From a virus: a stretch of 64,000 bases of DNA. The stretch is taken from IMG/VR virus record IMGVR_UViG_3300028920_002946, positions 118,678 through 182,677 of that record; one strand, written 5' to 3'. A program made the translations under genes and the position numbers. Below are positions 1-64,000 of this stretch, in pieces. The first letter of the stretch is position 1, and each line of letters starts with the position of its first letter. The notes below the pieces were generated by a model, which saw only the letters and a list, made by a program, of their open reading frames with translations, searched no databases and was not told where the DNA came from.

Positions 1-275
1 CTGAGGAACTCCAGCCTCCGGATGGCCCTGCAGAGCCTGTGGCTGACGGCCCCCTGGGTGACGCCGAAGAACGCGGCGATCTCCTTCTGCTTCTTCCTGG
101 CGCGGCAGTACATCTCGATGAGGTCCTGCTCGCGCTGCGGCAGCCGGCTGATGAACTCCTGGTAGTCCTCCAGCCTGAACTGGCTGCTCTGCAGCTTGTA
201 GAAGGAGTACTTCTCGGAGGAGAAGCGGTTCTGTATCTCGAGCGGGTCCATGCTGCGATAGCGCCTTGATGACAT
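1..275 (-). CDS. Sigma-70 region 4-like HTH protein (partial)
   Basis: The 91 visible codons start at ATG 275 behind a good ribosome site (AAAGGTGG); the C-terminus lies beyond the window edge. Residues about 60-80 (KQKEIAAFFGVTQGAVSHRL) form a helix-turn-helix of the sigma region 4 type, preceded by a short helical stretch. The likely role is a phage sigma-like factor or transcription adaptor, fitting its place at the end of a replication operon with a NusG-like gene. A small HTH regulator is the alternative. Confidence 0.6.
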   Translation of the reverse strand, partial: MSSRRYRSMDPLEIQNRFSSEKYSFYKLQSSQFRLEDYQEFISRLPQREQDLIEMYCRARKKQKEIAAFFGVTQGAVSHRLCRAIRRLEFL

Positions 276-288
276 CAACCACCACCTT

Positions 289-1215
289 TCAGAACAGCGA
301 GTACGTCTCCACCTTCTCGGCCGTGACGGATTCCCCGTATCTCACATTGAGGGACGAGGCGAACAGATCCCCCACGGCATCCGGATCCACTGACTTGACG
401 CTGTAGGATTTCAGCACCTCGGCCATAACCCCCTTGTCCACGGACCCCGGCGTCTCGACGATGCCGCCGACGTCCTCCCTCAGCTTCATAAGCGCCATAT
501 TTCGGTAGGCCGCGTCCCTGAATCCCTTGAAAGCCGCCCTCTCCCTCTCGGTAAGCGACGCAGCCCCCAACGCGGAGTAGAGCGCGTCAATCCCCTTGTG
601 TTCGGAGATGAGCGACGCCACGACCTTGCGCCTCACGCGGGGTATCCCGCCGAGGCCGTCGCTCTGGTCGCCGTCGAAGCTCCTGAACTGCGCCAGGAGA
701 GCCGGCGGGACGCCGAACCGTTCGACCACGGCCGACTCGTCGTAGAACCTTTCGGGCTTCTGGCCGCTTTTGGGCCTGAACACGATTATCTTGCCGTCCT
801 CGACCAACTGAAGGAAGTCTTTGTCGTTTGAATATACCACTATATGGCCGTCCTGGCAACGCCAACGCGAAACCAAGGTCGCGACGACATCGTCGGCCTC
901 CTCGTCCGGGCATCTGTATTGGTCGACGCCGCAAGCGGTTAGGAACCTTTCCAGATCCCTGACCTCGTCCATCACAGGGTTCGGGAGGCGGGTGCGGTCG
1001 GCCTTGTAGTCAGGCTTGATCTCCAGCTTCCGCCTCGAGCGGCTGTCCCACACGACGGCAAACTTGTAGCCCCGGTATCGTTTCTTCAAAGAAACGATGG
1101 TGCGCACGAAGCCGAAGAACATGCCGGACGGCCTGCCATCCGCCGTCTTCAGTTCGAAGTTGGCGTTGTGCGACCTGTGGGCCAGGTTCATGCCGTCTAT
1201 GACGAATCTGTTCAT
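289..1215 (-). CDS. 5'-3' exonuclease / flap nuclease (PIN-like)
   Basis: 308 aa. Resembles the 5'-3' exonuclease domain of DNA polymerase I and T4 RNase H. The acidic metal-binding clusters are visible: FVIDGMN near the start, DEEADDVV and SNDKDFL in the middle, and FDGDQSDG followed by the helix-hairpin-helix-like GIPRVRR. Probable role: removal of RNA primers and flaps during phage replication. Start chosen at ATG 1215, just after the NusG-like gene; the open frame continues upstream but only as a shadow of that gene. Confidence 0.85.
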   Translation of the reverse strand: MNRFVIDGMNLAHRSHNANFELKTADGRPSGMFFGFVRTIVSLKKRYRGYKFAVVWDSRSRRKLEIKPDYKADRTRLPNPVMDEVRDLERFLTACGVDQYRCPDEEADDVVATLVSRWRCQDGHIVVYSNDKDFLQLVEDGKIIVFRPKSGQKPERFYDESAVVERFGVPPALLAQFRSFDGDQSDGLGGIPRVRRKVVASLISEHKGIDALYSALGAASLTERERAAFKGFRDAAYRNMALMKLREDVGGIVETPGSVDKGVMAEVLKSYSVKSVDPDAVGDLFASSLNVRYGESVTAEKVETYSLF

Positions 1216-1223
1216 ACCGCCCC

Positions 1224-1928
1224 TCACTGTTGCTGTATCTCCATGTTGAGGACGCTGATCGGGGCCTGCACGGTGCGCGAGGACCGCTTGAACACCACGC
1301 TCGCCGTTCTCCTGTCCCGCGCGACCGACTTGACCTTCCCCTCGAGATTCTTGAACGTGCCGACCTTCGGGACGATGATATCGCCCCTCTTCGGGGCGAG
1401 ATCCTTGATGGAGGAGACGATTTGCCTCTTGAACTTGTTGATCTCCCCGCCGGTGACGGTGTCCGGGCGGTTGCCCCGTATCTCGCCCCTCAGGTACGGG
1501 CTCTGCATCTTGGCGAGCATCGACTCGGATTCCTCCGTCTTCTCGATGAAGACGTACCCCGCTATGAGGTCTATCCCGACGCACTTGTCCTTGACCCTCT
1601 CCACGTAGGCCGGTATGAAAAAGCCGGTGCGATCGCCGAATATGCGGACGATCTCGCACTCCAGGAGGTCGTACATCGTGTGCGTGTCGGACTCCTGATC
1701 GTGCAACTCGACGATCATCCACACACCGTCGCGCCTGTGCTTGGAGGACAGGTCGCGCGAGGCCGCCACATTCGCCGGCACCGCCTTCGGCCTCGTCCTC
1801 GAGCCCTTCGGCCTGCCCCTCCTTCTCTTGGGGGGGCCCGCCCCGATCGCCCTGCGCCCCCTTTTTCTCGCCACCTTCTTGGCCGGCCTGCGGCCCCGCG
1901 CCGGAGCGCGGTCAGATTTTCTCCCCAT
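1224..1928 (-). CDS. NusG-like transcription factor with basic AT-hook tail
   Basis: 234 aa. The first ~60 residues are Arg/Lys/Pro rich with an AT-hook core (RRRGRPKG). Then comes an NGN-like domain (WMIVELHD ... AGYVFIEK) and a C-terminal KOW-like segment (VGTFKNLEGKVKSV). NusG family proteins bind RNA polymerase and act in elongation and antitermination. ATG 1928 overlaps the end of the clamp-loader gene by 17 nt in another frame. The DNA-binding tail on a NusG core is unusual. Distant NusG similarity is judged by eye. Confidence 0.6.
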   Translation of the reverse strand: MGRKSDRAPARGRRPAKKVARKRGRRAIGAGPPKRRRGRPKGSRTRPKAVPANVAASRDLSSKHRRDGVWMIVELHDQESDTHTMYDLLECEIVRIFGDRTGFFIPAYVERVKDKCVGIDLIAGYVFIEKTEESESMLAKMQSPYLRGEIRGNRPDTVTGGEINKFKRQIVSSIKDLAPKRGDIIVPKVGTFKNLEGKVKSVARDRRTASVVFKRSSRTVQAPISVLNMEIQQQ

Positions 1929-3273
1929 CTGTGCTTCCCTTGAGAACGCGTTCCACGTCATCCCTCGAAACCGGCCGCCTGTGCGGCAGCTCCTCGATTT
2001 TCTCTTTTTGCTCGGGTCCCCAAATCTTGGACACCCTCTCCGGGACGCGTTCATCGACCCTCTGCCTTCTCCTGCCCTCCTTGTACCCTCTGACGACATC
2101 CTCCCTCTTGCCGCTCGGCAACTGCGCCAGTTCGCTTATGGACGGCGCGCGCGACACGCCAGCCTCCGGCCCCTCCTCCCGCCGGCCCTTGGCCTGCGGC
2201 CGCTCCTGCCGCGCCGGGACCTCCTGAGGCACGAACGAACCCCTTCTGAACCTGTAATGTATGATCAATAGGTCGCTCTGGAACATGGGGAGGTCGTTCA
2301 GCCTGTTCCTCGAAACTATGTAGTCCAGTACCTCGAACGCCATGGCCCCGTACTTGCGGTTCACGGCCTCGACGAGATCGCGGTACCGCCCGGGGGCGAA
2401 GGGGAGCCCGTTCGCCAGCTTCACGGCGTCGATCAGTATCCTCACGGCGAGAGCGTATATGCGGTGCACCGACATCTTGGACACGAGATAGTTGGCAAAG
2501 GTGAGCGCCTTCGCGAGATCGTCCGGGATGGTCATCAGCATACCCGCCGTCTCGTCCGTGTACATCGCCACGGCCTTCTTGACGTTGTCGCGGGTGATGT
2601 CGCCGAGCATCGACACCTGCCGCAGCCTGTTCTCGGCGTCGCGGTAGTGCCTCCCGACTGCCCTGACGATCTCGTCGAGCGCGCCGTCCTCGTGCTCCAG
2701 GCCCTTCGCCACGCATATCATCTCCAGCTTCGACCGGATGTTCCCGTCGCTCGGCTCCTGGATGGAGAACTCCATGCACCTCGACCGCAGGGTCTGGTGC
2801 ATCTTCTCCGGGGCCGTGGTGCAGAATATGATGATGACATTGGGGTCGCGTTTCTCCAAATGCGTCAGGAGCGCGTCCTTGCCCGCGTCCGATATGTCGT
2901 GCGCCTCGTCGAAGAGGATTATCTTGCGGCTGGACAGGGTTTCGTAGCGGAGGCTGTCCTTGATGTCCTGGATCCTCTCCTTGGTGCCCTGGTTGGCGGC
3001 GTCTATCTCGAGGTAGGCCGAGTTCCTGTCCTCCAAGAACTCCCGGCAGGATCGGCACTCGTTGCAGGGGGACATGTCCCCGCGCCGGTTCTCGCACAGC
3101 ACGGCCCGCGCGAATATCCTCCCGAGCGTGGTCTTCCCCGTGGCGTGCGACCCGCCGAAGATGTAGCCCTGGTCGTAGTCCTGCCTGCGCAGGATGTTGC
3201 GCAGTATCTCCTTGACGTCCTCCAACCCGAGGACCTCGTCGAACACCAGCGGTCTGAACTCTACACCGAACAA
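1912..3273 (-). CDS. DNA polymerase III gamma/tau-like clamp-loader ATPase
   Basis: 453 aa, TTG start at 3273 with GGGGTG upstream. N-terminal AAA+ domain in DnaX order: Walker A GGSHATGKTT, four-Cys zinc site around CNECRSC, Walker B/DEAH (ILFDEAHD), sensor region, and the arginine-finger SRC motif (LRSRC). C-terminal ~100 residues are charged and low complexity. It should form the motor of the clamp loader with the delta (9997-10929) and delta-prime (11195-12181) genes and load the beta clamp at 31031-32182. Confidence 0.88.
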   Translation of the reverse strand: MFGVEFRPLVFDEVLGLEDVKEILRNILRRQDYDQGYIFGGSHATGKTTLGRIFARAVLCENRRGDMSPCNECRSCREFLEDRNSAYLEIDAANQGTKERIQDIKDSLRYETLSSRKIILFDEAHDISDAGKDALLTHLEKRDPNVIIIFCTTAPEKMHQTLRSRCMEFSIQEPSDGNIRSKLEMICVAKGLEHEDGALDEIVRAVGRHYRDAENRLRQVSMLGDITRDNVKKAVAMYTDETAGMLMTIPDDLAKALTFANYLVSKMSVHRIYALAVRILIDAVKLANGLPFAPGRYRDLVEAVNRKYGAMAFEVLDYIVSRNRLNDLPMFQSDLLIIHYRFRRGSFVPQEVPARQERPQAKGRREEGPEAGVSRAPSISELAQLPSGKREDVVRGYKEGRRRQRVDERVPERVSKIWGPEQKEKIEELPHRRPVSRDDVERVLKGSTDGEKI

Positions 3274-3845
3274 GTGTCACCCCGTTTCTTCTTTTTTCGC
3301 ACCATCTCGCATCGGCCCGTGCCCTCCCCGGGCAGCGAGCCGACCCCAACATACCCGCCCACGGTCTCCGAAGCCGGCCTGCTGAGCATCACGACCTTGT
3401 ACTCCCGAAGCCGGTTGGACTTTATCACGTCGGAGATGGAGGCTGCGAAATCCTTCGGCTTGACGTACATGTCGACAAGCACGGGCCTCAAGGTTTTCCA
3501 TTCGCCGCCTTTGAAACTGATGGAGGGCTTCTTGACGCTTTCGCCCACGGTGTACGTTCTCCTGAACCACCTCGTGTAGAGGGGGATCTCCGCCCACCCG
3601 ACGCGCTGCAGGTCAATCTTGCCCCGATCCACCCCGAACCCCGACACATAGTCGGCAATGGACTCGGCGTCCCAGCCGAACTTTGACACATAGTGGCCAT
3701 AACTCGACCTATCGAGGGCTTTGAGCGCCGTCCGAAGGAGGCTCCTGCCGGGCCGAAAGGCGAAATCAATGCTCCATTCGCCCGACTTCGTGCACCTCAA
3801 GCCGGTGGATTCCATGATTTTGACCACCTCGGACTGTGACTTCAT
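3261..3845 (-). CDS. Conserved-looking protein of unknown function
   Basis: 194 aa. ATG 3845 overlaps the primase stop (ATGA) and its own stop overlaps the clamp-loader start, so it sits in one translationally coupled replication operon. It is rich in aromatic and basic residues and ends in a Lys-rich stretch (RKKKKRGD). No motif was recognised. Location suggests a replication accessory protein. Confidence 0.6.
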   Translation of the reverse strand: MKSQSEVVKIMESTGLRCTKSGEWSIDFAFRPGRSLLRTALKALDRSSYGHYVSKFGWDAESIADYVSGFGVDRGKIDLQRVGWAEIPLYTRWFRRTYTVGESVKKPSISFKGGEWKTLRPVLVDMYVKPKDFAASISDVIKSNRLREYKVVMLSRPASETVGGYVGVGSLPGEGTGRCEMVRKKKKRGDTCSV

Positions 3846-4543
3846 GCGGCGTCCTCCTGCAGCACGCGGGGGACGCGCGACTTGACATGCCTCACGAACC
3901 TGTCCGGCCCCATCACCTTGAGAAGGTCGTTGGCGTCCGAGTCCCCCATGCTCACGAACTCCAGCCTCGACGTCCCGTACTCCTGGGCCAGCTTGTACCG
4001 CCCTATGTCTCCGGCCTTGTCCTGGTCGAACACGACGATGACGAGGTCCACCAGGAACGTGAGCAGTTCGTACTGGGCCTTCCCGAGGAAGGATGTCAGG
4101 CAGGCGACGGAGTTGGGGAACGCCTTGGAGAAGGCCATGCAGTTGAACGCGCCCTCGTGCACGAACACCCTCCTCGTCCTGCGGATTTCCGGCAGCGCCT
4201 CGCGCAGCCCGAAGAAGGCGCCGATGGCCTTCGCCTCGGACAGCAGGAACTGCACGTACCTCTTCTCCGACAGCGCGCGCGTCTGCAGCCCGTTCACGTT
4301 GCCGAGGATGTTGCGCAGCGGGATGAGGATGCGGTTCTCGAGCCCCTTGAACCCGTAGCTGGCCTCCTTGAGGTCCTCGTAGTCGGGCGACTTCGACTTG
4401 GGGGGCCGCGCCACACGGGTGTACCCGATGCCCCACTTGGACATGTCCCCCGTGGAGAAGCCGCGCGACGCCATGTAGCGCACCGCCTCCTCGTGCTCCA
4501 GGGCGGACCGGGAGGCCCTATCGACCAGACCGTCGAGATACAC
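3842..4543 (-). CDS. DnaG-type primase catalytic core (Toprim)
   Basis: 233 aa, GTG start at 4543. Matches the RNA polymerase core of bacterial primase: YTRVARPP/ENRILIPLRN segment, then a Toprim fold with HEGAFNCMAF (catalytic Glu) and VFDQDKAGD (metal-binding Asp pair). No N-terminal zinc finger or C-terminal helicase-binding domain is present, so a zinc module could be a separate protein. It overlaps the upstream gene by 26 nt. Confidence 0.78.
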   Translation of the reverse strand: MYLDGLVDRASRSALEHEEAVRYMASRGFSTGDMSKWGIGYTRVARPPKSKSPDYEDLKEASYGFKGLENRILIPLRNILGNVNGLQTRALSEKRYVQFLLSEAKAIGAFFGLREALPEIRRTRRVFVHEGAFNCMAFSKAFPNSVACLTSFLGKAQYELLTFLVDLVIVVFDQDKAGDIGRYKLAQEYGTSRLEFVSMGDSDANDLLKVMGPDRFVRHVKSRVPRVLQEDAA

Positions 4544-5012
4544 GTCCCTTGCCTTTCTTCCCTGAGGGCTTCCCGGCGGCCCGCCTTGCGGGCTTTTTGG
4601 CCGTTTTCGCCCCCGGTTTCTCGAGCCTGAACAGAGCCTGCTTCCTCTCCTTGAGAATGTCGTCCAAAACCCATGCCGGCATGGGCGAGAAAAGTTCGAG
4701 CTCGGTCCCCGGGAACCTCCGCGGCATGACCTCCTCGATCACCATGCCACGCTGGCCGTCATTGACCAGCTCGGGGTAGAATATGGACAGGACGAACTTG
4801 AAGTCGCGCGGATCCAGCTTGCCCCACTTGCCCGACTTCTCCCGGGCCTCCAGAAGCATCCGGCCCTCCTCGGTGTCCCAATCGAACACCTTCGACACGC
4901 GGGCCAGCCTGTTGGCCATCGGGATGTTGAAACGGGGGTTCGCGTCGCGGAGCCACCTGTCGGCGTGCGCCGTGATGAATACGACCCTGTTGAGAAGTTC
5001 GCTGTCCTCCAT
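4518..5012 (-). CDS. Unknown protein with basic Lys/Arg C-terminal tail
   Basis: 164 aa from ATG 5012. The body is mixed alpha-like; the last ~35 residues are Lys/Arg/Ala rich (KKPARRAAGKPSGKKGKGR), suggesting nucleic-acid binding. First gene of a promoter-headed block. The -10 element (5018-5023) lies only 6 nt upstream and no Shine-Dalgarno is visible, so the message may be leaderless; ATG 5030 is an alternative that would place the promoter inside the gene. Being next to the primase, a replication accessory role (even a zinc or helicase partner) is possible but unproven. Confidence 0.6.
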   Translation of the reverse strand: MEDSELLNRVVFITAHADRWLRDANPRFNIPMANRLARVSKVFDWDTEEGRMLLEAREKSGKWGKLDPRDFKFVLSIFYPELVNDGQRGMVIEEVMPRRFPGTELELFSPMPAWVLDDILKERKQALFRLEKPGAKTAKKPARRAAGKPSGKKGKGRVSRRSGR

Positions 5013-5017
5013 GCCTA

Positions 5018-5046
5018 AATATAACGGCATGGCAGGCGGAAATTAA
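5018..5046 (-). promoter_or_regulatory. Sigma70-type promoter, TTAATT-17-TATATT
   Basis: On the minus strand -35 TTAATT (5046-5041), 17-bp spacer, -10 TATATT (5023-5018). Predicted start falls at 5011-5012, the ATG of the next gene. Same -10 as the other promoters in this window. Confidence 0.6.
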
Positions 5047-5077
5047 ACGGGATCCTCAGGTTCGGTCGCATTAACCG

Positions 5078-5407
5078 CTAAAGCGAGCGTATGATGTCGA
5101 GGACGTCGATATCCCTCTGAAGCAGATGGTGCAGCTCCTCCATGCTCCTCGTGCTCACGATATCCTTCGCCTCGGCGCTCAGCTTGGTGGCCGTGATGTT
5201 GCCGCACGGGCGCACCCTGTGCAGCCTCATCAGTTCCGTGACCGCGGAAACGGGCACCGTGAACAGCCTGTTCTGGTGCATGACGAGCACCCTGCCGCAC
5301 CCGGCGCATATGATCATGACCGGGCTGGCCTCCTCGCACACCATCTTCGTCTGCGTCTGGCACGTGGGGCACTTCACCAGGTATTCGGACATTTCGACTT
5401 CATTCAT
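5078..5407 (-). CDS. Small zinc-ribbon protein
   Basis: 109 aa, ATG 5407 with AAGGGG upstream. Two CxxC pairs (KCPTCQ and ICAGCG) spaced about 17 residues apart form a zinc ribbon in the N-terminal half; the C-terminal half is predicted helical. Function unknown; such small zinc proteins in phages often bind nucleic acid or host RNA polymerase. Confidence 0.65.
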   Translation of the reverse strand: MNEVEMSEYLVKCPTCQTQTKMVCEEASPVMIICAGCGRVLVMHQNRLFTVPVSAVTELMRLHRVRPCGNITATKLSAEAKDIVSTRSMEELHHLLQRDIDVLDIIRSL

Positions 5408-5420
5408 GAGCCATCCCCCT

Positions 5421-5981
5421 TCAGCTGACCACGACCGACAGCGAATTCGCCAACAGGTTGACGCCGAGCGCGTGAAGGTACTCGTCGGAGGAGGATGTCA
5501 GCGCCTCCGGCACAACCACCTCGTAGTCCCTGTTCCTCAGCTCCTCCGCCGTGAAAAGCACGGCCATGTGCGTCTCGAGGCCGACGACGTGCACCCGCTC
5601 CGGCCTCGCCTTACCCAACTCCGAGTCGAGCATCGTCGCGAAGAAGGCGCTCGGCCTGGTGGCGTTCACGATGAGCTTCAAGTGGGGCTTGAACGCCTCC
5701 GGTATGTCCACGTCGTGCGACCCGACGACCGAGTGGCTCCTGCCCCTGCGGTAGAAGGTGTCGCTGGCGTGGTGCACCTCCCGCACCCCGAATATCAACC
5801 CCCCGCGCGCCCTCTGCTCGCGCAGGTAGGACTCCATCCTCACCTTCAGCACGTCCGCCCGGTCCCCGAGGTACATCGAGCCCTTCTTCGAGAACCACGC
5901 GTTCTGCAGCCCGCAGGCTATCACCGCATCCACGACGACACCGCCCGGACGACCCCCGACCACCATATCCGGATCCGGCAC
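5421..5981 (-). CDS. Isochorismatase/nicotinamidase-fold protein lacking catalytic residues
   Basis: 186 aa from GTG 5981 (ATG 5966 also possible). The family core is clear: VVVDAVIACG near the N-terminus, RPSAFFAT, then VHVVGLETHMAVLFTAEEL. In active nicotinamidases a Lys precedes the SAF segment and a Cys lies in the GLxTxxCV motif; here they are Asn and Ala. So a non-catalytic or re-purposed member is likely. PncB and NadE genes at 46592-49015 make a former nicotinamidase role attractive. The frame stays open upstream into the preceding small gene, so a frameshifted fusion is possible. Confidence 0.6.
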   Translation of the reverse strand: MPDPDMVVGGRPGGVVVDAVIACGLQNAWFSKKGSMYLGDRADVLKVRMESYLREQRARGGLIFGVREVHHASDTFYRRGRSHSVVGSHDVDIPEAFKPHLKLIVNATRPSAFFATMLDSELGKARPERVHVVGLETHMAVLFTAEELRNRDYEVVVPEALTSSSDEYLHALGVNLLANSLSVVVS

Positions 5982-6073
5982 CAGAGCGAAAGCCTTATGA
6001 CGGCCCGCCTGTCGGGTGGCGACGCGACGAACGAAAAGTCCACGAGCCTGTAGCCCTCCGAAACTTCGGCCAT
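5921..6073 (-). CDS. Small overlapping ORF, 50 aa
   Basis: ATG 6073 has a strong ribosome site (GGAGGAGG, 7 nt upstream) and overlaps the preceding stop (TGATG), so translation here is well supported. The first 26 residues (ending DRRAVIRL) look like normal protein; the rest overlaps the isochorismatase-like gene in another frame. It may be a coupling cistron or the true N-terminus of that gene joined by a frameshift. Confidence 0.4.
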   Translation of the reverse strand: MAEVSEGYRLVDFSFVASPPDRRAVIRLSLWCRIRIWWSGVVRAVSSWMR

Positions 6074-6306
6074 CACCAGTCCTCCTCCGGATCCTCCCCG
6101 AGCACCTCTATGCACGCCTGGCGGAACGCCTGCTGGCGGACGTCGGCGAGGGCCTTCATCTCCTCATTGTACCGCCGCCTCTCCCTCCAGGTCAACCTCC
6201 CGAACTTGGGCTTCAGCATCCTGTCGCCATGCCCACCGAAACCGACCTCGCACGACACCTTGTCGATCACCTTCTTCAGCTTCCTCGGGACCTTCGGCCG
6301 CCTCAT
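6073..6306 (-). CDS. Small basic protein, unknown
   Basis: 77 aa; ATG 6306 overlaps the upstream stop (ATGA). Basic N-terminus (MRRPKVPRKLKKVID), Arg-rich centre, acidic end (EDPEEDW). Tight coupling supports it as a real gene. No motif recognised. Confidence 0.6.
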   Translation of the reverse strand: MRRPKVPRKLKKVIDKVSCEVGFGGHGDRMLKPKFGRLTWRERRRYNEEMKALADVRQQAFRQACIEVLGEDPEEDW

Positions 6307-6791
6307 CTCGCCCCCGCCTGCTTGCAGTTGTCGGAGCAATACTTCGCGTACTTCCCCTTGTGGGAGAAAAACCTCTTGCACACGGGGCAGCGCTTCAACT
6401 CACGGATGCCGTACATCTTCAGGTAAAGGCACATGTTGTAGCACACCACGGCCTCCGGCCACGGGGCGTCGGCCGCCTTTATGGCCACATTCCTCTTCTC
6501 CCCCGCCCTGCCGCCCTGCAGCGGCTCCACGAACTCCTCCAGGGACGGCTTCATGTAGGAGTCGACGTAGTTGACGACCCGCCTGGACACGCCGTTCTCG
6601 ACGAGGTCCACGAGCATCTTTTTGAAGTCGGCCCTGAACTGCGACATGTCCGGCAGGCTCTCGACCGCCCTCCCGGCCGTCTCCGCCGTGAACCCGTGGT
6701 CTGACTCGGACAGCGCGGAAACGACGTCCTGCGCGCCCGCGTCGCCGTTGGCGAACCTCACGAAGAGTGGCTCGACCCTTCCCGCCGGCAT
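6303..6791 (-). CDS. Protein with C-terminal zinc finger
   Basis: 162 aa from ATG 6791. The last ~35 residues carry CPVCKRFFSHKGKYAKYCSD, a CxxC...C...C zinc finger of the type found in CGNR/FCS-like DNA-binding proteins. The N-terminal part is helical without motifs. Probably nucleic-acid binding; precise role unknown. Confidence 0.65.
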   Translation of the reverse strand: MPAGRVEPLFVRFANGDAGAQDVVSALSESDHGFTAETAGRAVESLPDMSQFRADFKKMLVDLVENGVSRRVVNYVDSYMKPSLEEFVEPLQGGRAGEKRNVAIKAADAPWPEAVVCYNMCLYLKMYGIRELKRCPVCKRFFSHKGKYAKYCSDNCKQAGAR

Positions 6792-6795
6792 CGCG

Positions 6796-7110
6796 CTACC
6801 CCAGTATCCTCATGAACCTGTTCATCCTCGCCGCCCTCTTCTTCTGCGCCGAGAGGAGATGGACCTTCCTGCGCTTCGGGTCAACCCTCAGCCGGAGATC
6901 CGGCACCTTTTCGCAGCCGATCGGTATCACGAACACGGCCGCCGTGATGCCCGCCGCAATCTGCCTCTCGAGGTGGCCCAGGACATCCCCCTTGCCGACG
7001 AGCATCCCGGATCCGACGTGCTCCTCGACCATGCGGTAGGCCTCGGACACCACCTCCCGGAGCCTGTCGACGTCGAGATCCAGCCTCGGCCTTGGAACTT
7101 CGGAACCCAC
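6796..7110 (-). CDS. Unknown protein, 104 aa
   Basis: GTG 7110 is preferred because AGGGG lies 6 nt upstream; GTG 7116 is in the same frame. Helical N-terminal half, then a hydrophobic strand-like stretch (AAVFVIPIGC) and a basic end. No family recognised. Confidence 0.55.
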   Translation of the reverse strand: MGSEVPRPRLDLDVDRLREVVSEAYRMVEEHVGSGMLVGKGDVLGHLERQIAAGITAAVFVIPIGCEKVPDLRLRVDPKRRKVHLLSAQKKRAARMNRFMRILG

Positions 7111-7180
7111 GGGCACCCCCTCATGGGCGCAGACTAAATCAACTCGTTATTACGTGTTTGACCTGCGCGACACGGCCCCG

Positions 7181-8176
7181 TCACGTAACACTTTGGTATC
7201 CCGCGGCCGCGAGGGCCCGGCGCATGCCCGAAACCAGGAACCTGCTCCCCCCGAACACCACGAGCACGGACGGGAACGGGGCGCTGTTGCTCATGCCCCC
7301 GAACTTGAGCCGGCCCTTTATGTATATGCGATATCCGTTAGAAGCGTACTCGTGCCACCACTTCGTGTCTGTACGTGAGGGTACAAGACAAACAACCATA
7401 CATCCCTGCAAACTTTCCTCATAAGCTTTCTGCATCCACTTCACCACACTTCTACCATAAGGAGGATTAAGCCACAAGGATATCTTGTCCGTCATTAAAG
7501 ATTTGATGAACCCGCCAAAAATGGGTATAATAGCGTTATGAACAACACAACCATCGCTTACTGCGCCGGGCTTTTCGATGGTGAGGGCTGTATTCACATC
7601 AAGAAAAGAATTTCCAAGGCCCCCAGCCGAAAAGAGAGGTCTCCCAACTACATGCTTACTGTCAAGCTGAAAATGGTGCACAAACCAACGATTGAACTGT
7701 TCAAGAAAGTATTCAAGGTTGGGACAATAACATTCGAGAAACCTGGAAAGAACAACAAGCGCATTGCATGGAGATGGAATGTCGCCGCCCATGATGCCAT
7801 CACAGTTCTCACAACAATGCGGCCCTACCTCAAAATCAAAGTCGGAGAAGTCGATACTGCCCTTGAATTCATCAAGATTAACACCAGATCCGTCTACGGA
7901 GTCAGAACCGTCCCTTCTCACATCCTTGCTGAAAGAGAACGACTTTACCAGAAAATGCGCTTTCTCAAGAAATTCGAATGGAAAGTGCCTGTTTGCCAAT
8001 GACCAACTACAAGACAACCCATCATCTCGTTCTGTGTAATATCGGCCACATTTGGAGTTGTCGTGCGACGCGCAGACGTCGATGTCGAAGTGGCACACGG
8101 AGTCCACGGCCTTGTAGAAGTCATCCGGGGTCTCCCACTCCGTGCTGTTGCTGCTGAACATGACCTTGGTGTCCAT
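7181..8176 (-). CDS. Phage Dam-type N6-adenine methylase, inter­rupted by an antisense insertion
   Basis: 331 codons from ATG 8176 (AAGGGG upstream). The ends match phage DNA N6-adenine methyltransferases: FDIDVCASHDN and GRYYTERDDGLS at the N-terminus; WLNPPYGRSVVKWM, CLVPSRTDTKWWHEY and GRLKFGG at the C-terminus (NPPY catalytic motif). Between DDGLSCSW and TDKISLW lie ~170 codons with no methylase similarity, which are the antisense of the homing endonuclease at 7538-8002. The methylase frame stays open through the insert. Without the insert the protein would be ~160 aa, normal for the family. Whether the product is active is unknown. Confidence 0.7.
   Translation of the reverse strand: MDTKVMFSSNSTEWETPDDFYKAVDSVCHFDIDVCASHDNSKCGRYYTERDDGLSCSWSLANRHFPFEFLEKAHFLVKSFSFSKDVRRDGSDSVDGSGVNLDEFKGSIDFSDFDFEVGPHCCENCDGIMGGDIPSPCNALVVLSRFLECYCPNLEYFLEQFNRWFVHHFQLDSKHVVGRPLFSAGGLGNSFLDVNTALTIEKPGAVSDGCVVHNAIIPIFGGFIKSLMTDKISLWLNPPYGRSVVKWMQKAYEESLQGCMVVCLVPSRTDTKWWHEYASNGYRIYIKGRLKFGGMSNSAPFPSVLVVFGGSRFLVSGMRRALAAAGYQSVT
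7503..7531 (+). promoter_or_regulatory. Sigma70 promoter TTGATG-17-TATAAT for the homing endonuclease
   Basis: TTGATG (7503-7508), 17-bp spacer, perfect TATAAT (7526-7531). Seven nucleotides on is ATG 7538, so transcription should begin at the start codon (leaderless mRNA). It lies inside the insertion, which thus carries its own expression signal. Confidence 0.6.
7538..8002 (+). CDS. LAGLIDADG homing endonuclease (single motif)
   Basis: 154 aa. Motif AGLFDGEGCIHI near the N-terminus is a LAGLIDADG helix with its catalytic acidic residue; one motif implies a homodimer. Lys-rich body, lower GC than the neighbours. It is encoded antisense within the methylase gene and probably drives spread of the insertion into methylase alleles that lack it. 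No Shine-Dalgarno is seen. Confidence 0.8.
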   Translation: MNNTTIAYCAGLFDGEGCIHIKKRISKAPSRKERSPNYMLTVKLKMVHKPTIELFKKVFKVGTITFEKPGKNNKRIAWRWNVAAHDAITVLTTMRPYLKIKVGEVDTALEFIKINTRSVYGVRTVPSHILAERERLYQKMRFLKKFEWKVPVCQ

Positions 8177-8179
8177 AGG

Positions 8180-9157
8180 CTACCCCTTGAGCAACGCCTT
8201 GATGTCTATGGCCCCCGCGTCAATCCTGCCCCTGTCGTAGTACCTCCAGCGGGCCTTCCAGTTGTCCATCGCGTCCAGCTTCCTCGGCATGTGGGGCCAC
8301 GTTATGTGCTGGAAGGTCAGCTTGCCCTGTCCGTCGGTGCCCGTGTAGGACTTGGCGTTGAACTGCATCTCGCGGATCTGCTCCATGGTGCACATCGCCC
8401 GGGCGCCGCCGCCCTCGCCGGGGTTCACGAAGAACTTCATCCCCTTGAGGGCCCTACCGATTCCCGTCCGAAGGCGCTTGTACTTGCCGTAGGGCGTGCC
8501 GTAATACGCGTATCCGCTGCATATCGCGAGGATGTGCGTGTGGTGCCCCTCGTTCAGCCACCCGTTCGCGCGCGCCTGGACATACGCCTTGGTGAGCGGG
8601 AGGTTGAATATGCCCACCCCGCCGTCGGTCCATATCTTCCCGCGGTCGGTGTCGAGCATCTCGCCGAAGAACCACATGGCGGCGAACGACCTGCAGGCCG
8701 CCTCCGCCATCCCGAGGCCGCCGTCCTTGGCCTCCCAACTCTTGAAGAAATGCGTCCTGCCCCCTACCTCGTCCACGCTGGTGCATATGAACGGCACGAC
8801 GGAGTCGCCCAAGAGGGCCCCGCCGCCGAAATGCTTCGCATGAACGTCAACATACGGCTTGCGCGGGTACAGCGGCACCTTCAGGAATCCCCGCTTGGTA
8901 AACATCCTCTTGATGACGGCGGCGGTTTTCCTGTCAGACTCCCCGCGCCTGCCCATCAGAATGCCATTGAATTCCTCGCACGCCATGCCGAGCGAGAGGC
9001 AGCTCATGACAACCGAGCCGGCGGACGTCGTGACCGCCATGTCAATGAGATCCGTGATCCTCTTGTTCGTCTGGCGCTCGATGTGCTCTATCTGGGCCGT
9101 CTCGTAGGGCATCTTCGCCCCGCCGCCCTCGACGACCAAAACCACGTGCCTCTCCAT
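8180..9157 (-). CDS. Patatin-like phospholipase
   Basis: 325 aa from ATG 9157 (GGGAGGG 6 nt upstream). Patatin elements appear in order: oxyanion loop EGGGAK near residue 13, nucleophile elbow TTSAGSV (Ser) and WTDGGVG (catalytic Asp of the Ser-Asp dyad). These enzymes hydrolyse acyl chains of membrane lipids. In a phage it could act on host membranes, perhaps in lysis or takeover. The elbow has Thr where Gly is usual (GxSxG), which may affect activity. Confidence 0.78.
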   Translation of the reverse strand: MERHVVLVVEGGGAKMPYETAQIEHIERQTNKRITDLIDMAVTTSAGSVVMSCLSLGMACEEFNGILMGRRGESDRKTAAVIKRMFTKRGFLKVPLYPRKPYVDVHAKHFGGGALLGDSVVPFICTSVDEVGGRTHFFKSWEAKDGGLGMAEAACRSFAAMWFFGEMLDTDRGKIWTDGGVGIFNLPLTKAYVQARANGWLNEGHHTHILAICSGYAYYGTPYGKYKRLRTGIGRALKGMKFFVNPGEGGGARAMCTMEQIREMQFNAKSYTGTDGQGKLTFQHITWPHMPRKLDAMDNWKARWRYYDRGRIDAGAIDIKALLKG

Positions 9158-9182
9158 GCCCAACCCTCCCCGGGGACGGCGG

Positions 9183-9605
9183 TCACAGCCTGTCGCCCCT
9201 CTTCATGTCGATCCGCATGCTGCCGAACGCCACGTCGCCGTCCCGCCCGTAGGCCAGGATGTCGCCGGGCCGCACGGACACCTTGCGTATGGCGCATTTT
9301 CTCACGGGGTCCATGAACCGGAGGGTGTCCTTCGCCCTCCGCTCCTCCGCATATGCGTGGTACGCGCCGCCCCAGACGCCCTCGTCGCCGTCGGGCGGAC
9401 CCCCGCCCCCGAACGGGTCGACGGCCGTCAGAATCCCCCCGTCGTCGGACAGCTCGTCGGAGTAGCGGGACTGGGCCTGGAACAGCGGCGCGAGCCTGTT
9501 TCCGTCAACGATGGAGAACACCTTCCAGAACTCGACGTCCTGGCCGGCCTTCTTGATCTCGCGCAGGGCCTTCTTCGTCTTTTTCCTGTCCACCACCAAA
9601 CACAT
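9183..9605 (-). CDS. Unknown acidic protein, 140 aa
   Basis: ATG 9605. Basic N-terminus, Gly/Asp-rich middle (DPFGGGGPPDGDEG), then a compact C-terminal part (RPGDILAYGRDGDVAFGS). No family recognised; codon use matches the neighbours. Confidence 0.55.
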   Translation of the reverse strand: MCLVVDRKKTKKALREIKKAGQDVEFWKVFSIVDGNRLAPLFQAQSRYSDELSDDGGILTAVDPFGGGGPPDGDEGVWGGAYHAYAEERRAKDTLRFMDPVRKCAIRKVSVRPGDILAYGRDGDVAFGSMRIDMKRGDRL

Positions 9606-9613
9606 GGGTCGCC

Positions 9614-10000
9614 TCAGTCTATGTCAAGGTCGTCCGAGCCGCAACGGGGGCACCTCTTGTCGGGCTCCCTCTTGAAGTCGCCGTACGTGCGCCACCTCTG
9701 GTCCCCCAGCTTCCGGAGCATGCGCCGGAACTGCCACCATATGAGCCACCAGGAGTGCGGGTCGCGCCTCCCCCACCCGCACTCGTCGGCGAACCATTGG
9801 TCGTGGTCCATCCGCCGCGGCCACCAATACTCGCTGACGTATGACAGGAAGAGGGAGAAGGGGTTGTAGCCCCACCCCACACGCACCGGCCACCGGACGA
9901 AGTCGAAGTAGCCGCCAAAACGCCCAACCTTCAGACCGAAGTCCCAAAAGTCGTCCTGCGACCAATGGCAGGAGTGGCAGTGGAGGTACGCCATGGTCAT
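9614..10000 (-). CDS. Trp-rich protein with N- and C-terminal CxxC pairs
   Basis: 128 aa; ATG 10000 overlaps the delta stop (ATGA). CHSCHW at the start and CPRCGSDD at the end could close one zinc ribbon around a very Trp/Arg-rich centre (WWLIWWQF). Translationally coupled to the clamp-loader delta gene. Function unknown. Confidence 0.55.
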   Translation of the reverse strand: MTMAYLHCHSCHWSQDDFWDFGLKVGRFGGYFDFVRWPVRVGWGYNPFSLFLSYVSEYWWPRRMDHDQWFADECGWGRRDPHSWWLIWWQFRRMLRKLGDQRWRTYGDFKREPDKRCPRCGSDDLDID

Positions 10001-10929
10001 ATCCTCATCAGTCTGGCGACCGTCGCCTCGAGGAGCTCGCGCCTGGGCAGCCGGGAGACCCTCGACGACACGTCCGCCGCGGAGAGAAGGTCCATAAGCC
10101 TGAGTATCCTGCCGCGCCCGAGCTGGGCCGCCACCGGCGCGATCTTGGTCCTCACTATGTACGGCGGGAGGCCCAGCAGCCCCGCCACGTCCTCGTTTGA
10201 CATCCCCGCGTCCTTGTGCAGCGAGCAGAGGTACAGCCTCCTCGCCTGCGCCTGCATGAGGTGCACGAGCGAGACCAGCTCCCCGGTGTCCATCGTGGAC
10301 GACATGGACAGGGACGGGCCCCACCTCCTGCGCAGCACGGAGTCGACGAGGTCGTACAGCTTCGCGCCCCTCGGGGCGACCATGGCCGACAGGCATGACG
10401 GGCGGTCGAGGCGGCGACCCAGGAACGACAGCTTCCGGCACTCCGACCGTATGGCCGCGAGGTCGGTGCCGTGCCTCTCCACCACCGCCTCCGGGACGTC
10501 GGCGTCGAACTCGCACCCCGCCTTCCGCAGCTGGTGGGCGGCGTAGGCCCTGCACCCCCTCTCGTCGAAGCCCTCGAGGGTGAGCAGCTCGCAGTCGGCC
10601 CTCAGCCTCGTGTACTGCCTGCTTTTGGGGATCGAGCGCCGCTGGACGAAGAGCAGCACGTGGCCCGACGCCGACGAGAGGGCCTGCGAGGCGGCGGCGA
10701 GCCCGTCGGCGTCCAGCTCCCAGAGAACGAGGATCTTGCGGTCGTCGTCGAACAGGCTCGTGCCGACCGCGGCGGACGCGAACCCGACGGGGTCGTCGTG
10801 GACCGACAGCGGCATCGACGGCAGCTCCTCCCGGAGCGAGTCCAGAAGGTCGGACACGAGCGCCGGCTCCTTGGCGTCCACCAATATGCGCCTCGACCCG
10901 GCCTCTATCATCTTGGAGCAGGTGCTCAC
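9997..10929 (-). CDS. DNA polymerase III delta subunit-like (HolA)
   Basis: 310 aa from GTG 10929, which overlaps the upstream stop (GTGA). It follows the delta pattern: a degenerate AAA+ domain without Walker A, with strands ILVLWELD and VLLFVQRR, then CRAYAAHQLRKAGCE and the helical LAAIRSECRKLSFL segment before the collar domain. Delta opens the beta clamp. Its neighbours are delta-prime, and tau/gamma lies in the same operon. Confidence 0.72.
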   Translation of the reverse strand: MSTCSKMIEAGSRRILVDAKEPALVSDLLDSLREELPSMPLSVHDDPVGFASAAVGTSLFDDDRKILVLWELDADGLAAASQALSSASGHVLLFVQRRSIPKSRQYTRLRADCELLTLEGFDERGCRAYAAHQLRKAGCEFDADVPEAVVERHGTDLAAIRSECRKLSFLGRRLDRPSCLSAMVAPRGAKLYDLVDSVLRRRWGPSLSMSSTMDTGELVSLVHLMQAQARRLYLCSLHKDAGMSNEDVAGLLGLPPYIVRTKIAPVAAQLGRGRILRLMDLLSAADVSSRVSRLPRRELLEATVARLMRI

Positions 10930-11198
10930 CGGGACATCCTCCTGGCGAACGACAGCCTGCCGCCGGCGCTGGAGAACCACTTCCTCTCCTCGACCGTCAT
11001 CTCGCCCCTGTCGACGGAGAGCTTCAGCGGGACGATGCCGATCGCAACGCGCCCGACCATGGACCGCCGGGACACCTCGCGCCGGAAGCCGCACTGCCTG
11101 CGCGCGGGGTCGTCTTGGAGCTCCCAGCGCCCCCTGTTCCTGCGCATCACCCTCTTCAACTCCTTGAAACTCTTGGCAATAACCTCCCTGCCCTTCAT
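10926..11198 (-). CDS. Small basic protein between delta and delta-prime
   Basis: 90 aa; ATGA overlap with delta-prime upstream and GTGA with delta downstream, so it is tightly coupled in the clamp-loader operon. Very Arg/Lys rich (KELKRVMRRNRGRWELQDD). A clamp-loader or DNA-binding accessory is possible; no family recognised. Confidence 0.6.
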   Translation of the reverse strand: MKGREVIAKSFKELKRVMRRNRGRWELQDDPARRQCGFRREVSRRSMVGRVAIGIVPLKLSVDRGEMTVEERKWFSSAGGRLSFARRMSR

Positions 11199-12181
11199 TG
11201 GATCCCCCTTGCCTCCATGGACTGTTTGACGTACGCCGCCATCCACCCGATCGCCGCGAACAGGCGCGGGCCCGGCTTGAGGTTCAGGGGCGACCGCGCC
11301 GCGTCCAGAACCTCGGACAGCCTCGCGCACGAGGCTATGCAGGCATCGTCGCCCCACCGCTCCGTCAAGGCGTCTATCTCGGCGGCCTTCGACTGGCTGG
11401 ATATCTGCAAAGGGCTGTCATAATGCGTCTTGAGGATGTCGGACAGCGCGGACAGCATGGCCTCGGCGAAGTGCACGGACTCACCGGCCTCGTCGGCGGC
11501 CTGCGCCGCGGACAGGACGTCGTCGACGGAGCCGGACGCGACCGACCTCAGCGCCCCCGGCATCTGGTCGAGGTAGTAGGAGTACCTCGCGTACTCCCGC
11601 AGCACGCTGCGGCTGAGGTAGGGCATCGCCCTGCAGACATCGTCGAGGTTCGCGCGCGAGTGCCCCTGCCTCCTCAGTATCTCGGAGACGTCCGACGGCG
11701 ACAGCGGCCCGAACCTCACCGGCGTCGCCCTGGACCTCACCGCCGGGCTGAGCCTGCCCTCGTCCGACGCGACCATGACGACGACGGCGCCCGCCACCTC
11801 CTCCAGCGTCTTCAGCAGCCCGTAGGAGGCCTGCCTGTTCATCGTCTCGGCGTCGTCGATGACGACCGCGCGCCGCGGCCCCGAGTAGGGCGCCAGGGAC
11901 AGGTGCGAGGCGACCGACTTCGCGTCGGCCGCCTTTATGACCCTTGACGAGCCGCCCACGTGGAGGAGGTCGGGGACGTCCGGGAAAAGCCTGCAGTTCA
12001 CGCAGGCGCAGCCCGGGTCCATCGTCCCGGAGCAGACGGCCATCCTCGCGAACTCCCTCGCGACGGCGTTCTTGCCCACCGACCCCGGGCCGTGGAACAG
12101 GTAGACACCGGAGGGGTCGCCGGACAGCGCCTTTTCCAGAAGGGACAGCACCTCCTTGTGGCCCACTATCCTCTCGAACAC
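11195..12181 (-). CDS. DNA polymerase III delta-prime-like clamp-loader subunit (HolB)
   Basis: 328 aa from GTG 12181, GGAG 7 nt upstream. AAA+ fold in DnaX/HolB order: IVGHKEVLSLL, Walker A FHGPGSVGKNAVA, Cys-rich zinc segment (CSG...CACVNC), VVIDDAETM replacing the DEAD box, and SRAT replacing SRC. It keeps the Walker A lysine, unlike E. coli delta-prime. First gene of the long minus-strand replication operon. Confidence 0.82.
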   Translation of the reverse strand: MFERIVGHKEVLSLLEKALSGDPSGVYLFHGPGSVGKNAVAREFARMAVCSGTMDPGCACVNCRLFPDVPDLLHVGGSSRVIKAADAKSVASHLSLAPYSGPRRAVVIDDAETMNRQASYGLLKTLEEVAGAVVVMVASDEGRLSPAVRSRATPVRFGPLSPSDVSEILRRQGHSRANLDDVCRAMPYLSRSVLREYARYSYYLDQMPGALRSVASGSVDDVLSAAQAADEAGESVHFAEAMLSALSDILKTHYDSPLQISSQSKAAEIDALTERWGDDACIASCARLSEVLDAARSPLNLKPGPRLFAAIGWMAAYVKQSMEARGIQ

Positions 12182-12641
12182 GGCAGGCTCCGATTTTTCC
12201 GGTCTCGCTTTGCCGGGCGGCGAAGCCCCCGGCGCGTTTTTTCTCTTCTGTATTGGCTACGGTATTTGTTGTTTCGGCTCGTTCTCATGCCATTTCGTCG
12301 ACCGTCGCAACCCGTTGCCACTCATAAGGTTGCGGCTGAAGGCCTGCGGCTCCTCCGCCGCTCGGCGGAAGCGTCCAGTGGGCGGTTGAACCCCTCCCAT
12401 GCGGGAGTGGGCAGGTTCTGACGCGTGCGGGCAGGCCCCCTTCCGGCATTCTTTCCCCCGCCGCTCGCCGTCCCCTATGTCCCCCTGCCGAGGGGGCCTT
12501 CGGTCGCGGCTGCCATAACGGGGTGAGTCCCGCACAACGCGAATATAACGGCATGGCACGCCCGTTTTACCCAACTTTCTGCGGTAGGCCGGACGCGGCC
12601 GGCAGAATCCCGCCGCGAGCGGTCGGAAACGCCCGCCCGAA
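12182..12641. other. Non-coding region upstream of the replication operon
   Basis: 460 bp without a convincing gene. It holds one copy of the 33-bp repeat (12243-12275), a weak minus-strand promoter candidate (TATATT at 12547-12542, -35 GTAAAA) and GC-rich possible stems. Short frames here lack ribosome sites. It probably serves as the leader and control region of the delta-prime operon. Confidence 0.5.
12243..12275. repeat. 33-bp direct repeat, copy 1
   Basis: Identical to 13080-13112. It contains the core GTATTGGCTACGG and lies 62 nt upstream of the delta-prime start, read on the minus strand. Confidence 0.85.
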
Positions 12642-13004
12642 TCACGGTCCCTCCCCCGATGCGGCCCCCTCGAAGGACGAAACGACATTTTCCGTCCATC
12701 CGGGGCAGCTTTTCAGCACCTCCGGGTGCGTGCTGTACAGGTCGAACGCCACCACGCAGTCCGCCCTCTCCATAAGGACGGGCGGCACCTTGGCGGGGGA
12801 GACCCTGCGCCTCGTCTTGTGCCTGAACACGATGTCCCTGCCGGGCATGTCGGACAGCGCCCCCTCGACGATGGCGGACTGCGCCTCGGCCGACAGGAGC
12901 GCGTTGATGTTCACCAGGGCGGCGCCCGGCAGGGCCCCCTTGGACAGGAAGTCCGTGAACATGCCTATGGACACCGGGTCGGGCGACGTGACTGCCACAA
13001 TCAT
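12642..13004 (-). CDS. Unknown protein, 120 aa
   Basis: ATG 13004 follows GGGAGGAAGG. Begins with a strand-like MIVAVTSPDP and has another hydrophobic strand near ADCVVAFDLYS; a Rossmann-like or nucleotide-related fold is conceivable but no motif is seen. A single-gene transcription unit with its own promoter and an adjoining 33-bp repeat. Confidence 0.55.
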   Translation of the reverse strand: MIVAVTSPDPVSIGMFTDFLSKGALPGAALVNINALLSAEAQSAIVEGALSDMPGRDIVFRHKTRRRVSPAKVPPVLMERADCVVAFDLYSTHPEVLKSCPGWTENVVSSFEGAASGEGP

Positions 13005-13037
13005 ACCTTCCTCCCTTCAGGTTCGGGCCGCACCCAT

Positions 13038-13067
13038 AATATAACGGATGGACCCTCCGGGATCCAA
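13038..13067 (-). promoter_or_regulatory. Sigma70-type promoter, TTGGAT-18-TATATT
   Basis: Minus strand: -35 TTGGAT (13067-13062), 18-bp spacer, -10 TATATT (13043-13038). Start near 13031 gives a ~27-nt leader with the GGGAGGAAGG site for the 12642-13004 gene. Confidence 0.6.
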
Positions 13068-13079
13068 CGGTCTCCCCGC

Positions 13080-13112
13080 CTCTTCTGTATTGGCTACGGT
13101 ATTTGTTGTTTC
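13080..13112. repeat. 33-bp direct repeat, copy 2
   Basis: Perfect copy of 12243-12275. It sits just upstream of the minus-strand -35 at 13067, 76 nt from the gene start, so an activator or repressor site is plausible. Confidence 0.85.
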
Positions 13113-13233
13113 CACTCCCGCTCCGCGGGAGCGGGGAACAGATCCATACTTCGTATGTATCTATTCCTTAAGGAGGGGGATCCGGGAACGGGGATCCGGG
13201 AGGGGGGCCGCGAAAATTTATCAAGTTCGCCGT

Positions 13234-13262
13234 TTAATGCCGGGGCGTCTTCGTAGTATATT
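13234..13262 (+). promoter_or_regulatory. Sigma70-type promoter, TTAATG-17-TATATT
   Basis: -35 TTAATG (13234-13239), 17-bp spacer, -10 TATATT (13257-13262). It heads the plus-strand block beginning at 13293. Confidence 0.6.
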
Positions 13263-13292
13263 CGAACATAGGCAAACCTGAAAGGACAGGGC

Positions 13293-13673
13293 GTGGAAGG
13301 CGAACTGCAGGAGAGGATGGACGAGTTCAACGAACTGCTGCTCCGCAACACGGCGCTCACCTTCAGCACGGAGGGGGTGACCCGCGACCTGAAGGCGCTG
13401 CTGGCCAGGAAGGCCGATTTCGTCGCGCAGTCGGCGGACGCCGCCGCCAGGATCGCCGCGGCGCCCTGCAAGTCGGCTGTCAGGTCCAAGTCCGTGGACG
13501 AACTCGTCAGGCACGTGGTCGAGGAGATCAAGGGCACGAACTCGACCCTCAACTACGTCATCATGAAGGTTGTCGAGCGGGAGCAGGCCCTGTCGACGGA
13601 GGCCGAGGACTCAAAGCCCAAGCGGAAACCGCCGAAAAGGACTCGAAGGCGCAAGGGGCCGGGCGGTGCCTGA
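13293..13673 (+). CDS. Helical protein with basic tail, unknown
   Basis: 126 aa from GTG 13293 (AAAGGA upstream). Mostly helical, followed by a Lys/Arg/Pro tail (KPKRKPPKRTRRRKG). First gene of the rightward operon, overlapping the next by 8 nt. Probably nucleic-acid binding by charge; no family recognised. Confidence 0.6.
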   Translation: MEGELQERMDEFNELLLRNTALTFSTEGVTRDLKALLARKADFVAQSADAAARIAAAPCKSAVRSKSVDELVRHVVEEIKGTNSTLNYVIMKVVEREQALSTEAEDSKPKRKPPKRTRRRKGPGGA

Positions 13674-14196
13674 GCCCGAAAAAGACATCCTGTCCGGCAT
13701 ACACCGGGACATCGAGGAGAACGGCTTCTCCTGGCCCGTGGGGCAGGAGCTGCTGATGACCAAGACGGGGGTGCGCCCGAGCGGGGGCGGCGATAACCAC
13801 GAGGTTTGGACAACGCTCGTGTTCGAGAGGACCGTCGTCGAGATGCGCGCCGCGGAGTGGTGCGGGTATTCGAAGTACGGCGTGGAGATACGCGCCGAGG
13901 ACAGGAATTGGGAAGAGGAGGCCGCAGGCTCCATGCCCATAACAGGCCCGAGGGGGATCGGAGGCGTTATGGACAAGGAAGTTCTGGAACAGCACGAAGA
14001 GCTGAGGCTGAGGGTCGAGGTTCTGTCGGCGAAGCAGGAGATGCTGAGGAGGGCGATTGAAACCGGCACGCACGCGATGACCACGTGCGTGAAGTCCGGC
14101 GTCGACGCGGACAAGGGGCTGCCGGACATGGTGGAGGCGGCCGTCGTCATGTTGCGCCGCAGCCTGGACGACATGGAAGGCCAACTCGAACTGTAA
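13666..14196 (+). CDS. Unknown protein with C-terminal coiled coil
   Basis: 176 aa from GTG 13666, with AAGGGG 7 nt upstream. N-terminal half looks globular; from about residue 105 heptad-like repeats appear (EQHEELRLRVEVLSAKQEML), typical of a coiled coil. Coupled to the preceding gene. No function assigned. Confidence 0.6.
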   Translation: MPEPEKDILSGIHRDIEENGFSWPVGQELLMTKTGVRPSGGGDNHEVWTTLVFERTVVEMRAAEWCGYSKYGVEIRAEDRNWEEEAAGSMPITGPRGIGGVMDKEVLEQHEELRLRVEVLSAKQEMLRRAIETGTHAMTTCVKSGVDADKGLPDMVEAAVVMLRRSLDDMEGQLEL

Positions 14197-14203
14197 CCCT
14201 CGA

Positions 14204-14222
14204 GGCCCCGTGAGCGGGGGCC
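14204..14222 (+). terminator. GC-rich hairpin without U-tract
   Basis: GGCCCC (14204-14209), 7-nt loop, GGGGCC (14217-14222), in the gap before the methylase gene. No T-run follows, so a weak or Rho-type signal, or a processing hairpin, is more likely than an intrinsic terminator. Confidence 0.3.
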
Positions 14223-14257
14223 TGCGGCTGTATGCTTTAAGCGAACGATTGTATGCC

Positions 14258-17200
14258 ATGACCATACGATACGGCAGCGTGTGCAGCGGGATAGAGGCGG
14301 CGACGGTCGCGTGGCACCCCCTGGGGTGGGAGCCGGCCTGGTTCAGCGAAATCGAGGCGTTCCCGAAGGAGGTGCTGAGGCACCATTACCCGCACGTCCC
14401 CGACTTGGGGGACATGACCAGGATAGCCACGGCGATCCGTGGCGGGACGGTCGAGGCCCCGGATGTGCTGGTGGGCGGGACGCCGTGCTTCACCGAGGAC
14501 ACGGTAGTGTTGACCAAGCGCGGGTTGCTGCCAATTAACGAGGTGGTGCCCGGAGATTGGGCGTGGACACACCAAAACAGGTGGAGAAGGGTTGTCGCCT
14601 CCATGTCGAGGCTGGCGGACACCATCGTCCTCAAGGGACAGGGCCACCACGGCCTTGAGACGACCATGGAACACCCCTTCCTTGCCAGGGAGAAGAAATC
14701 GAGGACGACCCGAAAAAACGGCAAACCCATTCGAAAGACATGGGTAGAACCCCCTGAGTGGGTTGATGCCTATGCCATGAGCGGATCGTTTTGGGCCACG
14801 CCGAGTCACATCAACAAGATCCAAATGCCGAAGTTCAAACTCCGCAGTAGCGAAGGCCGCAATCTGCCAAACGGATTCGACGAGGACTTCTTCTGGTTTT
14901 TGGGGGCCTGGGTAGGCGATGGCTGGCTACGCACAGATCAAAGGTCTAACAGGCCAAAAGGCCAGATAAACGGGCACGTGCTTCTTTGTGGAAACAAAAA
15001 AGACCGTGAATTCCTGGAGGGCAAGATAGCCAAGACGGGCCTGTCGGCATCCGTTGCAAATGAACGAACAACTGTGCGCTTCCAGATATCGTCAAAGCCC
15101 CTCTGCCGATGGATCGAGAGGCACTTTGGCAGATATGCCGACGGTAAGAAAATACCAGCATGGATGTTCGGGGCTCCCGAAAAAATCAGAAATGCATTCC
15201 TTGACGGATACATGTTTGCCGACGGCGGCCGCTACACACAGCCAAAAGGCGGTGGAAAGCTGTACAGGTCCGCATCCATCAACAGGCACCTCGTGGTTGG
15301 TCTCAAGATGCTGTACGCCACCCTCGGACGCGCTTCCACTGTTGTGCGCTGCTCCCCGAAAAGGGACCTCAAGATAGAGGGTAGAAAGGTCAAGGAAAGA
15401 CCGTTCTACCAGCTGTCCGTATACGACAAGTCGCGCAGTGCGTTCTTCGCCGACGGGTTTCTGTGGGGAAAGGTGAGAAGAGTCTGTAAAGGCCGCAAAA
15501 AGATAAGAGTCTACAACATTGAGGTGGCGGACGACAATTCGTACGTCGCCGACGGGTACGTTGTACACAACTGTCAGGCGTTTTCGGTCGCGGGCCTTAG
15601 GAGGTCGCTTGACGACGAGCGGGGAAACCTGTCACTGGAGTACGTGAGGATAGCCGATGCAATTGACGACGTTCGATCTGTTCGAGGAGAACAGCCAGTC
15701 ACCACCCTCTGGGAAAACGTCCCGGGGGTCCTCAACACCAAGGACAATGCCTTCGGATGCCTTTTGGGAGCACTTGCCGGCGAAGACGTGCCAATGGAAC
15801 CGCCAGGGGGAAGATGGAAGAACGCTGGTTGTGTGTTTGGACCCAAAAGGTCCATATGTTGGCGAGTACTTGATGCCCAATTTTTCGGTCTCGCCCAGAG
15901 ACGCCGACGTGTGTTTGTTGTCTCAAGTGCTAGAGAGGGGTTCCGTCCACAGGAAATACTATTTGAGTTCGAAGGCGGCCGCGGGGATACTGCGCCGGGC
16001 CGAGAGGAGGGGCAAGGAGCTGCCGGGCCAGCTCAGGGCGGCGCTGGAGCAGGCGGCGCGAACACCTACGACCTGAGGGGCCACGGGGACGGCGACACGA
16101 TCAACGCCCTCGTGGGCGACCACGCCAACCGCCCCACCGACTACACCCCCGTCGTGACGCACGAGCCGGAGCCGCCCCGCGACACCGCGTCGACCCTGAC
16201 GGCCCGCTACCCCGGCGCGAGCCACCAGTGGGCGCCCCACAACGAGGCCGACAACCTCATACCCATGAAGTCGGTGCTCCCGTTCGACACCACGCAGGTG
16301 ACATCCAAGTACAACTACAGCCACCCGAAGGAGGGCGACCCGTGCCACCCGCTCGCTGCGGGCGCGCACCCGCCGGCGGTGGCCATGGGGTCGGAGACCG
16401 GGCAGGTGGCCGTGGACGTCCGCAACGGCACCCTGGGGGACACGTCGCAGACGGTGCAGTCCGGCGGGGCAAGCCCCAGCGAGAACACCATCCCGCACGT
16501 GATATCGCTGCAGGATGTCGGGGCGCGCGACAAGGCCCAGAACGGGCGCGGATGGAACGACGATGGTGTCAGCTACACGGTGGACGCCGCGGCCACGCAG
16601 GGTGTCGCCTTCGGGGCAGATCTGTCGCAGAAGGCCGAGGGGATAGGGTTCAAGGAGGAGCAGGCGCCGTGCGTGGCCCCCGGCACGCACCCCGGGCACG
16701 GGACTCATGCGATTGTACCCATGTCCGGCGAGACCGGGGCCTGCATGGCGTTCAGCTCCAAGGATGACGGACGAGACGCCTCGGAGGAGGTGTCGCCGAC
16801 CCTGAGGGCCGGGGCGCACGACGGGAGCCACGCCAACAGCGGGGCCCCGCCGGCGGTCGTGACTGAGATGGAGCCGCTCGCCTTCAAGGCGGGGCAGGGT
16901 CCGAAGGCGAGGAGCCTGGGTATAGGGGAGAACGTGTCGCCCACGCTCACCAGCGAAGACAGCGGGAACACGCGCACCCCGACCGTGGCGTTCCAGGCGT
17001 GCGGCGCCCGGGCCGACCCCGGCGTCAGCTGCAGCGAGGAGCGCGCCTACACCCTCCCGGCGAACCCGATGAGCGACCGCGGCCAGGCCGTGGCCTTCAA
17101 GTCGAGCCACTACACCAGGGGCAAGGACGGGGCGCCGTCGGAGGTCTGCCCGCCCCCGACGAAGGAGGCGGACAAGGGCGACCAGGACCCGCTCGTGCTC

Positions 17201-17437
17201 GCCGGCGACGAGCCGCCCGCCCGCAGGGTCTACCAGGTGCGCAGGCTCACTGCTCGTGAATGCGAGCGTTTGCAAGGGTTCCCGGACGACTACACCCGGA
17301 TACCGTGGAGGAAAAAGGGGGCGGAGGACTGCCCGGATGGCCCCAGGTACAAAAGCCTTGGTAACAGCATGGCCGTCACGGTCATGGCGTGGATAGGCCG
17401 GAGGATAGACGCTCACCTAAAAGGCGGCACCGCATGA
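14258..17437 (+). CDS. C5-cytosine DNA methyltransferase with intein
   Basis: 1059 codons, start ATG 14258 giving the usual MTIRYGSVCSGIEAAT. Motifs in order: I (SVCSGIEAAT), IV (GGTP-C-QAFS, with the intein between P and the catalytic Cys), VI (LWENVPGV), VIII (LAQRRRRVFVV), IX (RRLTARECERLQGFP), X (YKSLGNSMAV). Between VIII and IX lies ~300 residues of degenerate repeats built on SPTLxA/YTLPA/STLTA, as in some phage methylases with multiple target recognition. The mature protein after splicing would be ~697 aa. It may protect phage DNA from host restriction. Confidence 0.88.
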   Translation: MTIRYGSVCSGIEAATVAWHPLGWEPAWFSEIEAFPKEVLRHHYPHVPDLGDMTRIATAIRGGTVEAPDVLVGGTPCFTEDTVVLTKRGLLPINEVVPGDWAWTHQNRWRRVVASMSRLADTIVLKGQGHHGLETTMEHPFLAREKKSRTTRKNGKPIRKTWVEPPEWVDAYAMSGSFWATPSHINKIQMPKFKLRSSEGRNLPNGFDEDFFWFLGAWVGDGWLRTDQRSNRPKGQINGHVLLCGNKKDREFLEGKIAKTGLSASVANERTTVRFQISSKPLCRWIERHFGRYADGKKIPAWMFGAPEKIRNAFLDGYMFADGGRYTQPKGGGKLYRSASINRHLVVGLKMLYATLGRASTVVRCSPKRDLKIEGRKVKERPFYQLSVYDKSRSAFFADGFLWGKVRRVCKGRKKIRVYNIEVADDNSYVADGYVVHNCQAFSVAGLRRSLDDERGNLSLEYVRIADAIDDVRSVRGEQPVTTLWENVPGVLNTKDNAFGCLLGALAGEDVPMEPPGGRWKNAGCVFGPKRSICWRVLDAQFFGLAQRRRRVFVVSSAREGFRPQEILFEFEGGRGDTAPGREEGQGAAGPAQGGAGAGGANTYDLRGHGDGDTINALVGDHANRPTDYTPVVTHEPEPPRDTASTLTARYPGASHQWAPHNEADNLIPMKSVLPFDTTQVTSKYNYSHPKEGDPCHPLAAGAHPPAVAMGSETGQVAVDVRNGTLGDTSQTVQSGGASPSENTIPHVISLQDVGARDKAQNGRGWNDDGVSYTVDAAATQGVAFGADLSQKAEGIGFKEEQAPCVAPGTHPGHGTHAIVPMSGETGACMAFSSKDDGRDASEEVSPTLRAGAHDGSHANSGAPPAVVTEMEPLAFKAGQGPKARSLGIGENVSPTLTSEDSGNTRTPTVAFQACGARADPGVSCSEERAYTLPANPMSDRGQAVAFKSSHYTRGKDGAPSEVCPPPTKEADKGDQDPLVLAGDEPPARRVYQVRRLTARECERLQGFPDDYTRIPWRKKGAEDCPDGPRYKSLGNSMAVTVMAWIGRRIDAHLKGGTA
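14486..15571 (+). mobile_element. Intein with LAGLIDADG endonuclease (362 aa)
   Basis: Begins with Cys at 14486 (CFTEDTVVLTKRG, block A) and ends VVHN before Cys 15572 (block G). Block B is TMEHPF. Two LAGLIDADG-like motifs, FLGAWVGDGWL and AFLDGYMFADGG, mark a homing endonuclease. GC is lower than in the flanking extein. Insertion exactly at the catalytic PC site means the methylase is inactive until splicing. Confidence 0.9.
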
Positions 17438-17604
17438 GCAATTATGCCTTAGAGAGCGTCTTGGCGAGGGAGTACACCAAGAAAACAGGCCGGGAGGCTT
17501 ACGAATTGGTGCAGGATTGGCGACAGAGGCAACTGTGGTACCCCTCCATGCGATACGTGGTATGGCTCGAGAGCAAACTCCGCAAGGCAGGGAAGGCAAA
17601 ATGA
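17434..17604 (+). CDS. Small protein, 56 aa
   Basis: ATG 17434 overlaps the methylase stop (ATGA), and its own stop overlaps the next start. Helical, rich in Arg, Tyr and Trp. The coupling is the main support; function unknown. Confidence 0.6.
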   Translation: MSNYALESVLAREYTKKTGREAYELVQDWRQRQLWYPSMRYVVWLESKLRKAGKAK

Positions 17605-18155
17605 GGATACCCGGGCCCGTCCATTCCATGTACAAGAACGAGCGCGACTACGAGTCGGCCGTGGAGGCCTTGGACAGGTTCATGGGCGAGAGGGCCGAGG
17701 TGCCGTCCGAGGACGCCGCGGACCACCTCAAGGGGGTCGTCGGCTACGCGTGCCGCAGCCACCTCGTCGAGATAGCCATGAGGGACAGGCGCTTCATGAT
17801 GAACGGCGACGAGACCGTCAAGAGGCGCATCATCAAGGATGTGCGGCCGCCCGAGACCCTGTGGTTCGGCACGGTCCTTGGCATGGTGGACTCGTTCGTG
17901 AGGAACGGGGCGTCCAGCAAGACCAAGGGGTACATAAAGGTCCACGGGACCCCGGGGGCGGCCCTCATCCACGCCAGGCGGTACAAGATGCGCGGGCGCA
18001 TGGCGGCCGTCAAGGTGGACGCCGAGGCCATGGTGGCGGACGGCAAGAGGTTCACCATGTACGAGGACGGTGTCTACTGCGTGAGGAGCATAGAACCGGG
18101 GTACTTCGTGAGGCTCGACGGAGGACCCGTGATCGAAATGGAGAGCCCGTACTAG
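17601..18155 (+). CDS. Unknown protein, 184 aa
   Basis: ATG 17601 (GGAAGG upstream) overlaps the prior stop. A basic central stretch (RRYKMRGRMAAVKVDAEAM) resembles a conserved phage fold, but I cannot name the family. Lies between the methylase and helicase genes in one operon. Confidence 0.6.
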   Translation: MRIPGPVHSMYKNERDYESAVEALDRFMGERAEVPSEDAADHLKGVVGYACRSHLVEIAMRDRRFMMNGDETVKRRIIKDVRPPETLWFGTVLGMVDSFVRNGASSKTKGYIKVHGTPGAALIHARRYKMRGRMAAVKVDAEAMVADGKRFTMYEDGVYCVRSIEPGYFVRLDGGPVIEMESPY

Positions 18156-18194
18156 GGCGCCGCCGGGGCACTTCCACGGAAAGGGGGACGTTTC

Positions 18195-18443
18195 ATGCTC
18201 AAACTGAAGGCTTTCGTCTTGATTTTCCCGCTTATCGGGTTCGTGGTGGCTTCCACGCAATGGGCGTTCATGGACGCGGCCTGCATGTCCGCGCTGACGG
18301 CGATATGGCGCGGGATCTGCGTGGGGGTCGTGTGCGTCGTCGGCGCGGCTCTGCTCCTGGTCCTCTACGGGATGTTCAGGAAGGGGTTGGACTTGGCCGA
18401 GGAGGCCAAGAGGAGAAAGAGGGAGAAGCGGCGGAAACGTTGA
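18195..18443 (+). CDS. Small membrane protein, two helices
   Basis: 82 aa. Hydrophobic segments at about residues 5-22 and 37-58, followed by a strongly basic cytoplasmic-type tail (KRRKREKRRKR). AAAGGGGG precedes ATG 18195. Inner-membrane location is likely; possibly a holin-like or host-takeover protein, but nothing specific supports either. Confidence 0.6.
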   Translation: MLKLKAFVLIFPLIGFVVASTQWAFMDAACMSALTAIWRGICVGVVCVVGAALLLVLYGMFRKGLDLAEEAKRRKREKRRKR

Positions 18444-18500
18444 CACGTGGGCACGGTGCGCAAGTTCCGTGACAAAGGGCAATAAAGGGGCAATAGGGGT

Positions 18501-20786
18501 TTGGACACGATAAAAGGCGTGGTGCAGAGGATAGTGTACGAGGCGGGCTCCAGCGACTTCAAGGTCTTCAGGCTGCGCCGCAAGGACAGATCGATCATAT
18601 CGGTGACGGGCGACTTCCCGAGCCTGATACAGGGCGCCGCCATCGAGGTGCACGGCAACTTCAAGACCCACCCGAAGTACGGCGTGGGGTTCAAGGCCGA
18701 CGCCCACACGCACACGCACGACGGGTCGGCGAGGGGGATGTGCCTGTACCTGATGTCGATCGCCAAATTCGTGGGTCCGGACAAGTCCGCGAGGCTCGCG
18801 GAGCACTTCGGGGAGGGCCTCGAGAAGGTCATCGAGAGCGAGCCGGACAGGCTCACGGAGGTCGAAGGCATCGGCCCGGGCGTGGCGTCGAGCATCGTCG
18901 AGGCTTGGGCCATGAACAAGACGCTCAAGGATGTCAAGATATTCCTGCACGGCCTCGGGCTGACCGACAGGCGCATCCGCAGGATACTGACGTCGTACGG
19001 GCCCGACAGCGAGAGTATTTTGAAGGAGGACCCCTGGAGCCTGACCGTGCACGGGTTCGGGTTCGGGACGTGCGACCACATCGCGCAGAGGCTCGGCAAG
19101 GACAGGGGCGATCCGCTGCGCTGGCGCGGGTTCACGGTTCACGCGCTCGCGAAGTGCTCCGGGGCGGGCCACCTGTTCCTGACCCGCGACAACCTCATCG
19201 CCGCCTACAACCAATACAGCACCGCGTCGCAGTGGCCGTTCATGGACGGGGAGATACTGTGGGGGCACATCGAGCCGCACATCGGGTCCGCCGTGTCCCT
19301 CGGCATGGTGGTCGTCGACGGCCCGCGGCTGTACGGCACCCCCTCGTTTTTCCACGAGAGCGAGTCGGCCCGCCTCGTCCACAAGATGCTCTCCACGGAC
19401 GGGAAGCTGGACCTGGGCAGGGTAAACCCCGACAAGTTCATCGGGAAATACGAGGAGCTGGAGGGCATCACCCTCTCGGACGCGCAGCGGGACGCCGTCC
19501 GCTCCTTCCTGACCGACAAGATGCTCATCATCACGGGCGGCCCGGGGACGGGCAAGACGACCATAGTCCGCGCCCTTGTGTCCATCCTGAGCATGCTCAA
19601 CGCCTCCTTCGAGCTGCTGACGCCGACGGGCATCTCCGCGAAGAAGCTCGGCACGACGGCGGGGTGCCCGGCCTACACGATACACCGGCGGCTCGGCTAC
19701 AAGGGGGATCGGTGGGACTTCAACGCCCTCGTCAAGTACCCGACGCAGGCCGTCATAGTCGACGAGACGTCCATGGTGGACCAGGAGGTGCTGTACAGGC
19801 TGCTGTCGGCGCTCCTGCCGTCCACGAAGATCGTGTTCGTCGGCGACAACGACCAGCTCCCGTCCGTCGGCCCGGGGTCGGTGCTGCGGGAGCTGATCGA
19901 GTCGGGGTGCGTCAAGACGATATTCCTGGACAAGATATTCAGGCAGGAGCGCCAGTCGGACATCATCAAGGCGGCGAAGAGGATACGCGACGGGGACCCC
20001 GACCTGTCCCTGTTCAAGGCCGACAAGGCGGCCGACATATGGCTCGTCCGGGGCAGGGACCACTCGGCGCTGGAGAGGACGGTCGTGTCGCTGGCGACGC
20101 AGATCATGGCGCACAACCGGGCCTCCGCGGACAAGAAGCACTTCCAGATCATAACGCCTCGCAACAGCGGCCCGCTGAGCGTGGACTCCCTGAACGAGGC
20201 CCTGCAGGCGGCCCTGAACCCGCCGTCGCCCGACAAGAAGGAGTTCATGGTGAACCGGGTTCCGATACGCAAGGGCGACCGGGTCATCGTGAAGAAGAAC
20301 AACTACCAGCTGGAGGTGTTCAACGGCGACATCGGCAAGGTGGCGTTCGTGACGCCCGACCACGTGACCGTGGACATAGAGGATTACAACGATGCGACCC
20401 GGCGAGTGGACATACCGATGCGCGAGGCCGACGAAATGCTGCGGATGGCGTATGCCATAACGGTGCACCGGGCGCAGGGCCTGGAGTACCCGCTGGTGAT
20501 CATGCCGTTCGTGCAGGCCCACGGCCGCATGCTCCTGCAGCGCAACCTCCTCTACACGGCCTTGACGCGCGCAAAGCGCAAGGTCATAGTGCTGGGGCAG
20601 GCGAGCGCCTTGGAGAAGGCGATAGCGAACGACAGGATACAGCGCAGGAACACCCTCCTCGCGGAGCGCATCAGGCAGTGGGGGAGGGGCGAGGGGCGCA
20701 CGCTTCGGTCGCTGTTCCCGAACCCGGAGGATTACAGAGCGGCCGAAACCCTGAAAAGGCTGCTTTCGTACGAGGCAAACTCCTGA
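18501..20786 (+). CDS. RecD2-like SF1B DNA helicase
   Basis: 761 aa from TTG 18501. N-terminal OB-like and helix-hairpin-helix region (EGIGPGVASSIVEAW), as in RecD2. Helicase motifs: I GGPGTGKTT (~res 345), II VIVDETSMVD, III FVGDNDQLPSVGPG, IV LDKIFRQ, and C-terminal AYAITVHRAQGLEYP with YTALTRAKR. A 5'-3' DNA helicase, probably in replication or recombination. AAAGGGG lies 10 nt before the TTG; start moderately certain. Confidence 0.85.
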   Translation: MDTIKGVVQRIVYEAGSSDFKVFRLRRKDRSIISVTGDFPSLIQGAAIEVHGNFKTHPKYGVGFKADAHTHTHDGSARGMCLYLMSIAKFVGPDKSARLAEHFGEGLEKVIESEPDRLTEVEGIGPGVASSIVEAWAMNKTLKDVKIFLHGLGLTDRRIRRILTSYGPDSESILKEDPWSLTVHGFGFGTCDHIAQRLGKDRGDPLRWRGFTVHALAKCSGAGHLFLTRDNLIAAYNQYSTASQWPFMDGEILWGHIEPHIGSAVSLGMVVVDGPRLYGTPSFFHESESARLVHKMLSTDGKLDLGRVNPDKFIGKYEELEGITLSDAQRDAVRSFLTDKMLIITGGPGTGKTTIVRALVSILSMLNASFELLTPTGISAKKLGTTAGCPAYTIHRRLGYKGDRWDFNALVKYPTQAVIVDETSMVDQEVLYRLLSALLPSTKIVFVGDNDQLPSVGPGSVLRELIESGCVKTIFLDKIFRQERQSDIIKAAKRIRDGDPDLSLFKADKAADIWLVRGRDHSALERTVVSLATQIMAHNRASADKKHFQIITPRNSGPLSVDSLNEALQAALNPPSPDKKEFMVNRVPIRKGDRVIVKKNNYQLEVFNGDIGKVAFVTPDHVTVDIEDYNDATRRVDIPMREADEMLRMAYAITVHRAQGLEYPLVIMPFVQAHGRMLLQRNLLYTALTRAKRKVIVLGQASALEKAIANDRIQRRNTLLAERIRQWGRGEGRTLRSLFPNPEDYRAAETLKRLLSYEANS

Positions 20787-22306
20787 TGCCCGGCGTGTAC
20801 TACAACGAGATAGATCCCAAGGCCGCCGCATGGTTGAGGCAGCTAATGGAGGACGGTCTGATACCCAGGGGGGTAGTCGATGAACGAAGCATCGCGGAGG
20901 TTGGAGACGATGAACCTCTTCGATACACCCAATGCCACTTCTTCGCAGGCATCGGGGGGTGGGCAAGGAGCCTCCGGCTCGCGGGGTGGCCGGAGGACAG
21001 GCCAATCTGGACAGGGTCGTGCCCCTGCCAGCCGTTCTCGAACGCCGGTAAGCGAAAAGGTGCGGGCGATTCGCGCCACCTCTGGCCAGAGTTCTTCCGC
21101 CTCATCGAGGAGTGTCGACCTCCAACTGTCGTTGGAGAGCAGGTTGCGAGCGCGGATGGGCGCCTCTGGCTCGCCGGAGTACGGGCTGATCTGGAGACAT
21201 TGGGATATGGCGTTGGGGGCGCCGATCTGTGCGCTGCGGGGGTCGGTGCCCCGCACATCAGGCAACGGCTCTGGTGGGTCGCAGACTCCGACGGCGGGGG
21301 CCCAGCGCAAGAGCAGGCGGGCGATAATGAAGTCGGTGGACAACGGCCGGAGGTCGGGCGGCGGTCAGTCAAGCTCGCCGGGCCTGGGGCAGGGGGCGGA
21401 GCCGACCAGGGGGAAGTCGGGGCTGCAGGACGCGGCGGGGTGGCCCACGCCACAGACGTACGACGTGGGCGAGGCCCGCAAGGACAGAATGCCAGGGCAG
21501 ATGCCGACCCACTCGTATCGTTGGAATCTGAAGGATGCGGCGCAGATAGTGGACAACAGGGCCGGGTGGCGGTCCCCAAATCTCGGGAGCGGGATAACGC
21601 TGGACAGGCTGGTGACGAAGGACGGGGAGCCGTGGACTCCGGGTCAGAGGGCCTACGACAAGGACACGGGAAGGCTGTGCGAGGTGGGCCTGGACCAGGA
21701 GGTGCAGCTGGCGGGGTGGCTCAGCCCGCAGGCGGACGACTCGAGAGGGGTCGGCGGGGCCGGGAGCAGGGAGAACCACCAGTCGATGCTCCACCACCAG
21801 GTGCAAAAGGCGGAGGGCGCGGCGGGGTGGCCGACGGCCCGGGCGACGGATTCGATAGTCCGGCACAGCCAGCGGTGGATGAGGAAGCGGATCGAGGAGC
21901 ACAGGGACGTGGATTTGACGACGATGGCGAACACGGCGGGGTATCCGACGCCGAGGACGGTGACGGGCGGCCCCGAGAGCGGAGAGAGGAAAAAGGAGCT
22001 GGGGAGGACGAAGAGCGGCGGGGGCGACCTGCAGTCGGCGGCGCTCCTGTTTGGAACGGGCCAACCGAGTGGCACATCTGCTCAGACGGGAAGGCCAGGA
22101 GGATTCCGGCTCAATCCGTTCTTCGCGGGGTGGATGATGGGATACCCGAGGGAATGGACCTTTTCGGGGCTGAGGGCTGTTACCCGCTCGCCCGGAAAAT
22201 CGAAGGGCGGTCGCCAATCCTCAAAGGGTACGGCAACGCGATAGTGCCGCAGGTCGGCGCGGAGTTTGTCATGGCCTATTTGGAAACGACCGAAAGCGCG
22301 AGGTAG
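20786..22306 (+). CDS. C5-cytosine DNA methyltransferase, tandem copy 1
   Basis: 506 aa; ATG 20786 overlaps the helicase stop (TGATG). N-terminal YYNEIDPKAAAWLR segment, motif I CHFFAGIGGW, motif IV GSCPCQPFS, VI VVGEQVAS, VIII APHIRQRLWWVADS, and motif X KGYGNAIVPQVGAEF at the C-terminus. The ~220 residues between VIII and X are Gly/Ala/Asp/Arg low complexity in this frame because the same DNA also encodes the overlapping protein 20880-22244. A homologous, shorter copy follows directly. Confidence 0.82.
   Translation: MPGVYYNEIDPKAAAWLRQLMEDGLIPRGVVDERSIAEVGDDEPLRYTQCHFFAGIGGWARSLRLAGWPEDRPIWTGSCPCQPFSNAGKRKGAGDSRHLWPEFFRLIEECRPPTVVGEQVASADGRLWLAGVRADLETLGYGVGGADLCAAGVGAPHIRQRLWWVADSDGGGPAQEQAGDNEVGGQRPEVGRRSVKLAGPGAGGGADQGEVGAAGRGGVAHATDVRRGRGPQGQNARADADPLVSLESEGCGADSGQQGRVAVPKSRERDNAGQAGDEGRGAVDSGSEGLRQGHGKAVRGGPGPGGAAGGVAQPAGGRLERGRRGREQGEPPVDAPPPGAKGGGRGGVADGPGDGFDSPAQPAVDEEADRGAQGRGFDDDGEHGGVSDAEDGDGRPRERREEKGAGEDEERRGRPAVGGAPVWNGPTEWHICSDGKARRIPAQSVLRGVDDGIPEGMDLFGAEGCYPLARKIEGRSPILKGYGNAIVPQVGAEFVMAYLETTESAR
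20880..22244 (+). CDS. Overlapping phage protein in alternate frame of methylase copy 1
   Basis: 454 aa wholly inside the methylase gene in another frame. ATG 20880 has a strong ribosome site (AGGGGGG, 6-7 nt upstream). From memory, this frame resembles a widespread phage protein type: SLESRLRARM, GSPEYGLIWRHWDM, repeated GWPTP-like motifs and a C-terminal LNPFFAGWMMGYPREW. The matching frame, with the same motifs, exists in copy 2 (22402-23178). Both frames therefore look selected. Its function is not known to me. Confidence 0.65.
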   Translation: MNEASRRLETMNLFDTPNATSSQASGGGQGASGSRGGRRTGQSGQGRAPASRSRTPVSEKVRAIRATSGQSSSASSRSVDLQLSLESRLRARMGASGSPEYGLIWRHWDMALGAPICALRGSVPRTSGNGSGGSQTPTAGAQRKSRRAIMKSVDNGRRSGGGQSSSPGLGQGAEPTRGKSGLQDAAGWPTPQTYDVGEARKDRMPGQMPTHSYRWNLKDAAQIVDNRAGWRSPNLGSGITLDRLVTKDGEPWTPGQRAYDKDTGRLCEVGLDQEVQLAGWLSPQADDSRGVGGAGSRENHQSMLHHQVQKAEGAAGWPTARATDSIVRHSQRWMRKRIEEHRDVDLTTMANTAGYPTPRTVTGGPESGERKKELGRTKSGGGDLQSAALLFGTGQPSGTSAQTGRPGGFRLNPFFAGWMMGYPREWTFSGLRAVTRSPGKSKGGRQSSKGTATR

Positions 22307-22307
22307 G

Positions 22308-23198
22308 ATGGGCGGGGCGTATTACAACGAGATAGATCCCAAGGCCGCGGCATGGCTCAGGGAACTCATAAAGGAAGGGCTGATACCCGATGGAGAAGTC
22401 GATGAACGGAGCGTCGCCGAAGTTGGAGACGATGAACCTCTTCGATACACCCAATGCCACTTCTTCGCAGGCATCGGGGGGTGGGCAAGGAGCCTCCGGC
22501 TCGCAGGCTGGCCCGACGACCGACCGGTCTGGACGGGATCCTGCCCCTGCCAGCCATTCTCCTGTGCGGGGCGCGGACTCGGAACTGACGACCCCCGCCA
22601 TCTTTGGCCCCAGTTCAGAAGGCTCGTCGCCGAGTGCCGCCCTCCAGTCGTCTTTGGAGAGCAGGTTGCGAGCAAGGCTGGGCGCCTATGGCTCTCCGGA
22701 ATACAGGCTGACCTGGAAGCATTGGGATATGCCGTCGGGGCTGCCGATCTGTGCGCTGCGGGCATCGGCGCGCCGCATATCAGGCAAAGGCTCTGGTGGG
22801 TGGCCGACTCCAATGCAGATGGATCATTGGATGACGAACAATCCGAGGAAGGACGGGAGACAGAACCAACTTCCAAACATAGCGGCGCAGGCGGGATGGC
22901 CCAGCCCGATGGCAAACGAGAAGCGCAACCGCACGGTGAACCGGACGAACCCGGGGGCGGCGTGGGAGCCGAAGACAAGCCTGACGGACCTCGCATACAT
23001 GGATTCTGGGCGGACGCAGCCTACATCCCCTGTGCAGACGGAAAAGCGAGGCGCATTGAACCCGGAATTAGCCCGTTGGCTTATGGGGTATCCGGCAGAG
23101 TGGGGCTCCTGCGGGGCTACGGCAATGCGATCGTTCCAGAAGTCGCGGCGGAGTTCGTCCGGGCGTACACGGAGGTGAAGAATGAAAGTGCTGGTTGA
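22308..23198 (+). CDS. C5-cytosine DNA methyltransferase, tandem copy 2
   Basis: 296 aa from ATG 22308, two bases after the stop of copy 1. Nearly the same N-terminal half (CHFFAGIGGW, GSCPCQPFS, FGEQVAS, APHIRQRLWWVADS), a much shorter variable region, then RVGLLRGYGNAIVPEVAAEF. Lacks most of the ~200-residue middle of copy 1. Likely a diverged duplication with different target specificity. Confidence 0.82.
   Translation: MGGAYYNEIDPKAAAWLRELIKEGLIPDGEVDERSVAEVGDDEPLRYTQCHFFAGIGGWARSLRLAGWPDDRPVWTGSCPCQPFSCAGRGLGTDDPRHLWPQFRRLVAECRPPVVFGEQVASKAGRLWLSGIQADLEALGYAVGAADLCAAGIGAPHIRQRLWWVADSNADGSLDDEQSEEGRETEPTSKHSGAGGMAQPDGKREAQPHGEPDEPGGGVGAEDKPDGPRIHGFWADAAYIPCADGKARRIEPGISPLAYGVSGRVGLLRGYGNAIVPEVAAEFVRAYTEVKNESAG
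22402..23178 (+). CDS. Overlapping phage protein in alternate frame of methylase copy 2
   Basis: 258 aa, wholly inside copy 2. ATG 22402 has GGAG 6 nt upstream. It keeps SSLESRLRARL, GSPEYRLTWKHWDM, GGWPTP and a C-terminal LNPELARWLMGYPAEWG, parallel to 20880-22244. Preservation of start site, ribosome site and motifs in both copies supports real translation. Confidence 0.65.
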   Translation: MNGASPKLETMNLFDTPNATSSQASGGGQGASGSQAGPTTDRSGRDPAPASHSPVRGADSELTTPAIFGPSSEGSSPSAALQSSLESRLRARLGAYGSPEYRLTWKHWDMPSGLPICALRASARRISGKGSGGWPTPMQMDHWMTNNPRKDGRQNQLPNIAAQAGWPSPMANEKRNRTVNRTNPGAAWEPKTSLTDLAYMDSGRTQPTSPVQTEKRGALNPELARWLMGYPAEWGSCGATAMRSFQKSRRSSSGRTRR

Positions 23199-23556
23199 GT
23201 TCCTCAAGTTGAAGTTCGTAGAGACAAGCGGGGCCATCAAGTCGCTTGGAAGATGCCTGCTCGAGTTTTCGGTTGTGCTGGCTCTGATGGTTGCCGCAGC
23301 AGTTGCCATGTGGATTCCGGGGTATCTGGCGATAGGGATCCTCGCATGGGTCAACATGCCGTTGGTTGTGGTTATCCTGAATTCATTCGAATCCGATGCA
23401 CTCTTGTGCGGACCAATCTTGATGGCATCGGCGCTCACAATCCTCGGGCTATTGGGTTTTCTTGCCTGGGAGATGCTCAAATGGCTGCACTCCAATTGGG
23501 AACAGGCGAAGAGAAACGTTCAGGATCGGGAGTCGGCAGGTCAGATTTCAGGTTAA
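23182..23556 (+). CDS. Membrane protein, about three helices
   Basis: 124 aa, GGAGGTGAAG before ATG 23182; overlaps the end of methylase copy 2. Hydrophobic stretches near residues 27-50, 52-68 and 77-96; charged C-terminus. Probably an inner-membrane protein. No family recognised. Confidence 0.6.
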   Translation: MKVLVEFLKLKFVETSGAIKSLGRCLLEFSVVLALMVAAAVAMWIPGYLAIGILAWVNMPLVVVILNSFESDALLCGPILMASALTILGLLGFLAWEMLKWLHSNWEQAKRNVQDRESAGQISG

Positions 23557-23581
23557 ATCCGGCCGCCCGCGGTAGTATATT
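23553..23581 (+). promoter_or_regulatory. Sigma70-type promoter, TTAAAT-17-TATATT
   Basis: -35 TTAAAT (23553-23558, overlapping the preceding stop codon), 17-bp spacer, -10 TATATT (23576-23581). Start near 23588 gives a ~93-nt leader that contains two palindromes before gene 23681. Confidence 0.65.
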
Positions 23582-23612
23582 CGGTTAGGCGGCAAAGTTT
23601 CAGGTTCCGAGC

Positions 23613-23628
23613 GCACCCGATCGGGTGC
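23613..23628. promoter_or_regulatory. Perfect 16-bp palindrome, GCACCCGATCGGGTGC
   Basis: In the leader of the 23681 gene. As DNA, an operator half-site ACCCG repeated in inverse; as RNA, a 6-bp stem with a GAUC loop. Its centre is 40 bp from that of the related palindrome at 23653-23668. Confidence 0.55.
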
Positions 23629-23652
23629 AAAAAAGCGTCAGACGGCAACGTC

Positions 23653-23668
23653 ATACCCGAACGGGTAT
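23653..23668. promoter_or_regulatory. Perfect 16-bp palindrome ATACCCGAACGGGTAT (central AA) next to the ribosome site
   Basis: Shares ACCCG-NN-CGGGT with 23613-23628. As RNA it is a 6-bp stem with a GAAC loop ending two nt before the AAGGAG of the 23681 gene, a position suited to translational control. Confidence 0.55.
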
Positions 23669-23680
23669 AAAGGAGAACAC

Positions 23681-24730
23681 ATGAGCGTCGAACCCGCCGT
23701 GATCTACGACGAACTCCTTGCGGTCAAGGTCGAATTGGACTTCGAGGACGACCCCCGCCCCTCCACCCTGCAGGACAAGATCATCGAGTGCAACGGGGCC
23801 ATGCGCAAGGTCGAGAAGCGCATGATACAGGTGACCCGCGAACTCGCGGGGCGCGAGAAGGATCTCAAGATCGAGGAGGCCCGCCTGGAGGTCAAGAAGC
23901 GCAGCCTTCTGATCAACGACCCTGAGATAAAGAAGAAGCCGACCGGCAAGGAGCGGGAGGCGGCCGCGGACGAGATGCTCGAAGGTGATCTCAAGAAGCT
24001 TCTCGATATGGGGAACGCGGTGGCGGAACTGCACAACCTGCAGTCCTCCATCAAGCTGGTCCACCAGAACTTGAAGACGACCAACTCCGACATCCGCACT
24101 CTCATGCGGATTATGGAGCAGCAGATATCCAGGCTCAACGTCGGCACGAGGGACGACAAAGAGGTCAAGGATCTCATGGACGGCCTGGGGGAGGCCGACG
24201 AACTGGACGGGGAGATGACGTTGGACGATGTCGAGTCATCGGCCGAGGGGGACGAGGCGCGGGAGCCGGACGGCCCGGCAGGGGAGGGGATCCAAGATCA
24301 GACGGACACCCCCTCCGACGGGGACGGTAGCGACGGCGCCGAGGACGAACTCGATTCGCTGGAGTCGTTCATCGCCGACGGGGATTCGGAGTCCAATGGG
24401 GGCGAAGAGGCCCCCGACGACGAACCCAAAGGCGACGGCGACGACGGATCCGCTCAATCGGCGGTCGCGATCGAAGGCGAGCCAGACAACGCTCAAAACG
24501 TAGACGCGACGGAGGCCGCCGGAAACGGCGGCGGAGGATCCGACGAAGGGGGGCTCGACATCGACTTGGGCGACATCCTGGGGGGCGACGCGGAGGCGGC
24601 GCCACCGAAACCCCAGGACAAGCCCGCGGAGCCGGCGGGGGAGACGAAGCCGGAGGGGCCGCCCCCCAAGCAGGATGGTTCGGGGGACGACTTCGACATC
24701 GAGGACCTCCTTGGGAGCCTCGATGTCTAG
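23681..24730 (+). CDS. Coiled-coil protein with long acidic tail
   Basis: 349 aa, AAGGAG 6 nt before ATG 23681. Residues 30-160 are strongly helical with charged heptads; from ~165 the protein is Asp/Glu/Gly-rich and disordered, ending DDFDIEDLLGSLDV. An acidic C-terminal tip resembles tails used by ssDNA-binding proteins, and the helical core is reminiscent of the recombination mediator UvsY, but neither link is firm. First gene of the recombination block. Confidence 0.6.
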   Translation: MSVEPAVIYDELLAVKVELDFEDDPRPSTLQDKIIECNGAMRKVEKRMIQVTRELAGREKDLKIEEARLEVKKRSLLINDPEIKKKPTGKEREAAADEMLEGDLKKLLDMGNAVAELHNLQSSIKLVHQNLKTTNSDIRTLMRIMEQQISRLNVGTRDDKEVKDLMDGLGEADELDGEMTLDDVESSAEGDEAREPDGPAGEGIQDQTDTPSDGDGSDGAEDELDSLESFIADGDSESNGGEEAPDDEPKGDGDDGSAQSAVAIEGEPDNAQNVDATEAAGNGGGGSDEGGLDIDLGDILGGDAEAAPPKPQDKPAEPAGETKPEGPPPKQDGSGDDFDIEDLLGSLDV

Positions 24731-25064
24731 CGAGGGCCGGAAGGGCATGGACATAGGCCAGATCGTCATGGACGGCATGAGAGACGTCGTCCGCGAGCGC
24801 CTCGGCGAAAAGGCCGCGTCCAAGCTTGACTGCAAGGATGCGCGGAAGCGCATCTCCAAGAGGGTCTTCCAGTACTTATTCCACGAGCTGTTGGCCACCG
24901 GGAAGGTGCGACTCCCGCCCGGGCTCGGCACGCTGCAGGTGATGGGCGTGAAGCGGAAGGTGGTCAAGGTCTTCGACAAAAAGAGCAACACAATGGTCGA
25001 GAGGCGTGTGAGCGGCAAAAGGGTCGTTTACAGGCCGGGAGACACAATCCGCGAATTCCTATAG
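24723..25064 (+). CDS. HU/IHF-like DNA-binding protein (putative)
   Basis: 113 aa from ATG 24723, overlapping the preceding stop; GGGAG upstream. VFQYLFHELLATGKVRLPPG followed by LGTLQVMGVKRK and YRPGDTIREFL follows the HU pattern of two helices, then a beta saddle with PG turns. Likely a nucleoid-type or architectural DNA-binding protein. Similarity judged by eye. Confidence 0.5.
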   Translation: MSSEGRKGMDIGQIVMDGMRDVVRERLGEKAASKLDCKDARKRISKRVFQYLFHELLATGKVRLPPGLGTLQVMGVKRKVVKVFDKKSNTMVERRVSGKRVVYRPGDTIREFL

Positions 25065-25086
25065 GGAGCGCAAGAGGAGAGTAGCC

Positions 25087-25728
25087 ATGGCTGTTGAGGA
25101 GTTTGGATTCGACAGGGAAGACATCCAGCCCACCAGGTTCAAGAAGTACAAGGGCAAGGCCGGAAAGACAGACCGCGTCGCCATCGTGTTCGACGAGGGG
25201 CAGAAGCCCTGCGTCGGCGCTACGTGCCACTTCAAGGACAGGTACTTCCTGTGCAAGAGCACGGACGAGAAGAAGGAGATCTGCTGCCTGCACAGCTACG
25301 AAGGGAACATACCGAAGACGCGGGTGGCATGCATCATCATCATCTACGACATCGCCGAGAAGGAGGGCAAGAAGTCCCTCCGGGGCTACGAGCTGATCCC
25401 GTGGATCTTCAGCGAGGCGACCTACAGGAAGCTCAACATCCTCGGCAAGGAGTGGCCGCTGGACAAGCACGACCTCCTGCTGACGTGCACGAACGAGGAT
25501 TTCCAGACCATCGAGGTCAACAACTGCAAGGAGTGCTTCTGGAAGTCCAGCGACGACCTCAAGAGGAAGATCATCGCCGAGGCCGACAAGCTGCGGCCGA
25601 CGCTCGGGCGCCAGCTCGCCGCCGATCTCAGCATCTCGGAGATCCGTGAGCAGCTGGGCATCGACGCCCCGGGCGCCGAGGACGCCGCCGTCGACGTGAA
25701 CATCGGCGACGTCGTCGGGAACCTGTAG
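25087..25728 (+). CDS. Putative single-stranded DNA-binding protein
   Basis: 213 aa. N-terminal GFDREDIQPTRFKKYKGKAG, a Cys-rich beta region (several Cys, including a CC pair at about residues 66-67) and a helical C-terminus. Directly upstream of RuvC and RecA and no other SSB is visible in the window, so an SSB role is inferred from pattern and context; no decisive motif. Confidence 0.45.
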   Translation: MAVEEFGFDREDIQPTRFKKYKGKAGKTDRVAIVFDEGQKPCVGATCHFKDRYFLCKSTDEKKEICCLHSYEGNIPKTRVACIIIIYDIAEKEGKKSLRGYELIPWIFSEATYRKLNILGKEWPLDKHDLLLTCTNEDFQTIEVNNCKECFWKSSDDLKRKIIAEADKLRPTLGRQLAADLSISEIREQLGIDAPGAEDAAVDVNIGDVVGNL

Positions 25729-25731
25729 CCC

Positions 25732-26451
25732 ATGCCGCGCATTCTCGGGCTGGATCCATCCCTGCAGAAGGCGGGGTACGTCGTATTGGACAGCGGCGGC
25801 CCGGACTCGGAGACGGTCGAGAGGGGGCTCCTCAAGACGTCGCCGAGGGACGGCGTCACCGTCCAGAGGCTCGTGATCCAGTCCGAGCGCGTGGGCGCGC
25901 TCATGTCGAGGCACGGAATCAGGTTCGTGGGCATGGAGGCCCCGTTCTTCGGGGCGGGAAGCACGGAGGTGCTGTTCGCGCTGAACCAATTCCTCCACCG
26001 GGTCTTTTTGGACGCCGGGGCCTACGTGGTGTGTTTCCCGCCCCAGATGCTGAAGAAGCTGGTGTTCCCCGACACGAGCGTGGCCGAGGTCCACAAGCCG
26101 CACATGATCCACAGGGCAAAAGAGGCCTTGGGCCTCGTCGGAAAGAGGCTCGCGGAGGATGTCGCGGACGCCTATTGGGCCGGGATCTTCGGCGAGAGGT
26201 TCTACAGGTGGCACATAGAAAAGACGCTGCCGACGGAGGGGCTCGGCGAGTACGAGCGGCACACCTTCTGCGGCAAGCACGAGTACACCCGCGGCCCGAA
26301 GAAGGGCTACACCGATCTCACCGGGATCGTGTACAGGGAGAACGAACTGTTCTTCGACTTTGAGGCCATCAAAAGGAGAGCGAAGGAAGCCCATGCCAAG
26401 AAAAAAGCCGAAGCAAAAGTCAAAGGCGCCAAAAGAGCCAAGCAGCGGTAA
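25732..26451 (+). CDS. RuvC-like Holliday junction resolvase
   Basis: 239 aa. RNase H fold with acidic residues at expected places: ILGLDPSLQKAGY (Asp), VGMEAPFFG (Glu) and EDVADAYWAG (Asp pair). Lys/Ala-rich basic tail. Cleaves branched DNA before packaging or in recombination. Overlaps recA. Confidence 0.8.
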   Translation: MPRILGLDPSLQKAGYVVLDSGGPDSETVERGLLKTSPRDGVTVQRLVIQSERVGALMSRHGIRFVGMEAPFFGAGSTEVLFALNQFLHRVFLDAGAYVVCFPPQMLKKLVFPDTSVAEVHKPHMIHRAKEALGLVGKRLAEDVADAYWAGIFGERFYRWHIEKTLPTEGLGEYERHTFCGKHEYTRGPKKGYTDLTGIVYRENELFFDFEAIKRRAKEAHAKKKAEAKVKGAKRAKQR

Positions 26452-27691
26452 GGCGTCCGACGCCGAGGCCCTCGCCTTCATAGAGGGTTTGAAGAAGGAG
26501 GGCGTCGTCGGCGACATCAAGAAGAAGATCGACTTCGTGTCGACCGGATCGTGGGTCGTCAACCGCCTCATCGGCGACGGCACCCACGACGACCGCCCGG
26601 GCGGCGTGCCGCGCGGATACATGACGGAGATATATGGCGACGAGGGGTGCGGCAAGACGACCCTCGGGCTGCACATCGCCAAACAGGCCATCGACGCGGG
26701 CGAACGCGTGGTCTACGCGGACTTCGAGAAGAGCCTCCGGACGCAGTTCAAGTACATAGAGAACATCGGGCTGGACATTTCGCCGCCGAATTTCCTCCAT
26801 CTCGAGCCGAACAACTTCGAGGAGGGCGTGAAGCTCATCGGGAAGGCGATGATGATGCTGTCCCCGGCGGTCATCATCGTGGACTCGGTGACGACCATGA
26901 TACCGAAGGCCGCGTTCGAGGCCGACGCCGACGAGGGCGTCCAGGTCGGGCTCCACGCGAAGCTGACCGGCTCGTGGCTGAATTGGATGCAGAAGCGTTT
27001 GACGAGGAAGAACGTCGCCCTCGTGCTCATCAACCAGATGCGGAGCAACATCAAGACCGACATCTACGACACCGCCCCGAAGGAGATAACTTCCGGCGGC
27101 CGCGCCATCCGGTTCTACACGACGGTCAGAGTCCACATGCGGACGTCGTCCAAAGAGATGGTCGACAACATAAGCGTCATCACCGGGGTGTCCGAAAAGA
27201 AAGCCATCAGCCAGACCATCAAGGTCTTCATCGAGAAGAACAAGCTGGACATGCCGTTCAAGTCCGGGCCGATCTACATCCAGTTCGGGCAGGGCATCGA
27301 CAACGTCCTGTCGCTCGTCGAACTGGCATGCAACCGCAAGATCATCAAGGGGAGCGGCGCCTGGTTCTCGTGGGAGGACAAGGACACCGGGCTCTCGTTC
27401 AAGGTGCAGGGAAAGTCGGCCCTCAAGAAGCACCTCGAGGAGAACCCCGAGATACTCGAGGTCATCAAGCCCAAGCTCGTCCCCAGCCGCGACGAAACCG
27501 AGATGGACAACGCGATGAGGAAGCTTGAGGCCAGGGGCATCGGCAACCTCACCAAGGAGGAGAAGGAGCAGCTGAAGGCGATACGCAAGGCCAAGGGGAT
27601 GTCCGTCAACGACCTCGACATGAATTCGGAGGACGCCGACGACCTCGCCGAGCTGGAAGAGGCCATCGACACGGGCAAGAAGGAGGAGTAG
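26393..27691 (+). CDS. RecA-like recombinase
   Basis: 432 aa from ATG 26393 (AAGGA upstream). Walker A YGDEGCGKTT, Walker B VIIVDSV, loop region with LINQMRSN and EITSGGRAIRFY, and a C-terminal domain followed by an acidic tail. Bacterial-RecA-like rather than T4 UvsX in its core order. Catalyses strand exchange with the flanking RuvC, SbcCD and nuclease genes. Confidence 0.88.
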   Translation: MPRKKPKQKSKAPKEPSSGKASDAEALAFIEGLKKEGVVGDIKKKIDFVSTGSWVVNRLIGDGTHDDRPGGVPRGYMTEIYGDEGCGKTTLGLHIAKQAIDAGERVVYADFEKSLRTQFKYIENIGLDISPPNFLHLEPNNFEEGVKLIGKAMMMLSPAVIIVDSVTTMIPKAAFEADADEGVQVGLHAKLTGSWLNWMQKRLTRKNVALVLINQMRSNIKTDIYDTAPKEITSGGRAIRFYTTVRVHMRTSSKEMVDNISVITGVSEKKAISQTIKVFIEKNKLDMPFKSGPIYIQFGQGIDNVLSLVELACNRKIIKGSGAWFSWEDKDTGLSFKVQGKSALKKHLEENPEILEVIKPKLVPSRDETEMDNAMRKLEARGIGNLTKEEKEQLKAIRKAKGMSVNDLDMNSEDADDLAELEEAIDTGKKEE

Positions 27692-27694
27692 GGT

Positions 27695-28870
27695 TTGGTA
27701 CGGGTCGAGATAACGAACTACGAGTCCATCGACCACGCCGTCATCGAGATCGACGGCTTCACGACGGTCGTGGGGCCCAACTACAGCGGCAAGAGCGCCG
27801 CGATGAGGGCGATCAACGCGGCCCTCACCAACCAATCGGGCATGGAGTTCGTGCGGTGGGGGCAGGACTACTGCGAGGTGCGCATAGAGGCCCCCGGCCT
27901 CGACCTGCTGTGGCACAAGGAGGAGGGGAACAACCATTACGTCGTCAACGGGAGCAGATACGCCAAGATAGGACGCGACGAGCCGCCGCGCGAGGTCAGC
28001 CAGCTCGGCTACGGCACCGTCAAGGTGTCCGGGCAGAAGCACGACCTCCACTACGCCGACCAGTTCACCCCGCTGTTCCTCGTGGACGACCAAAACACGA
28101 AGACGGCCGACCTGGTGGCGTCCGTCTACGGGCTGGACAGGCTCTACAAGGCGTCGGAACTGTGCAGCAAGGATCAGCGCTCGAACGACTCGCTGCTGAA
28201 GGTGCGCAAGAGGGACTTGGAGGACGCAAGGTCGGATCTCAAGAGGTTCGAGGGTCTCGACGACGTGCTACGCAAGGCGAAGGCCATCAAGGCGGCGCGC
28301 GAGCGGATAGACGAGGGCCGGGCGCAAATAGATCGGGCCTCCTCCTGGGCGAGGGCCATGTCGGAGGCCTCCATCAAGTGCAAGAGGCTGAGGCCGGCCG
28401 CTGGCGTGCCGATTCCGGAATCCGACACCCTCGCGGGGGATCTTCAAAGGTACGGCGCCGCCCGGGGATTCCTCGACCGCATCGGGCGGCTGCAGTCGGA
28501 GACGGCGGCGTTGAGGCCGGCCGCGGAGGCGGTGCTGCCGGATTCCGGGCCGCTCGGCGCGCGCGTGGGGGAGCTAAGTGGTGCGAGGGGCATGCTGTCC
28601 AGACTCCAGGCGGTCGCCGCGGAGGAGCGGGGGCTGAGGGGCGTTTTGGAGGTTTCAGTCCCCGAGTCCATGTCGGCCGGCCTGCGCGACTCGATGGAGA
28701 GGGTTTCCCGCGCCAAGGGGTATATCGAGTCTCTCAAGTCCGGCAAAGCGGAGATTTCCTCGCTGAAGACCCAACTGTCGAAATGCGAGGCCGATCTGGA
28801 AACGGTCGAGGATGAGCGGGCGTCATTTGACAGGTGTCCGCTCTGCAACCAGAAGTTGGAGGCGGCGTGA
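27695..28870 (+). CDS. SbcC/Rad50 N-terminal half with zinc hook
   Basis: 391 aa from TTG 27695 (GGAGGAG upstream). Walker A GPNYSGKSAAMRAI near residue 28, Q-loop region, long coiled coil with repeated AA-rich segments, and CPLCNQKL zinc hook at the very C-terminus. There is no signature motif or Walker B; these are in the separate gene 32186-32797. The pair would assemble a Rad50-type ATPase with SbcD. Confidence 0.8.
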   Translation: MVRVEITNYESIDHAVIEIDGFTTVVGPNYSGKSAAMRAINAALTNQSGMEFVRWGQDYCEVRIEAPGLDLLWHKEEGNNHYVVNGSRYAKIGRDEPPREVSQLGYGTVKVSGQKHDLHYADQFTPLFLVDDQNTKTADLVASVYGLDRLYKASELCSKDQRSNDSLLKVRKRDLEDARSDLKRFEGLDDVLRKAKAIKAARERIDEGRAQIDRASSWARAMSEASIKCKRLRPAAGVPIPESDTLAGDLQRYGAARGFLDRIGRLQSETAALRPAAEAVLPDSGPLGARVGELSGARGMLSRLQAVAAEERGLRGVLEVSVPESMSAGLRDSMERVSRAKGYIESLKSGKAEISSLKTQLSKCEADLETVEDERASFDRCPLCNQKLEAA

Positions 28871-29904
28871 TGCTCGAAACGGCTACAAGGTTCATCACGT
28901 TCGCCGACGTGCATGCCAGCGCCATCAACCCCGGGTCGCGCATCGGCGACTATCTGGGCGACATCCTCGCGAAGCTCGTGCAGATAGGCAGGGTCGGGAG
29001 GAAGGTCGGCGCGCACTTCTACATCCTCGCCGGCGACCTGTTCAACTTGAAACAGCCGATTCGCAACCCCCATAGCCTGAACCGGGTGCTCGCGGAGGTG
29101 TTCAAGGAATACGGCGCCCCGATATACGCGACCGAGGGCAACCACGATCTGCGAAACGACAGTTACGAGACATTCGACGAGCAGCCCCTTAGCGTGCTCT
29201 ACGAGACCGGGGTCCTCGTACAGGCCCGGGACGAGCTGTTCACCTTGGAAAACGGGATGTCCATACAGATACGGTCGTTCCCGTTCGAGGAGAATCCCGA
29301 CATCAACTCGATGCCGGCATGCAACAGGGTGGCCGACTACCACATAGCCATCCTACACCTGTACTCCAGCCCCTCGGGGGGCAGCCTTCATGGCATGCGG
29401 GTCTACTCCTACCCGGAGATAGCCGGGTTGGGGGACGACATGTTCGTCATGGGCCACTACCACATAGACCAAGGCATCCGGGTCGTGCGCCACGGCGACC
29501 GTGACGCGACGTTCGTGAACGTCGGGGCCATAAGCCGCGGTAGCTTGGTCGATGACAACCTCGACAGGATCCCGCGAATCGGATATGTGACGCTCCACAA
29601 CATTGTCAGGGAGGGCCCGATGGGACCCAAGGTGATGGACGGGGCGACGGTGGACGCGAAGTCCGTGCGGCTGAAGGTCAAACCGGCCGGGGAGGTGTTC
29701 GACCTCGAGGCCAAAGAGGACGAAAAGAGGAGGATGGGCGAGGCCGAGGCCTTCGTGGAGAAGTTGAGGATCGAGGAGGACGAGGAGGGGGGCACGGACA
29801 GGCTGGACGAGGCCATCGACTCCCTCGACGTGGACAAGGACGTGCTCGACAGCGTGCGGCACTACCTGCAGGAAGCGGACATATCGCTCAAGGACGTCAA
29901 ATGA
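28870..29904 (+). CDS. SbcD/Mre11-like nuclease
   Basis: 344 aa, ATG 28870 (or GTG 28867) overlapping the SbcC-N stop. Calcineurin-like phosphoesterase motifs: FADVHAS, LAGDLFN, EGNHDLR, LHLYSS and MGHYHID. C-terminal acidic helical region probably contacts SbcC. Processes DNA ends. Confidence 0.86.
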   Translation: MLETATRFITFADVHASAINPGSRIGDYLGDILAKLVQIGRVGRKVGAHFYILAGDLFNLKQPIRNPHSLNRVLAEVFKEYGAPIYATEGNHDLRNDSYETFDEQPLSVLYETGVLVQARDELFTLENGMSIQIRSFPFEENPDINSMPACNRVADYHIAILHLYSSPSGGSLHGMRVYSYPEIAGLGDDMFVMGHYHIDQGIRVVRHGDRDATFVNVGAISRGSLVDDNLDRIPRIGYVTLHNIVREGPMGPKVMDGATVDAKSVRLKVKPAGEVFDLEAKEDEKRRMGEAEAFVEKLRIEEDEEGGTDRLDEAIDSLDVDKDVLDSVRHYLQEADISLKDVK

Positions 29905-30734
29905 AGCTGTCGTACACGGAATACCGAAGGTATCTCGACTGCCCGCGCCTCTATAGGATGAAAAGGGACAGGATCGAGCCGCCCGAGAGGGAGAGCAGGT
30001 ACTTTGCGCTGTACGGCCTCCTCGTTGAGAGATTCTTCGAGAGGTACACGAACCGCATCTGCAAAACCGGGCGCGTCCTCAAGGACGAGGAGGTCCGATA
30101 CCTCCTCGGGGAAATGTGGAAGATAACCCTCGACGAGAACTACGTCGTGTGGACCGACCCGTGGGTCAAGCAGACCGAGGATCAGATTTTCGAGACGGCC
30201 TATGAGGATGTCCTCGAAAATATGAGGAAGTTCGACTTCTGGGGGCACGCGAGGGCTGAAGTCCCCTTCCGCATCAACCTGAGGAAGTCCGGGGACGCAC
30301 TGACCTGCCGCATGGACTTCATCCACACCCCGGAGGACGGCTCCGGCGTCGAGATACTCGACGGCAAGGGCAAGATGAAGATCGACAAGGACGCCGACTT
30401 GGAGCAGCTGTATTTTTACGCACTCGTGTATCTGCTCCGCAACGGGCGGCTTCCGAAGAGAATCGGCTTCCTCTACTACAGGTTCAAGCTCATAAAGTAC
30501 ATCGACTTCGATGCGGACACGATACTCTCGTTCAGGGACAAGCTCGCCCTCGTGAAGACTTCGATAAAGAGGGACACCGAGTTCGCCCCAAAGGTGAAAC
30601 TGAGCAAGCACTGCCGCTGGTGCCCGTACAGGTTCGACTGCGACGCCTTCCGCATGAAGAAGGAGGCCAACGCCAAGAAGCGGAACAAGGGCATCGAGGG
30701 TTGGGCGGGGCAGGCCGTGGAACTGGATCTATAG
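29901..30734 (+). CDS. Cas4/RecB-like PD-(D/E)XK nuclease with Fe-S cluster
   Basis: 277 aa; ATG 29901 overlaps sbcD (ATGA). SYTEYRRYLDCPRLYR at the start, nuclease core CRMDFIH ... VEILDGKGK, and C-terminal HCRWCPYRFDCDAF. With the Cys of YLDCP this gives the four Cys of a Cas4/AddB iron-sulfur cluster. Probably a 5' exonuclease acting with SbcCD and RecA. Confidence 0.75.
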   Translation: MKLSYTEYRRYLDCPRLYRMKRDRIEPPERESRYFALYGLLVERFFERYTNRICKTGRVLKDEEVRYLLGEMWKITLDENYVVWTDPWVKQTEDQIFETAYEDVLENMRKFDFWGHARAEVPFRINLRKSGDALTCRMDFIHTPEDGSGVEILDGKGKMKIDKDADLEQLYFYALVYLLRNGRLPKRIGFLYYRFKLIKYIDFDADTILSFRDKLALVKTSIKRDTEFAPKVKLSKHCRWCPYRFDCDAFRMKKEANAKKRNKGIEGWAGQAVELDL

Positions 30735-30743
30735 GAGGGCCGG

Positions 30744-31007
30744 ATGGCCGACCAGGTTGAGAGATTCAAGGAGCTCGAGGCGCGGAGGCAGGAACTGTCC
30801 ACCAAGAAGATAAGGCTGGAGGAGCAGTACAACGCCAAGCGCGAAACCCTGGCCGCCCTCATCGAGGAGGTCAAGGGGGCCGGCTACGACCCGAAGACGT
30901 TGAAGAAGACCATATCGGAGATGGAAAAGAAACTCGCCGCGGACATCGAGGAGTTTGAGGCGGCCATAAACAATGCCTCCCGGCAGCTGGCATCAATCGA
31001 GTCCTGA
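30744..31007 (+). CDS. Small coiled-coil protein
   Basis: 87 aa, AGGAGG before ATG 30744. Almost entirely heptad-repeat helix. Its place between the two SbcC halves makes it a candidate for part of the missing coiled-coil arm, though any coiled-coil role fits. Confidence 0.6.
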   Translation: MADQVERFKELEARRQELSTKKIRLEEQYNAKRETLAALIEEVKGAGYDPKTLKKTISEMEKKLAADIEEFEAAINNASRQLASIES

Positions 31008-31030
31008 CCGGGGGCGAAAGGAGACTCAAG

Positions 31031-32182
31031 ATGGAGATACGCGTTTCGAAAAAGGAACTCCAAAGGGCGGTGTCCGTCACGCGAAGGGCCCTTTCCAAGG
31101 TCATCATCCAGCAGGAGCGCGGCCATATCCTGATGTCGGTGTCCGATGGGAAGATGGTGGTGTCCGGGACCAACAACGACTTGAAGGCGCTGTGCGTCGT
31201 GGATGTCCAATGCTCGGGCGGGGGCAGGGCGGAGTTCACGGCGGATCCCAAGATATTGGGGAACGTGCTGAACAAGGTCGATCTCGCGGAGGTCACCATG
31301 TCCTACGACGAGGGGGAGCAGTCCGTCAAGGTGTACACGGCGGACGGGGGTTCATCGTTCGCGACCCTGCAGTCGTTCCCGGCTTCGATGATGCTCTCCT
31401 TCACCCCGAACACCAACAGGCAGGCCACGCCCGTCCCGAGGGCGATGCTTCAGTCGTCGCTTGACTACGCCGTCCGCTACCTGTCGAAGATGACCGAGGA
31501 CTCCCGCAACTTCGACATCGTGACCGTGTCCAAGGGCATCATGTACGCGGCCAACGGCCTCAACATGCTCGGGTTCATGGTTTCGAAATCCCTGGAGGCG
31601 GTCAGCGACCTGCGGCTCCGCAAGGCCGTCATCCCCATGCTGTCCGGCGTCCTCAAGGAGATCGACGACGAAACAGTCAGCGTCATCCAGACGGCGTCCG
31701 AGGTGGGGATCGAAACCCCGTCGGCGTATTTCACGGCGCTCAAGCCGGCCGCGGAGCCACCCTCCGTCCCTACCGAACTCATAAAGTCGGAGGGCCCGCA
31801 CACGGTCGTCGACCGCAAGCTGCTGCTGAGGCACCTCGACAGGCTTGCCATATCGCACACCGGGACGCCGGGCATCATCGGCATCGACATAACCGTCGGC
31901 GGGGCCGGGGACTCGTCCTACATCGACATGTCCCTGCAATCGTCCAAAAGCATCGAGAGGGTGCCGTGCCAGAGGGTGGACGACGGCAACGCGGAACCGG
32001 TCACGCACATGGTCGAGTACAAGATCCTGAAGGCGGTCCTCGGTTCGTTCGAGCATGGGGATCGCGTCCGGCTGCACATCAACGAGGAGGGCGGCAAGTC
32101 GTTCAAGGCCTATGACAAGGGCACCATCGGCGAGGATCAGTTCGTGGCGGTCGGCATCGGCGGCTACGCCAAGCTGAGGTAG
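31031..32182 (+). CDS. DNA polymerase sliding clamp, DnaN/beta-like
   Basis: 383 aa, AAGGAG before ATG 31031. Start MEIRVSKKELQRAVSVTRRAL and the repeats MSVSDGKMVVSGTNNDL, AEFTADPKILGNVLNKV and FATLQSFPA follow the first beta-clamp domain. Length suits three domains. Likely loaded by the minus-strand clamp loader. Confidence 0.75.
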   Translation: MEIRVSKKELQRAVSVTRRALSKVIIQQERGHILMSVSDGKMVVSGTNNDLKALCVVDVQCSGGGRAEFTADPKILGNVLNKVDLAEVTMSYDEGEQSVKVYTADGGSSFATLQSFPASMMLSFTPNTNRQATPVPRAMLQSSLDYAVRYLSKMTEDSRNFDIVTVSKGIMYAANGLNMLGFMVSKSLEAVSDLRLRKAVIPMLSGVLKEIDDETVSVIQTASEVGIETPSAYFTALKPAAEPPSVPTELIKSEGPHTVVDRKLLLRHLDRLAISHTGTPGIIGIDITVGGAGDSSYIDMSLQSSKSIERVPCQRVDDGNAEPVTHMVEYKILKAVLGSFEHGDRVRLHINEEGGKSFKAYDKGTIGEDQFVAVGIGGYAKLR

Positions 32183-32185
32183 ACC

Positions 32186-32797
32186 ATGGACGCCGCCGTC
32201 TACGAATCCTTTGTCAAGAGGGTCAGCATCGCCGAGGGCATGCGGAGGTCAAAGCTGGAGGACGAGAGCCGCCTGTCCGGGGAGGTGTCGGGGCTCCAGG
32301 AGAGGTCGGATCTCCTCCGTCTGACCGAAAAGGTCATCAAGCACCTCATTGACAGGCTTGCCAAGGGCGATCTCGAGCGCATGGACAGGCTCGTGACCTA
32401 CGGGCTTGAAACGGTGTTCCCCGGCCGCAACATAACTTTCGCATCGCGCCTCGAGGAGCGCGGCAAGCGGATGCGCGTCGCGCTCAGGACCATCCAAGAC
32501 GACATGGAGGTGTCCCCGGCATCCAAGAGCAGCGTGCAGGTCATCGAAAGCTTCATACTCCGGCTCATCTGCATGCGCAAGCTCAAGCGGGCGCCGCTTA
32601 TGATGCTCGACGAAACGTTCGCCGCCGTGGACAGTACGAACATAGACAACGTGGGGAAGCTCATAACGCAGCTGTCGGAGAAAACGGGGATGGATATCCT
32701 TGTCGTGACGCATCTTCCGCAATTCGCCGAATGGGGCCGCCACATATACAGGATAAGCCAGCGCGGAGGCACCGCCCGCGTGGAGAAAATACGATGA
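32186..32797 (+). CDS. SbcC/Rad50 C-terminal ATPase half
   Basis: 203 aa from ATG 32186. Helical N-terminus, then signature-like SKSSVQVIESFILRL, Walker B/D-loop APLMMLDETFAAVDS and H-loop VVTHLP. It has no Walker A, which is in gene 27695-28870. Together they make one split Rad50-type protein. Confidence 0.78.
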   Translation: MDAAVYESFVKRVSIAEGMRRSKLEDESRLSGEVSGLQERSDLLRLTEKVIKHLIDRLAKGDLERMDRLVTYGLETVFPGRNITFASRLEERGKRMRVALRTIQDDMEVSPASKSSVQVIESFILRLICMRKLKRAPLMMLDETFAAVDSTNIDNVGKLITQLSEKTGMDILVVTHLPQFAEWGRHIYRISQRGGTARVEKIR

Positions 32798-33357
32798 GAG
32801 TGTATATCCAGCTGGATGTCCAGAACCTGTTTTTCGCCGCCAAGGACATCGGCAAACGCGTCGACTTCATGAAGATCCGCGACCATTTCAAATCCACGGA
32901 CGATGAGATAGTCGAGATGGTGGCGTACACCATTCGGACGCCGGACGCGGACTACAAGCGGTTTGAGCATTTCATGAAGTCGCTCGGTTACCTCCTTTCG
33001 GTGAAGAAGGCGCAGGTCACCACGGGCGCGGACGGACAGCGGGTGTACAAGAACACCGACCAGGACATGGCCATCTGCATCGACTGCCTTGAGAATGTGG
33101 ACAAGTTCGACAAGTGGGTGATCATGTCCGGGGACGGCGACTTCATCGACCTCTGCCGGCACCTCAAGTCGAAGGGCAAGGCGGTGGAGGTGTGGTCGCT
33201 CGGGGGATCCAGTTTCAACAAGGGGTTCTGCGACTACGCCGACGTCATCAGGTTCCTCAACAAGAATTTCTTCTTCGAGAAGCCGTCCCATGACGACGCG
33301 TATCGCGGGTGCGGATACACCGGACGAAGCGGCGCGGGGGAGGGGGAGGGCGGATGA
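32794..33357 (+). CDS. NYN/LabA-like PIN-fold RNase
   Basis: 187 aa; ATG 32794 overlaps the SbcC-C stop. YIQLDVQNLFFAAKD, TDQDMAICIDC and MSGDGDFIDLC are the three acidic motifs of NYN-domain RNases. Likely acts on RNA during infection. Gly-rich C-terminus. Confidence 0.75.
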   Translation: MRVYIQLDVQNLFFAAKDIGKRVDFMKIRDHFKSTDDEIVEMVAYTIRTPDADYKRFEHFMKSLGYLLSVKKAQVTTGADGQRVYKNTDQDMAICIDCLENVDKFDKWVIMSGDGDFIDLCRHLKSKGKAVEVWSLGGSSFNKGFCDYADVIRFLNKNFFFEKPSHDDAYRGCGYTGRSGAGEGEGG

Positions 33358-33809
33358 AAAGCCCGGGCGTGATATACAGGCAGTACAGGCAGGCCCGGAA
33401 GCTGGCGTTCATACGGGCCGTGTCCAAGGCGCGGAGAAAGACCCACGAGAGCTGCCACTATTCGGCCTGCATCAACTACAACGATGTCGACGGGGCCGAG
33501 AAAAGCGTCAAGCTGTGTCTGCTGCGGCCAGACAACCTGGACGTGTGCACGAACCCCAGGGACTGCAACGCGTTCGCCCGGCGCTGGTCGGACGCGCAGG
33601 TCGCCGAGGAGTTCGAACGCATCATGGCCAACGACGCCGAGAAGAAAAAGACCTTCCCGGAACTCTGGGCCTACGAGTGGGTGCTGGACAAGTCCCTCAA
33701 GGAGGCAAGGGACTCCGGCGGTGTCTTTACCTCTTTGGTCGTTTTCCTCATATCGTTCCTGGAGTCGATTCTAAGGGCTGTCGGCGGCAGGAAGAGGCTG
33801 ATGGAGTAG
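33354..33809 (+). CDS. Unknown protein with C-terminal hydrophobic segment
   Basis: 151 aa; ATG 33354 overlaps the NYN stop and has GGGGGAGGG upstream. Four Cys in the N-terminal half (SCHYSAC, CTNPRDC) could bind a metal. A hydrophobic stretch (VFTSLVVFLISFLESI) near residue 125 may be a membrane anchor. Confidence 0.55.
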   Translation: MKSPGVIYRQYRQARKLAFIRAVSKARRKTHESCHYSACINYNDVDGAEKSVKLCLLRPDNLDVCTNPRDCNAFARRWSDAQVAEEFERIMANDAEKKKTFPELWAYEWVLDKSLKEARDSGGVFTSLVVFLISFLESILRAVGGRKRLME

Positions 33810-33812
33810 AAT

Positions 33813-34367
33813 ATGCCCGCCGCGCGCAAAAGGAAGTGGGAGGCGCAGGAGACATGCGTCTGCTTCAACTTCATTAACCTCCTCAGGAATGTGAGGTCGG
33901 AGGTGCGGACCCGCGTCGACCGCGGAAAGGAGCCGGAGCGATACCGGGCGGAGATATTGGCGGGGCTGGAGGCGTACGAGGTCAACGGGCAGAGGTTCAA
34001 GTACTCCACCGTGCCGAACAGGCTCGGGGGCGTGCGGTGGTATGTGCGCTGCCCCAAGTGCGATTCCAGGACGATGAAGCTGTTTCTGCCGACTCGCTAC
34101 CCCGACAGGGAGCAGCGGTATCTTTGCGCCAAGTGCCACAGACTCCAGCAGACCTCCCTGGTGAAAGGTAAGTCCAAGAAATACAAGACGATAATACGGC
34201 CGCTGAAGCGGATGCAGAAACTGAAGGACATGCTGATGAACACCCATCTGACACCCGACGAGGCGAAGCCGTTGATAGACGAATACGAGAATCTGTCGAA
34301 AAACCTGAAAAACACGCCGGAATACCGACTGTGGAAGTTCAAGATGGAACACGGGGGGCTGGGCTGA
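33813..34367 (+). CDS. Zinc-ribbon protein
   Basis: 184 aa. Central VRCPKCDSR and LCAKCHRL pairs, about 22 residues apart, form a zinc ribbon within a basic, helical protein. Nucleic-acid binding is likely; role unknown. Confidence 0.6.
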   Translation: MPAARKRKWEAQETCVCFNFINLLRNVRSEVRTRVDRGKEPERYRAEILAGLEAYEVNGQRFKYSTVPNRLGGVRWYVRCPKCDSRTMKLFLPTRYPDREQRYLCAKCHRLQQTSLVKGKSKKYKTIIRPLKRMQKLKDMLMNTHLTPDEAKPLIDEYENLSKNLKNTPEYRLWKFKMEHGGLG

Positions 34368-34373
34368 CACCGT

Positions 34374-34387
34374 TAATCTATTCATAA
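34374..34387 (+). promoter_or_regulatory. Late-type promoter motif, site 1
   Basis: TAATCTATTCATAA. One of four sites fitting TWMTCTRYTMATAM, each just before a gene in the structural or late-looking block. Would drive the basic protein 34423-34839. Confidence 0.45.
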
Positions 34388-34422
34388 GGCATTGGATGTG
34401 TAACCTATCGGGGGACACGTCC

Positions 34423-34839
34423 ATGATTGAGTCGGTGATGCGGGTCGTTACCGCATACAAAAGGCGCTTCGTCAGGAAGCTCAAGCGAAGAAGCCCCGCC
34501 GAACGCCTGAAGTCCCGCAGGTATTACCGGGCGAACAAGAACAAGATACGGATTCAAAGGAGACGGTATCTCCGGAAGAACCGCCTCTTCATGCGGTCGA
34601 GGAAGCTTTTCAAGAGGGTGAAGCCCAGCTGGCTGTCCCCGAAGAAGACGAAGCCGCCGACGATGAAGTCAAAGAGGAAGGCGCCCAAGAGGCACACCCC
34701 GGTCAGCAGACCGAGGAAGATCAACATAGCGAAGCCGCCAAAGCCGCGGGCCAGGAAGGCACATGTCCCCAAAAGACGCACCCCGTCCGCCCCAAAGCCG
34801 TCCAGGCCAAGACCGAGATCCACAAGGGCGCACGCCTAG
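34423..34839 (+). CDS. Very basic Arg/Lys-rich protein
   Basis: 138 aa from ATG 34423 (GGGGGA 7 nt upstream; ATG 34396 is also in frame). Arg, Lys and Pro dominate; few acidic residues. Histone-like charge suggests DNA condensation or packaging, perhaps in the virion. Preceded by the late-type motif. Confidence 0.6.
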   Translation: MIESVMRVVTAYKRRFVRKLKRRSPAERLKSRRYYRANKNKIRIQRRRYLRKNRLFMRSRKLFKRVKPSWLSPKKTKPPTMKSKRKAPKRHTPVSRPRKINIAKPPKPRARKAHVPKRRTPSAPKPSRPRPRSTRAHA

Positions 34840-35212
34840 CAGCCCCCCGGGGGATTTCACCGGATTCGTGGCCGTATACAAGGACGGCACCGTCGTCCCG
34901 GAGCGCGAGAACTACTACAGCGAGCGCTTACGCAAGAAGATGGCCACCAACTGGCTCGAGGTCGACAAGTCGGCCGTCGAGCGCCTTGAGATTCATTGGC
35001 GCGGCAGGAAGATGGCCTCCATCAGCAAGGCCGAGCACCCCGAGATAAAGCCCTCCGATTGGTTCTTCAGCCACACGGGCTGTCTGGACATGTCGACCCA
35101 CAGCGTGCGCGTGGTCGCCCGGAACATAGGCTACAGGGACCGTAGCGGCCTCACAAACGTGATATCCATCCTGGAGTGCGACGGCACCATGAAGGGCTAC
35201 GCGCGTGCCTGA
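34763..35212 (+). CDS. Unknown protein, 149 aa
   Basis: ATG 34763 with AGGAAGG upstream; overlaps the basic gene by 77 nt. First ~30 residues are Pro/Arg-rich because of the overlap; the rest is globular (FVAVYKDGTVVPERENYY, HWRGRKMASI). No family recognised. Confidence 0.55.
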   Translation: MSPKDAPRPPQSRPGQDRDPQGRTPSSPPGDFTGFVAVYKDGTVVPERENYYSERLRKKMATNWLEVDKSAVERLEIHWRGRKMASISKAEHPEIKPSDWFFSHTGCLDMSTHSVRVVARNIGYRDRSGLTNVISILECDGTMKGYARA

Positions 35213-36257
35213 CGACATCAAAATCTACTTGGTGTCCGACGCGACGCACTTCGCCATAAGCGACGTCTACCACGGGTACGCCAACGCGTTGAGGGAACTT
35301 AAGGTGCCCCACGAGGAGTTCCCCTACCACCTGTTTCGGACCGTCCTTTCAGACGAAATCTCCTACCACGTGATCCACTCCACGGCTCTGATGAGGTCCA
35401 AGGGCTTCACCCACGCCATGTTCATCGGCGGCATGCGCAACGTCCCGGACTGGATGCTTGAAAGCCTCTACGGCGTGAAAAGCGTCGTCGTCGCGACCGA
35501 GGACCCCCACAGCTTCGACCCGAACAAGAAACGGCTGGGGAAGATCGACTACTACTTCAGCAACGAGAGGTCGGTCGGCGAGTGCGGCCGGTACGGGAAC
35601 ACCTACTACTGCCCGACGGGCGCCTGCAGCCAGGAGTGCGGCGTCACCCCGCGCGCCTATATCGATGAGAGATACCACAGCGACATACTGTTCCTGGGGG
35701 CGCTCTACCCCAACAGACAGAAGATGCTGGAGCGGATAATCCCGATGGTGGAGCGCAACGGCTTGGACTTCAAGATCTGCGGCCATGTGGGCTACATGAA
35801 GAAGTCCAGCCCGCTCAAGAAGTACATCGCCGACGCCCGGACGATACCGCACCGCGAAACGGTCAAATACTACAACGGAGCCAGGGCGGTCATCAACATC
35901 CTCCGCGACACGACGTGGAGTCCGAGGACGAAGAGCCAGCGAAACCCCTTCAACAAGAGCCGTTTCGCGCCCGAGAGCCTCAACCCCAGGGCGTACGAAG
36001 TGCCCCTCTGCGGGCCGCTGATGTTCCTTGAGGACACGAGACCCGAGTCTCGGGAACTGTTCACCGAGGACGAGGTCGTCTTCTTCTCCGACGGCGAACA
36101 GCTTTCCGACAGGCTTGAGTCTTACCTGGTGTCCAAGGACCCCTCCGTGGCGCGCGATATGTCCCTCGCCGCCTTCCAAAAGGTGGCGGCGGCCCACACG
36201 TACGTCCACCGCCTCGTGACCATCTTGGGCGTGCTGAGGGCAGGGGGCCTAAAATAA
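35205..36257 (+). CDS. CgeB-like glycosyltransferase-family protein
   Basis: 350 aa from GTG 35205, overlapping the preceding stop. Pattern of CgeB proteins: DILFLGALYPNR in the middle, GARAVINILRDT, then a C-terminal YEVPLCGPLMFLED ... HTYVHRLVTILG. A GT-B-like glycosyltransferase is expected; it could modify virion proteins, DNA or cell-surface sugars. Confidence 0.65.
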   Translation: MPDDIKIYLVSDATHFAISDVYHGYANALRELKVPHEEFPYHLFRTVLSDEISYHVIHSTALMRSKGFTHAMFIGGMRNVPDWMLESLYGVKSVVVATEDPHSFDPNKKRLGKIDYYFSNERSVGECGRYGNTYYCPTGACSQECGVTPRAYIDERYHSDILFLGALYPNRQKMLERIIPMVERNGLDFKICGHVGYMKKSSPLKKYIADARTIPHRETVKYYNGARAVINILRDTTWSPRTKSQRNPFNKSRFAPESLNPRAYEVPLCGPLMFLEDTRPESRELFTEDEVVFFSDGEQLSDRLESYLVSKDPSVARDMSLAAFQKVAAAHTYVHRLVTILGVLRAGGLK

Positions 36258-36271
36258 TACTCTACTCATAC
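36258..36271 (+). promoter_or_regulatory. Late-type promoter motif, site 2
   Basis: TACTCTACTCATAC, 38 nt before gene 36309. Same consensus as sites at 34374, 37029 and 49037. Confidence 0.4.
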
Positions 36272-36308
36272 ATAGGGTATTTCGTACGGTTCACCAGAGG
36301 GACGATTC

Positions 36309-37025
36309 ATGGGCGAGAGGGACATCGCAGCCTTCAGGATGCCGCAGGTGGAGGAGCCGACCCCGTCGGGGCCGCTGTACCACAAGGGCAGGACGGTGGG
36401 GAGCGCCGCGGCGGTCCTCGACTTCAGCAAGATGATGGACCTCATCCTGTCGAATCGGGCCTTCTTCGCCAGCCTGCCGGCTAACGTCCAAAAAAGCCTC
36501 GCCAAACTACACAGGATGTCCTCGAACGCTTTCAAGTTCGCCTCCGATCGGGAGGCTTACTTCGCCGGCCAAGGACGGCCGGCACTCGGCGACTTGAAGA
36601 AGTACATCGAGAACGTCATCGGCATAAAGGGCCTTCCGGAATCCGTCAGAAATGCCTTGGAGGGCGTCCAAACGGCAATCAAGCGGGAAATGAGCGGCGA
36701 GCCGGCACCGCAGCCGAAGGCCGCCCCGGCACAACCCGCACCCGACGAGGTCGGAAAGCCGCAGGAGTCGGCCCCAACGTCAGAGAAACCCGCGCCAACG
36801 GGGCGCGCGACGGACATGAAGGTACCATCGGGGCGCGGCGACCCCTACGAAAAGCTACAGGCCATGTTCAAGAAAAGCAGGCACTATGCGGACATATACC
36901 CGGCGCTTCCCTTCGAAATACGCCAGGAATTGCAGAGAGTAGGGCTGGACTTGGAATCCCTCAAGGGTTTTGCCAAGCAGGCCTCTCTAGGCATCGTCAG
37001 CAGATACCTGGCATCAAGGCGGTAG
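36309..37025 (+). CDS. Probable virion-associated protein, unknown
   Basis: 238 aa. Helical N-terminal two-thirds, a Pro/Ala/Glu linker (residues ~120-165) and a second helical domain. Late-type motif upstream and virion-like genes downstream suggest a structural or assembly role; no homologue recognised. Confidence 0.5.
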   Translation: MGERDIAAFRMPQVEEPTPSGPLYHKGRTVGSAAAVLDFSKMMDLILSNRAFFASLPANVQKSLAKLHRMSSNAFKFASDREAYFAGQGRPALGDLKKYIENVIGIKGLPESVRNALEGVQTAIKREMSGEPAPQPKAAPAQPAPDEVGKPQESAPTSEKPAPTGRATDMKVPSGRGDPYEKLQAMFKKSRHYADIYPALPFEIRQELQRVGLDLESLKGFAKQASLGIVSRYLASRR

Positions 37026-37028
37026 AAT

Positions 37029-37042
37029 TTATCTGTTCATAA
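37029..37042 (+). promoter_or_regulatory. Late-type promoter motif, site 3
   Basis: TTATCTGTTCATAA, 49 nt upstream of gene 37091. Confidence 0.45.
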
Positions 37043-37090
37043 AAAAGAGCACCTTGACGGGACAGGCCCGTACACGAGGACAGGACATCG

Positions 37091-37531
37091 ATGAAGATAA
37101 GGACGTACAGTCCGCAGACGGGAAACCTTCTCGCGGAAGACATCACGGGGATCAACTTCGGCAGCGTCCGCCAAGGCAGGCACGGGGCGCTACCCGTCCT
37201 CGTCAGGCCGTTCGCGGATGTCGAGGTGCTTACCGGGCTGGAATTGTATCTGCAGAACAACGGCGGCTTCTCCCACACCAGCTACGGGTATTTCACGAAC
37301 AGCGACTTCGTCCCCGGTGTGCACTCCTGGACGAGCGACGACAGCGCCTACCCCGCGATAAGCGACCATTTCACGGAGGTGTCCGACCCGCCACAGCCGT
37401 ACGGGGGTGTCAGCCTGGGAGTAGACGGGGACGGGTACGGGGACTACGTCTGGCTGGATGTGCAGCCCGGGCAGACCGAAACGGGATCGACATCATCCAT
37501 CAATTACCGCTTCATTTTCGAGTACTCGTAG
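37091..37531 (+). CDS. Probable virion protein, paralogue A
   Basis: 146 aa. Paralogue of 37551-37991 (same length; KIRTYSPQTGNLL vs RIESYNPETMVML at the start, NYRFIFEYS vs NFRFVFEYV at the end). Beta-rich, acidic. Likely a virion component, following a late-type motif. Confidence 0.6.
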   Translation: MKIRTYSPQTGNLLAEDITGINFGSVRQGRHGALPVLVRPFADVEVLTGLELYLQNNGGFSHTSYGYFTNSDFVPGVHSWTSDDSAYPAISDHFTEVSDPPQPYGGVSLGVDGDGYGDYVWLDVQPGQTETGSTSSINYRFIFEYS

Positions 37532-37550
37532 ACCAAGAAGGACGTGAGCC

Positions 37551-37991
37551 ATGAGGATTGAATCGTACAACCCCGAGACGATGGTCATGCTGGAGTCGGA
37601 CGCGGCGTCTGTCGACTTCGGCACGGTGGCCAGGGGCCACCACAACTCCACCGCCGTGTCCGTGAGGCCCGTGGCTGGCGCAGGGGAAACCCTCAGCCGG
37701 CTGGCCCTGTTCCTCGAGGACAACGCAGACCTCAACAACACGCAGTTCGGAAAATTCAAGTGGCCGACGCCGATTGCCGGCATCGAACCCGGAGACCCGC
37801 GGCTGAGCGACTATTTCATACCGGCCCCGGGCGTCTCGGACTTCGAGGACTACGGCGAACTCAGCGACTACGGGGTCCCGATGGACCCCGACACGCCGGA
37901 GTACGTCTGGATGGACGCGGAGGCGGCCACGTCGGAGATGAACCTCGGTGACAAGACCGTGAACTTCAGATTCGTGTTCGAGTATGTCTAA
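37551..37991 (+). CDS. Probable virion protein, paralogue B
   Basis: 146 aa, tandem paralogue of 37091-37531. More acidic, Asp/Tyr-rich middle. Same predicted role. Overlaps the start of the next gene by 8 nt. Confidence 0.6.
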   Translation: MRIESYNPETMVMLESDAASVDFGTVARGHHNSTAVSVRPVAGAGETLSRLALFLEDNADLNNTQFGKFKWPTPIAGIEPGDPRLSDYFIPAPGVSDFEDYGELSDYGVPMDPDTPEYVWMDAEAATSEMNLGDKTVNFRFVFEYV

Positions 37992-38376
37992 GGGATCCGC
38001 CAGAAGAACCGTCGGCGCAGTCGTCGCCGATGCCGCATACACCTTGATAGCCGCCGGCACGGGCTTGAGCGACGCCGACGTGAGGAGGCTCCGCGAGGAG
38101 GCCCCGAGGCTTGCCAAGAGGGTGCAGGTCAGCAAAGACGAGAAAAACCCGTTCAAAGGGTTCTCGGACGACGAGAAGCGCCTTCTTCTGGCTTATGTCG
38201 TGTATCTGCGGCAGAACCTCATTATGGACTCGACCACGCACCCGAACGACGAGGATGCGGCGAAGATACTGCACGGCGAGGTGTTCCCGGGGACGGACAG
38301 GAAAACGATGAAACGGCTGGTTGAGGAGCTGGTGAGGCAACTGCAGAAGGCCGGCGTGAAGTTCAACGACGACTAA
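37984..38376 (+). CDS. Unknown helical protein, 130 aa
   Basis: ATG 37984 overlaps the prior gene's end. Basic N-terminus, mainly helical. Lies within the virion-like block; function unknown. Confidence 0.55.
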   Translation: MSKGSARRTVGAVVADAAYTLIAAGTGLSDADVRRLREEAPRLAKRVQVSKDEKNPFKGFSDDEKRLLLAYVVYLRQNLIMDSTTHPNDEDAAKILHGEVFPGTDRKTMKRLVEELVRQLQKAGVKFNDD

Positions 38377-38390
38377 GAACGGAGTCAAAA

Positions 38391-38882
38391 ATGGCACTCG
38401 GAAAAAAGGATCTCATCGGTGACATATCGGTCATCGACTTCAGAATCGTGTTTGGGACGGCCGCCGTCAGTTCGGATCACCAGAAGGTGGTCATCAACTA
38501 CACCGGCTACGCGTTCCCGGCGCTGGCGAACGGGGAACTCACCACGTACGAGTACTCGCTCGACAACGGGAGCACATGGCAGGCAATGACGCCGTCGTCC
38601 GGCACCGACCTCACGTCGCTCGGGTTCTCCGCGGGCGGCACGGCCCACACGTTCGAGTGGGAGGCGAAGGCGGACGAGGGGACGGACTTCTACAACGTGA
38701 CTGTCAGAATCCGAATGAACGCGGAGAGCGGTTCGGACGAAACGGGAGTCACCTCGACCTCCTACTACTTCGAACGAACCTCCACGAACGTCGCGCAGTC
38801 GGCGCAGCCGTCGCCGTTCCCGGAAAGCTATGCGGGTCAATCCGGCAACGAGCTCATGAGGGGCTTGGCGCCGAGGCTGTAG
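38391..38882 (+). CDS. Probable virion protein, Ig/FN3-like
   Basis: 163 aa. [11 protein letters not shown] and a beta pattern with [12 protein letters not shown] recall Ig or fibronectin type III domains often found on virion surfaces. Judged by eye. ATG 38391 has GGAG upstream. Confidence 0.5.
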
Positions 38883-38895
38883 ATCTCGACAGACG

Positions 38896-38914
38896 GGGGC
38901 GCGCGCCGCCCCCG
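38896..38914 (+). terminator. GC hairpin after the virion genes, no U-tract
   Basis: GGGGGCG, 5-nt loop, CGCCCCC; a 7-bp stem between 38882 and the DnaJ gene. No T-run follows, so a pause, processing or Rho-linked signal is likelier than an intrinsic terminator. Confidence 0.35.
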
Positions 38915-38928
38915 GCAAGGCATATAAG

Positions 38929-39939
38929 ATGGCAGACGGGGCTGATCCGCTCAGGATACTCGGCCTTTCCCCGGGCGCCAGCCTGGAGGACGCCAAGGAA
39001 CATTACCGCCGGCTCTGCCTGAGATACCATCCCGACAAAAACCCCGGGAACGAAACACAGTTCCGCAGGATCGCGGAGGCCTACGCCCAAGTGCGGGCGA
39101 AGCCATCCCTTCTCGAATCCGTGGCCCCCGAGCGGGGCGGCGTCGTAAGCTACCTCAGTAGCGGCATCAAGCTCAGCATGAGGGACATATACCTCGCGAG
39201 CGAGCAGACGGTGTCTTTTCAGCGCCTGACCAAATGCGGCAGATGTTCCGGGACGGGGGCCGCCGACGGCGCCAAGGGCGTGTGCGAGTGTTGCAGCGGC
39301 GTCGGCATCATCGACAGCGCCGTCCTCTCCATGATGGGGCGTGACAACCTCTGCCCGGTGTGCAAGGGGTCGGGCATCGTCGGGGAAGTCTGCCCCGCAT
39401 GCCACGGGGACAAGACGGTCTTGGAGAACGTCACGGCGACGTTTCGATCCACGCTTCATTGCTACTACAAGCGAGGGGTTCTCCTCAAGGGGTTCGGAAA
39501 CGTGCGCCCCGACGGCAGCTACGAGGATTTGATGGTCAAGCTGGACATCCACAAGGATCCCTATGTTTCCGTCGACGGGACTTCGTTCAAGGTGTACGTG
39601 TACGTCACGCCCGCGCAGCGGGTGTCGGGACACAGGGGGGTGCTCCACATATTCGACAGGGACGTGCCCTACAAGGTTGACCCCTGGGACTCCGAAAACA
39701 TCGTCTACGACGGCATACGGCCGGGGTTCCGGCGCGAGATAAGGGTCGTGTACAAGGAGGTCGTGCCCGAGGTGACCGACGAAACAAGGGAACTGTATCG
39801 GCGCATCAAGGACCTCGAGGGGAAATCATGCGACAAGGTGGGATCCCTCGCCCTGACGAAGTTGTGCGAGCCAAACCCGACTCCGAACGCGGGCGGCCCG
39901 GCCAAACGAGGAAAAAGCCGCGCGCGACACCGCTACTGA
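38929..39939 (+). CDS. DnaJ-like co-chaperone (type A layout)
   Basis: 336 aa. J-domain with HPD (RYHPDKNPG) in the first 50 residues, then four CxxC repeats ([32 protein letters not shown]) and a C-terminal substrate domain. The Gly/Phe linker is short. Would recruit host DnaK for replication or virion assembly. Confidence 0.85.
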
Positions 39940-39944
39940 CTCCG

Positions 39945-40547
39945 TCACTCGGACGGGATGTTTTCCCTGAAGTCCTTCTGCTTGATGTGCGGGACGCCCG
40001 GGTACTTGTCCCGCACATAAGCTTCAACCCCGGTCACATCGGGGAACTCGATGAAGGCCGTGGTCCGTATCTCCACGGGCAGCTTGTGGGAGAGGATGTC
40101 CTCCATTGTCTCGTTGACCGCCGTGAGGTACTCGTCGGCGCTGATCGGCTTCCCTATGATCGGCCCGACGTTCTCCACCGCCTTCAAGTCCACGCTGTAG
40201 GCGTCGACCAGCCCCTCCTCGTTCAGCGCGTGTACGACGGGGGGCGAGTAGCCGTTTGTGTACACCTTGGTCAGCAGTCCCTTGGATCTTGCGTGACGGC
40301 AGGCCTCCAAGAGGCCCTTCTCCCATATGGTAGGTTCGCCGCCCAGGAACACGACCGCATCGTGGAGCGGCGTGACCAGGACATCGATCATCTCGATGGC
40401 GTCGCCGATGACGTTGTCGGGGTTGACGATTTGCTCGTAGTTGTAACAGCCGACGCACTTGAAGTTGCAGCCGAGGGAGAAGAGGATCACGGAAATGTGA
40501 TTCTCGTACTCCTGGAAGCCCTCCTGTATGTAGCTCACTATCTTCAT
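39945..40547 (-). CDS. nrdG: Anaerobic RNR activase, NrdG-like radical SAM enzyme
   Basis: 200 aa from ATG 40547 (GAGGAA upstream). Radical-SAM cluster motif CNFKCVGC, GGEPT and the usual TNGY segment. Generates the glycyl radical on NrdD, encoded just upstream in the same operon. Its stop lies 6 bp from that of the convergent DnaJ gene. Confidence 0.85.
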   Translation of the reverse strand: MKIVSYIQEGFQEYENHISVILFSLGCNFKCVGCYNYEQIVNPDNVIGDAIEMIDVLVTPLHDAVVFLGGEPTIWEKGLLEACRHARSKGLLTKVYTNGYSPPVVHALNEEGLVDAYSVDLKAVENVGPIIGKPISADEYLTAVNETMEDILSHKLPVEIRTTAFIEFPDVTGVEAYVRDKYPGVPHIKQKDFRENIPSE

Positions 40548-40563
40548 GTCATTTCCTCGCGGC

Positions 40564-43500
40564 TTACCCGCCGACGGACACAAGCTGCCCGTTGCGGTAG
40601 AACACCCTCTTCGGGTACTCCCAGTCCCTGCGGATCCGGTTCCAGCTGCTGACCGGCGTGATGAACCCCACCACCCGCGTGTACTGCCGGACGATTTTCT
40701 CCCCGCATATCTTGCAGGTTTCGTGTTTTCCAATGGTGTAGTGCTCCCGCGCGCACTCGCTGTAGGCGTAGTTCACCGCGAAGTAGACGGTCCCGGTCTT
40801 CCGGGCCATGTCCATCATCCTCTTGAATTGGACCGGCGACAGGGGCTTCTCATCGTCTACGTTGATGTGGAGAATGGCCCCGCCGGTCGTCAGCTGGTCG
40901 ATGCTGCCCTGGATGCGGAAGCGATCATAGATGGAACCCTCCTCGATGAGCGGGATGTACTGGTTCGAGTAGATCTTGAACTTCTTCGGGTTGTACCCCA
41001 TAAGGGTGTCCAGCTCGCAGAGCCTGACGGCCATGGACTCGCCGGGGATCTGCTCGATGTTGTAGATGTTGCCCTCCGATCGTTCGTCCGACTGCCACCG
41101 GAGTATGTTGGACTCGACATTTTTCAAGACCTCGGCGAGCGCGTCGACCCCGTCGTTCGTCCGGATGTCCAGCCCCTTGTTGGACACGTACTCGTGTGCG
41201 CCGATGAAGCCGATGGTCGAGTACTGCTTGCGCAGATGTATCCAGTCATACGTGTAGAGCGGCATGTTCCCGCTGGCGATGAGGTGCTTGATGAGCTGCC
41301 GGTGCGCGTAGAGGATCTTGTGCAGGAGATTCAGGTCCCTCTTCAGTATCCCGGGGTCGTCCTTTTCGAGTACTGCTATCCTCGGCAGGTTCAGCCCGGC
41401 GACCCTGTGGGAGCCTATGGAGAGGCCGCCGACGCCGAAGCTGTTGTGGTATCCGGCGTCCGCGACCTTGCTGAAGTCGTTTCGCAGCCGGCAGCAGGAG
41501 GAGAAGCTCGTCGGGCTGGATTGGAAGACATTCGCGAGCGATTTCCTGCTGTTGATCTCGGCCGCCCAGTCGGCGAACTCGGGATCTATCAGTTCCCCGT
41601 CGTCGTCGACCGATATGGCGAGCGTCATCACGGGGAACGTGAACATACCCTCGGTGCCGTTGATGTCGCTGTAGTACTCGAAGAACAGCTTCGAGAGTTC
41701 GACGACGCTGGAGATGTCGGGTTCGTGGAAGTTGCCTTTCCCATCGGGGATGAGGTATTTGTTGCCGTTCATGTTCAACAGGGTTTCGAGGAACCCGTGG
41801 TCCATCACGCTCAAGTTCGTGAAGGCCGACTGGCTCCCCCTGAAGGGAAAGTTCATCGAGTAGATGAAGTTCTGGAACTGGTTCTTCACATGATACCACT
41901 CGGCGGCCTCGTGCGAGTCGATGCCCGCGTCGTGATCCCGCTTGCCCTTCCGGATGATAGCCGCGTAACCGTCCCCTTTCTCCCTGCGGTAGAACCAGTC
42001 GAGTATGACGAAGAAGTCGGGGTAGCTCGCGGCACCGACAATCTGGTTGCTGATGTAGGCCGTGCTTTGGATGATGAGCGCGATGAACGTGTCGCTCCGG
42101 CGCGGGGGCTTGATTGTCATGTTGCCGCGGAAGAACGCCATGCCGCCGGTCAGCAACTCCCTGAGATCGAAGGCGAAGCAGTTGTGCTGCTTCATTCCGT
42201 TTGCGTAGAAGGTACCCGTTTCCGTGGTGACGTCGTATACGTAATCCCCCAGCGACTCTCCCGAAAAAGTGGAGCGAAACTCCGAAACGGGAATCCGAAA
42301 TATCTTGGATACCTTGTCCGACCGGGGTGTTGTGTCCATATTTCCATTCGGTGTAGCATCGTCCCGGGATTGTAGTTTTTGGGAAAGGTCTTTCATCCCA
42401 GAAGAAGGCGTGAAAGAAATCCCGAACAGCCAATCCATATTGGATCCGCAGATGCGCTTGGAACTTTTCACCCCCATCGATGACAGCACGTCGTGTAGCT
42501 GATTGACCAGTCCGTACCCGGCAACCCTCAAGTTGATTGAGCCGGAGGGCGTAACGGTGCCATCGCTGTCGATCAGCCCGGCGACAAGCGCCTCGACTGA
42601 ATCTTCGTCCCAATCGAAAATGTTCGCCGGGAGTGCCTTCCTGAAAGCGCTGGAGGAATCCTTGATTCCGAAAAACTTGGCGAGAAGCATTTTCAGCCGC
42701 AGTGAACTGAATCGAATTTTCCTGTCAGCAATGATTTCAATGTAGCGATCATTGAGTAGCCTCTTCACCACCGAGTATATGCGAGAGCGCTTGATATCCT
42801 TCTGGTACACATACACCCAATTGCGAAGCTCGTCTATCTTGATGGCAACATCCTCGTTTGTGAGGTTGTTGCTGTCATGGTAGAACTTCGTCCGGCTGAC
42901 ATTTCCATCACCCAGGATAAAACCAATAAGGTAAGCCATGTCCGACGGGACCGATACGGTGCCTGATAGTTCGCCAACAGGCCTCGTAGAGTCGACGGCG
43001 TCCCCAACAGAGAGATCCCCGGCTTTTTTCTCGGAACCGTCGGACAAGATAACCGGATGGTCGTCCGTGACAAGCGCGAAGTCCCCGTTTTCGGTTTGGT
43101 ATGCTATCATGTCACGTTCGTTCTTGTGCCTCAGGATCCTCTTCAAGGGCACCCAAGACCCATCAGCATCAAGTATCTCAAGACGGTGCCTTTGGATGAC
43201 GGATTCGGAAAGAATATCATCCTTGTACCTGTGGCACATGCGGCCGCCATTGCTTTCAAGAGGCATCGTGAAATAGTCGATCGTCTTGAACACAGACCCG
43301 CAGTCTATGACGTCCATACCCGGGGCGGTTACCGCGTGTTCCTCGTATTCAAGGAAGAGGTCGCGCATCGTCAAGGTTCTCACCTTGCCGTTCACTTTGA
43401 TTGTCACGGGGGTCTGTTCATAATACGAATACGGCATGTGTGCGTGCGTAAGGTCGTTCACGAATATCTCGCCGTTCACGATCTTCTCGATGGCCTCCGT

Positions 43501-43827
43501 CGCCGTCTCCTCATCCGCCGTTTCCTTCACCCACTTGTAGAGGAGGAAGAGCGAGTTCAGCTTCATCAGCGACTTGTTGTTCTCCTGGTTGTACTGGTGG
43601 ATGTTTTTCTCTTTGACGTTGGCGTTCGCGTCCACGCTCACGTCCGCCACGCTCCCGGACTTGCCGAAGAACTCTTTCGAAAACTGAACGATGTCCATGT
43701 GCTTGTTGGCGATGCCCTGTATGGAGAACACCTCCTCCCCGTACCTCTTGTACAGGCTCTCCATCAAATCCACGAAGTCGTTCTCGAATGTCTGCTTGAC
43801 GTACCAGCCCTTGAGATGAACCGACAT
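40564..43827 (-). CDS. nrdD: Anaerobic ribonucleotide reductase, NrdD-like, with intein
   Basis: 1087 codons from ATG 43827 (GGAGGAA upstream). Extein shows the class III core: FVNDLTHAHMPY joined to CFAFDLRELL after splicing, later Cys-containing loops, C-terminal zinc site CKIC and glycyl-radical motif RVVGF. No ATP-cone is seen. Makes deoxynucleotides without oxygen, so the host likely grows anaerobically at least sometimes. Mature size ~671 aa. Confidence 0.87.
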   Translation of the reverse strand: MSVHLKGWYVKQTFENDFVDLMESLYKRYGEEVFSIQGIANKHMDIVQFSKEFFGKSGSVADVSVDANANVKEKNIHQYNQENNKSLMKLNSLFLLYKWVKETADEETATEAIEKIVNGEIFVNDLTHAHMPYSYYEQTPVTIKVNGKVRTLTMRDLFLEYEEHAVTAPGMDVIDCGSVFKTIDYFTMPLESNGGRMCHRYKDDILSESVIQRHRLEILDADGSWVPLKRILRHKNERDMIAYQTENGDFALVTDDHPVILSDGSEKKAGDLSVGDAVDSTRPVGELSGTVSVPSDMAYLIGFILGDGNVSRTKFYHDSNNLTNEDVAIKIDELRNWVYVYQKDIKRSRIYSVVKRLLNDRYIEIIADRKIRFSSLRLKMLLAKFFGIKDSSSAFRKALPANIFDWDEDSVEALVAGLIDSDGTVTPSGSINLRVAGYGLVNQLHDVLSSMGVKSSKRICGSNMDWLFGISFTPSSGMKDLSQKLQSRDDATPNGNMDTTPRSDKVSKIFRIPVSEFRSTFSGESLGDYVYDVTTETGTFYANGMKQHNCFAFDLRELLTGGMAFFRGNMTIKPPRRSDTFIALIIQSTAYISNQIVGAASYPDFFVILDWFYRREKGDGYAAIIRKGKRDHDAGIDSHEAAEWYHVKNQFQNFIYSMNFPFRGSQSAFTNLSVMDHGFLETLLNMNGNKYLIPDGKGNFHEPDISSVVELSKLFFEYYSDINGTEGMFTFPVMTLAISVDDDGELIDPEFADWAAEINSRKSLANVFQSSPTSFSSCCRLRNDFSKVADAGYHNSFGVGGLSIGSHRVAGLNLPRIAVLEKDDPGILKRDLNLLHKILYAHRQLIKHLIASGNMPLYTYDWIHLRKQYSTIGFIGAHEYVSNKGLDIRTNDGVDALAEVLKNVESNILRWQSDERSEGNIYNIEQIPGESMAVRLCELDTLMGYNPKKFKIYSNQYIPLIEEGSIYDRFRIQGSIDQLTTGGAILHINVDDEKPLSPVQFKRMMDMARKTGTVYFAVNYAYSECAREHYTIGKHETCKICGEKIVRQYTRVVGFITPVSSWNRIRRDWEYPKRVFYRNGQLVSVGG
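42181..43428 (-). mobile_element. Intein with LAGLIDADG endonuclease, Ser-1 type (416 aa)
   Basis: Starts at Ser (SYYEQTPVTIKVNG, with TPV in the block A place) and ends KQHN before Cys. Block B DDHPVI; endonuclease motifs LIGFILGDG and VAGLIDSDG. Ser rather than Cys at position 1 is the less common type. It interrupts a conserved active-domain segment of NrdD. Confidence 0.85.
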
Positions 43828-43879
43828 AGACAGTTTCCTCCAATAGGGGGCGCGCGGAAGGGTGCCGCGAGCCCTCGAA

Positions 43880-44572
43880 TTAGTGTCTCACGAATATCCC
43901 GATGATTGCCTGAAGCAGGGAACGGAAGCCGCCCCGAGGTTGCTCCCCGCCGTTCATGTGGAAGTCTCTATCTGGTACCGCAGCCACGGCCTCCGGAGCG
44001 GGTGGCTGTCCCTCTTCCGTCTGCGGAGGGTGTATGTCGGTGCGGAAACGTTTCCAGTCGAATAATCTGCCCGGGTCGATTTTTCTGCCCGGGGCGATGT
44101 CCTCGTGGCCGACTATGTTTTCCTCGGGTATCCCATGCTCCCCCATGAGCCCCTTGACCAACTCGGCCAACCGCTCGTATTGGAAGTCGGTGTATTCCAC
44201 GAGGTTTCCGTCGCCCTCGAGCTCGATGCCGATGCTGTATCTGTTGATGTTGGTCCTGGCCTCGCCCCCGACCGTCCAAGAGGATCTGCCCGCGTGGTAG
44301 GCCACGTCCTCGTGCTTCACGAGGGCTATCATGTCGGAGCGGCCCTCGTACGGCTCGCGGGGTATGATGTAGTGGGCGCTGACCTTGTTCTCGACCTTGC
44401 CGGTCTTCTTGTTGCGGTGCAGCTCCTCGTTCGTGAACCAGGCCACCGCGCCGCCGACGCCATACAGCTTCCCGCCCTTCGACCCGATGTGGTGGATGAT
44501 GATCATGTCGAGCGGGTCGGAGGCTGATCTCGGGTGCCTGAAAGGGCTTGGTATCCACCGCTTGATCAGCAT
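43880..44572 (-). CDS. N-acetylmuramoyl-L-alanine amidase (endolysin)
   Basis: 230 aa. Amidase_2 fold: MIIIHHIGS (zinc His), SAHYIIP, SIGIELEG and GHEDIAPGRKIDPG (zinc His). The C-terminal ~40 residues include an amphipathic or hydrophobic end (FRSLLQAIIGIFVRH) that may aid membrane passage. Cuts peptidoglycan for lysis. Head of the minus-strand NrdDG operon. Confidence 0.85.
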   Translation of the reverse strand: MLIKRWIPSPFRHPRSASDPLDMIIIHHIGSKGGKLYGVGGAVAWFTNEELHRNKKTGKVENKVSAHYIIPREPYEGRSDMIALVKHEDVAYHAGRSSWTVGGEARTNINRYSIGIELEGDGNLVEYTDFQYERLAELVKGLMGEHGIPEENIVGHEDIAPGRKIDPGRLFDWKRFRTDIHPPQTEEGQPPAPEAVAAVPDRDFHMNGGEQPRGGFRSLLQAIIGIFVRH

Positions 44573-44662
44573 AGCTACGCTCCTCCCGGGCGGGCCGATC
44601 CCACCCTCGACACAATCGTCTCTGCATCAGGTTTGGGCAACTAGAAAACCCGTATTAGTTTA

Positions 44663-44672
44663 GTATTGGCTA
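44663..44672. repeat. Partial copy of the 33-bp repeat core (GTATTGGCTA)
   Basis: Matches the core of 12243-12275 and 13080-13112, followed by TCG versus CGG. Lies 91 nt upstream of the minus-strand amidase start, so all three minus-strand units have this core at 62-91 nt. Confidence 0.5.
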
Positions 44673-44782
44673 TCGATTCTATGTGCCCATCCTTCAATGT
44701 AATGGTCGGGCGTCTTCGGATTAAACCGGCGGGCCAAGGGAACGAAAGAAAGAAAAACCGCAAGGAACATCTTTATCAAAAA

Positions 44783-44796
44783 GTATATTAATAGGA
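44783..44796 (+). promoter_or_regulatory. Promoter candidate with TATATTAATA
   Basis: TATATT at 44784-44789 has no good -35 (CAAGGA), but TATATTAATAG also resembles the late-type motif (TCTATTAATAC at 49037). Transcription from here would place the AGGAGG site of gene 44812 in a short leader. Confidence 0.45.
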
Positions 44797-44811
44797 ATGA
44801 GGAGGCGATCC

Positions 44812-45924
44812 GTGGAGGAATCGTACGTGCTGGACCATGCCATCTTCGAAACGGTGACAGGCTCCCAGGCCTACGGGACGAACACGCCCCAGTCGGACAC
44901 CGACAGGACGGGTGTCATGGTGCCCGGCCCGGAGTACACGATGGGTTTGCAGAGGTTCGGCGAGTACAGCGACTTCGAGGGCGACGACCGCAAGTTCTAC
45001 GGCATCCAGAAGTTCATGGCGCTGTGCGTCGAGAACAACCCAAGCATCCTCGAACTGTTGTGGGCGCCGGAGAGGTGCGTCCGACAGACAACGCGGTATT
45101 GGGAGGCCATCCTGCCGGCACGCGATGGGCTACTCTCGAAGAAATGCGGCTACACCTACAGCGGATACGCCATCGAACAGCTGCACAGGATCGAGAGGCA
45201 CCGCAAATACCTCCTCGACCCCCCGAAAAGCCCCCCCTCACGGACGGAAATGGGCCTCCCGGAAACCCCGGTGTTCCCGACCTCGCAGCTGAAGGCCGTG
45301 TGCTCGGTCGCCATCGAGGCCATACCGGAGCACATGAGGACGGACTTCTTCTCGGAGCTCGACCAGATATATGGCGACTGGGTGATGCCCCTCTTCGCGA
45401 GGTACTTGATACCGTCGCAGAGGTCGATGGCCATGGATTGGCTGCAGAAGGGGTTGAGATCCCAGGCAAGGTCGCTCGCCACCCTCGGCAGGAGGTTCCT
45501 GCGGGACGAGTATGTCGAGATGGCGGCCAAGGAAATCGAGTACATGGACCGGCTGCAGGAGTGGCGGAGGTATCTGTCCTGGAAGAAGAGCCGGAACAAG
45601 AAACGCGCCGCGCTGGAGGAGAAGTTCGGGTACGATTGCAAGCACGCCATGCACCTCGTCCGGCTGATGCGCATGGGCGCCGAAATACTGCAGGACGGCA
45701 AAGTCAACGTGGATCGGACGGATATCGACGCGGAGGAGCTCCGGGAGATACGCAACGGGGCTTGGGAGTTCGGCCGGGTGCAAGCGTACGCCAGGGAACA
45801 GGACGAGCGTCTGAGGAGGCTGCGTCAGGAGTCGTCGCTGCCACAGGGGCCCAGCGGAAAAACGGCCCAAAAGGCCTGTGTGGAGGTCACGAAATTGTTC
45901 TATCGAGACTGCGGATATGTATAA
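44812..45924 (+). CDS. Nucleotidyltransferase of the RlaP/DNA polymerase beta-like superfamily
   Basis: 370 aa from GTG 44812, AGGAGG 6 nt upstream. TVTGSQAYGTNTPQSDTDRTG carries the GS...SDxD nucleotidyltransferase motif. Phage RlaP-like proteins are of uncertain substrate, possibly tRNA or RNA ligation partners. It begins the block containing the NAD genes, but it is not a NadD-type (HxGH) enzyme. Confidence 0.72.
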   Translation: MEESYVLDHAIFETVTGSQAYGTNTPQSDTDRTGVMVPGPEYTMGLQRFGEYSDFEGDDRKFYGIQKFMALCVENNPSILELLWAPERCVRQTTRYWEAILPARDGLLSKKCGYTYSGYAIEQLHRIERHRKYLLDPPKSPPSRTEMGLPETPVFPTSQLKAVCSVAIEAIPEHMRTDFFSELDQIYGDWVMPLFARYLIPSQRSMAMDWLQKGLRSQARSLATLGRRFLRDEYVEMAAKEIEYMDRLQEWRRYLSWKKSRNKKRAALEEKFGYDCKHAMHLVRLMRMGAEILQDGKVNVDRTDIDAEELREIRNGAWEFGRVQAYAREQDERLRRLRQESSLPQGPSGKTAQKACVEVTKLFYRDCGYV

Positions 45925-45941
45925 ATCATGGGCCTAAACGG

Positions 45942-45947
45942 TATATT
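45942..45947 (+). promoter_or_regulatory. Promoter -10 TATATT before gene 45969
   Basis: -10 at 45942-45947 with a weak -35 (GTATAA at 45919). Start near 45954 would give a short leader holding GGAGG. Confidence 0.45.
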
Positions 45948-45968
45948 ACGGACATGGAGGATGCGCCA

Positions 45969-46217
45969 ATGGCGGAATGCCAAGGTTGGTGGGGCAAGAA
46001 ATTCGGGCATAAGTTCGACCATATCTTCGACGTGGAGAAGGGGGAGCCGACATTGTCGGGCTACCAAAGCTCCCGTAGAGGGCCGGGCATCTCCGGAGTC
46101 GATACCTCCCCGGGCATCATGGAGATCCTTGAGGCCAGCAGACCGGTCAAAAGGATCTATGTCTACAGCATATGCCGAAGATGCGGCCACATCATACACA
46201 GGGACGGCATGTCCTGA
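45969..46217 (+). CDS. Small protein with CxxC, 82 aa
   Basis: ATG 45969 with GGAGG 8 nt upstream. C-terminal SICRRCGHIIHRDG resembles a half zinc ribbon. Function unknown. Confidence 0.55.
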   Translation: MAECQGWWGKKFGHKFDHIFDVEKGEPTLSGYQSSRRGPGISGVDTSPGIMEILEASRPVKRIYVYSICRRCGHIIHRDGMS

Positions 46218-46242
46218 AAGGGCTTTTGACGGCAGAAATCAT

Positions 46243-46569
46243 ATGGAACCCAAACACGACGATCTACACGAGCGGACATACTTGGTGCAGTGTTGGGTAC
46301 ACCCAAGTTCCGGCAAGGATCTGATGGACAAGAACAGGATCCTGGAGGAGATGAGGACGTTCCTCGGACACGTCTTCACCGACGACAAGGGGCTGGAGGA
46401 GGGCATGAAGCAATTTGAGAGGCAGGTGGACGGCTTGGTCCTGCATCCGTTCTTCATGAGATCCCGCCGCCCCGTCGCCGACCCGGAGGGCGAGTTCATG
46501 GGCAGGATACGGGAGAGCCACCCCGAGGCGAAGTTCGCCTCCTGCCAGGAGATCCCGAACTCGAAATAG
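46243..46569 (+). CDS. Unknown protein, 108 aa
   Basis: ATG 46243 without a clear Shine-Dalgarno. Mostly helical, acidic and basic mixed. Lies between the small zinc protein and pncB. Function unknown. Confidence 0.5.
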   Translation: MEPKHDDLHERTYLVQCWVHPSSGKDLMDKNRILEEMRTFLGHVFTDDKGLEEGMKQFERQVDGLVLHPFFMRSRRPVADPEGEFMGRIRESHPEAKFASCQEIPNSK

Positions 46570-46591
46570 TACTTACAGGAGGCGCATACTT

Positions 46592-48100
46592 ATGGCAGCG
46601 CACAACAAGAGCATTCTAGCGGAGGGCCTGCGGGCCATGGCGCGGACGTCCGTCTGCCCGTGGGACGACTACTACGCCCGCATGGCGCAGACGGACTGGC
46701 TGGAGTGGCGCCATGAGAAGCGTTGCACGAAGACATACTTCATCCGCAACTGCCCCTTCGGCGGCTCCTACGCGCTCCTGGGCGGCGTCACGGAGTTCCT
46801 GCGGCAGGTCCATGACTATCGGTTCACGGACGAGGCCCTCGAGGTCATGCGCGGACAGGGATACCGCGAGGACTTCCTCGAGTATCTCAAACAGAAGCGC
46901 CGCCTCTCGCTCATGACCCACAGCCTGCCCGAGGGTTCGATCTTCTTCCCGGGCGAGCCGGCCGTCGTCATCGGCGGGGCGCTCCTGGACGTGCGCCTCG
47001 CAGAGGGCATGCTCCTCGAGTGCGTGAACTTCCCGTCGCTGTCCATGACGAAATGGAGCCGCGTGGCGCACGCCACCGGCACGGGATCCGTCATGGAGTT
47101 CGCCAGGCGCAGGGCGCAGGATCCCTTCCGCACCAGCCTCTACGCCTACCTCGCCGGGGCGGCCGTGAGCAGCAACGACGAGATGGGGCAGTGGTTCGAC
47201 ATCCCCACCGTCGGCACGATGGGCCACGAGTGGATACAGAGCTACGGGCATGAGTTCGACGCCTTCGACCGGTGGCTGGCGCACAACCCCGACAGGCCCG
47301 TGCTCCTCGTCGACACCGTGGACACCCTGTCGTCCGGCGTCCCCAACGCCATCAAGGCCTTCAAGGCGCATAGGGGGGCCATAGGGGACGCCACCATGGG
47401 CATCCGGCTGGACTCCGGCGACCTGGCCTATCTGGCCATGATGGCCTACCAGAAGCTTGATATGGCAGGCCTGTTCAGCGTGAAGATATACATGACCAAC
47501 GACCTCGAGGAACACTCCATACAGGCCATACGGGGCCAGATAGAGCAGAACGCGGCCCGGTTCGGGTATCCGCCCGGGGAGATATTCCGCAAGCTCGTCT
47601 GGGCGTGCGGCACGAAGCCCGGCACCTGCTGGGACCAGCCGAGCATAGGCGGGGTGGCCAAGCTGACGTCGATGTCCTTCAAGGCCTCGGAGCAGCCCGT
47701 CATAAAGCTCGCGCGGGACAACCCCGTCAAGACGAGCATCCCCGGCAACAACAGGTCGGCGGCGCTGGTCAGCGAGGACGGTTTCCTCCAAGGCATCCTG
47801 ATCATGGGCGCCCGCGAGGATCCGAAGGAGATCCGGGAGTTCGTGCATCCGGACGACGAGAGCAAGAGGACGACCATACCGTTGGAATGGGCGGTCGCCC
47901 CCCGCCAAGTGGGCAGCAGCGACGCGCCGCCGCCATCGGAGACGCTGACGGCGGTGAGGGAGCGGGTACAGGAGCAGCTGGCCATGCTGCATTGGACGCA
48001 CCGGAGGCTCGACAAGCCGCACCGGGTGAAGGTCGGCCTCAGCCCGAGGCTCTTCGAGCTCCGGCAGAGGATGATAAGGAACGGGGCGCTCTACGACTAG
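46592..48100 (+). CDS. pncB: Nicotinate phosphoribosyltransferase (PncB-like)
   Basis: 502 aa, AGGAGG upstream. YFIRNCPFGGSYALLGGV, FFPGEPAVVIGG, LLECVNFPSLSMTK, GTMGHEWIQSYG and LLVDTVDTLSSG are the family's blocks. Makes nicotinate mononucleotide from nicotinate. Followed 15 bp later by nadE, a phage Preiss-Handler NAD salvage pair lacking NadD. Confidence 0.85.
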   Translation: MAAHNKSILAEGLRAMARTSVCPWDDYYARMAQTDWLEWRHEKRCTKTYFIRNCPFGGSYALLGGVTEFLRQVHDYRFTDEALEVMRGQGYREDFLEYLKQKRRLSLMTHSLPEGSIFFPGEPAVVIGGALLDVRLAEGMLLECVNFPSLSMTKWSRVAHATGTGSVMEFARRRAQDPFRTSLYAYLAGAAVSSNDEMGQWFDIPTVGTMGHEWIQSYGHEFDAFDRWLAHNPDRPVLLVDTVDTLSSGVPNAIKAFKAHRGAIGDATMGIRLDSGDLAYLAMMAYQKLDMAGLFSVKIYMTNDLEEHSIQAIRGQIEQNAARFGYPPGEIFRKLVWACGTKPGTCWDQPSIGGVAKLTSMSFKASEQPVIKLARDNPVKTSIPGNNRSAALVSEDGFLQGILIMGAREDPKEIREFVHPDDESKRTTIPLEWAVAPRQVGSSDAPPPSETLTAVRERVQEQLAMLHWTHRRLDKPHRVKVGLSPRLFELRQRMIRNGALYD

Positions 48101-48115
48101 CGGAACGGAGGACAG

Positions 48116-49015
48116 ATGAACCCGACTCTCGTGGCGGACAGCATCAGGGACAGGTTGTCGAAATACGTCGCCGACCACAACCTCAAGGCTCTGGTGCTCG
48201 GGGTGTCCGGAGGCGTCGACAGCGCCGTCTGCGCCGCCCTCGCCAGGCCGGTGTGCGACCTCCACGGGATCGATCTCGTCGGGCGCAGCATCACCATCGC
48301 CTCGAACAAGCGGGGTGAGATAACACGCGCGCAGTTAGTCGGCGAGGCGTTCTGCACGGACTTCAAGGAGATCGATCTCGGGGACGAGTTCGCGTCGCTT
48401 GTGAAGATCCTCATCGAGGACGACGAGCCGGGCGACCTGACGCACGAGCGGAGGGTGCGCCGCGGCAACCTCAAGGCTCGCCTGCGCATGATCCGGCTCT
48501 ATGATCTGGCCAGCAAACACGGCGGCATGGTGCTCTCCACGGACAACCTCACGGAACTGCTCCTCGGCTTCTGGACCATCTGCGGCGATGTCGGGGACTA
48601 CGGCATGATACAGAAGCTGTGGAAGAGCGAGGTGTACGCCGTCGCGCGCTCTCTGTGCCGCGCATTCGAGGCGGAGAAGAGGTCGGACAGGAGCGAGGCC
48701 CTGCAGGCCTGCATAGCCGCCGTGCCCACGGACGGCCTGGGCGTGACCGACAGCGACCTCGACCAGTTCGGCGCCTCTGACTACGAGGAGGTCGAGCGCA
48801 TCCTCAAGACATGGCTCTGCCAGGACGAGGACGCGTTCGCCTGGGACTCCTGGCTGCGCTACGAGGGGCGCCCGGAGACGTTCAAGGAACTGCTGGAGGA
48901 GCGCGGGCGCATCGCCGACCACCCCGTGGTGTGTAGGCACGTCGCAACGGCCTACAAGCGCGACATACCCATCAGCATACCGCGGCACGACATAGACGGC
49001 CTTCCCGACGAGTAG
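48116..49015 (+). CDS. nadE: NAD synthetase (NadE)
   Basis: 299 aa. P-loop GVSGGVDSAVCAAL, RGNLKARLRMIRLYDLA, and STDNLTELLLGFWTICGDVG. Amidates nicotinate adenine dinucleotide to NAD+. With PncB it would restore NAD+ if the host depletes it in defence. Confidence 0.87.
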   Translation: MNPTLVADSIRDRLSKYVADHNLKALVLGVSGGVDSAVCAALARPVCDLHGIDLVGRSITIASNKRGEITRAQLVGEAFCTDFKEIDLGDEFASLVKILIEDDEPGDLTHERRVRRGNLKARLRMIRLYDLASKHGGMVLSTDNLTELLLGFWTICGDVGDYGMIQKLWKSEVYAVARSLCRAFEAEKRSDRSEALQACIAAVPTDGLGVTDSDLDQFGASDYEEVERILKTWLCQDEDAFAWDSWLRYEGRPETFKELLEERGRIADHPVVCRHVATAYKRDIPISIPRHDIDGLPDE

Positions 49016-49036
49016 CGCCAGGGGCCTTGGCGCCGC

Positions 49037-49050
49037 TAATCTATTAATAC
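49037..49050 (+). promoter_or_regulatory. Late-type promoter motif, site 4
   Basis: TAATCTATTAATAC, 9 nt before ATG 49059; the close spacing would give a leaderless or near-leaderless message. Confidence 0.4.
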
Positions 49051-49058
49051 CCGCTCAC

Positions 49059-49556
49059 ATGGGTATGATGGACGTCACCTCCATGCTCGACAGGGTAGCC
49101 GACAGGCTCGAGGCCGCCGGAAGGTTCCGCGAGGCCGAGGATGTCGATGTGCTGTCCAACACGATCGAGGCCGCGGGGTGGCGGCCGCTGCCGACGAGGA
49201 ACGTGGGCGGCGTCCCGCTCACCGAGCGGAAGATCGGCGACCCCAAGGGCATCAAGGAGAGGGGGGACAAACCCTCGAGATTCGATGTGGCGAAGGAGAT
49301 GGTGGACAGGCACATCGACGAGCGCAACGTCGCCATAGGGGCCGTCAAGGCGGGCATGGAGAGGTACGGGAGGATACTCGACGAAATCGCCAGGGAACAC
49401 CCGGATGTCGCCCCGAAGGCGCGCGAGTACAAGAAAAGGGTGAGCGACATGGCCGTTTCGGTCGAAAGGCAGCTGAAGGACTTCCTGCTCTATTTGATGC
49501 AGGTCAAGGGGGGCCCCGAGGTCACCGAATCCATGGTGGATTACCAAAGCAGTTGA
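49059..49556 (+). CDS. Unknown protein with N-terminal helical motif shared with 56363-56872
   Basis: 165 aa. First 40 residues: MLDRVADRLEAAGRFREAED then VDVLSNTIEA, matching the start of protein 56363-56872. The rest is helical. Start may be ATG 49068. A leader or targeting helix, or a virion-related segment, is possible. Confidence 0.55.
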   Translation: MGMMDVTSMLDRVADRLEAAGRFREAEDVDVLSNTIEAAGWRPLPTRNVGGVPLTERKIGDPKGIKERGDKPSRFDVAKEMVDRHIDERNVAIGAVKAGMERYGRILDEIAREHPDVAPKAREYKKRVSDMAVSVERQLKDFLLYLMQVKGGPEVTESMVDYQSS

Positions 49557-49581
49557 CACGGGGGCCTCTCCGTGCTATATT
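49553..49581 (+). promoter_or_regulatory. Sigma70 promoter TTGACA-17-TATATT, tRNA leader 1
   Basis: -35 TTGACA (49553-49558, overlapping the end of the preceding gene), 17-bp spacer, -10 TATATT (49576-49581). Start near 49588. Confidence 0.8.
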
Positions 49582-49600
49582 TGGTGCTTGGAGGAGAACC

Positions 49601-49660
49601 ATGACAAACGCCATGCTCAGGATAGTCGGAGAAGGTAGGGAGGGGAGAGGGCCGTCCTGA
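49601..49660 (+). CDS. tRNA-operon leader peptide 1 (19 aa)
   Basis: GGAGGAG, then ATG 49601 to TGA 49658. Product MTNAMLRIVGEGREGRGPS. Codons from 49619 to 49651 include AGG, ATA, GGA, GAA, GGT, GAG, GGG and AGA: one for every tRNA downstream up to 53197 (Arg CCT, CAT, Gly TCC, Glu TTC, Gly GCC, Glu CTC, Gly CCC, Arg TCT). Only GTC is foreign in that run. By analogy with amino-acid leader peptides the ribosome would act as a sensor of these tRNAs; the peptide itself probably has no role. Confidence 0.8.
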   Translation: MTNAMLRIVGEGREGRGPS

Positions 49661-49697
49661 CGGGGCGTTTTGCGTTTGAACACCAACCCCCGTCAGG
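49656..49697 (+). promoter_or_regulatory. Antiterminator pairing, leader 1
   Basis: CCTGACGGGG (49656-49665, covering the leader's stop codon) is complementary, 10 of 10 bases, to CCCCGTCAGG (49688-49697), the 5' arm of the terminator. The two hairpins are mutually exclusive. Confidence 0.75.
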
Positions 49698-49721
49698 CCA
49701 GCCTGGCGGGGGTTTCTTTTT
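49687..49721 (+). terminator. Intrinsic terminator, tRNA leader 1
   Basis: 11-bp stem (49687-49697 with 49702-49712, one G-T pair), CCAG loop, then TTTCTTTTTC. Lies between leader peptide 1 and the first tRNA (49763). Confidence 0.88.
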
Positions 49722-49762
49722 CTGTTCTTTGACAGTCTGCGGGTGCTAACAAGAACATCCAA

Positions 49763-49838
49763 GGCCCTATCGTCTAGTGGACCAGGACGGGTGGTTCTCA
49801 GCCATCAAACCGGGGTTCAATTCCCCGTAGGGCTACCA
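49763..49838 (+). tRNA. tRNA-Glu(CTC)
   Basis: Cloverleaf with anticodon stem GGTGG/CCATC and loop TTCTCAG (anticodon CTC). CCA encoded. First tRNA of block 1; matches GAG in leader 1. Confidence 0.9.
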
Positions 49839-49957
49839 TATAGCAAGCTTGTCGCGAGAGGACTCCGCGCGGGGTCTCCGCCCCCAAGGCCTGGCCCGGG
49901 CCGGCAGGGCGGGAGTAGCGGCGGCAGGGCGCTTTCACTACGGATCGGAGGAGGCCG

Positions 49958-50638
49958 ATGGATACTGCAATCGTGGAAATCAGGGCCGCCGAGGGCGGCG
50001 ACGACGCAAAGCTCCTCGTCGAGGAGCAACTGAAGATTTACGGCAAGGCGTGCATGCTGCATGGGCTATGACTGGCCATCCTGGAGATGCGGCCGGGATA
50101 CGTCTGCATCAAGGTGTCGGGACCCGGGGCCGGAAAACTCTTCGGGCCGGAGGGGGGCGGCCACAGGTGGCAGAGGGTGCCGCCGACGGAGAGGCGCGGC
50201 CGCGTCCAGACATCAACCGTCACGGTAGCGGTTCTTCGGGAGATCCCCGATCTGTCGCTCGACATCCCCGACGAGGACATTGAGATCACGACAGCCCGGG
50301 GATCCGGCAGGGGCGGCCAGCACCGCAACGTCACGGACTCCGCCGTGCAGATCAAACACGTCCCCACGGGCGTTATCGTGAGGTGCGAGTCGGAGCGCAG
50401 CCAGCACCGCAACATGGAACAGGCCATGGGTGTGCTGAAGCAGCGCATCCACCATCTGAGGGCCTCCTCGGTTTCAGAGGGGCGCAACAGCAGGCGCCGG
50501 CAGCAGGTGGGGAGCGGCATGCGCGGCGACAAGGTCAGGACCGTTCGCGTGAGGGACGGCAGGGTCGTCAACCATCTCAACGGCGGGCGCACGACGTACA
50601 AGCGGTATTCGCAGGGGCATATCGAGGATTTGTGGTAG
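49958..50638 (+). CDS. Class I release factor (RF1-like) interrupted by an in-frame UGA
   Basis: ATG 49958 follows GGAGGAGG. The frame runs 37 codons to UGA 50069-50071, then continues in the same frame to 50638. Upstream: VEIRAAEGGDDAKLLV; downstream: GGHRWQRVPPTERRGR (PxT-like tripeptide PPT, so UAA/UAG type) and the catalytic GGQ (SGRGGQHRNVTDS). The full product would be ~226 aa without RF domain 1. The UGA (followed by C) replaces a single non-conserved residue with no shift, so readthrough, or a decayed gene, must be considered. Sits between two tRNA-Glu genes. Confidence 0.7.
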
Positions 50639-50644
50639 CGACAC

Positions 50645-50720
50645 GGCCCGGTCGTCTAGTGGTTAGGACATTGGGTTTTCATCCCAAAGATCGCGAGTTC
50701 GATTCTCGTCCGGGCTACCA
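50645..50720 (+). tRNA. tRNA-Glu(TTC)
   Basis: Anticodon stem TTGGG/CCCAA, loop TTTTCAT, CCA encoded. Starts 6 nt after the release-factor gene. Confidence 0.92.
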
Positions 50721-50756
50721 CCCACTCCGGGGGGCGCTATTGAAAAAGGTATTAAC

Positions 50757-50785
50757 TTTACAACAGCGCCCCTCGGGAGTATATT
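50757..50785 (+). promoter_or_regulatory. Sigma70-type promoter TTTACA-17-TATATT
   Basis: -35 TTTACA (50757-50762), -10 TATATT (50780-50785). Start near 50792, 5 nt before tRNA(CAT). An internal promoter not subject to leader 1. Confidence 0.75.
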
Positions 50786-50796
50786 GATGGGTTACA

Positions 50797-50873
50797 GGGC
50801 CCATAACTCAGTCGGTCAGAGTAGCGGACTCATAATCCGTCTGTCCAAGGTTCGAGCCCTTGTGGGCCCACCA
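50797..50873 (+). tRNA. tRNA(CAT): Ile2 or elongator Met
   Basis: Anticodon stem GCGGA/TCCGT, loop CTCATAA, CCA encoded. CAT can be Met or, with lysidine, Ile reading AUA. Leader 1 contains ATA, which favours Ile; sequence alone does not decide. Confidence 0.85.
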
Positions 50874-50894
50874 CCCATCACAAGGAGCCCCCAA

Positions 50895-51170
50895 ATGATC
50901 ATCACGGCGAATTACGCCCCAGGGCAGCGTGTCTCGATAGTCGATGCCGAACTCACGGCGAGGGTCATGGGGGTGCTGTTCACCGACCGCGGCGTGTCGT
51001 ACATATGCCGATGGTATGACGGCCAGGAATTCCAAGAGAACGAGTTCGGTGACTCAGAGCTGTCCTCGACGGGAACACAGAACAGGGTGGCGGCGATATG
51101 CGGGGCGAGCGATGAAAAAGGCGACAAGGGAATTGCCGAAAAGGTTGCCGAGGCTAACCGCCGGAACTGA
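50895..51170 (+). CDS. Small protein, 91 aa
   Basis: ATG 50895 after AAGGAG. Strand-rich N-terminal half (YAPGQRVSIVDAELTARVMG) typical of a small beta-barrel. Overlaps the next gene. Function unknown. Confidence 0.6.
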   Translation: MIITANYAPGQRVSIVDAELTARVMGVLFTDRGVSYICRWYDGQEFQENEFGDSELSSTGTQNRVAAICGASDEKGDKGIAEKVAEANRRN

Positions 51171-51600
51171 CATCAAGGCCTACCTCAAGGAGAAGCGCCG
51201 CTGTGAGTGCGCGCTTCTCAAGGCCATGCGCGAGGCCCACGCCGACCTCAAGGAACTCCTCAAAAAGATGGAGTCCCATTGGGAGTACGAGGATCTCGTC
51301 TACCGGTTCTACCACCACAGCTACAAGGCGCAGTTCGCCGCCGACCTCGGCAACGAGGTGTTCGACAGGCTCCTGTCTTTGGTGCCGTGGGGACACCGTG
51401 AATGCCCCGTGTTCGTACGCAGGCTGCGAGCGCGGTGCCGGCGGCCGTGGACCATGAGAAGGTCGAGGGCCGACATCGAACTGATGCTCCACGCGCGCTA
51501 CTTCCTGGAGATGGCCGTGAGGTACGGCAGGAGATACAAGCGGGGGCCGAATCCCATGCCGAGCGGGTATGCGGCCCTGATGTGCCTGTACGGATTATGA
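51112..51600 (+). CDS. Unknown basic helical protein, 162 aa
   Basis: ATG 51112 overlaps the preceding gene. Helical with an Arg-rich centre (RRLRARCRRPWTMRRSR). Ends 4 nt before tRNA-Arg(TCT). Function unknown. Confidence 0.55.
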   Translation: MKKATRELPKRLPRLTAGTDIKAYLKEKRRCECALLKAMREAHADLKELLKKMESHWEYEDLVYRFYHHSYKAQFAADLGNEVFDRLLSLVPWGHRECPVFVRRLRARCRRPWTMRRSRADIELMLHARYFLEMAVRYGRRYKRGPNPMPSGYAALMCLYGL

Positions 51601-51604
51601 TAAC

Positions 51605-51680
51605 GCCCCCGTAGCTCAGACGAATAGAGCCTCGGACTTCTAATCCGATTGCCCGGGTTTGAGTCCCGGCGGGGGTTCCA
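51605..51680 (+). tRNA. tRNA-Arg(TCT)
   Basis: Stem TCGGA/TCCGA, loop CTTCTAA. Matches AGA in leader 1. CCA encoded. Confidence 0.92.
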
Positions 51681-51681
51681 C

Positions 51682-51756
51682 GCGGACGTAGCTCAATGGT
51701 AGAGCTCGACCCTTCCAAGGTCGCTGTTGTCGGTTCGAGTCCGATCGTCCGCTCCA
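51682..51756 (+). tRNA. tRNA-Gly(TCC)
   Basis: Stem CGACC/GGTCG, loop CTTCCAA. One base after the previous tRNA. Matches GGA in leader 1. Confidence 0.93.
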
Positions 51757-51775
51757 ATTTGTCAAGCGGGATCAG

Positions 51776-52393
51776 ATGAGAAAATTTCGGGATCTATGGA
51801 AACCCTACATCAACCGGCAGAAGTGCTCGGAGTGCCAGCTTGTGACGGCGCTCAACGCGTACACCTATCTGCACGGCAGGCCATATTGCGAACAGGATTC
51901 GGACGAGTACGAGCGCCTTGTCGATATGGTGGGTGCCAGGCACGGGTCGGCGATACACATCGAGAGGGCGTGGAAGCTGTTGGGGATATGGCCCGTCGCC
52001 AGATATATCTCCTTCGATGATGTTCTGTCGCACAGCCCGAGCCACATTTACATGAAGAGGCTACCGCACGACAGGAACTCGAATTGGTCGAAGAGGGTGA
52101 CATGGGTCAAGCGCAACGGGACGATCCAGCGCCAGTCGAAGTCGAAGGCCGTGCTGCCGGCCGAGGTGACGATATGGCATCCGACGGTCGGCTACCACTC
52201 ATGTCTAATTATCGACCGCAACGAGGCCCTCGACATGGTGAGGGTGTCCAACTTCAAGCACGACACGCATTGGTCGGGCTGGATGTTCGTTTCGGAGCTC
52301 AAATGTCTCGAGAGCCGGGTCACGAGCGGGAAGGACGGCTTGAACAGCGATGGTCAGCAGTGGCTGTACAGGGTTTTCGGAACGCGGGAGTAA
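51776..52393 (+). CDS. Putative papain-fold (C39-like) cysteine peptidase
   Basis: 205 aa from ATG 51776. QKCSECQLVTALNAYTYL supplies a candidate Cys followed by the helix typical of papain-like folds, and GYHSCLIIDR a candidate His. Peptidase C39-like similarity by eye. The stop TAA (52391) lies inside the next tRNA. Confidence 0.45.
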   Translation: MRKFRDLWKPYINRQKCSECQLVTALNAYTYLHGRPYCEQDSDEYERLVDMVGARHGSAIHIERAWKLLGIWPVARYISFDDVLSHSPSHIYMKRLPHDRNSNWSKRVTWVKRNGTIQRQSKSKAVLPAEVTIWHPTVGYHSCLIIDRNEALDMVRVSNFKHDTHWSGWMFVSELKCLESRVTSGKDGLNSDGQQWLYRVFGTRE

Positions 52394-52458
52394 CTCAGTG
52401 GCGGAGTCTCTGCTTCCCAAGCAGATGGTCGCGGGTTCGAACCCCGCCTCCCGCTCCA
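52384..52458 (+). tRNA. tRNA-Gly(CCC)
   Basis: Stem TCTGC/GCAGA, loop TTCCCAA. The preceding CDS ends within its first 10 nt. Matches GGG in leader 1. Confidence 0.92.
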
Positions 52459-52473
52459 CCGTAAGGAAGTTTT

Positions 52474-52812
52474 ATGGCCTTAGACTACATCTTCGATGAG
52501 GATGCAGTTCTCAAGGAAGCGGGCGAGTGGCCCGAGATACATTGTAGTGCCGAGGTGTTTTGCAACAGGTGTCGGGTCAAGCACACTACACTCAAATTCA
52601 CCATGAGCCATCCAGATTACAAGCTACCCAAGGACGTTGTAGGTTGCTTCTATGGGCATGATATGCGCGCCTGTATGTGGTACAACGGAAGAATCGAAAA
52701 GGGGTGGTACAGGAGTAGCGACGTTATCTGCTGCCCCCAATGCGCCCCTAAAGAGAAACGTCATGAAAGATGGAGCTTGTTCTGGTGGAATTTCTGGGGT
52801 CGGTTTTTCTGA
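52474..52812 (+). CDS. Cys-rich small protein, 112 aa
   Basis: ATG 52474 after AAGGAA. Cys pairs at CNRC and CCPQC suggest metal binding; aromatic C-terminus (WSLFWWNFWGRFF). Lower GC than neighbours. Function unknown. Confidence 0.55.
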   Translation: MALDYIFDEDAVLKEAGEWPEIHCSAEVFCNRCRVKHTTLKFTMSHPDYKLPKDVVGCFYGHDMRACMWYNGRIEKGWYRSSDVICCPQCAPKEKRHERWSLFWWNFWGRFF

Positions 52813-52865
52813 AGAGGAAGGCTTCACACGAAAGCTGAACAGTCCCCCTCTCCCGCTCCATATAT

Positions 52866-52941
52866 GCGGCAGTAGCTCATCCGGTAGAGCACCTGCTTGC
52901 CATGCAGGAGGTGGTCGGTTCGAGGCCGGCCTGCCGCACCA
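52866..52941 (+). tRNA. tRNA-Gly(GCC)
   Basis: Stem CCTGC/GCAGG, loop TTGCCAT. CCA encoded. Reads GGT/GGC; leader 1 has GGT. Confidence 0.93.
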
Positions 52942-52943
52942 GA

Positions 52944-52972
52944 TTAATCCAGGACGCCCGACATATTATATT
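52944..52972 (+). promoter_or_regulatory. Sigma70-type promoter TTAATC-17-TATATT
   Basis: -35 TTAATC (52944-52949), -10 TATATT (52967-52972). Start near 52979, upstream of a structured region and tRNA-Arg(CCT). Confidence 0.65.
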
Positions 52973-52978
52973 GGTGTA

Positions 52979-53110
52979 TGGAAGCCGTAAAACCCATGGG
53001 GCCGGAGGCAAGACAACCGACCGCGCGGCGGCGCCGACGGGGGACAACTTCCCCGGCCTCACGAAGCCGGGCGCCCTTGAGGTTAGAGTCGCCTTTCCCC
53101 ATGGGTCCCG
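52979..53110 (+). ncRNA. Candidate structured RNA (~130 nt), unknown class
   Basis: Closing stem 52992-53001 with 53097-53106 (10 bp perfect), continued after a CC bulge by 53004-53009 with 53091-53096, then 53012-53014 with 53088-53090 and 53015-53018 with 53081-53084 (AGA bulge). Inside are GGCGCC (53030-53035 with 53070-53075) and a GGGG/CCCC hairpin (53040-53054). Promoter immediately upstream. Alternatively a 50-codon Arg-rich frame (52978-53130) runs through it, ending inside tRNA-Arg(CCT). I recognise no known RNA class. Confidence 0.5.
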
Positions 53111-53120
53111 GCATATGTAA

Positions 53121-53197
53121 GCCCCTGTAGCTCAGCAGGATAGAGCACGAGTTTCCTAAACTCGGTGTCCCGCGTTCGAGTCGCGGCAGGGGTGCCA
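53121..53197 (+). tRNA. tRNA-Arg(CCT)
   Basis: Stem CGAGT/ACTCG, loop TTCCTAA. Last tRNA of block 1; AGG occurs twice in leader 1. Confidence 0.92.
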
Positions 53198-53216
53198 AAT
53201 ACAGATGGAGGATGTC

Positions 53217-53783
53217 ATGAGGGCAACGCCCAAGAAGTCCGCATCGAAGGCCCCGCGCCCGAGGCGCAATAGCACCCGCAAGGCTGCCGCCAAGCCCAAG
53301 CCGAAAAAGAAGAATACCCCGCCCGACGAGGAGGGGTTCCTCCATGACCGCCTCCTGACGGTCGAATCGGCCCTCAAGAACTTGACCAAGCACGTCCGCC
53401 ACATCGAGAAGGCCCTCGATGACGCCGAGGGAAGGGGCCGGGAAAAAGCCGCCTGGGAGGGTTTCGGCGAGGGCATGAGCGCCCTGTCGGGCCTCATCAC
53501 CGACATCCGAACCATCGAGACCAACATCCGCGATATAGTGGCGCAGAATCCGACCGACCGCCTCGAAAACGCGCTCGGCCGCGCCGTCATGCTGTCGCTG
53601 CTGTGGTTCAGGGAGGGCGACCGCGAACCTCTGCAGATACACAGGATCCTCGTTGCGAAGGTGCTGGACATCTTGAAGGAGTGGGCCTCCAAGAAGGATG
53701 TCAAAACCTTCGAGGGCAGCATGGACCAAGCCCTCGCCAGGAGCGTGTACGACGCCCTCGGCGGCCATTCGATTCTCGACTGA
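53217..53783 (+). CDS. Helical protein with basic N-terminus, 188 aa
   Basis: ATG 53217 with GGAGG upstream. Basic N-terminus (Lys/Arg/Pro), then an all-helical body. Possibly DNA- or RNA-binding. Function unknown. Confidence 0.55.
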   Translation: MRATPKKSASKAPRPRRNSTRKAAAKPKPKKKNTPPDEEGFLHDRLLTVESALKNLTKHVRHIEKALDDAEGRGREKAAWEGFGEGMSALSGLITDIRTIETNIRDIVAQNPTDRLENALGRAVMLSLLWFREGDREPLQIHRILVAKVLDILKEWASKKDVKTFEGSMDQALARSVYDALGGHSILD

Positions 53784-53829
53784 CAACCAAACGAGGCGGC
53801 GCCGCCGCCGCAGAAGAAAGGCGTTCAAA

Positions 53830-54348
53830 ATGGCAATGACCGTACCGGACGACGTCGTGCCGATCATCACGCCGGCGATACGGAATCGTATCGCGCAGCT
53901 ACTCGAGGAGGCCTTCAAGCTCGCCTCGCTGGCAGACTGCTCGGATGTCCTCGAGGGAAGCATCGACAAGCTGACGGCGAAGTACTTCCAGGAGGGCGGG
54001 TCGCCGAGAGATCTCGATGACATGCCGGACAACTCCGACCCGCCGTCGATGTCGATCCTCACAACCGATCTTCCGTCGCCCCGGTCCCTCCTCGAGTCCG
54101 GCGGCCAATCCCGGGCGGTTGGCAGGAACGTCAAAAAGACCCGGGGGATCCCCGTCAGCGAGTTGGTTGAGGCCGACAACTATACGGCGCGCGGAAACCC
54201 CGTGTCCAGGTACAAGGGTGTGTCGTACAGCGGCATGGTGCGCAGGCCGTGGGTGGCCAGGTACAAGGGGAGGCGCCTGGGCTGCTACAAGGATGAGGTT
54301 TCCGCCGCGCAGGCATACGAGCGCGCGCGGTCGAGGAAAAGGGGTTGA
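53830..54348 (+). CDS. AP2-domain DNA-binding protein
   Basis: 172 aa from ATG 53830. C-terminal 45 residues SRYKGVSYSG ... WVARYKGRRLGCYKDEVSAAQAYERA fit an AP2/ERF domain, as in many phage HNH-AP2 proteins, but without HNH. N-terminal ~100 residues are helical and acidic. Ends at the -35 of leader 2. Confidence 0.68.
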   Translation: MAMTVPDDVVPIITPAIRNRIAQLLEEAFKLASLADCSDVLEGSIDKLTAKYFQEGGSPRDLDDMPDNSDPPSMSILTTDLPSPRSLLESGGQSRAVGRNVKKTRGIPVSELVEADNYTARGNPVSRYKGVSYSGMVRRPWVARYKGRRLGCYKDEVSAAQAYERARSRKRG

Positions 54349-54373
54349 CATCGACCCGCAACGGCGGTATATT
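54345..54373 (+). promoter_or_regulatory. Sigma70 promoter TTGACA-17-TATATT, tRNA leader 2
   Basis: TTGACA (54345-54350, at the stop of the AP2 gene), 17-bp spacer, TATATT (54368-54373). Confidence 0.82.
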
Positions 54374-54427
54374 TGATGGATGTCTGCGCCGGGCGTGCCG
54401 CGGCGCAAACCAGCAGGGAGATTCGGA

Positions 54428-54496
54428 ATGTCTGTGACGGTCCTCAAACGAGTCGTTGTCAAGCGTCGGGTATCGACGCCAAGGGGGGCCGTGTAG
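54428..54496 (+). CDS. tRNA-operon leader peptide 2 (22 aa)
   Basis: ATG 54428 (GGGAG upstream) to TAG 54494. Nine successive codons 54446-54472 encode KRVVVKRRV, using AAA, CGA, GTC, GTT, GTC, AAG, CGT, CGG and GTA. The tRNAs downstream to 56021 are Lys TTT, Val TAC, Lys CTT, Arg CCG, Arg ACG and Val GAC, and each has a codon here. Probably a translation sensor, not a functional peptide. Confidence 0.82.
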   Translation: MSVTVLKRVVVKRRVSTPRGAV

Positions 54497-54533
54497 CCTA
54501 GTTTCCGTCTCACGCGATGAATACACGACCCCC
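54484..54533 (+). promoter_or_regulatory. Antiterminator pairing, leader 2
   Basis: 54484-54495 (GGGGGCCGTGTA, reaching into the TAG) pairs with 54522-54533 (TACACGACCCCC), 11 of 12 positions, one C-A mismatch. The second segment includes the terminator's 5' arm. Confidence 0.72.
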
Positions 54534-54561
54534 GGGCGAGCAGCCTGGGGGTTTTCTTTTT
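54529..54561 (+). terminator. Intrinsic terminator, tRNA leader 2
   Basis: Nine-bp stem 54529-54537 with 54543-54551 (one G-T), GAGCA loop, TTTTCTTTTT. tRNA-Lys begins at 54562, directly after the U-tract. Confidence 0.88.
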
Positions 54562-54637
54562 GGGTCCGTAGCTCAGTTGGTAGAGCTTGCGCCTTTTAAG
54601 CGTAAGGTCCCGGGTTCGAAACCCGGCGGGCCCACCA
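54562..54637 (+). tRNA. tRNA-Lys(TTT)
   Basis: Stem TGCGC/GCGTA, loop CTTTTAA. CCA encoded. Abuts the leader 2 terminator; matches AAA. Confidence 0.93.
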
Positions 54638-54670
54638 GAGGGGACTTGCTATTCTATGCATATCCTTTTC

Positions 54671-54745
54671 GGGCGTGTAGCTCAGTCGGTGCAGAGCGCG
54701 TGTTTTACAGGCACGAGGTCGAGCGTTCGAGTCGCTCCGCGCCCA
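54671..54745 (+). tRNA. tRNA-Val(TAC)
   Basis: Stem CGTGT/GCACG, loop TTTACAG. CCA not encoded (ACGG follows). Matches GTA in leader 2. Confidence 0.85.
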
Positions 54746-54762
54746 CGGAAAGGGATGGTGCC

Positions 54763-55173
54763 ATGGGAAACGAGGAAATCGACGGCTTCAGCACGGAGAT
54801 GATAAGAGAACTCAGGAACGACTTTACATTCTTCATCGCCATGTCCATGCTGAAAATAATGGCGTCATCAACGCCGGACGCCAAGAAGTTCATTCGCGAG
54901 GTGGTCTGGAAATGGCGTGAAAAACAGGTGCAGGCACTGCACATAGTGGCGAGCGAGATGGACAAGAGGATGTTTGAGGACAAGGAGTTCTCCGAATTGT
55001 TCGGCCCCGTCATGAGGCAAGTGAACAAGACGCAGCGCGGGGTGATGATAGACTGCATACGCAAATTCTGCGACACCATGGAGGAAGCCCTCGTCGCGTC
55101 CATGTCGTCCGAAACGGACGGAGGCGACGGGGATCCCTTGAATGAAGAAGGCGAAGGCAACGTGCCCTCATAG
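54763..55173 (+). CDS. Unknown helical protein, 136 aa
   Basis: ATG 54763 (AAAGGG upstream). Helical body with an acidic, Gly-rich tail. The TAG stop (55171-55173) lies within tRNA-Lys(CTT), a 10-nt overlap. Function unknown. Confidence 0.6.
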   Translation: MGNEEIDGFSTEMIRELRNDFTFFIAMSMLKIMASSTPDAKKFIREVVWKWREKQVQALHIVASEMDKRMFEDKEFSELFGPVMRQVNKTQRGVMIDCIRKFCDTMEEALVASMSSETDGGDGDPLNEEGEGNVPS

Positions 55174-55239
55174 CTCAGCTGGTAGAGCAGCGGACTCTTA
55201 ATCCGCGAGTCCCAGGTTCGAACCCTGGTGGGGGTACCA
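55164..55239 (+). tRNA. tRNA-Lys(CTT)
   Basis: Stem GCGGA/TCCGC, loop CTCTTAA. CCA encoded. Overlapped at its 5' end by the preceding CDS. Matches AAG in leader 2. Confidence 0.92.
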
Positions 55240-55256
55240 ATTTTTCAGGGCGGCAA

Positions 55257-55333
55257 GCCCCCGTAGCTCAGCGGATGAGAGCACCACGCTCCGGACGTGG
55301 GGGTCGCGCGTTCGAGTCGCGCCGGGGGTACCA
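55257..55333 (+). tRNA. tRNA-Arg(CCG)
   Basis: Stem CCACG/CGTGG, loop CTCCGGA. Matches CGG in leader 2. Confidence 0.92.
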
Positions 55334-55347
55334 GCCAAGGGGTGGGC

Positions 55348-55854
55348 ATGGAAGGCGGATGGTTCGTCAAGCTTCTGCTTCTCACCGTCCAGAGGACGTG
55401 GGCCCTTCTGACGGGCGGGGTGGAGTCCCTGTTCTACCTGAAGCATTGGTCGAGGGGCCACAGGATCATCGCGAATGCGCGCGACCTGATAAGGGACACC
55501 GCCGAACTCGAGAGGTTCTACAAAGAGATGCACGTGGTCGAATACCGGCGGGATTGGCTTGACAGATGGTCGTTCCCGTGGGTCACGGCCGTCAAACGGA
55601 AGGGCGACTGCGAGGATTTCATGACGCTGTCGTACGCGATAATGAAGGAGAAGGCGAAGTGCGTGAGGACAGCCCTGTACGGTAGGAGGGACGGCAAGAG
55701 AGGCGGCCACGCCGTGCTGATCGTCCGCGAGTCCGGCGGGTGGGTCTTGATGAGCAACATGCACCGGTATATATGGTTCGACAATCCGCATGACGCGGCA
55801 CGGAAGCATTACGGAAAGGACACGACCAGGTACTACTTCCTGGACAGGACATAA
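55348..55854 (+). CDS. Transglutaminase-like cysteine peptidase (putative)
   Basis: 168 aa from ATG 55348. KGDCEDFMTLSYAIMKE has the Cys of the transglutaminase fold and GGHAVLIVR the His; a later Asn/Asp completes a triad. Such proteins are known in bacteria as BTLCPs. Activity is unproven. Confidence 0.6.
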   Translation: MEGGWFVKLLLLTVQRTWALLTGGVESLFYLKHWSRGHRIIANARDLIRDTAELERFYKEMHVVEYRRDWLDRWSFPWVTAVKRKGDCEDFMTLSYAIMKEKAKCVRTALYGRRDGKRGGHAVLIVRESGGWVLMSNMHRYIWFDNPHDAARKHYGKDTTRYYFLDRT

Positions 55855-55861
55855 AACATAC

Positions 55862-55938
55862 GCCCCCGTAGCTCAACTGGATAGAGCGTGCGGCTACGGA
55901 CCGCAAGGTTCCGGGTTCGACCCCTGGCGGGGGTGCCA
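55862..55938 (+). tRNA. tRNA-Arg(ACG)
   Basis: Stem TGCGG/CCGCA, loop CTACGGA. If edited to inosine it reads CGT, CGC and CGA; leader 2 has CGA and CGT. Confidence 0.92.
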
Positions 55939-55944
55939 TCTTCA

Positions 55945-56021
55945 GGGCGGTTAGCTCAGCTGGTTAGAGTACGTGGTCGACATCCACGAGGTCGGGAGTT
56001 CGAATCTCCCACCGCCCACCA
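55945..56021 (+). tRNA. tRNA-Val(GAC)
   Basis: Stem CGTGG/CCACG, loop TCGACAT. Matches GTC and GTT in leader 2. CCA encoded. Confidence 0.9.
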
Positions 56022-56050
56022 TAGACATTCAGGCTGCTTGATGGTATATT
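56022..56050 (+). promoter_or_regulatory. Sigma70-type promoter TAGACA-17-TATATT
   Basis: -35 TAGACA (56022-56027) begins right at the end of tRNA-Val(GAC); -10 TATATT (56045-56050). Start ~56057, beside ATG 56059, so the next message may be leaderless. Confidence 0.6.
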
Positions 56051-56058
56051 ACGGGCGT

Positions 56059-56298
56059 ATGAAACCTGAAACCGCCGACACACCGACGAAACCTGAAGCG
56101 GTTAACTACGTGGTCGTGTCATGTTGCGCCTGCAACAAGGTCATGTCGGACGACCGACAATGGTTCGACGGCACCGACCTATTGGCCGTCGTGCCCAAGC
56201 ACTTGGTGAGCCATTCCATCTGCCCTGAGTGCTTCGCCGCGCACTACCCTGAAATGCACGCCCGGTTCTCCAAACAGGGTAAAATACAGGCCGGCTGA
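56059..56298 (+). CDS. Small zinc-ribbon protein, 79 aa
   Basis: ATG 56059. CCACNK ... CPECF pairs ~45 residues apart suggest a metal site. Function unknown; possible leaderless expression from the promoter above. Confidence 0.55.
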   Translation: MKPETADTPTKPEAVNYVVVSCCACNKVMSDDRQWFDGTDLLAVVPKHLVSHSICPECFAAHYPEMHARFSKQGKIQAG

Positions 56299-56362
56299 CT
56301 CCCTAATAATGCTTTAATCGCCACACCTGCTGTACGGACATCAGCAATCAAGGGGATGCCAC

Positions 56363-56872
56363 ATGCAGGCCAGGACTGCCGCTGCCGTTGTGCGCGCAAT
56401 GGACTCGATAGCCTCATCACTCGAGAAAAAGGGACTCCTCAGGGAAGCCGAGGAACTCGATGCGGCGACCAACGCCGTCCAGCGACACGCGACCGACCCA
56501 AGCCAGAACTCGTTCACTTACGACACGTTGCAGCAATATCCCGACTTGATGAAGGCGATCCCTGGTGAGATTCTGTCGGTCATGAAGGCAATGAAAGATT
56601 CAAGCCTATGGTGGCGCGATGACGGTGCCTCCGTTACATTCGACCAATACACATTGGATTCCTCACAGATCAAGACGCTTGCAGCCGCCGGATCCCTCGT
56701 CAAGATATTTCCGGAAGAACACGATAAGTACGGGGATGGGTATCCCGTGCACGACGGATACACAGCGGAATTCAATGTCAAAAGAACGCCACAATTTGAA
56801 CAAGCAGGCACCGCCGCGCTCCAAGATCTCCTCAGGAAAAAGGAATACAAGGAGTTCGACCCGGCCATATAG
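56363..56872 (+). CDS. Unknown protein with N-terminal helical motif shared with 49059-49556
   Basis: 169 aa, AAGGGG upstream. AMDSIASSLEKKGLLREAEE then LDAATNAVQ parallels the start of the 49059 protein; the rest differs. Function unknown. Confidence 0.55.
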   Translation: MQARTAAAVVRAMDSIASSLEKKGLLREAEELDAATNAVQRHATDPSQNSFTYDTLQQYPDLMKAIPGEILSVMKAMKDSSLWWRDDGASVTFDQYTLDSSQIKTLAAAGSLVKIFPEEHDKYGDGYPVHDGYTAEFNVKRTPQFEQAGTAALQDLLRKKEYKEFDPAI

Positions 56873-56881
56873 GTGACAGCA

Positions 56882-57229
56882 ATGGACGATGCCAATAAAG
56901 TAGTGCAAGCATACCTCGCCGGGAAGTCAAAGGAAGCGATGGACTTCTCGTCCATCGCGCCGCTGCTCAAGTCCGAGAAGAAAATGGACGACCGCGAGAT
57001 AGCGCGCGCCCTACGGCTCGCCATAGCCGCGGAACACGACGCGGCCCACCTGTACGAACTCATCGCGGACAGTTGCGAGAACAAGGTTGTCCGCGAACTG
57101 CTTCAGGACATCGCCAACGAGGAAAAGGTCCATGTCGGGGAGCTCCAATGGCTCCTCTCCCACATCGACAGGGACAACGGAAGGCTTCTCCAAGAGGGCG
57201 TGGAGGAGGCGCAGGAAATAGCAGAGTAG
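56882..57229 (+). CDS. Ferritin-like four-helix protein (putative)
   Basis: 115 aa from ATG 56882. AIAAEHDAAHLYELIAD and IANEEKVHVGELQWLL give Glu/His positions like a ferritin-like or encapsulin-cargo diiron site. Iron handling is an inference. Confidence 0.55.
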   Translation: MDDANKVVQAYLAGKSKEAMDFSSIAPLLKSEKKMDDREIARALRLAIAAEHDAAHLYELIADSCENKVVRELLQDIANEEKVHVGELQWLLSHIDRDNGRLLQEGVEEAQEIAE

Positions 57230-57288
57230 CACATCCCACATCCAGCATCGACACGATCAATAACGACAACGGCAAACAGGGGAGAGCA

Positions 57289-57543
57289 ATGATGAGGGTC
57301 GTCATTGCCTTGGTTGCGCTCGTGTTCTTTTCATGCGCGCCGAGGTTCACGGTCTACCTCCACAGGGAGGACAAGATGAACACGGACGGCATCGTCGTCC
57401 TGTCCATCGACACGCTTGAGGGGGTGCACAAAGGCAAGAGGGTGGTGTACGTCATTAGAAGGGATCTCGGCAGCATCGGGAGCGCGGTCTACGGCGCGAG
57501 GCAGAGAAAAATACAGCCAGAGGTTGACAGTCTCTCGAGATGA
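57289..57543 (+). CDS. Small lipoprotein
   Basis: 84 aa. Signal MMRVVIALVALVFFSCAPRF with lipobox FFSC. Could be an outer-membrane spanin (Rz1-like) or surface lipoprotein, but it is not near the amidase. Its 3' end contains the leader 3 promoter's -35. Confidence 0.55.
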   Translation: MMRVVIALVALVFFSCAPRFTVYLHREDKMNTDGIVVLSIDTLEGVHKGKRVVYVIRRDLGSIGSAVYGARQRKIQPEVDSLSR

Positions 57544-57552
57544 GGGTATATT
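57524..57552 (+). promoter_or_regulatory. Sigma70 promoter TTGACA-17-TATATT, tRNA leader 3
   Basis: TTGACA (57524-57529), 17-bp spacer, TATATT (57547-57552). It lies at the end of the lipoprotein gene. Confidence 0.82.
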
Positions 57553-57574
57553 TGGTTGCACAAGGAGTGATGTA

Positions 57575-57655
57575 ATGGTCTACACGGCGAACAACCCAAA
57601 CCCCGTCCAGCAACCGCGGAACCGCGTTCCGTCGGGGTTGGTGGTATTGCCGTAA
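57575..57655 (+). CDS. tRNA-operon leader peptide 3 (26 aa)
   Basis: AAGGAG, then ATG 57575 to TAA 57653. Codons 57590-57616 encode NNPNPVQQP with AAC, CCA, CCC, CAG, CAA and CCG; TTG occurs at 57638 and 57647. tRNAs downstream to 60822 are Asn GTT, Pro TGG, Gln CTG, Gln TTG, Pro CGG, a Leu(TAA)-like one and Pro GGG, each with a matching or wobble codon here. Val and Arg codons present are served by block 2. Confidence 0.8.
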   Translation: MVYTANNPNPVQQPRNRVPSGLVVLP

Positions 57656-57682
57656 GATCAGGCACCAAAAATACCAAAGCCC
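57634..57682 (+). promoter_or_regulatory. Antiterminator pairing, leader 3
   Basis: TGGTATT (57642-57648) pairs with AATACCA (57670-57676); with a two-base bulge, TT and GGG at 57634-57639 can also pair with AA (57677-57678) and CCC (57680-57682), one mismatch between. Weaker than in leaders 1 and 2 but in the same arrangement, running into the terminator's 5' arm. Confidence 0.6.
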
Positions 57683-57711
57683 CGGCGGACGAAAGTTCTC
57701 CGGGGCTTTTT
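57678..57711 (+). terminator. Intrinsic terminator, tRNA leader 3
   Basis: Outer 8-bp stem (57678-57685 with 57700-57707), inner GGAC/GTTC stem with a GAAA loop, then TTTTT. Followed by the nuclease gene and tRNA-Asn. Confidence 0.88.
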
Positions 57712-57735
57712 CGTTTGGTTCACCTAGGAAAAGAG

Positions 57736-58140
57736 ATGAACACGAAGGATATAGGCGAACGATCCGAGGCACAAGTATTGGCCACCCTCTTAAAAGGGGG
57801 TAAGACAGTACTGAAACCATTCGGAGATAACCAAAGGTACGACCTCGTGGTCGACGAGGATGGAGAATTCCTGAGAGTTCAGTGTAAGACAGGAGTATTG
57901 AAAAAGGGATCAATATACTTCCCGACTTGCAGTAGTTACGGACACCGAGGAAGAGGGAAGAAAGGCTATAAGAGAGAAGCAGACATCTTTGCCGTCTATT
58001 GTCCTGCTACTGACAAGGTCTACATTATCCCTGTCGAAGAAGCACCCGAAAGGCAGTGTTACCTACGGGTAGAGAAAACGAAGAACTCTCAAGACAAAAG
58101 AATTCGATGGGCCGAGAAATACGAATACACGGGTGCGTAG
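57736..58140 (+). CDS. PD-(D/E)XK homing-type endonuclease
   Basis: 134 aa from ATG 57736 (AGGA upstream). IGERSEAQVLATLLKGG, YDLVVDEDGEFLRVQCKTG (acidic residues and QxK), then ADIFAVYCPATDKVYIIPVE: the layout of the I-Ssp6803I-type PD-(D/E)XK family. AT-richer than neighbours, suggesting recent arrival. Its TAG stop lies in tRNA-Asn, a usual homing neighbourhood. Confidence 0.7.
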   Translation: MNTKDIGERSEAQVLATLLKGGKTVLKPFGDNQRYDLVVDEDGEFLRVQCKTGVLKKGSIYFPTCSSYGHRGRGKKGYKREADIFAVYCPATDKVYIIPVEEAPERQCYLRVEKTKNSQDKRIRWAEKYEYTGA

Positions 58141-58205
58141 CTCAATGGTAGAGCAAGTGGCTGTTAACCACTGGGTTGGGGGTTCAAGTCCCTCCGTGCC
58201 CGCCA
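58131..58205 (+). tRNA. tRNA-Asn(GTT)
   Basis: Stem AGTGG/CCACT, loop CTGTTAA. CCA encoded. 5' 10 nt overlap the nuclease CDS. First tRNA of block 3; AAC occurs four times in leader 3. Confidence 0.92.
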
Positions 58206-58281
58206 AATTCAGACCGGTCGCAAATGGCTCATGAATGGCTCAAACGGCTCATGTTATGAGAGATTGACCGGTGAGAAGTTC

Positions 58282-58704
58282 GTGACGACCGCAATCTACC
58301 CGAACAGGGAGAGGGACAGGCGCGAACTGGAGCGGCTGTCCGACCTCAAGGAGGGCGGCGACGCCTCGATGCTCTTTCACAGCAGGAACGGTACGCTTCT
58401 GGCCCGGGGGTACGCCCGGGTGGTGTACGGAGACCACGGCCCCTACGTCGAGATGTTCAGGGATCAGGTGGAGTGGGCGGCGTGGGAACTCGAACGGTCG
58501 GACATCGGATACTACAACAAGTGGTGGACGAAGGACGGGACCCGCGTCATGCTGTACGAACAGAGGAAGACGGTTGCCGACCTGCCCAACCCGCCCGCCG
58601 GCAAGCGGTCGCACAGGGGGAACAGGAAGGAAGGATACGCTGACTACCGGATAGGAAGACTGTATTTGGATCCTTACGAGGTGGTCATGAAACACGGAGT
58701 GTAG
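58282..58704 (+). CDS. Conserved phage protein of unknown function, 140 aa
   Basis: GTG 58282 preferred (GGTGAG 6 nt upstream); ATG 58231 is in frame but its N-terminus looks random. AIYPNRERDRRELERL, LLARGYARVVYGDHGPYVE and RIGRLYLDPYEVV look conserved from memory. Stop TAG lies inside tRNA-Pro(TGG). Confidence 0.6.
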   Translation: MTTAIYPNRERDRRELERLSDLKEGGDASMLFHSRNGTLLARGYARVVYGDHGPYVEMFRDQVEWAAWELERSDIGYYNKWWTKDGTRVMLYEQRKTVADLPNPPAGKRSHRGNRKEGYADYRIGRLYLDPYEVVMKHGV

Positions 58705-58772
58705 CGAAGCCTGGTTATCGCACAAGCTTTGGGAGCTTGGGATCGTCCGTTCAAATCGGACCGCTCCGACCA
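58695..58772 (+). tRNA. tRNA-Pro(TGG)
   Basis: Stem CAAGC/GCTTG, loop TTTGGGA. Reads CCA, CCG; CCA in leader 3. 10-nt overlap with the preceding CDS. Confidence 0.9.
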
Positions 58773-58779
58773 GATTTGA

Positions 58780-58855
58780 TGGGGCGTGGCTCAGTTGGTA
58801 GAGCGGCTGACTCTGGATCAGCAGGTCGGAGGTTCGAGCCCTCCCGTCCCAGCCA
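58780..58855 (+). tRNA. tRNA-Gln(CTG)
   Basis: Stem GCTGA/TCAGC, loop CTCTGGA. Matches CAG in leader 3. CCA encoded. Confidence 0.92.
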
Positions 58856-58934
58856 GTTTCACCCCCCGGGGTGCGGCCTGTAGCGGGCCGCGCGGCCACA
58901 CGGCGGAAATCAGGCTCCGCCACGGGAGACCAAT
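58856..58934 (+). other. GC-rich spacer with two hairpins between tRNA-Gln genes
   Basis: 79 nt without a gene; GCGGCC/GGGCCGC and GGCGGA/TCCGCC stems, then ACCA-like end. No cloverleaf. May be a decayed tRNA or a processing spacer. Confidence 0.3.
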
Positions 58935-59009
58935 TGGGGTGTAGCTCAGTGGTAGAGCGGCGGCCTTTGGAGCCGCGCGTCGGGCGTTCGAACCGCCCCA
59001 CCCCAGCCA
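58935..59009 (+). tRNA. tRNA-Gln(TTG)
   Basis: Stem GCGGC/GCCGC, loop CTTTGGA. Matches CAA in leader 3. CCA encoded. Confidence 0.92.
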
Positions 59010-59020
59010 TGGAGGAAGTA

Positions 59021-59278
59021 GTGTCAAAGAAAATAGGCAAGGACTCAACGATTGAAGAGGCGATAGCCTATGCCTTTGATCTTGACGGTAGGATGAAGTG
59101 CACGGACTTCAACGGTGTCGCCCACATCATCCATCTGGACGGGTCGACGTTCACGATCAAAAACGCGATCATCAAGAGGTACGGGAGGTTCGTGGTTGTC
59201 TATGCGGAGCACCAGCACCCGATGGTGTGGTTCAAAGACGACCTGTACCGATTCGGATTGACGAAGTACGGAGTGTAG
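59021..59278 (+). CDS. Small protein, 85 aa
   Basis: GTG 59021 with GGAGG (59011-59015) immediately after the tRNA. Beta-rich with HIIHLDGSTFTIKNAII and VVVYAEHQHPMVWF. Stop TAG in tRNA-Pro(CGG). Function unknown. Confidence 0.55.
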   Translation: MSKKIGKDSTIEEAIAYAFDLDGRMKCTDFNGVAHIIHLDGSTFTIKNAIIKRYGRFVVVYAEHQHPMVWFKDDLYRFGLTKYGV

Positions 59279-59345
59279 CTCAGTCTGGTGGAGCGCTGCG
59301 TTCGGGACGCAGAGGTCGCCGGTTCAAATCCGGCCACTCCGACCA
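59269..59345 (+). tRNA. tRNA-Pro(CGG)
   Basis: Stem CTGCG/CGCAG, loop TTCGGGA. CCG in leader 3. Overlapped by the preceding CDS stop. Confidence 0.9.
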
Positions 59346-59373
59346 ATCTTTCACCTGTTTACGATCTTGCGAA

Positions 59374-59450
59374 CGGGAAAGCCCAGTCTGGTCAGAGCAC
59401 TACGTTTAAGGCGTAGGGGGTCGTCAGTTCGAATCTGGCCTACCCGACCA
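59374..59450 (+). tRNA. tRNA-like, anticodon TAA (Leu) on a Pro-like body
   Basis: Anticodon stem CTACG/CGTAG, loop TTTAAGG. Acceptor stem has mismatches (CGGGAAA vs CTACCCG) and the D stem is imperfect; no long variable arm as Leu tRNAs have. T arm intact, CCA encoded. Likely derived from the adjacent Pro tRNA; a Leu or degenerate tRNA. Confidence 0.5.
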
Positions 59451-59490
59451 ACTCATGTTGTCCTTTGACAACACTTTCTGTTCAAACAAC

Positions 59491-59519
59491 TTGTAATAAG
59501 TTCCGTTAGGGACTATATT
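59491..59519 (+). promoter_or_regulatory. Sigma70-type promoter TTGTAA-17-TATATT
   Basis: -35 TTGTAA (59491-59496), -10 TATATT (59514-59519). Drives the 59582 lipoprotein gene. Confidence 0.65.
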
Positions 59520-59581
59520 AAGTGGGTAATGATGCGATGCTTATGCACTTCATTCTGTACAAATACTCAAAGGAGAGGGTC

Positions 59582-60145
59582 ATGCATTACCCAACTGTTT
59601 TTGCTGTGTTCTTTCTGCTGCTGGTTGCATGCAATAACAACGATGTGGTGCTCCCGGAAAACTGCACTGAACCAAACGTTGTCGCAGCCTTAGGAACAGG
59701 GTGTAATTCAAGTGCTTCGGAGCTCACGCTTGATTTGGTAGATTCAGCAGAATACTGTGACGCTGAACGTTTGAGATGGACATACGACCAAAACACGTGC
59801 GTGTTACGCTTAGTACACAGCCGCAGCATTCTCAACTGTGCCACCAAGCTTGATGTACGTGCGCGAATTAACAGAGACACAATATTCGTCACCGAATACG
59901 ATGTCCGTTTAGATGATTTACCAAATATTGTAGCCGCTTGTTGTCTGTGCCCGTTTGATACCTACGTAGAAGTGGCAGATGCCCCGTCAGAGGAAATAAT
60001 AGTCGTCCTCTACAGACAACTTTGTATTGGTGCTGGGGAATATAGGGATACCCTCGTGACGCGCACACCACTCGACATTGACACCTCCCCGTCACCATTC
60101 TGTAATGGCTATGTTATACTACAATTAAGGGAAGCGGATGGGTAG
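59582..60145 (+). CDS. Cys-rich lipoprotein, AT-rich island
   Basis: 187 aa, AAGGAG upstream of ATG 59582. Signal MHYPTVFAVFFLLLVAC with lipobox LVAC; many Cys after. Markedly lower GC than the rest of the window, pointing to transfer. Probably anchored on a membrane surface. Function unknown. Confidence 0.6.
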   Translation: MHYPTVFAVFFLLLVACNNNDVVLPENCTEPNVVAALGTGCNSSASELTLDLVDSAEYCDAERLRWTYDQNTCVLRLVHSRSILNCATKLDVRARINRDTIFVTEYDVRLDDLPNIVAACCLCPFDTYVEVADAPSEEIIVVLYRQLCIGAGEYRDTLVTRTPLDIDTSPSPFCNGYVILQLREADG

Positions 60146-60232
60146 CAGTTGGCAGATATGATCAAGGAATCTCAAAGCGTAAGGCAAATGGTAACGGAAA
60201 ATCATCGAGATTCTTGAAGAAAGAAGATAAAG

Positions 60233-60667
60233 ATGCCTTGTGCGACACATCTACAGATGGTAGATGAAAACTCGTGTTCATACACGAGCACAATTTATGA
60301 CCTCAAGCACTACATAGAAACTGTCGGTTTCAAGGTGGACCTTCATGCAGCCATTGGGTGTAGGTCTAAACCGTTTGACAGTACTTCTAAAAAGTATGTC
60401 AGTGGAAGGACCTATTACGATCACGATGAGCCATTCCAACGTTTGGTACAAATAGACGAGCCCTGCGTTATATGCGCTGTTATGACGATTGCGCATGAAG
60501 GGGGACACGCACTCCATTATGTGCAAAGCAACAAAGAAAACCAACCTCCTTGTGAGGAAAGAGAACGTAGAGCGTACAGATTGGGGTGGAAGATACTTAA
60601 GGCACTCTCAGTAAGTTTCATTACGAGAGAAATGTGGAAGGAACACCACGAATTGTTAGTCGGGTAG
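60233..60667 (+). CDS. HExxH zinc metalloprotein
   Basis: 144 aa. IAHEGGHALHYVQ has HExxH, typical of zinc metallopeptidases; downstream acidic ERERRAYRLGW may provide the third ligand. AT-rich island. The TAG stop lies in the following degenerate tRNA. Confidence 0.6.
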   Translation: MPCATHLQMVDENSCSYTSTIYDLKHYIETVGFKVDLHAAIGCRSKPFDSTSKKYVSGRTYYDHDEPFQRLVQIDEPCVICAVMTIAHEGGHALHYVQSNKENQPPCEERERRAYRLGWKILKALSVSFITREMWKEHHELLVG

Positions 60668-60740
60668 TAGCTTAGCTTGGTAGAGCATTTGACTTTGGGA
60701 GCCAGAGATTTCGTCCGTTCAAATCCGGCCACTCCGACCA
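60661..60740 (+). pseudogene. Degenerate/chimeric tRNA-Pro(TGG)
   Basis: Loop TTTGGGA keeps a Pro anticodon, but the acceptor and T stems are mismatched and length is 80 nt. The 5' T-arm resembles tRNA-Pro(TGG) at 58695 and the 3' end is identical to tRNA-Pro(CGG) at 59269, so a recombinant is likely. Confidence 0.6.
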
Positions 60741-60745
60741 AATTT

Positions 60746-60822
60746 CGGGGCGTAGCGCAGCCTGGTAGCGCACGTGAATGGGGTTCACGTGGTCGCTGGT
60801 TCAAATCCAGTCGCCCCGACCA
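60746..60822 (+). tRNA. tRNA-Pro(GGG)
   Basis: Stem CGTGA/TCACG, loop ATGGGGT. CCC in leader 3. CCA encoded. Last of block 3. Confidence 0.88.
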
Positions 60823-60840
60823 ATTCACCGGAGGCATGAG

Positions 60841-61107
60841 ATGGTCTGGTACGTCTACATGCTCAGGTGCTCCAAGGGCGCCCTCTACACGGGCATCACG
60901 ACCAACGTCGAGGTGCGCCTCCAGACCCACAACTCGGGGCGCGGCTCGAAGGCCCTCAAAGCCCTCGGCCTGCCCGCGCGTCTCGCCTATTTGGAGAAAC
61001 GACCTTCCAAGTCGGACGCACTCAAACGCGAGGCGGCCTTGAAAAAGTTACCGAAATCGGAAAAGGAGACCCTCTCCGCCAATTTCCGAAGGTCCGCTTC
61101 GTTTTGA
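60841..61107 (+). CDS. GIY-YIG nuclease (YhbQ-like)
   Basis: 88 aa from ATG 60841 (GGAGG upstream). WYVYMLRCSKGALYTGITTN and RLQTHNSGRGSKA carry the GIY-YIG pattern (YVY...YTG, Arg, His). Either a repair-type or homing-like nuclease. After the tRNA block. Confidence 0.75.
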   Translation: MVWYVYMLRCSKGALYTGITTNVEVRLQTHNSGRGSKALKALGLPARLAYLEKRPSKSDALKREAALKKLPKSEKETLSANFRRSASF

Positions 61108-61161
61108 ATAATCTCTGCATACACAGCCCCCAATGTAAGTTATCGCGAGGGGTTGGATAAG

Positions 61162-61503
61162 GTGAAATACTACATGCCTGTCTTGTTCTTCGTCGCCGTG
61201 GGGTTGTGGCTGTCCTGCGGCTCGTCCATCAAGAGTAGCGTAAACATACAGAAATCAATCATCCCCGCCGCCGAGGCGGCGATGTACACCCCGAGCCGGG
61301 AACCCGAACCCCGAATCGAACCCTCCGTGTTTACCGACACCGGCGGCATCTCAATCAACCGCAGGGAGAAACGCGCACCCCATGCCGGACTCCCGCCGAA
61401 ACCCCTGATCGAGTGCCGCAGCATCCTCGACACCGTCTCCGTCCTCAACAGGGCCTCCTATGTCCTGATAAAGGAGACGAAAGAGGAACTTTCGGAGCCG
61501 TAA
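61162..61503 (+). CDS. Lipoprotein, 113 aa
   Basis: GTG 61162 preferred over TTG 61153. Signal MPVLFFVAVGLWLSCGSS with lipobox LWLSC. Pro/Glu-rich mature part, typical of an extended envelope protein. Function unknown. Confidence 0.55.
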   Translation: MKYYMPVLFFVAVGLWLSCGSSIKSSVNIQKSIIPAAEAAMYTPSREPEPRIEPSVFTDTGGISINRREKRAPHAGLPPKPLIECRSILDTVSVLNRASYVLIKETKEELSEP

Positions 61504-61505
61504 GT

Positions 61506-61534
61506 TTACGGCATCGGTTCTCCCAAAGTATATT
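61506..61534 (+). promoter_or_regulatory. Sigma70-type promoter TTACGG-17-TATATT
   Basis: -35 TTACGG (61506-61511; TTTACG with 18-bp spacing also possible), -10 TATATT (61529-61534), upstream of gene 61564. Confidence 0.6.
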
Positions 61535-61563
61535 ATGATGTCACCCCTCCAAGGGATTCCGTC

Positions 61564-62187
61564 ATGGACTTGAAGGAAGCCTCCCTGGTTATGTGCCACC
61601 TTCTCATGCACGAGAAGGATGTCAAGGACGCACGCGAGGCCGCCGAAAAAGACTCGCCGGACAGCACCTTGGATCCCGACACCGAGGCCGAATTCGAGGA
61701 GAGGCTGCGCGAGGCCACAGCGGGCATCGCCGAATTCGGAAACCGCCTCGCCGCCATCCCCGCCTTTTTCGATGTCATGGAGTCGTGGCTCGTCACGGTC
61801 GTCGGCAGGCAGGGCGTGTCCGAGGAAACCATGAACGAGGCCGTGGAAACCAACGATCGGGACACCATGATAGAGCGCACCGGCGCCTTGGCCGCGTCCG
61901 TCCGCGACTATCTCAGATCCCAGGGATTCATCATACGAGACATGGGGGCTGGCGAGGACGGGTGGGACATGTGCGTCAGATGCGCCGAGAAGAAGTCCCG
62001 CACCCTCTGCTTCGACCTTCACCAACGGTTCGCGGACGCCATCAGGTTGAAGCTGATGCACGTTTCAAGGAGATTCGGCGGCCACTATCTGCCGGGCATC
62101 TACACATGGCGCGACGCCCAAAGGCTCCTCAAGGGGTTCGGCGACGGCCGCAACGGTCAGGAGGAAGCGGATGATCGAGGATCGTGA
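61564..62187 (+). CDS. Unknown protein, 207 aa
   Basis: ATG 61564 with AAGGGA upstream. N-terminal half acidic/helical; C-terminal half has CVRC and basic residues. First gene of a small operon coupled by overlaps. No family recognised. Confidence 0.6.
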   Translation: MDLKEASLVMCHLLMHEKDVKDAREAAEKDSPDSTLDPDTEAEFEERLREATAGIAEFGNRLAAIPAFFDVMESWLVTVVGRQGVSEETMNEAVETNDRDTMIERTGALAASVRDYLRSQGFIIRDMGAGEDGWDMCVRCAEKKSRTLCFDLHQRFADAIRLKLMHVSRRFGGHYLPGIYTWRDAQRLLKGFGDGRNGQEEADDRGS

Positions 62188-62386
62188 CCTGGACATAATA
62201 TCGACCATGTCGGACATCATATCGGCGGTGACTGACGCCGCCCGGGAGGGGGTCGTCGACCGAGTCGTCGCCACCCAGCATGTGTCGATGTACTTGAAGG
62301 AAGCGGCGAAGTGCATTGATCGGGGGGCGGCCGGCGGCGAGAAAACTCGCAAGGGGGTGCCGGATGGATCAGACTCCGCAGGATGA
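62171..62386 (+). CDS. Small protein, 71 aa
   Basis: CAGGAGGAAG before ATG 62171; overlaps both neighbours. Acidic/helical N-terminus. Unknown. Confidence 0.6.
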   Translation: MIEDRDLDIISTMSDIISAVTDAAREGVVDRVVATQHVSMYLKEAAKCIDRGAAGGEKTRKGVPDGSDSAG

Positions 62387-62783
62387 GGGTGCGACTCTTG
62401 AGGAGGAGGCGCTGGAGCACGCGCTGACCACGTCGAGCTTCCTCATGTGCATGGCGTTTATAGAGAAGATAGTTCGGGGCGAACGGCCGAAGGATCCAAC
62501 GAAGAGGACCTTGAAGATATGGCTGCCAGAGGGCAAAACATCGCTCGGGATGAAGATAGCCGAGAACAACGAGGAGGCGCTCCTCTTGGTGAGGGATTCG
62601 GACGAGGCGGGCGAACTCGGCGGGAGGAAGAACAGAGTGCACGCGGCAGACTCGGAGGGGTTGAAGAACAGGAAATGCCTCGTCGCCATCGTGGACGACG
62701 CCAGCCAGATAACCGAAACGAGGATGGCGAAGATTATGAAGGCTCTCGAGTCGTGCCAGCCCGTGTACATCCTCATAGGGTGA
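62364..62783 (+). CDS. Unknown protein, 139 aa
   Basis: ATG 62364 (AAGGGGG upstream). Alternating hydrophobic strands (KCLVAIVDDASQI, CQPVYILIG) in the C-terminal half. Overlaps the next start (GTGA). Confidence 0.55.
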   Translation: MDQTPQDEGATLEEEALEHALTTSSFLMCMAFIEKIVRGERPKDPTKRTLKIWLPEGKTSLGMKIAENNEEALLLVRDSDEAGELGGRKNRVHAADSEGLKNRKCLVAIVDDASQITETRMAKIMKALESCQPVYILIG

Positions 62784-63004
62784 GTCCAAGCCCGGTTAGG
62801 CTGTTCGTGCAAGCGATACCTCGAGAGTTTCCGGGGGCGAAAGCCCTGCGCCGCAAGTCGGCCGACGAGAACGTCATCATCGTGAGCGGCGTGGAGGACG
62901 GGGAGAAATTCGACAGGTTCATCGAGAACAGGCTCATTCTACCCCTGCTACAGACAGGGAAGGAGCCCCCCACGGTGGTGGTTGAAGGGGACAAAACCAT
63001 ATGA
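62780..63004 (+). CDS. Small basic protein, 74 aa
   Basis: GTG 62780 overlapping the prior stop. Basic N-terminus and a strand-like ENVIIVSGVEDGEKF. Unknown. Confidence 0.55.
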   Translation: MSPSPVRLFVQAIPREFPGAKALRRKSADENVIIVSGVEDGEKFDRFIENRLILPLLQTGKEPPTVVVEGDKTI

Positions 63005-63107
63005 CGTAAGTGTCCGGGTTCACGTAAGTACGGGTGTTCAAGCCCCCCTGATTTCCTTGGTGCGTTGCCGTGCGTCAGCCGTTCAACAACAAACCAAGGA
63101 GACAAGG

Positions 63108-63344
63108 ATGAACTCCGAGAGATGGGGCACCCTCCAGGGCATCAAGGGGGAGATCAAGGAACTGGCAACCGACCTCCGCGAGAACAAGCGGTGGAAAACC
63201 AGGGAGTCACGGAGATGCAGGCACCTCCTCATAGCCTACGGGCTTCTTCGCGGGCGGCGGTATGAGCAGATTGAGCGCCCTCGTGAGGGCAATGAACCCG
63301 ATTGGCTGGCTGTCAAGGAGATCAAAGATGCCTGTCCAGCCTAG
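63108..63344 (+). CDS. Small basic protein, 78 aa
   Basis: ATG 63108 after AAGGAG. Helical, Arg/Lys-rich. Overlaps the next gene by 17 nt. Unknown. Confidence 0.55.
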   Translation: MNSERWGTLQGIKGEIKELATDLRENKRWKTRESRRCRHLLIAYGLLRGRRYEQIERPREGNEPDWLAVKEIKDACPA

Positions 63345-63636
63345 AATGTACGTGTTGGTCAGGCGCGACCTCTCCGACAACTACCGCATGGTGCAGGGCA
63401 AGCACGCGCTCGCCCAATACGCCCTGGACGAGCCCGTGCTGTTCAAGGTGTGGAACAACGGCACCATCGCGGTCCTCGGGGTCAGGAACCTGATAGAGAT
63501 GAAGATGTGGGAGCAGAAGCTGCTCGCCATGGAGAAGAGGTTCAGCGCGTTCCGAGAACCGGACCTTGACGGGCAGCTGACGTCCCTTGCCTGCTTTGAC
63601 GTGGGTGACATCTTCGCCAGCCTCAGGCCGGCGTGA
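63328..63636 (+). CDS. Peptidyl-tRNA hydrolase 2-like protein
   Basis: 102 aa from ATG 63328 (AAGGAG upstream). YVLVRRDLSDNYRMVQGKHA followed by ALAQYAL and a C-terminal LACFDVGDIFASLRP resembles the Pth2/PTRHD1 fold. Pth recycles stalled peptidyl-tRNAs, which suits a tRNA-rich phage region. Moderate confidence. Confidence 0.5.
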   Translation: MPVQPRMYVLVRRDLSDNYRMVQGKHALAQYALDEPVLFKVWNNGTIAVLGVRNLIEMKMWEQKLLAMEKRFSAFREPDLDGQLTSLACFDVGDIFASLRPA

Positions 63637-63644
63637 CACGGTGT

Positions 63645-63720
63645 GCGCCTGTAGCTCAACTGTCAGAGCAGTGGTCTTTAACACCATGCGTTGCGGGTTA
63701 GAGTCCCGCCAGGCGCGCCA
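63645..63720 (+). tRNA. tRNA with anticodon TTA (putative UAA suppressor)
   Basis: Acceptor GCGCCTG/CAGGCGC, anticodon stem GTGGT/ACCAT (one G-T), loop CTTTAAC: anticodon TTA reads the stop codon UAA. CCA encoded. The T loop is TTAGAGT, with A where C is usual. Folding is good enough that a functional tRNA is plausible; charging identity is unknown. Confidence 0.6.
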
Positions 63721-63775
63721 TTCATTCTATCGAAGGGAAACGGACATGTTATAGCACCCAACAAGGAGGCATGAC

Positions 63776-64000
63776 ATGTCACGTTCCTACCGCAGGCCGT
63801 GGGTGACGGAGCAGCAGAGGCGGGGCGCCCGCTACTCGAAGAGGTTGGCGAACCACAAGGTGCGCCGCACCCCGGACATAGCGAGCGGCAAGGCGTACCG
63901 CAAGGTGTTCGACCCGTGGAACATCCGCGATTGGAGCTATCGGTGGACTTGGGAGGACGACAACGAGTCCCGGCCGTTCTGGAGGGCCATCTGCAAATAG
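63776..64000 (+). CDS. Conserved small basic phage protein, 74 aa
   Basis: AAGGAGG before ATG 63776. MSRSYRRPWVTEQQRRGARY start and RKVFDPWNIRDW near the end look like a phage protein I have met before. Basic and aromatic; probably nucleic-acid binding. Function unknown. Confidence 0.55.
   Translation: MSRSYRRPWVTEQQRRGARYSKRLANHKVRRTPDIASGKAYRKVFDPWNIRDWSYRWTWEDDNESRPFWRAICK

Follow-up and report, generated by a model that had tools for sequence, protein, structure and literature searches.

Three blocks of tRNA genes near the end of a large viral genome are each preceded by a short open reading frame (ORF) whose codons are matched to the tRNAs encoded in that block, and these leaders are very probably ribosome-mediated transcription attenuators whose regulated product is tRNA. 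The DNA belongs to IMGVR_UViG_3300028920_002946, a virus record of 182,677 bases with a GC content of 62%, and the 64,000-base stretch analyzed here (the window) is its end, positions 118678 to 182677. Judging by its portal protein, which is 43% identical to that of LR745208 (485 kb), 36% to that of Tunturi 5, and 28% to that of Bacillus phage G, the source is probably a large virus of bacteria related to the huge phages. All 22 tRNA genes found by ARAGORN in the record lie within its last 15 kb.

Organization of the leaders and tRNA blocks

Each of the three tRNA blocks is headed by a TTGACA-17-TATATT promoter, followed by a short ORF and then by an intrinsic terminator (Table 1). Strong plus-strand terminators, defined by a score of at least 20, occur exactly three times in the 182.7-kb record, and these are the terminators of leaders 1 to 3. 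The three leader ORFs end in TGA, TAG, and TAA, respectively, using all three stop codons.

For leader 2, a preliminary description of this DNA had reported nine consecutive Lys, Arg, and Val codons ahead of tRNA-Lys, tRNA-Val, and tRNA-Arg genes. The run is present, and the further claim that it covers all six downstream tRNAs also proved correct: all nine codons can be decoded by block 2, and each of the six ARAGORN-called genes between 54562 and 56021 is represented, with CGA and CGT being read by tRNA-Arg(ACG) via I34. A second in-frame ATG lies at 54380, about where the transcript is expected to begin. Translation of leader 2 may therefore start at either 54380 or 54428, and the control run is identical whichever ATG begins the ORF. 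Two structural details from the same description were recovered as well, namely, an antiterminator duplex with 11 of 12 positions paired, formed between the arm at the end of the ORF (segment 2) and its partner (segment 3), and a terminator U-tract whose final base directly adjoins the first base of tRNA-Lys(UUU). Upstream of these elements, a putative protector (segment 1) pairs with segment 2 in MFE folds of the full transcript.

Table 1. Positions of the leaders, tRNA blocks, and associated genes (window coordinates, except for two entries in stretch L070 of the related genome G011)
Feature	Position	Strand	Details
RlaP-family (RNA repair) protein	44797-45924	+	Pfam PF10127, E = 4.4e-18
Promoter of leader 1	49553-49581	+	TTGACA-17-TATATT
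Leader peptide 1	49601-49660	+	Short ORF, MTNAMLRIVGEGREGRGPS*
Control codons of leader 1	49619-49651	+	AGG ATA GTC GGA GAA GGT AGG GAG GGG AGA GGG
Antiterminator arm of leader 1	49656-49669	+	CCTGACGGGGCGTT; duplex P = 0.0005
Terminator 1	49685-49722	+	Strong (score at least 20)
tRNA block 1	49763-53197	+	Glu-CUC, Glu-UUC, Met/Ile2-CAU, Arg-UCU, Gly-UCC, Gly-CCC, Gly-GCC, Arg-CCU (ARAGORN)
RF-1-domain protein in block 1	50087-50638	+	183 aa; partial PCRF plus RF-1 domain with GGQ
Promoter of leader 2	54345-54373	+	TTGACA-17-TATATT, 11/12 consensus; layout common to leaders 1 and 3 and relatives
Leader peptide 2	54428-54496	+	MSVTVLKRVVVKRRVSTPRGAV*; ATG 54428, TAG 54494-54496; read in sequence
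Segment 1 (putative protector) of leader 2	54436-54445	+	GACGGTCCTC
Control codons of leader 2	54446-54472	+	AAA CGA GTC GTT GTC AAG CGT CGG GTA
Segment 2 (antiterminator arm) of leader 2	54484-54495	+	GGGGGCCGTGTA; overlaps ORF end; duplex P = 0.0245 versus shuffles
Segment 3 (partner of segment 2)	54522-54533	+	TACACGACCCCC; 11/12 pairing; extends into terminator 5' arm
Terminator 2	54527-54561	+	Intrinsic; stem 54527-54553; U-tract TTTTCTTTTT 54552-54561
tRNA-Lys(UUU)	54562-54637	+	ARAGORN; Rfam 69.3 bits
tRNA-Val(UAC)	54671-54746	+	ARAGORN
tRNA-Lys(CUU)	55164-55239	+	ARAGORN
tRNA-Arg(CCG)	55257-55333	+	ARAGORN
tRNA-Arg(ACG)	55862-55938	+	ARAGORN
tRNA-Val(GAC)	55945-56021	+	ARAGORN
Promoter of leader 3	57524-57552	+	TTGACA-17-TATATT
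Leader peptide 3	57575-57655	+	Short ORF, MVYTANNPNPVQQPRNRVPSGLVVLP*
Control codons of leader 3	57590-57616	+	AAC AAC CCA AAC CCC GTC CAG CAA CCG
Antiterminator arm of leader 3	57628-57647	+	Duplex P = 0.0005
Terminator 3	57677-57712	+	Strong (score at least 20)
tRNA block 3	58131-60822	+	Asn-GUU, Pro-UGG, Gln-CUG, Gln-UUG, Pro-CGG, Pro-UGG, Pro-GGG (ARAGORN)
Interrupted tRNA-Gln, G011 block d	L070 15997-16275		207-base insert in anticodon loop; ARAGORN intron mode
tRNA-Asn split by group I intron, G011 block d	L070 16360-16632		Insertion in anticodon loop

Leader codons match the downstream tRNA blocks

The nine-codon run of leader 2 is the longest block 2-decodable run in any of the six frames of the whole record. 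When only codon match was scored, leaders 1, 2, and 3 ranked third, second, and first for their own blocks among the 1085 ATG-initiated short ORFs of the record; given the rank of leader 2, codon match by itself does not uniquely identify a leader in so GC-rich a genome. Once position, promoter, and terminator are added, the match between leader and block is beyond chance. For a comparison blind to codon content, leaders were defined by rule as a promoter plus the first ATG ORF in all tRNA stretches analyzed (n = 22), and leaders 1 to 3 each ranked first among the 22 for their own block. The summed own-block score was 207.4, compared to a permuted mean of 80.0 (standard deviation, 14.5; maximum, 180.1), with 0 of 200,000 permutations reaching the observed value. 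Excluding the window genome gave a matched score of 152.3 versus 66.2 when permuted, again with 0 of 200,000.

A scan of 389 block starts returned 12 scores of at least 15 versus 0.8 expected from swapped blocks, and 24 scores of at least 12 versus 3.3 expected. The match persisted in genomes ranging from 30 to 64% GC. Leader-block matching is strong at the amino acid level. Choice of codons at the level of isoacceptors is weakly supported in the window genome (G000), where Watson-Crick coverage gave P values of 0.05, 0.02, and 0.015, and matching of exact isoacceptors beyond the amino acid level was not significant in the other genomes. In four leaders, each of the 11 Arg codons belongs to the same box (AGR or CGN) as the tRNA-Arg encoded in that leader's block; the product of usage shares for these codons is about 3e-4, in a comparison picked after the data had been seen.

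Antiterminator pairing and the predicted switch

Segments following the last control codon were tested for pairing with the terminator 5' arm using dinucleotide shuffles as the null, with control-run ends and terminator arms set by hand for both this analysis and the ribosome-mask folding. P values for leaders 1 to 3 are given in Table 1. Combining 11 leaders gave a Fisher P of 2.5e-13, or 9e-9 without the window genome, while the test was not significant for G011-a, Tunturi 5 a, and G009-b individually (P of 0.06 to 0.13).

Folding with a ribosome mask gave antiterminator probabilities of approximately 0.5 to 1.0 across the control run and a fall near the end of the run, placing the predicted switch about −1 to +2 codons from the run end in 12 of 13 leaders. 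For leaders 1 to 3, G011-b, and G011-d, the modeled antiterminator probability was approximately 0.7 to 1.0 with the A site on control codons and near zero just past the run, and in G009-a it dropped from 0.52 to 0. Seven further leaders followed the same pattern with the exception of Tunturi 5 c, in which the predicted switch is about 7 codons ahead of the end of the matched run. In leader 2, segment 2 is predicted to be masked after the ribosome passes the control run. With no ribosome present, nascent RNA is predicted to fold as the antiterminator and full-length RNA to prefer the terminator; protector pairing appears in the folds of leader 2 and of a second leader, G040-a.

These leaders have the parts expected of an attenuator: a promoter and a terminator with a short, translatable ORF between them, control codons whose tRNAs are those encoded downstream, an intrinsic terminator ahead of the structural genes (LR745208 being the exception), an antiterminator whose pairing with the terminator 5' arm is mutually exclusive with the terminator, and, in the folding model, an antiterminator that is free while a ribosome occupies the control codons and blocked once it moves beyond them. 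Anatomy, ribosome-mask folding, and independent relatives give strong support to attenuation by leader translation as first described. Searches for the T-box riboswitch (specifier loop, T-box) gave zero Rfam matches in 48000-58200 or 57400-64000, the Rfam His, Trp, Leu, and Thr leader families had no covariance-model match at the window leaders, and G011 had His_leader matches below threshold only; because these searches were negative, T-box elements and the known Rfam amino acid leaders were ruled out as the identity of the leaders.

Matched leaders in related phages

Relatives reached through the portal protein, among them G011, LR745208, Tunturi 5, and phage G, have leaders whose amino acids differ and correspond to their own tRNA blocks. 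The genome G011 (IMGVR_UViG_3300028840_006907), with a GC content of 34%, has five leaders. One (MKTTNNIISIAIEWRERDREVHIT, EWRERDRE) precedes Glu, Arg, Met, Trp, Asp, and Arg tRNAs, another (MTSINLSAIIKTAGATGTTVVVGTAGVLP, TGTTVVVGT) precedes Thr, Met, Gly, Gly, Val, and Thr tRNAs, and a long leader rich in Leu, Ser, Lys, Cys, Phe, Ile, and His precedes Phe, Ile, Leu, Lys, Ser, Cys, and His tRNAs plus further Leu and Arg tRNAs. The remaining two, d and e, are arranged in tandem and encode Asn, Pro, and Gln, with NNNPQPNQP preceding Gln and Pro tRNAs. Asn codons are frequent in leaders d and e, yet no tRNA-Asn had been called in the block; these leaders pointed to a hidden tRNA-Asn, which was then found: the block contains a group I intron (Rfam, 92.8 bits), and its joined flanks are recognized by ARAGORN as tRNA-Asn(GUU). 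A tRNA-Gln in the same block is also interrupted (Table 1). In block b of Tunturi 5, an ambiguous head tRNA has the Asn-GUU anticodon-loop sequence and leader b carries Asn codons. Leaders can be used as a guide to tRNA genes missed by annotation.

The isolate Tunturi 5 carries 43 tRNA genes (PMC11924767). Its three leaders all have a terminator, and one of them is annotated as gp308; the leader LCLSSYCLSSSLSLS precedes Leu, Cys, Tyr, and Ser tRNAs. In the isolate phage G, gp86 (MMKCSWFEFDTDFTDVFYCEYTFYSLYTFLDIRKQLQKSRGCLT) lies before tRNA-Cys, -Asp, -Phe, -Tyr, -Glu, -Thr, -Ser, and -Trp, with CSWFEFDTDFTDVFYCEYTFYS preceding the Cys, Asp, Phe, Tyr, Glu, Thr, and Ser tRNAs. Of the short ORFs in a 16-kb stretch (n = 164), gp86 scores highest, at 24.9 bits versus 9.7 for the runner-up. 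In LR745208 (L078 to L081), the tRNA clusters are sorted by amino acid. Matched leaders there correspond to Glu/Asp, Arg/Gly, Thr, Pro/Ala, Tyr/Cys/His, and five tRNA-Leu; for example, LKLELLL precedes the five tRNA-Leu genes and HLHHHCY precedes Tyr, Cys, and His tRNAs. Its leaders lack a U-tract terminator and have GC-rich hairpins between leader and tRNA instead.

In the scan of 389 block starts, one matched leader each stood out in G009, G003, G006, and G040, the G009 leader NNQSNQQNQSDNNSDS preceding Gln, Asn, Asp, and Ser tRNAs. Relatives identified by release factor and NAD synthase were mostly too distant, and first terminator screens of them gave little, but G009, G003, and G006, which were reached by this route, were later shown to have matched leaders. 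A UvsX-like query of viral contigs found no relative. Another lineage (G012, G014, G016, and G030 to G039) carries its tRNA genes in single long arrays, and these mostly have no block leader. Candidate universal leaders of G015 and G010, which contain nearly all amino acids, were not counted, as their own-block scores were unremarkable; the G015 candidate is a 56-codon ORF (L086, 3640-3808, minus strand orientation) that lies ahead of a large array of mixed tRNAs and is a possible universal leader. Promoter-short ORF-terminator units with "SYW" ORFs, followed by a GGCG...GGGCGGCC stretch, precede tRNA arrays of two other phages at L022 3380-3660 and L044 14434-14690 (G009-b) and were left as leads.

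Proposed mechanism and alternative explanations

In the proposed mechanism, RNA polymerase would initiate at the TTGACA/TATATT promoter with a ribosome trailing it on the leader 2 ORF. If Lys, Arg, and Val tRNAs were ample, the ribosome would reach the end of the ORF and cover the antiterminator arm, the terminator hairpin would form, and transcription would end just 5' of tRNA-Lys. If any tRNA needed in the run were scarce, the ribosome would stall there. The arm would then be left free to pair with the terminator on its 5' side, and transcription would continue into the tRNA genes. The run is decoded by the very tRNAs that the block encodes, so such a loop would be self-limiting, with new supply restoring fast reading and termination. 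Stall-dependent activation of replacement tRNAs would follow from this geometry.

Translation of the leaders, actual read-through, and the cause of tRNA scarcity during infection are inferred; decoding could be slowed by cleavage of tRNAs by nucleases, by decay of host tRNAs, or by a mismatch in codon use, and the data favor none of these. An anticodon nuclease is a plausible trigger. The PrrC-type Lys nuclease named in the preliminary description is one of several candidates: the leader 2 run would sense Arg and Val in addition to Lys, many further amino acids would be sensed by other leaders, and ribosomes would also stall under starvation or a simple shortage of tRNA.

Two special cases of the attenuator reading differ in why tRNAs would run short. 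Homeostatic control of supply, in which a block is switched on only as needed when host pools decay or become mismatched late in infection and no defense system takes part, has a little less than an even chance of being correct. The block-wise grouping, with all tRNAs of a block represented in one run, the self-limiting logic of the loop, and the rise of phage tRNA count with genome size (PMC7162821) are all consistent with it. More tentatively, the leaders may constitute an inducible counter-defense, a panel of codon-specific sensors of tRNA shortage, one per block, that jointly monitor almost the entire genetic code and turn on interspersed repair genes along with replacements for tRNAs destroyed by host defenses. 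An RlaP-type RNA repair gene near block 1 and, in block b of Tunturi 5, the gene gp296 annotated as a tRNA splicing ligase point in this direction. The RlaP-family gene lies some 4 kb 5' of leader 1 and outside control of the leaders. Phage tRNA-Lys, -Tyr, -Thr, and -Asn are reported to rescue cells from PrrC, retron-Eco7, and PARIS (PMC11555353, PMC12409363). True amino acid starvation would not be cured by tRNA genes. Against counter-defense, ordinary tRNA shortage would have the same effect, and the leaders jointly cover nearly all amino acids, including some that are not known to be nuclease targets.

It is very improbable that the short ORFs are ordinary small proteins, with terminators that insulate tRNA arrays from upstream genes and a codon match due to composition or chance. 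This explanation can draw on some Arg/Gly-rich antisense short ORFs of a 62% GC genome, which score equally high for blocks 1 and 2, and on the annotation of phage G gp86 and Tunturi 5 gp308 as unnamed or hypothetical proteins. However, it conflicts with the permutation results, with the antiterminator pairing and the position of the switch, and with the persistence of the match across GC contents; in addition, because the promoter precedes the leader, the terminator would end the leader's own transcript. Sensing of a general slowdown in translation initiation or elongation, rather than of specific tRNAs, is also unlikely. In the folding model an empty leader would antiterminate anyway, as ribosome-free nascent RNA pairs the antiterminator with the terminator arm, but general sensing leaves the codon match to the block unexplained, and the protector pairing in leader 2 and G040-a could shut the ribosome-free path.

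Comparison with known systems

Read as attenuators, the phage leaders resemble those of the trp, his, leu, ilv, thr, and phe operons, which also have a short ORF, control codons, an antiterminator at the ORF end, an intrinsic terminator, and a decisive ribosome position; the 1:2 protector pairing of these operons recurs in leader 2. Unlike those systems, the phage leaders regulate tRNAs themselves rather than biosynthetic enzymes, combine codons for several amino acids in a single run that corresponds to a block of mixed tRNAs, and fall outside the Rfam leader families. Attenuation of aminoacyl-tRNA synthetases by leader peptide or T-box (hisS, PMC2965389) similarly lets tRNA status govern decoding supply, but there the synthetase is controlled and here the tRNA genes, with no match to the T-box family. 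Leader ORFs of the erm/msr/bmr type also open expression when a ribosome stalls, but there a drug and the peptide cause the stall, rather than a lack of the tRNAs encoded downstream. Phage tRNA arrays that rescue cells from anticodon nucleases (T5 tRNA-rich region; PMC11555353, PMC12409363, PMC10264068) likewise substitute for host tRNAs; these papers credit rescue to strong promoters or resistant tRNA variants, and no description of conditional, codon-sensing tRNA expression was found in the portions read.

No report of attenuated phage tRNA genes was found in the open-access papers searched, and the main text of a huge-phage survey (PMC7162821) contains no words starting with leader, attenuat, or terminator. 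If the leaders work as predicted, tRNA arrays of huge phages are conditional, each block answering a shortage of its own tRNAs, and leader-peptide attenuation would extend from biosynthetic operons to tRNA genes. Codon compensation versus replacement of cleaved tRNAs would then become testable in cultured phages, where candidate leaders include gp86 of phage G and gp308 plus two unannotated ORFs of Tunturi 5.

Other genes and tRNA-like sequences

The RF-1-domain protein encoded within block 1 matches Pfam PF00472 (E = 1.8e-28) and scores under the cutoff for all of the NCBIfam PrfA, PrfB, and PrfH models, with PrfA models scoring best. A UUA-anticodon (ochre suppressor) tRNA lies 3' of block 3 at 63645-63720, and tRNAs of this type are also present in G003 and in LR745208 (L082). 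At 59374-59447, a tRNA-like sequence with a UAA-type anticodon loop scores 28.5 bits, slightly below the Rfam cutoff, with no ARAGORN call. Adjacent genes for nicotinate phosphoribosyltransferase and NAD synthase lie immediately 5' of leader 1 (46592-49015) and may have a role in NAD supply or counter-defense. In stretch L006 (15991-18885), a large minus-strand protein contains a Hint/intein-like domain and has a weak match to head maturation protease.
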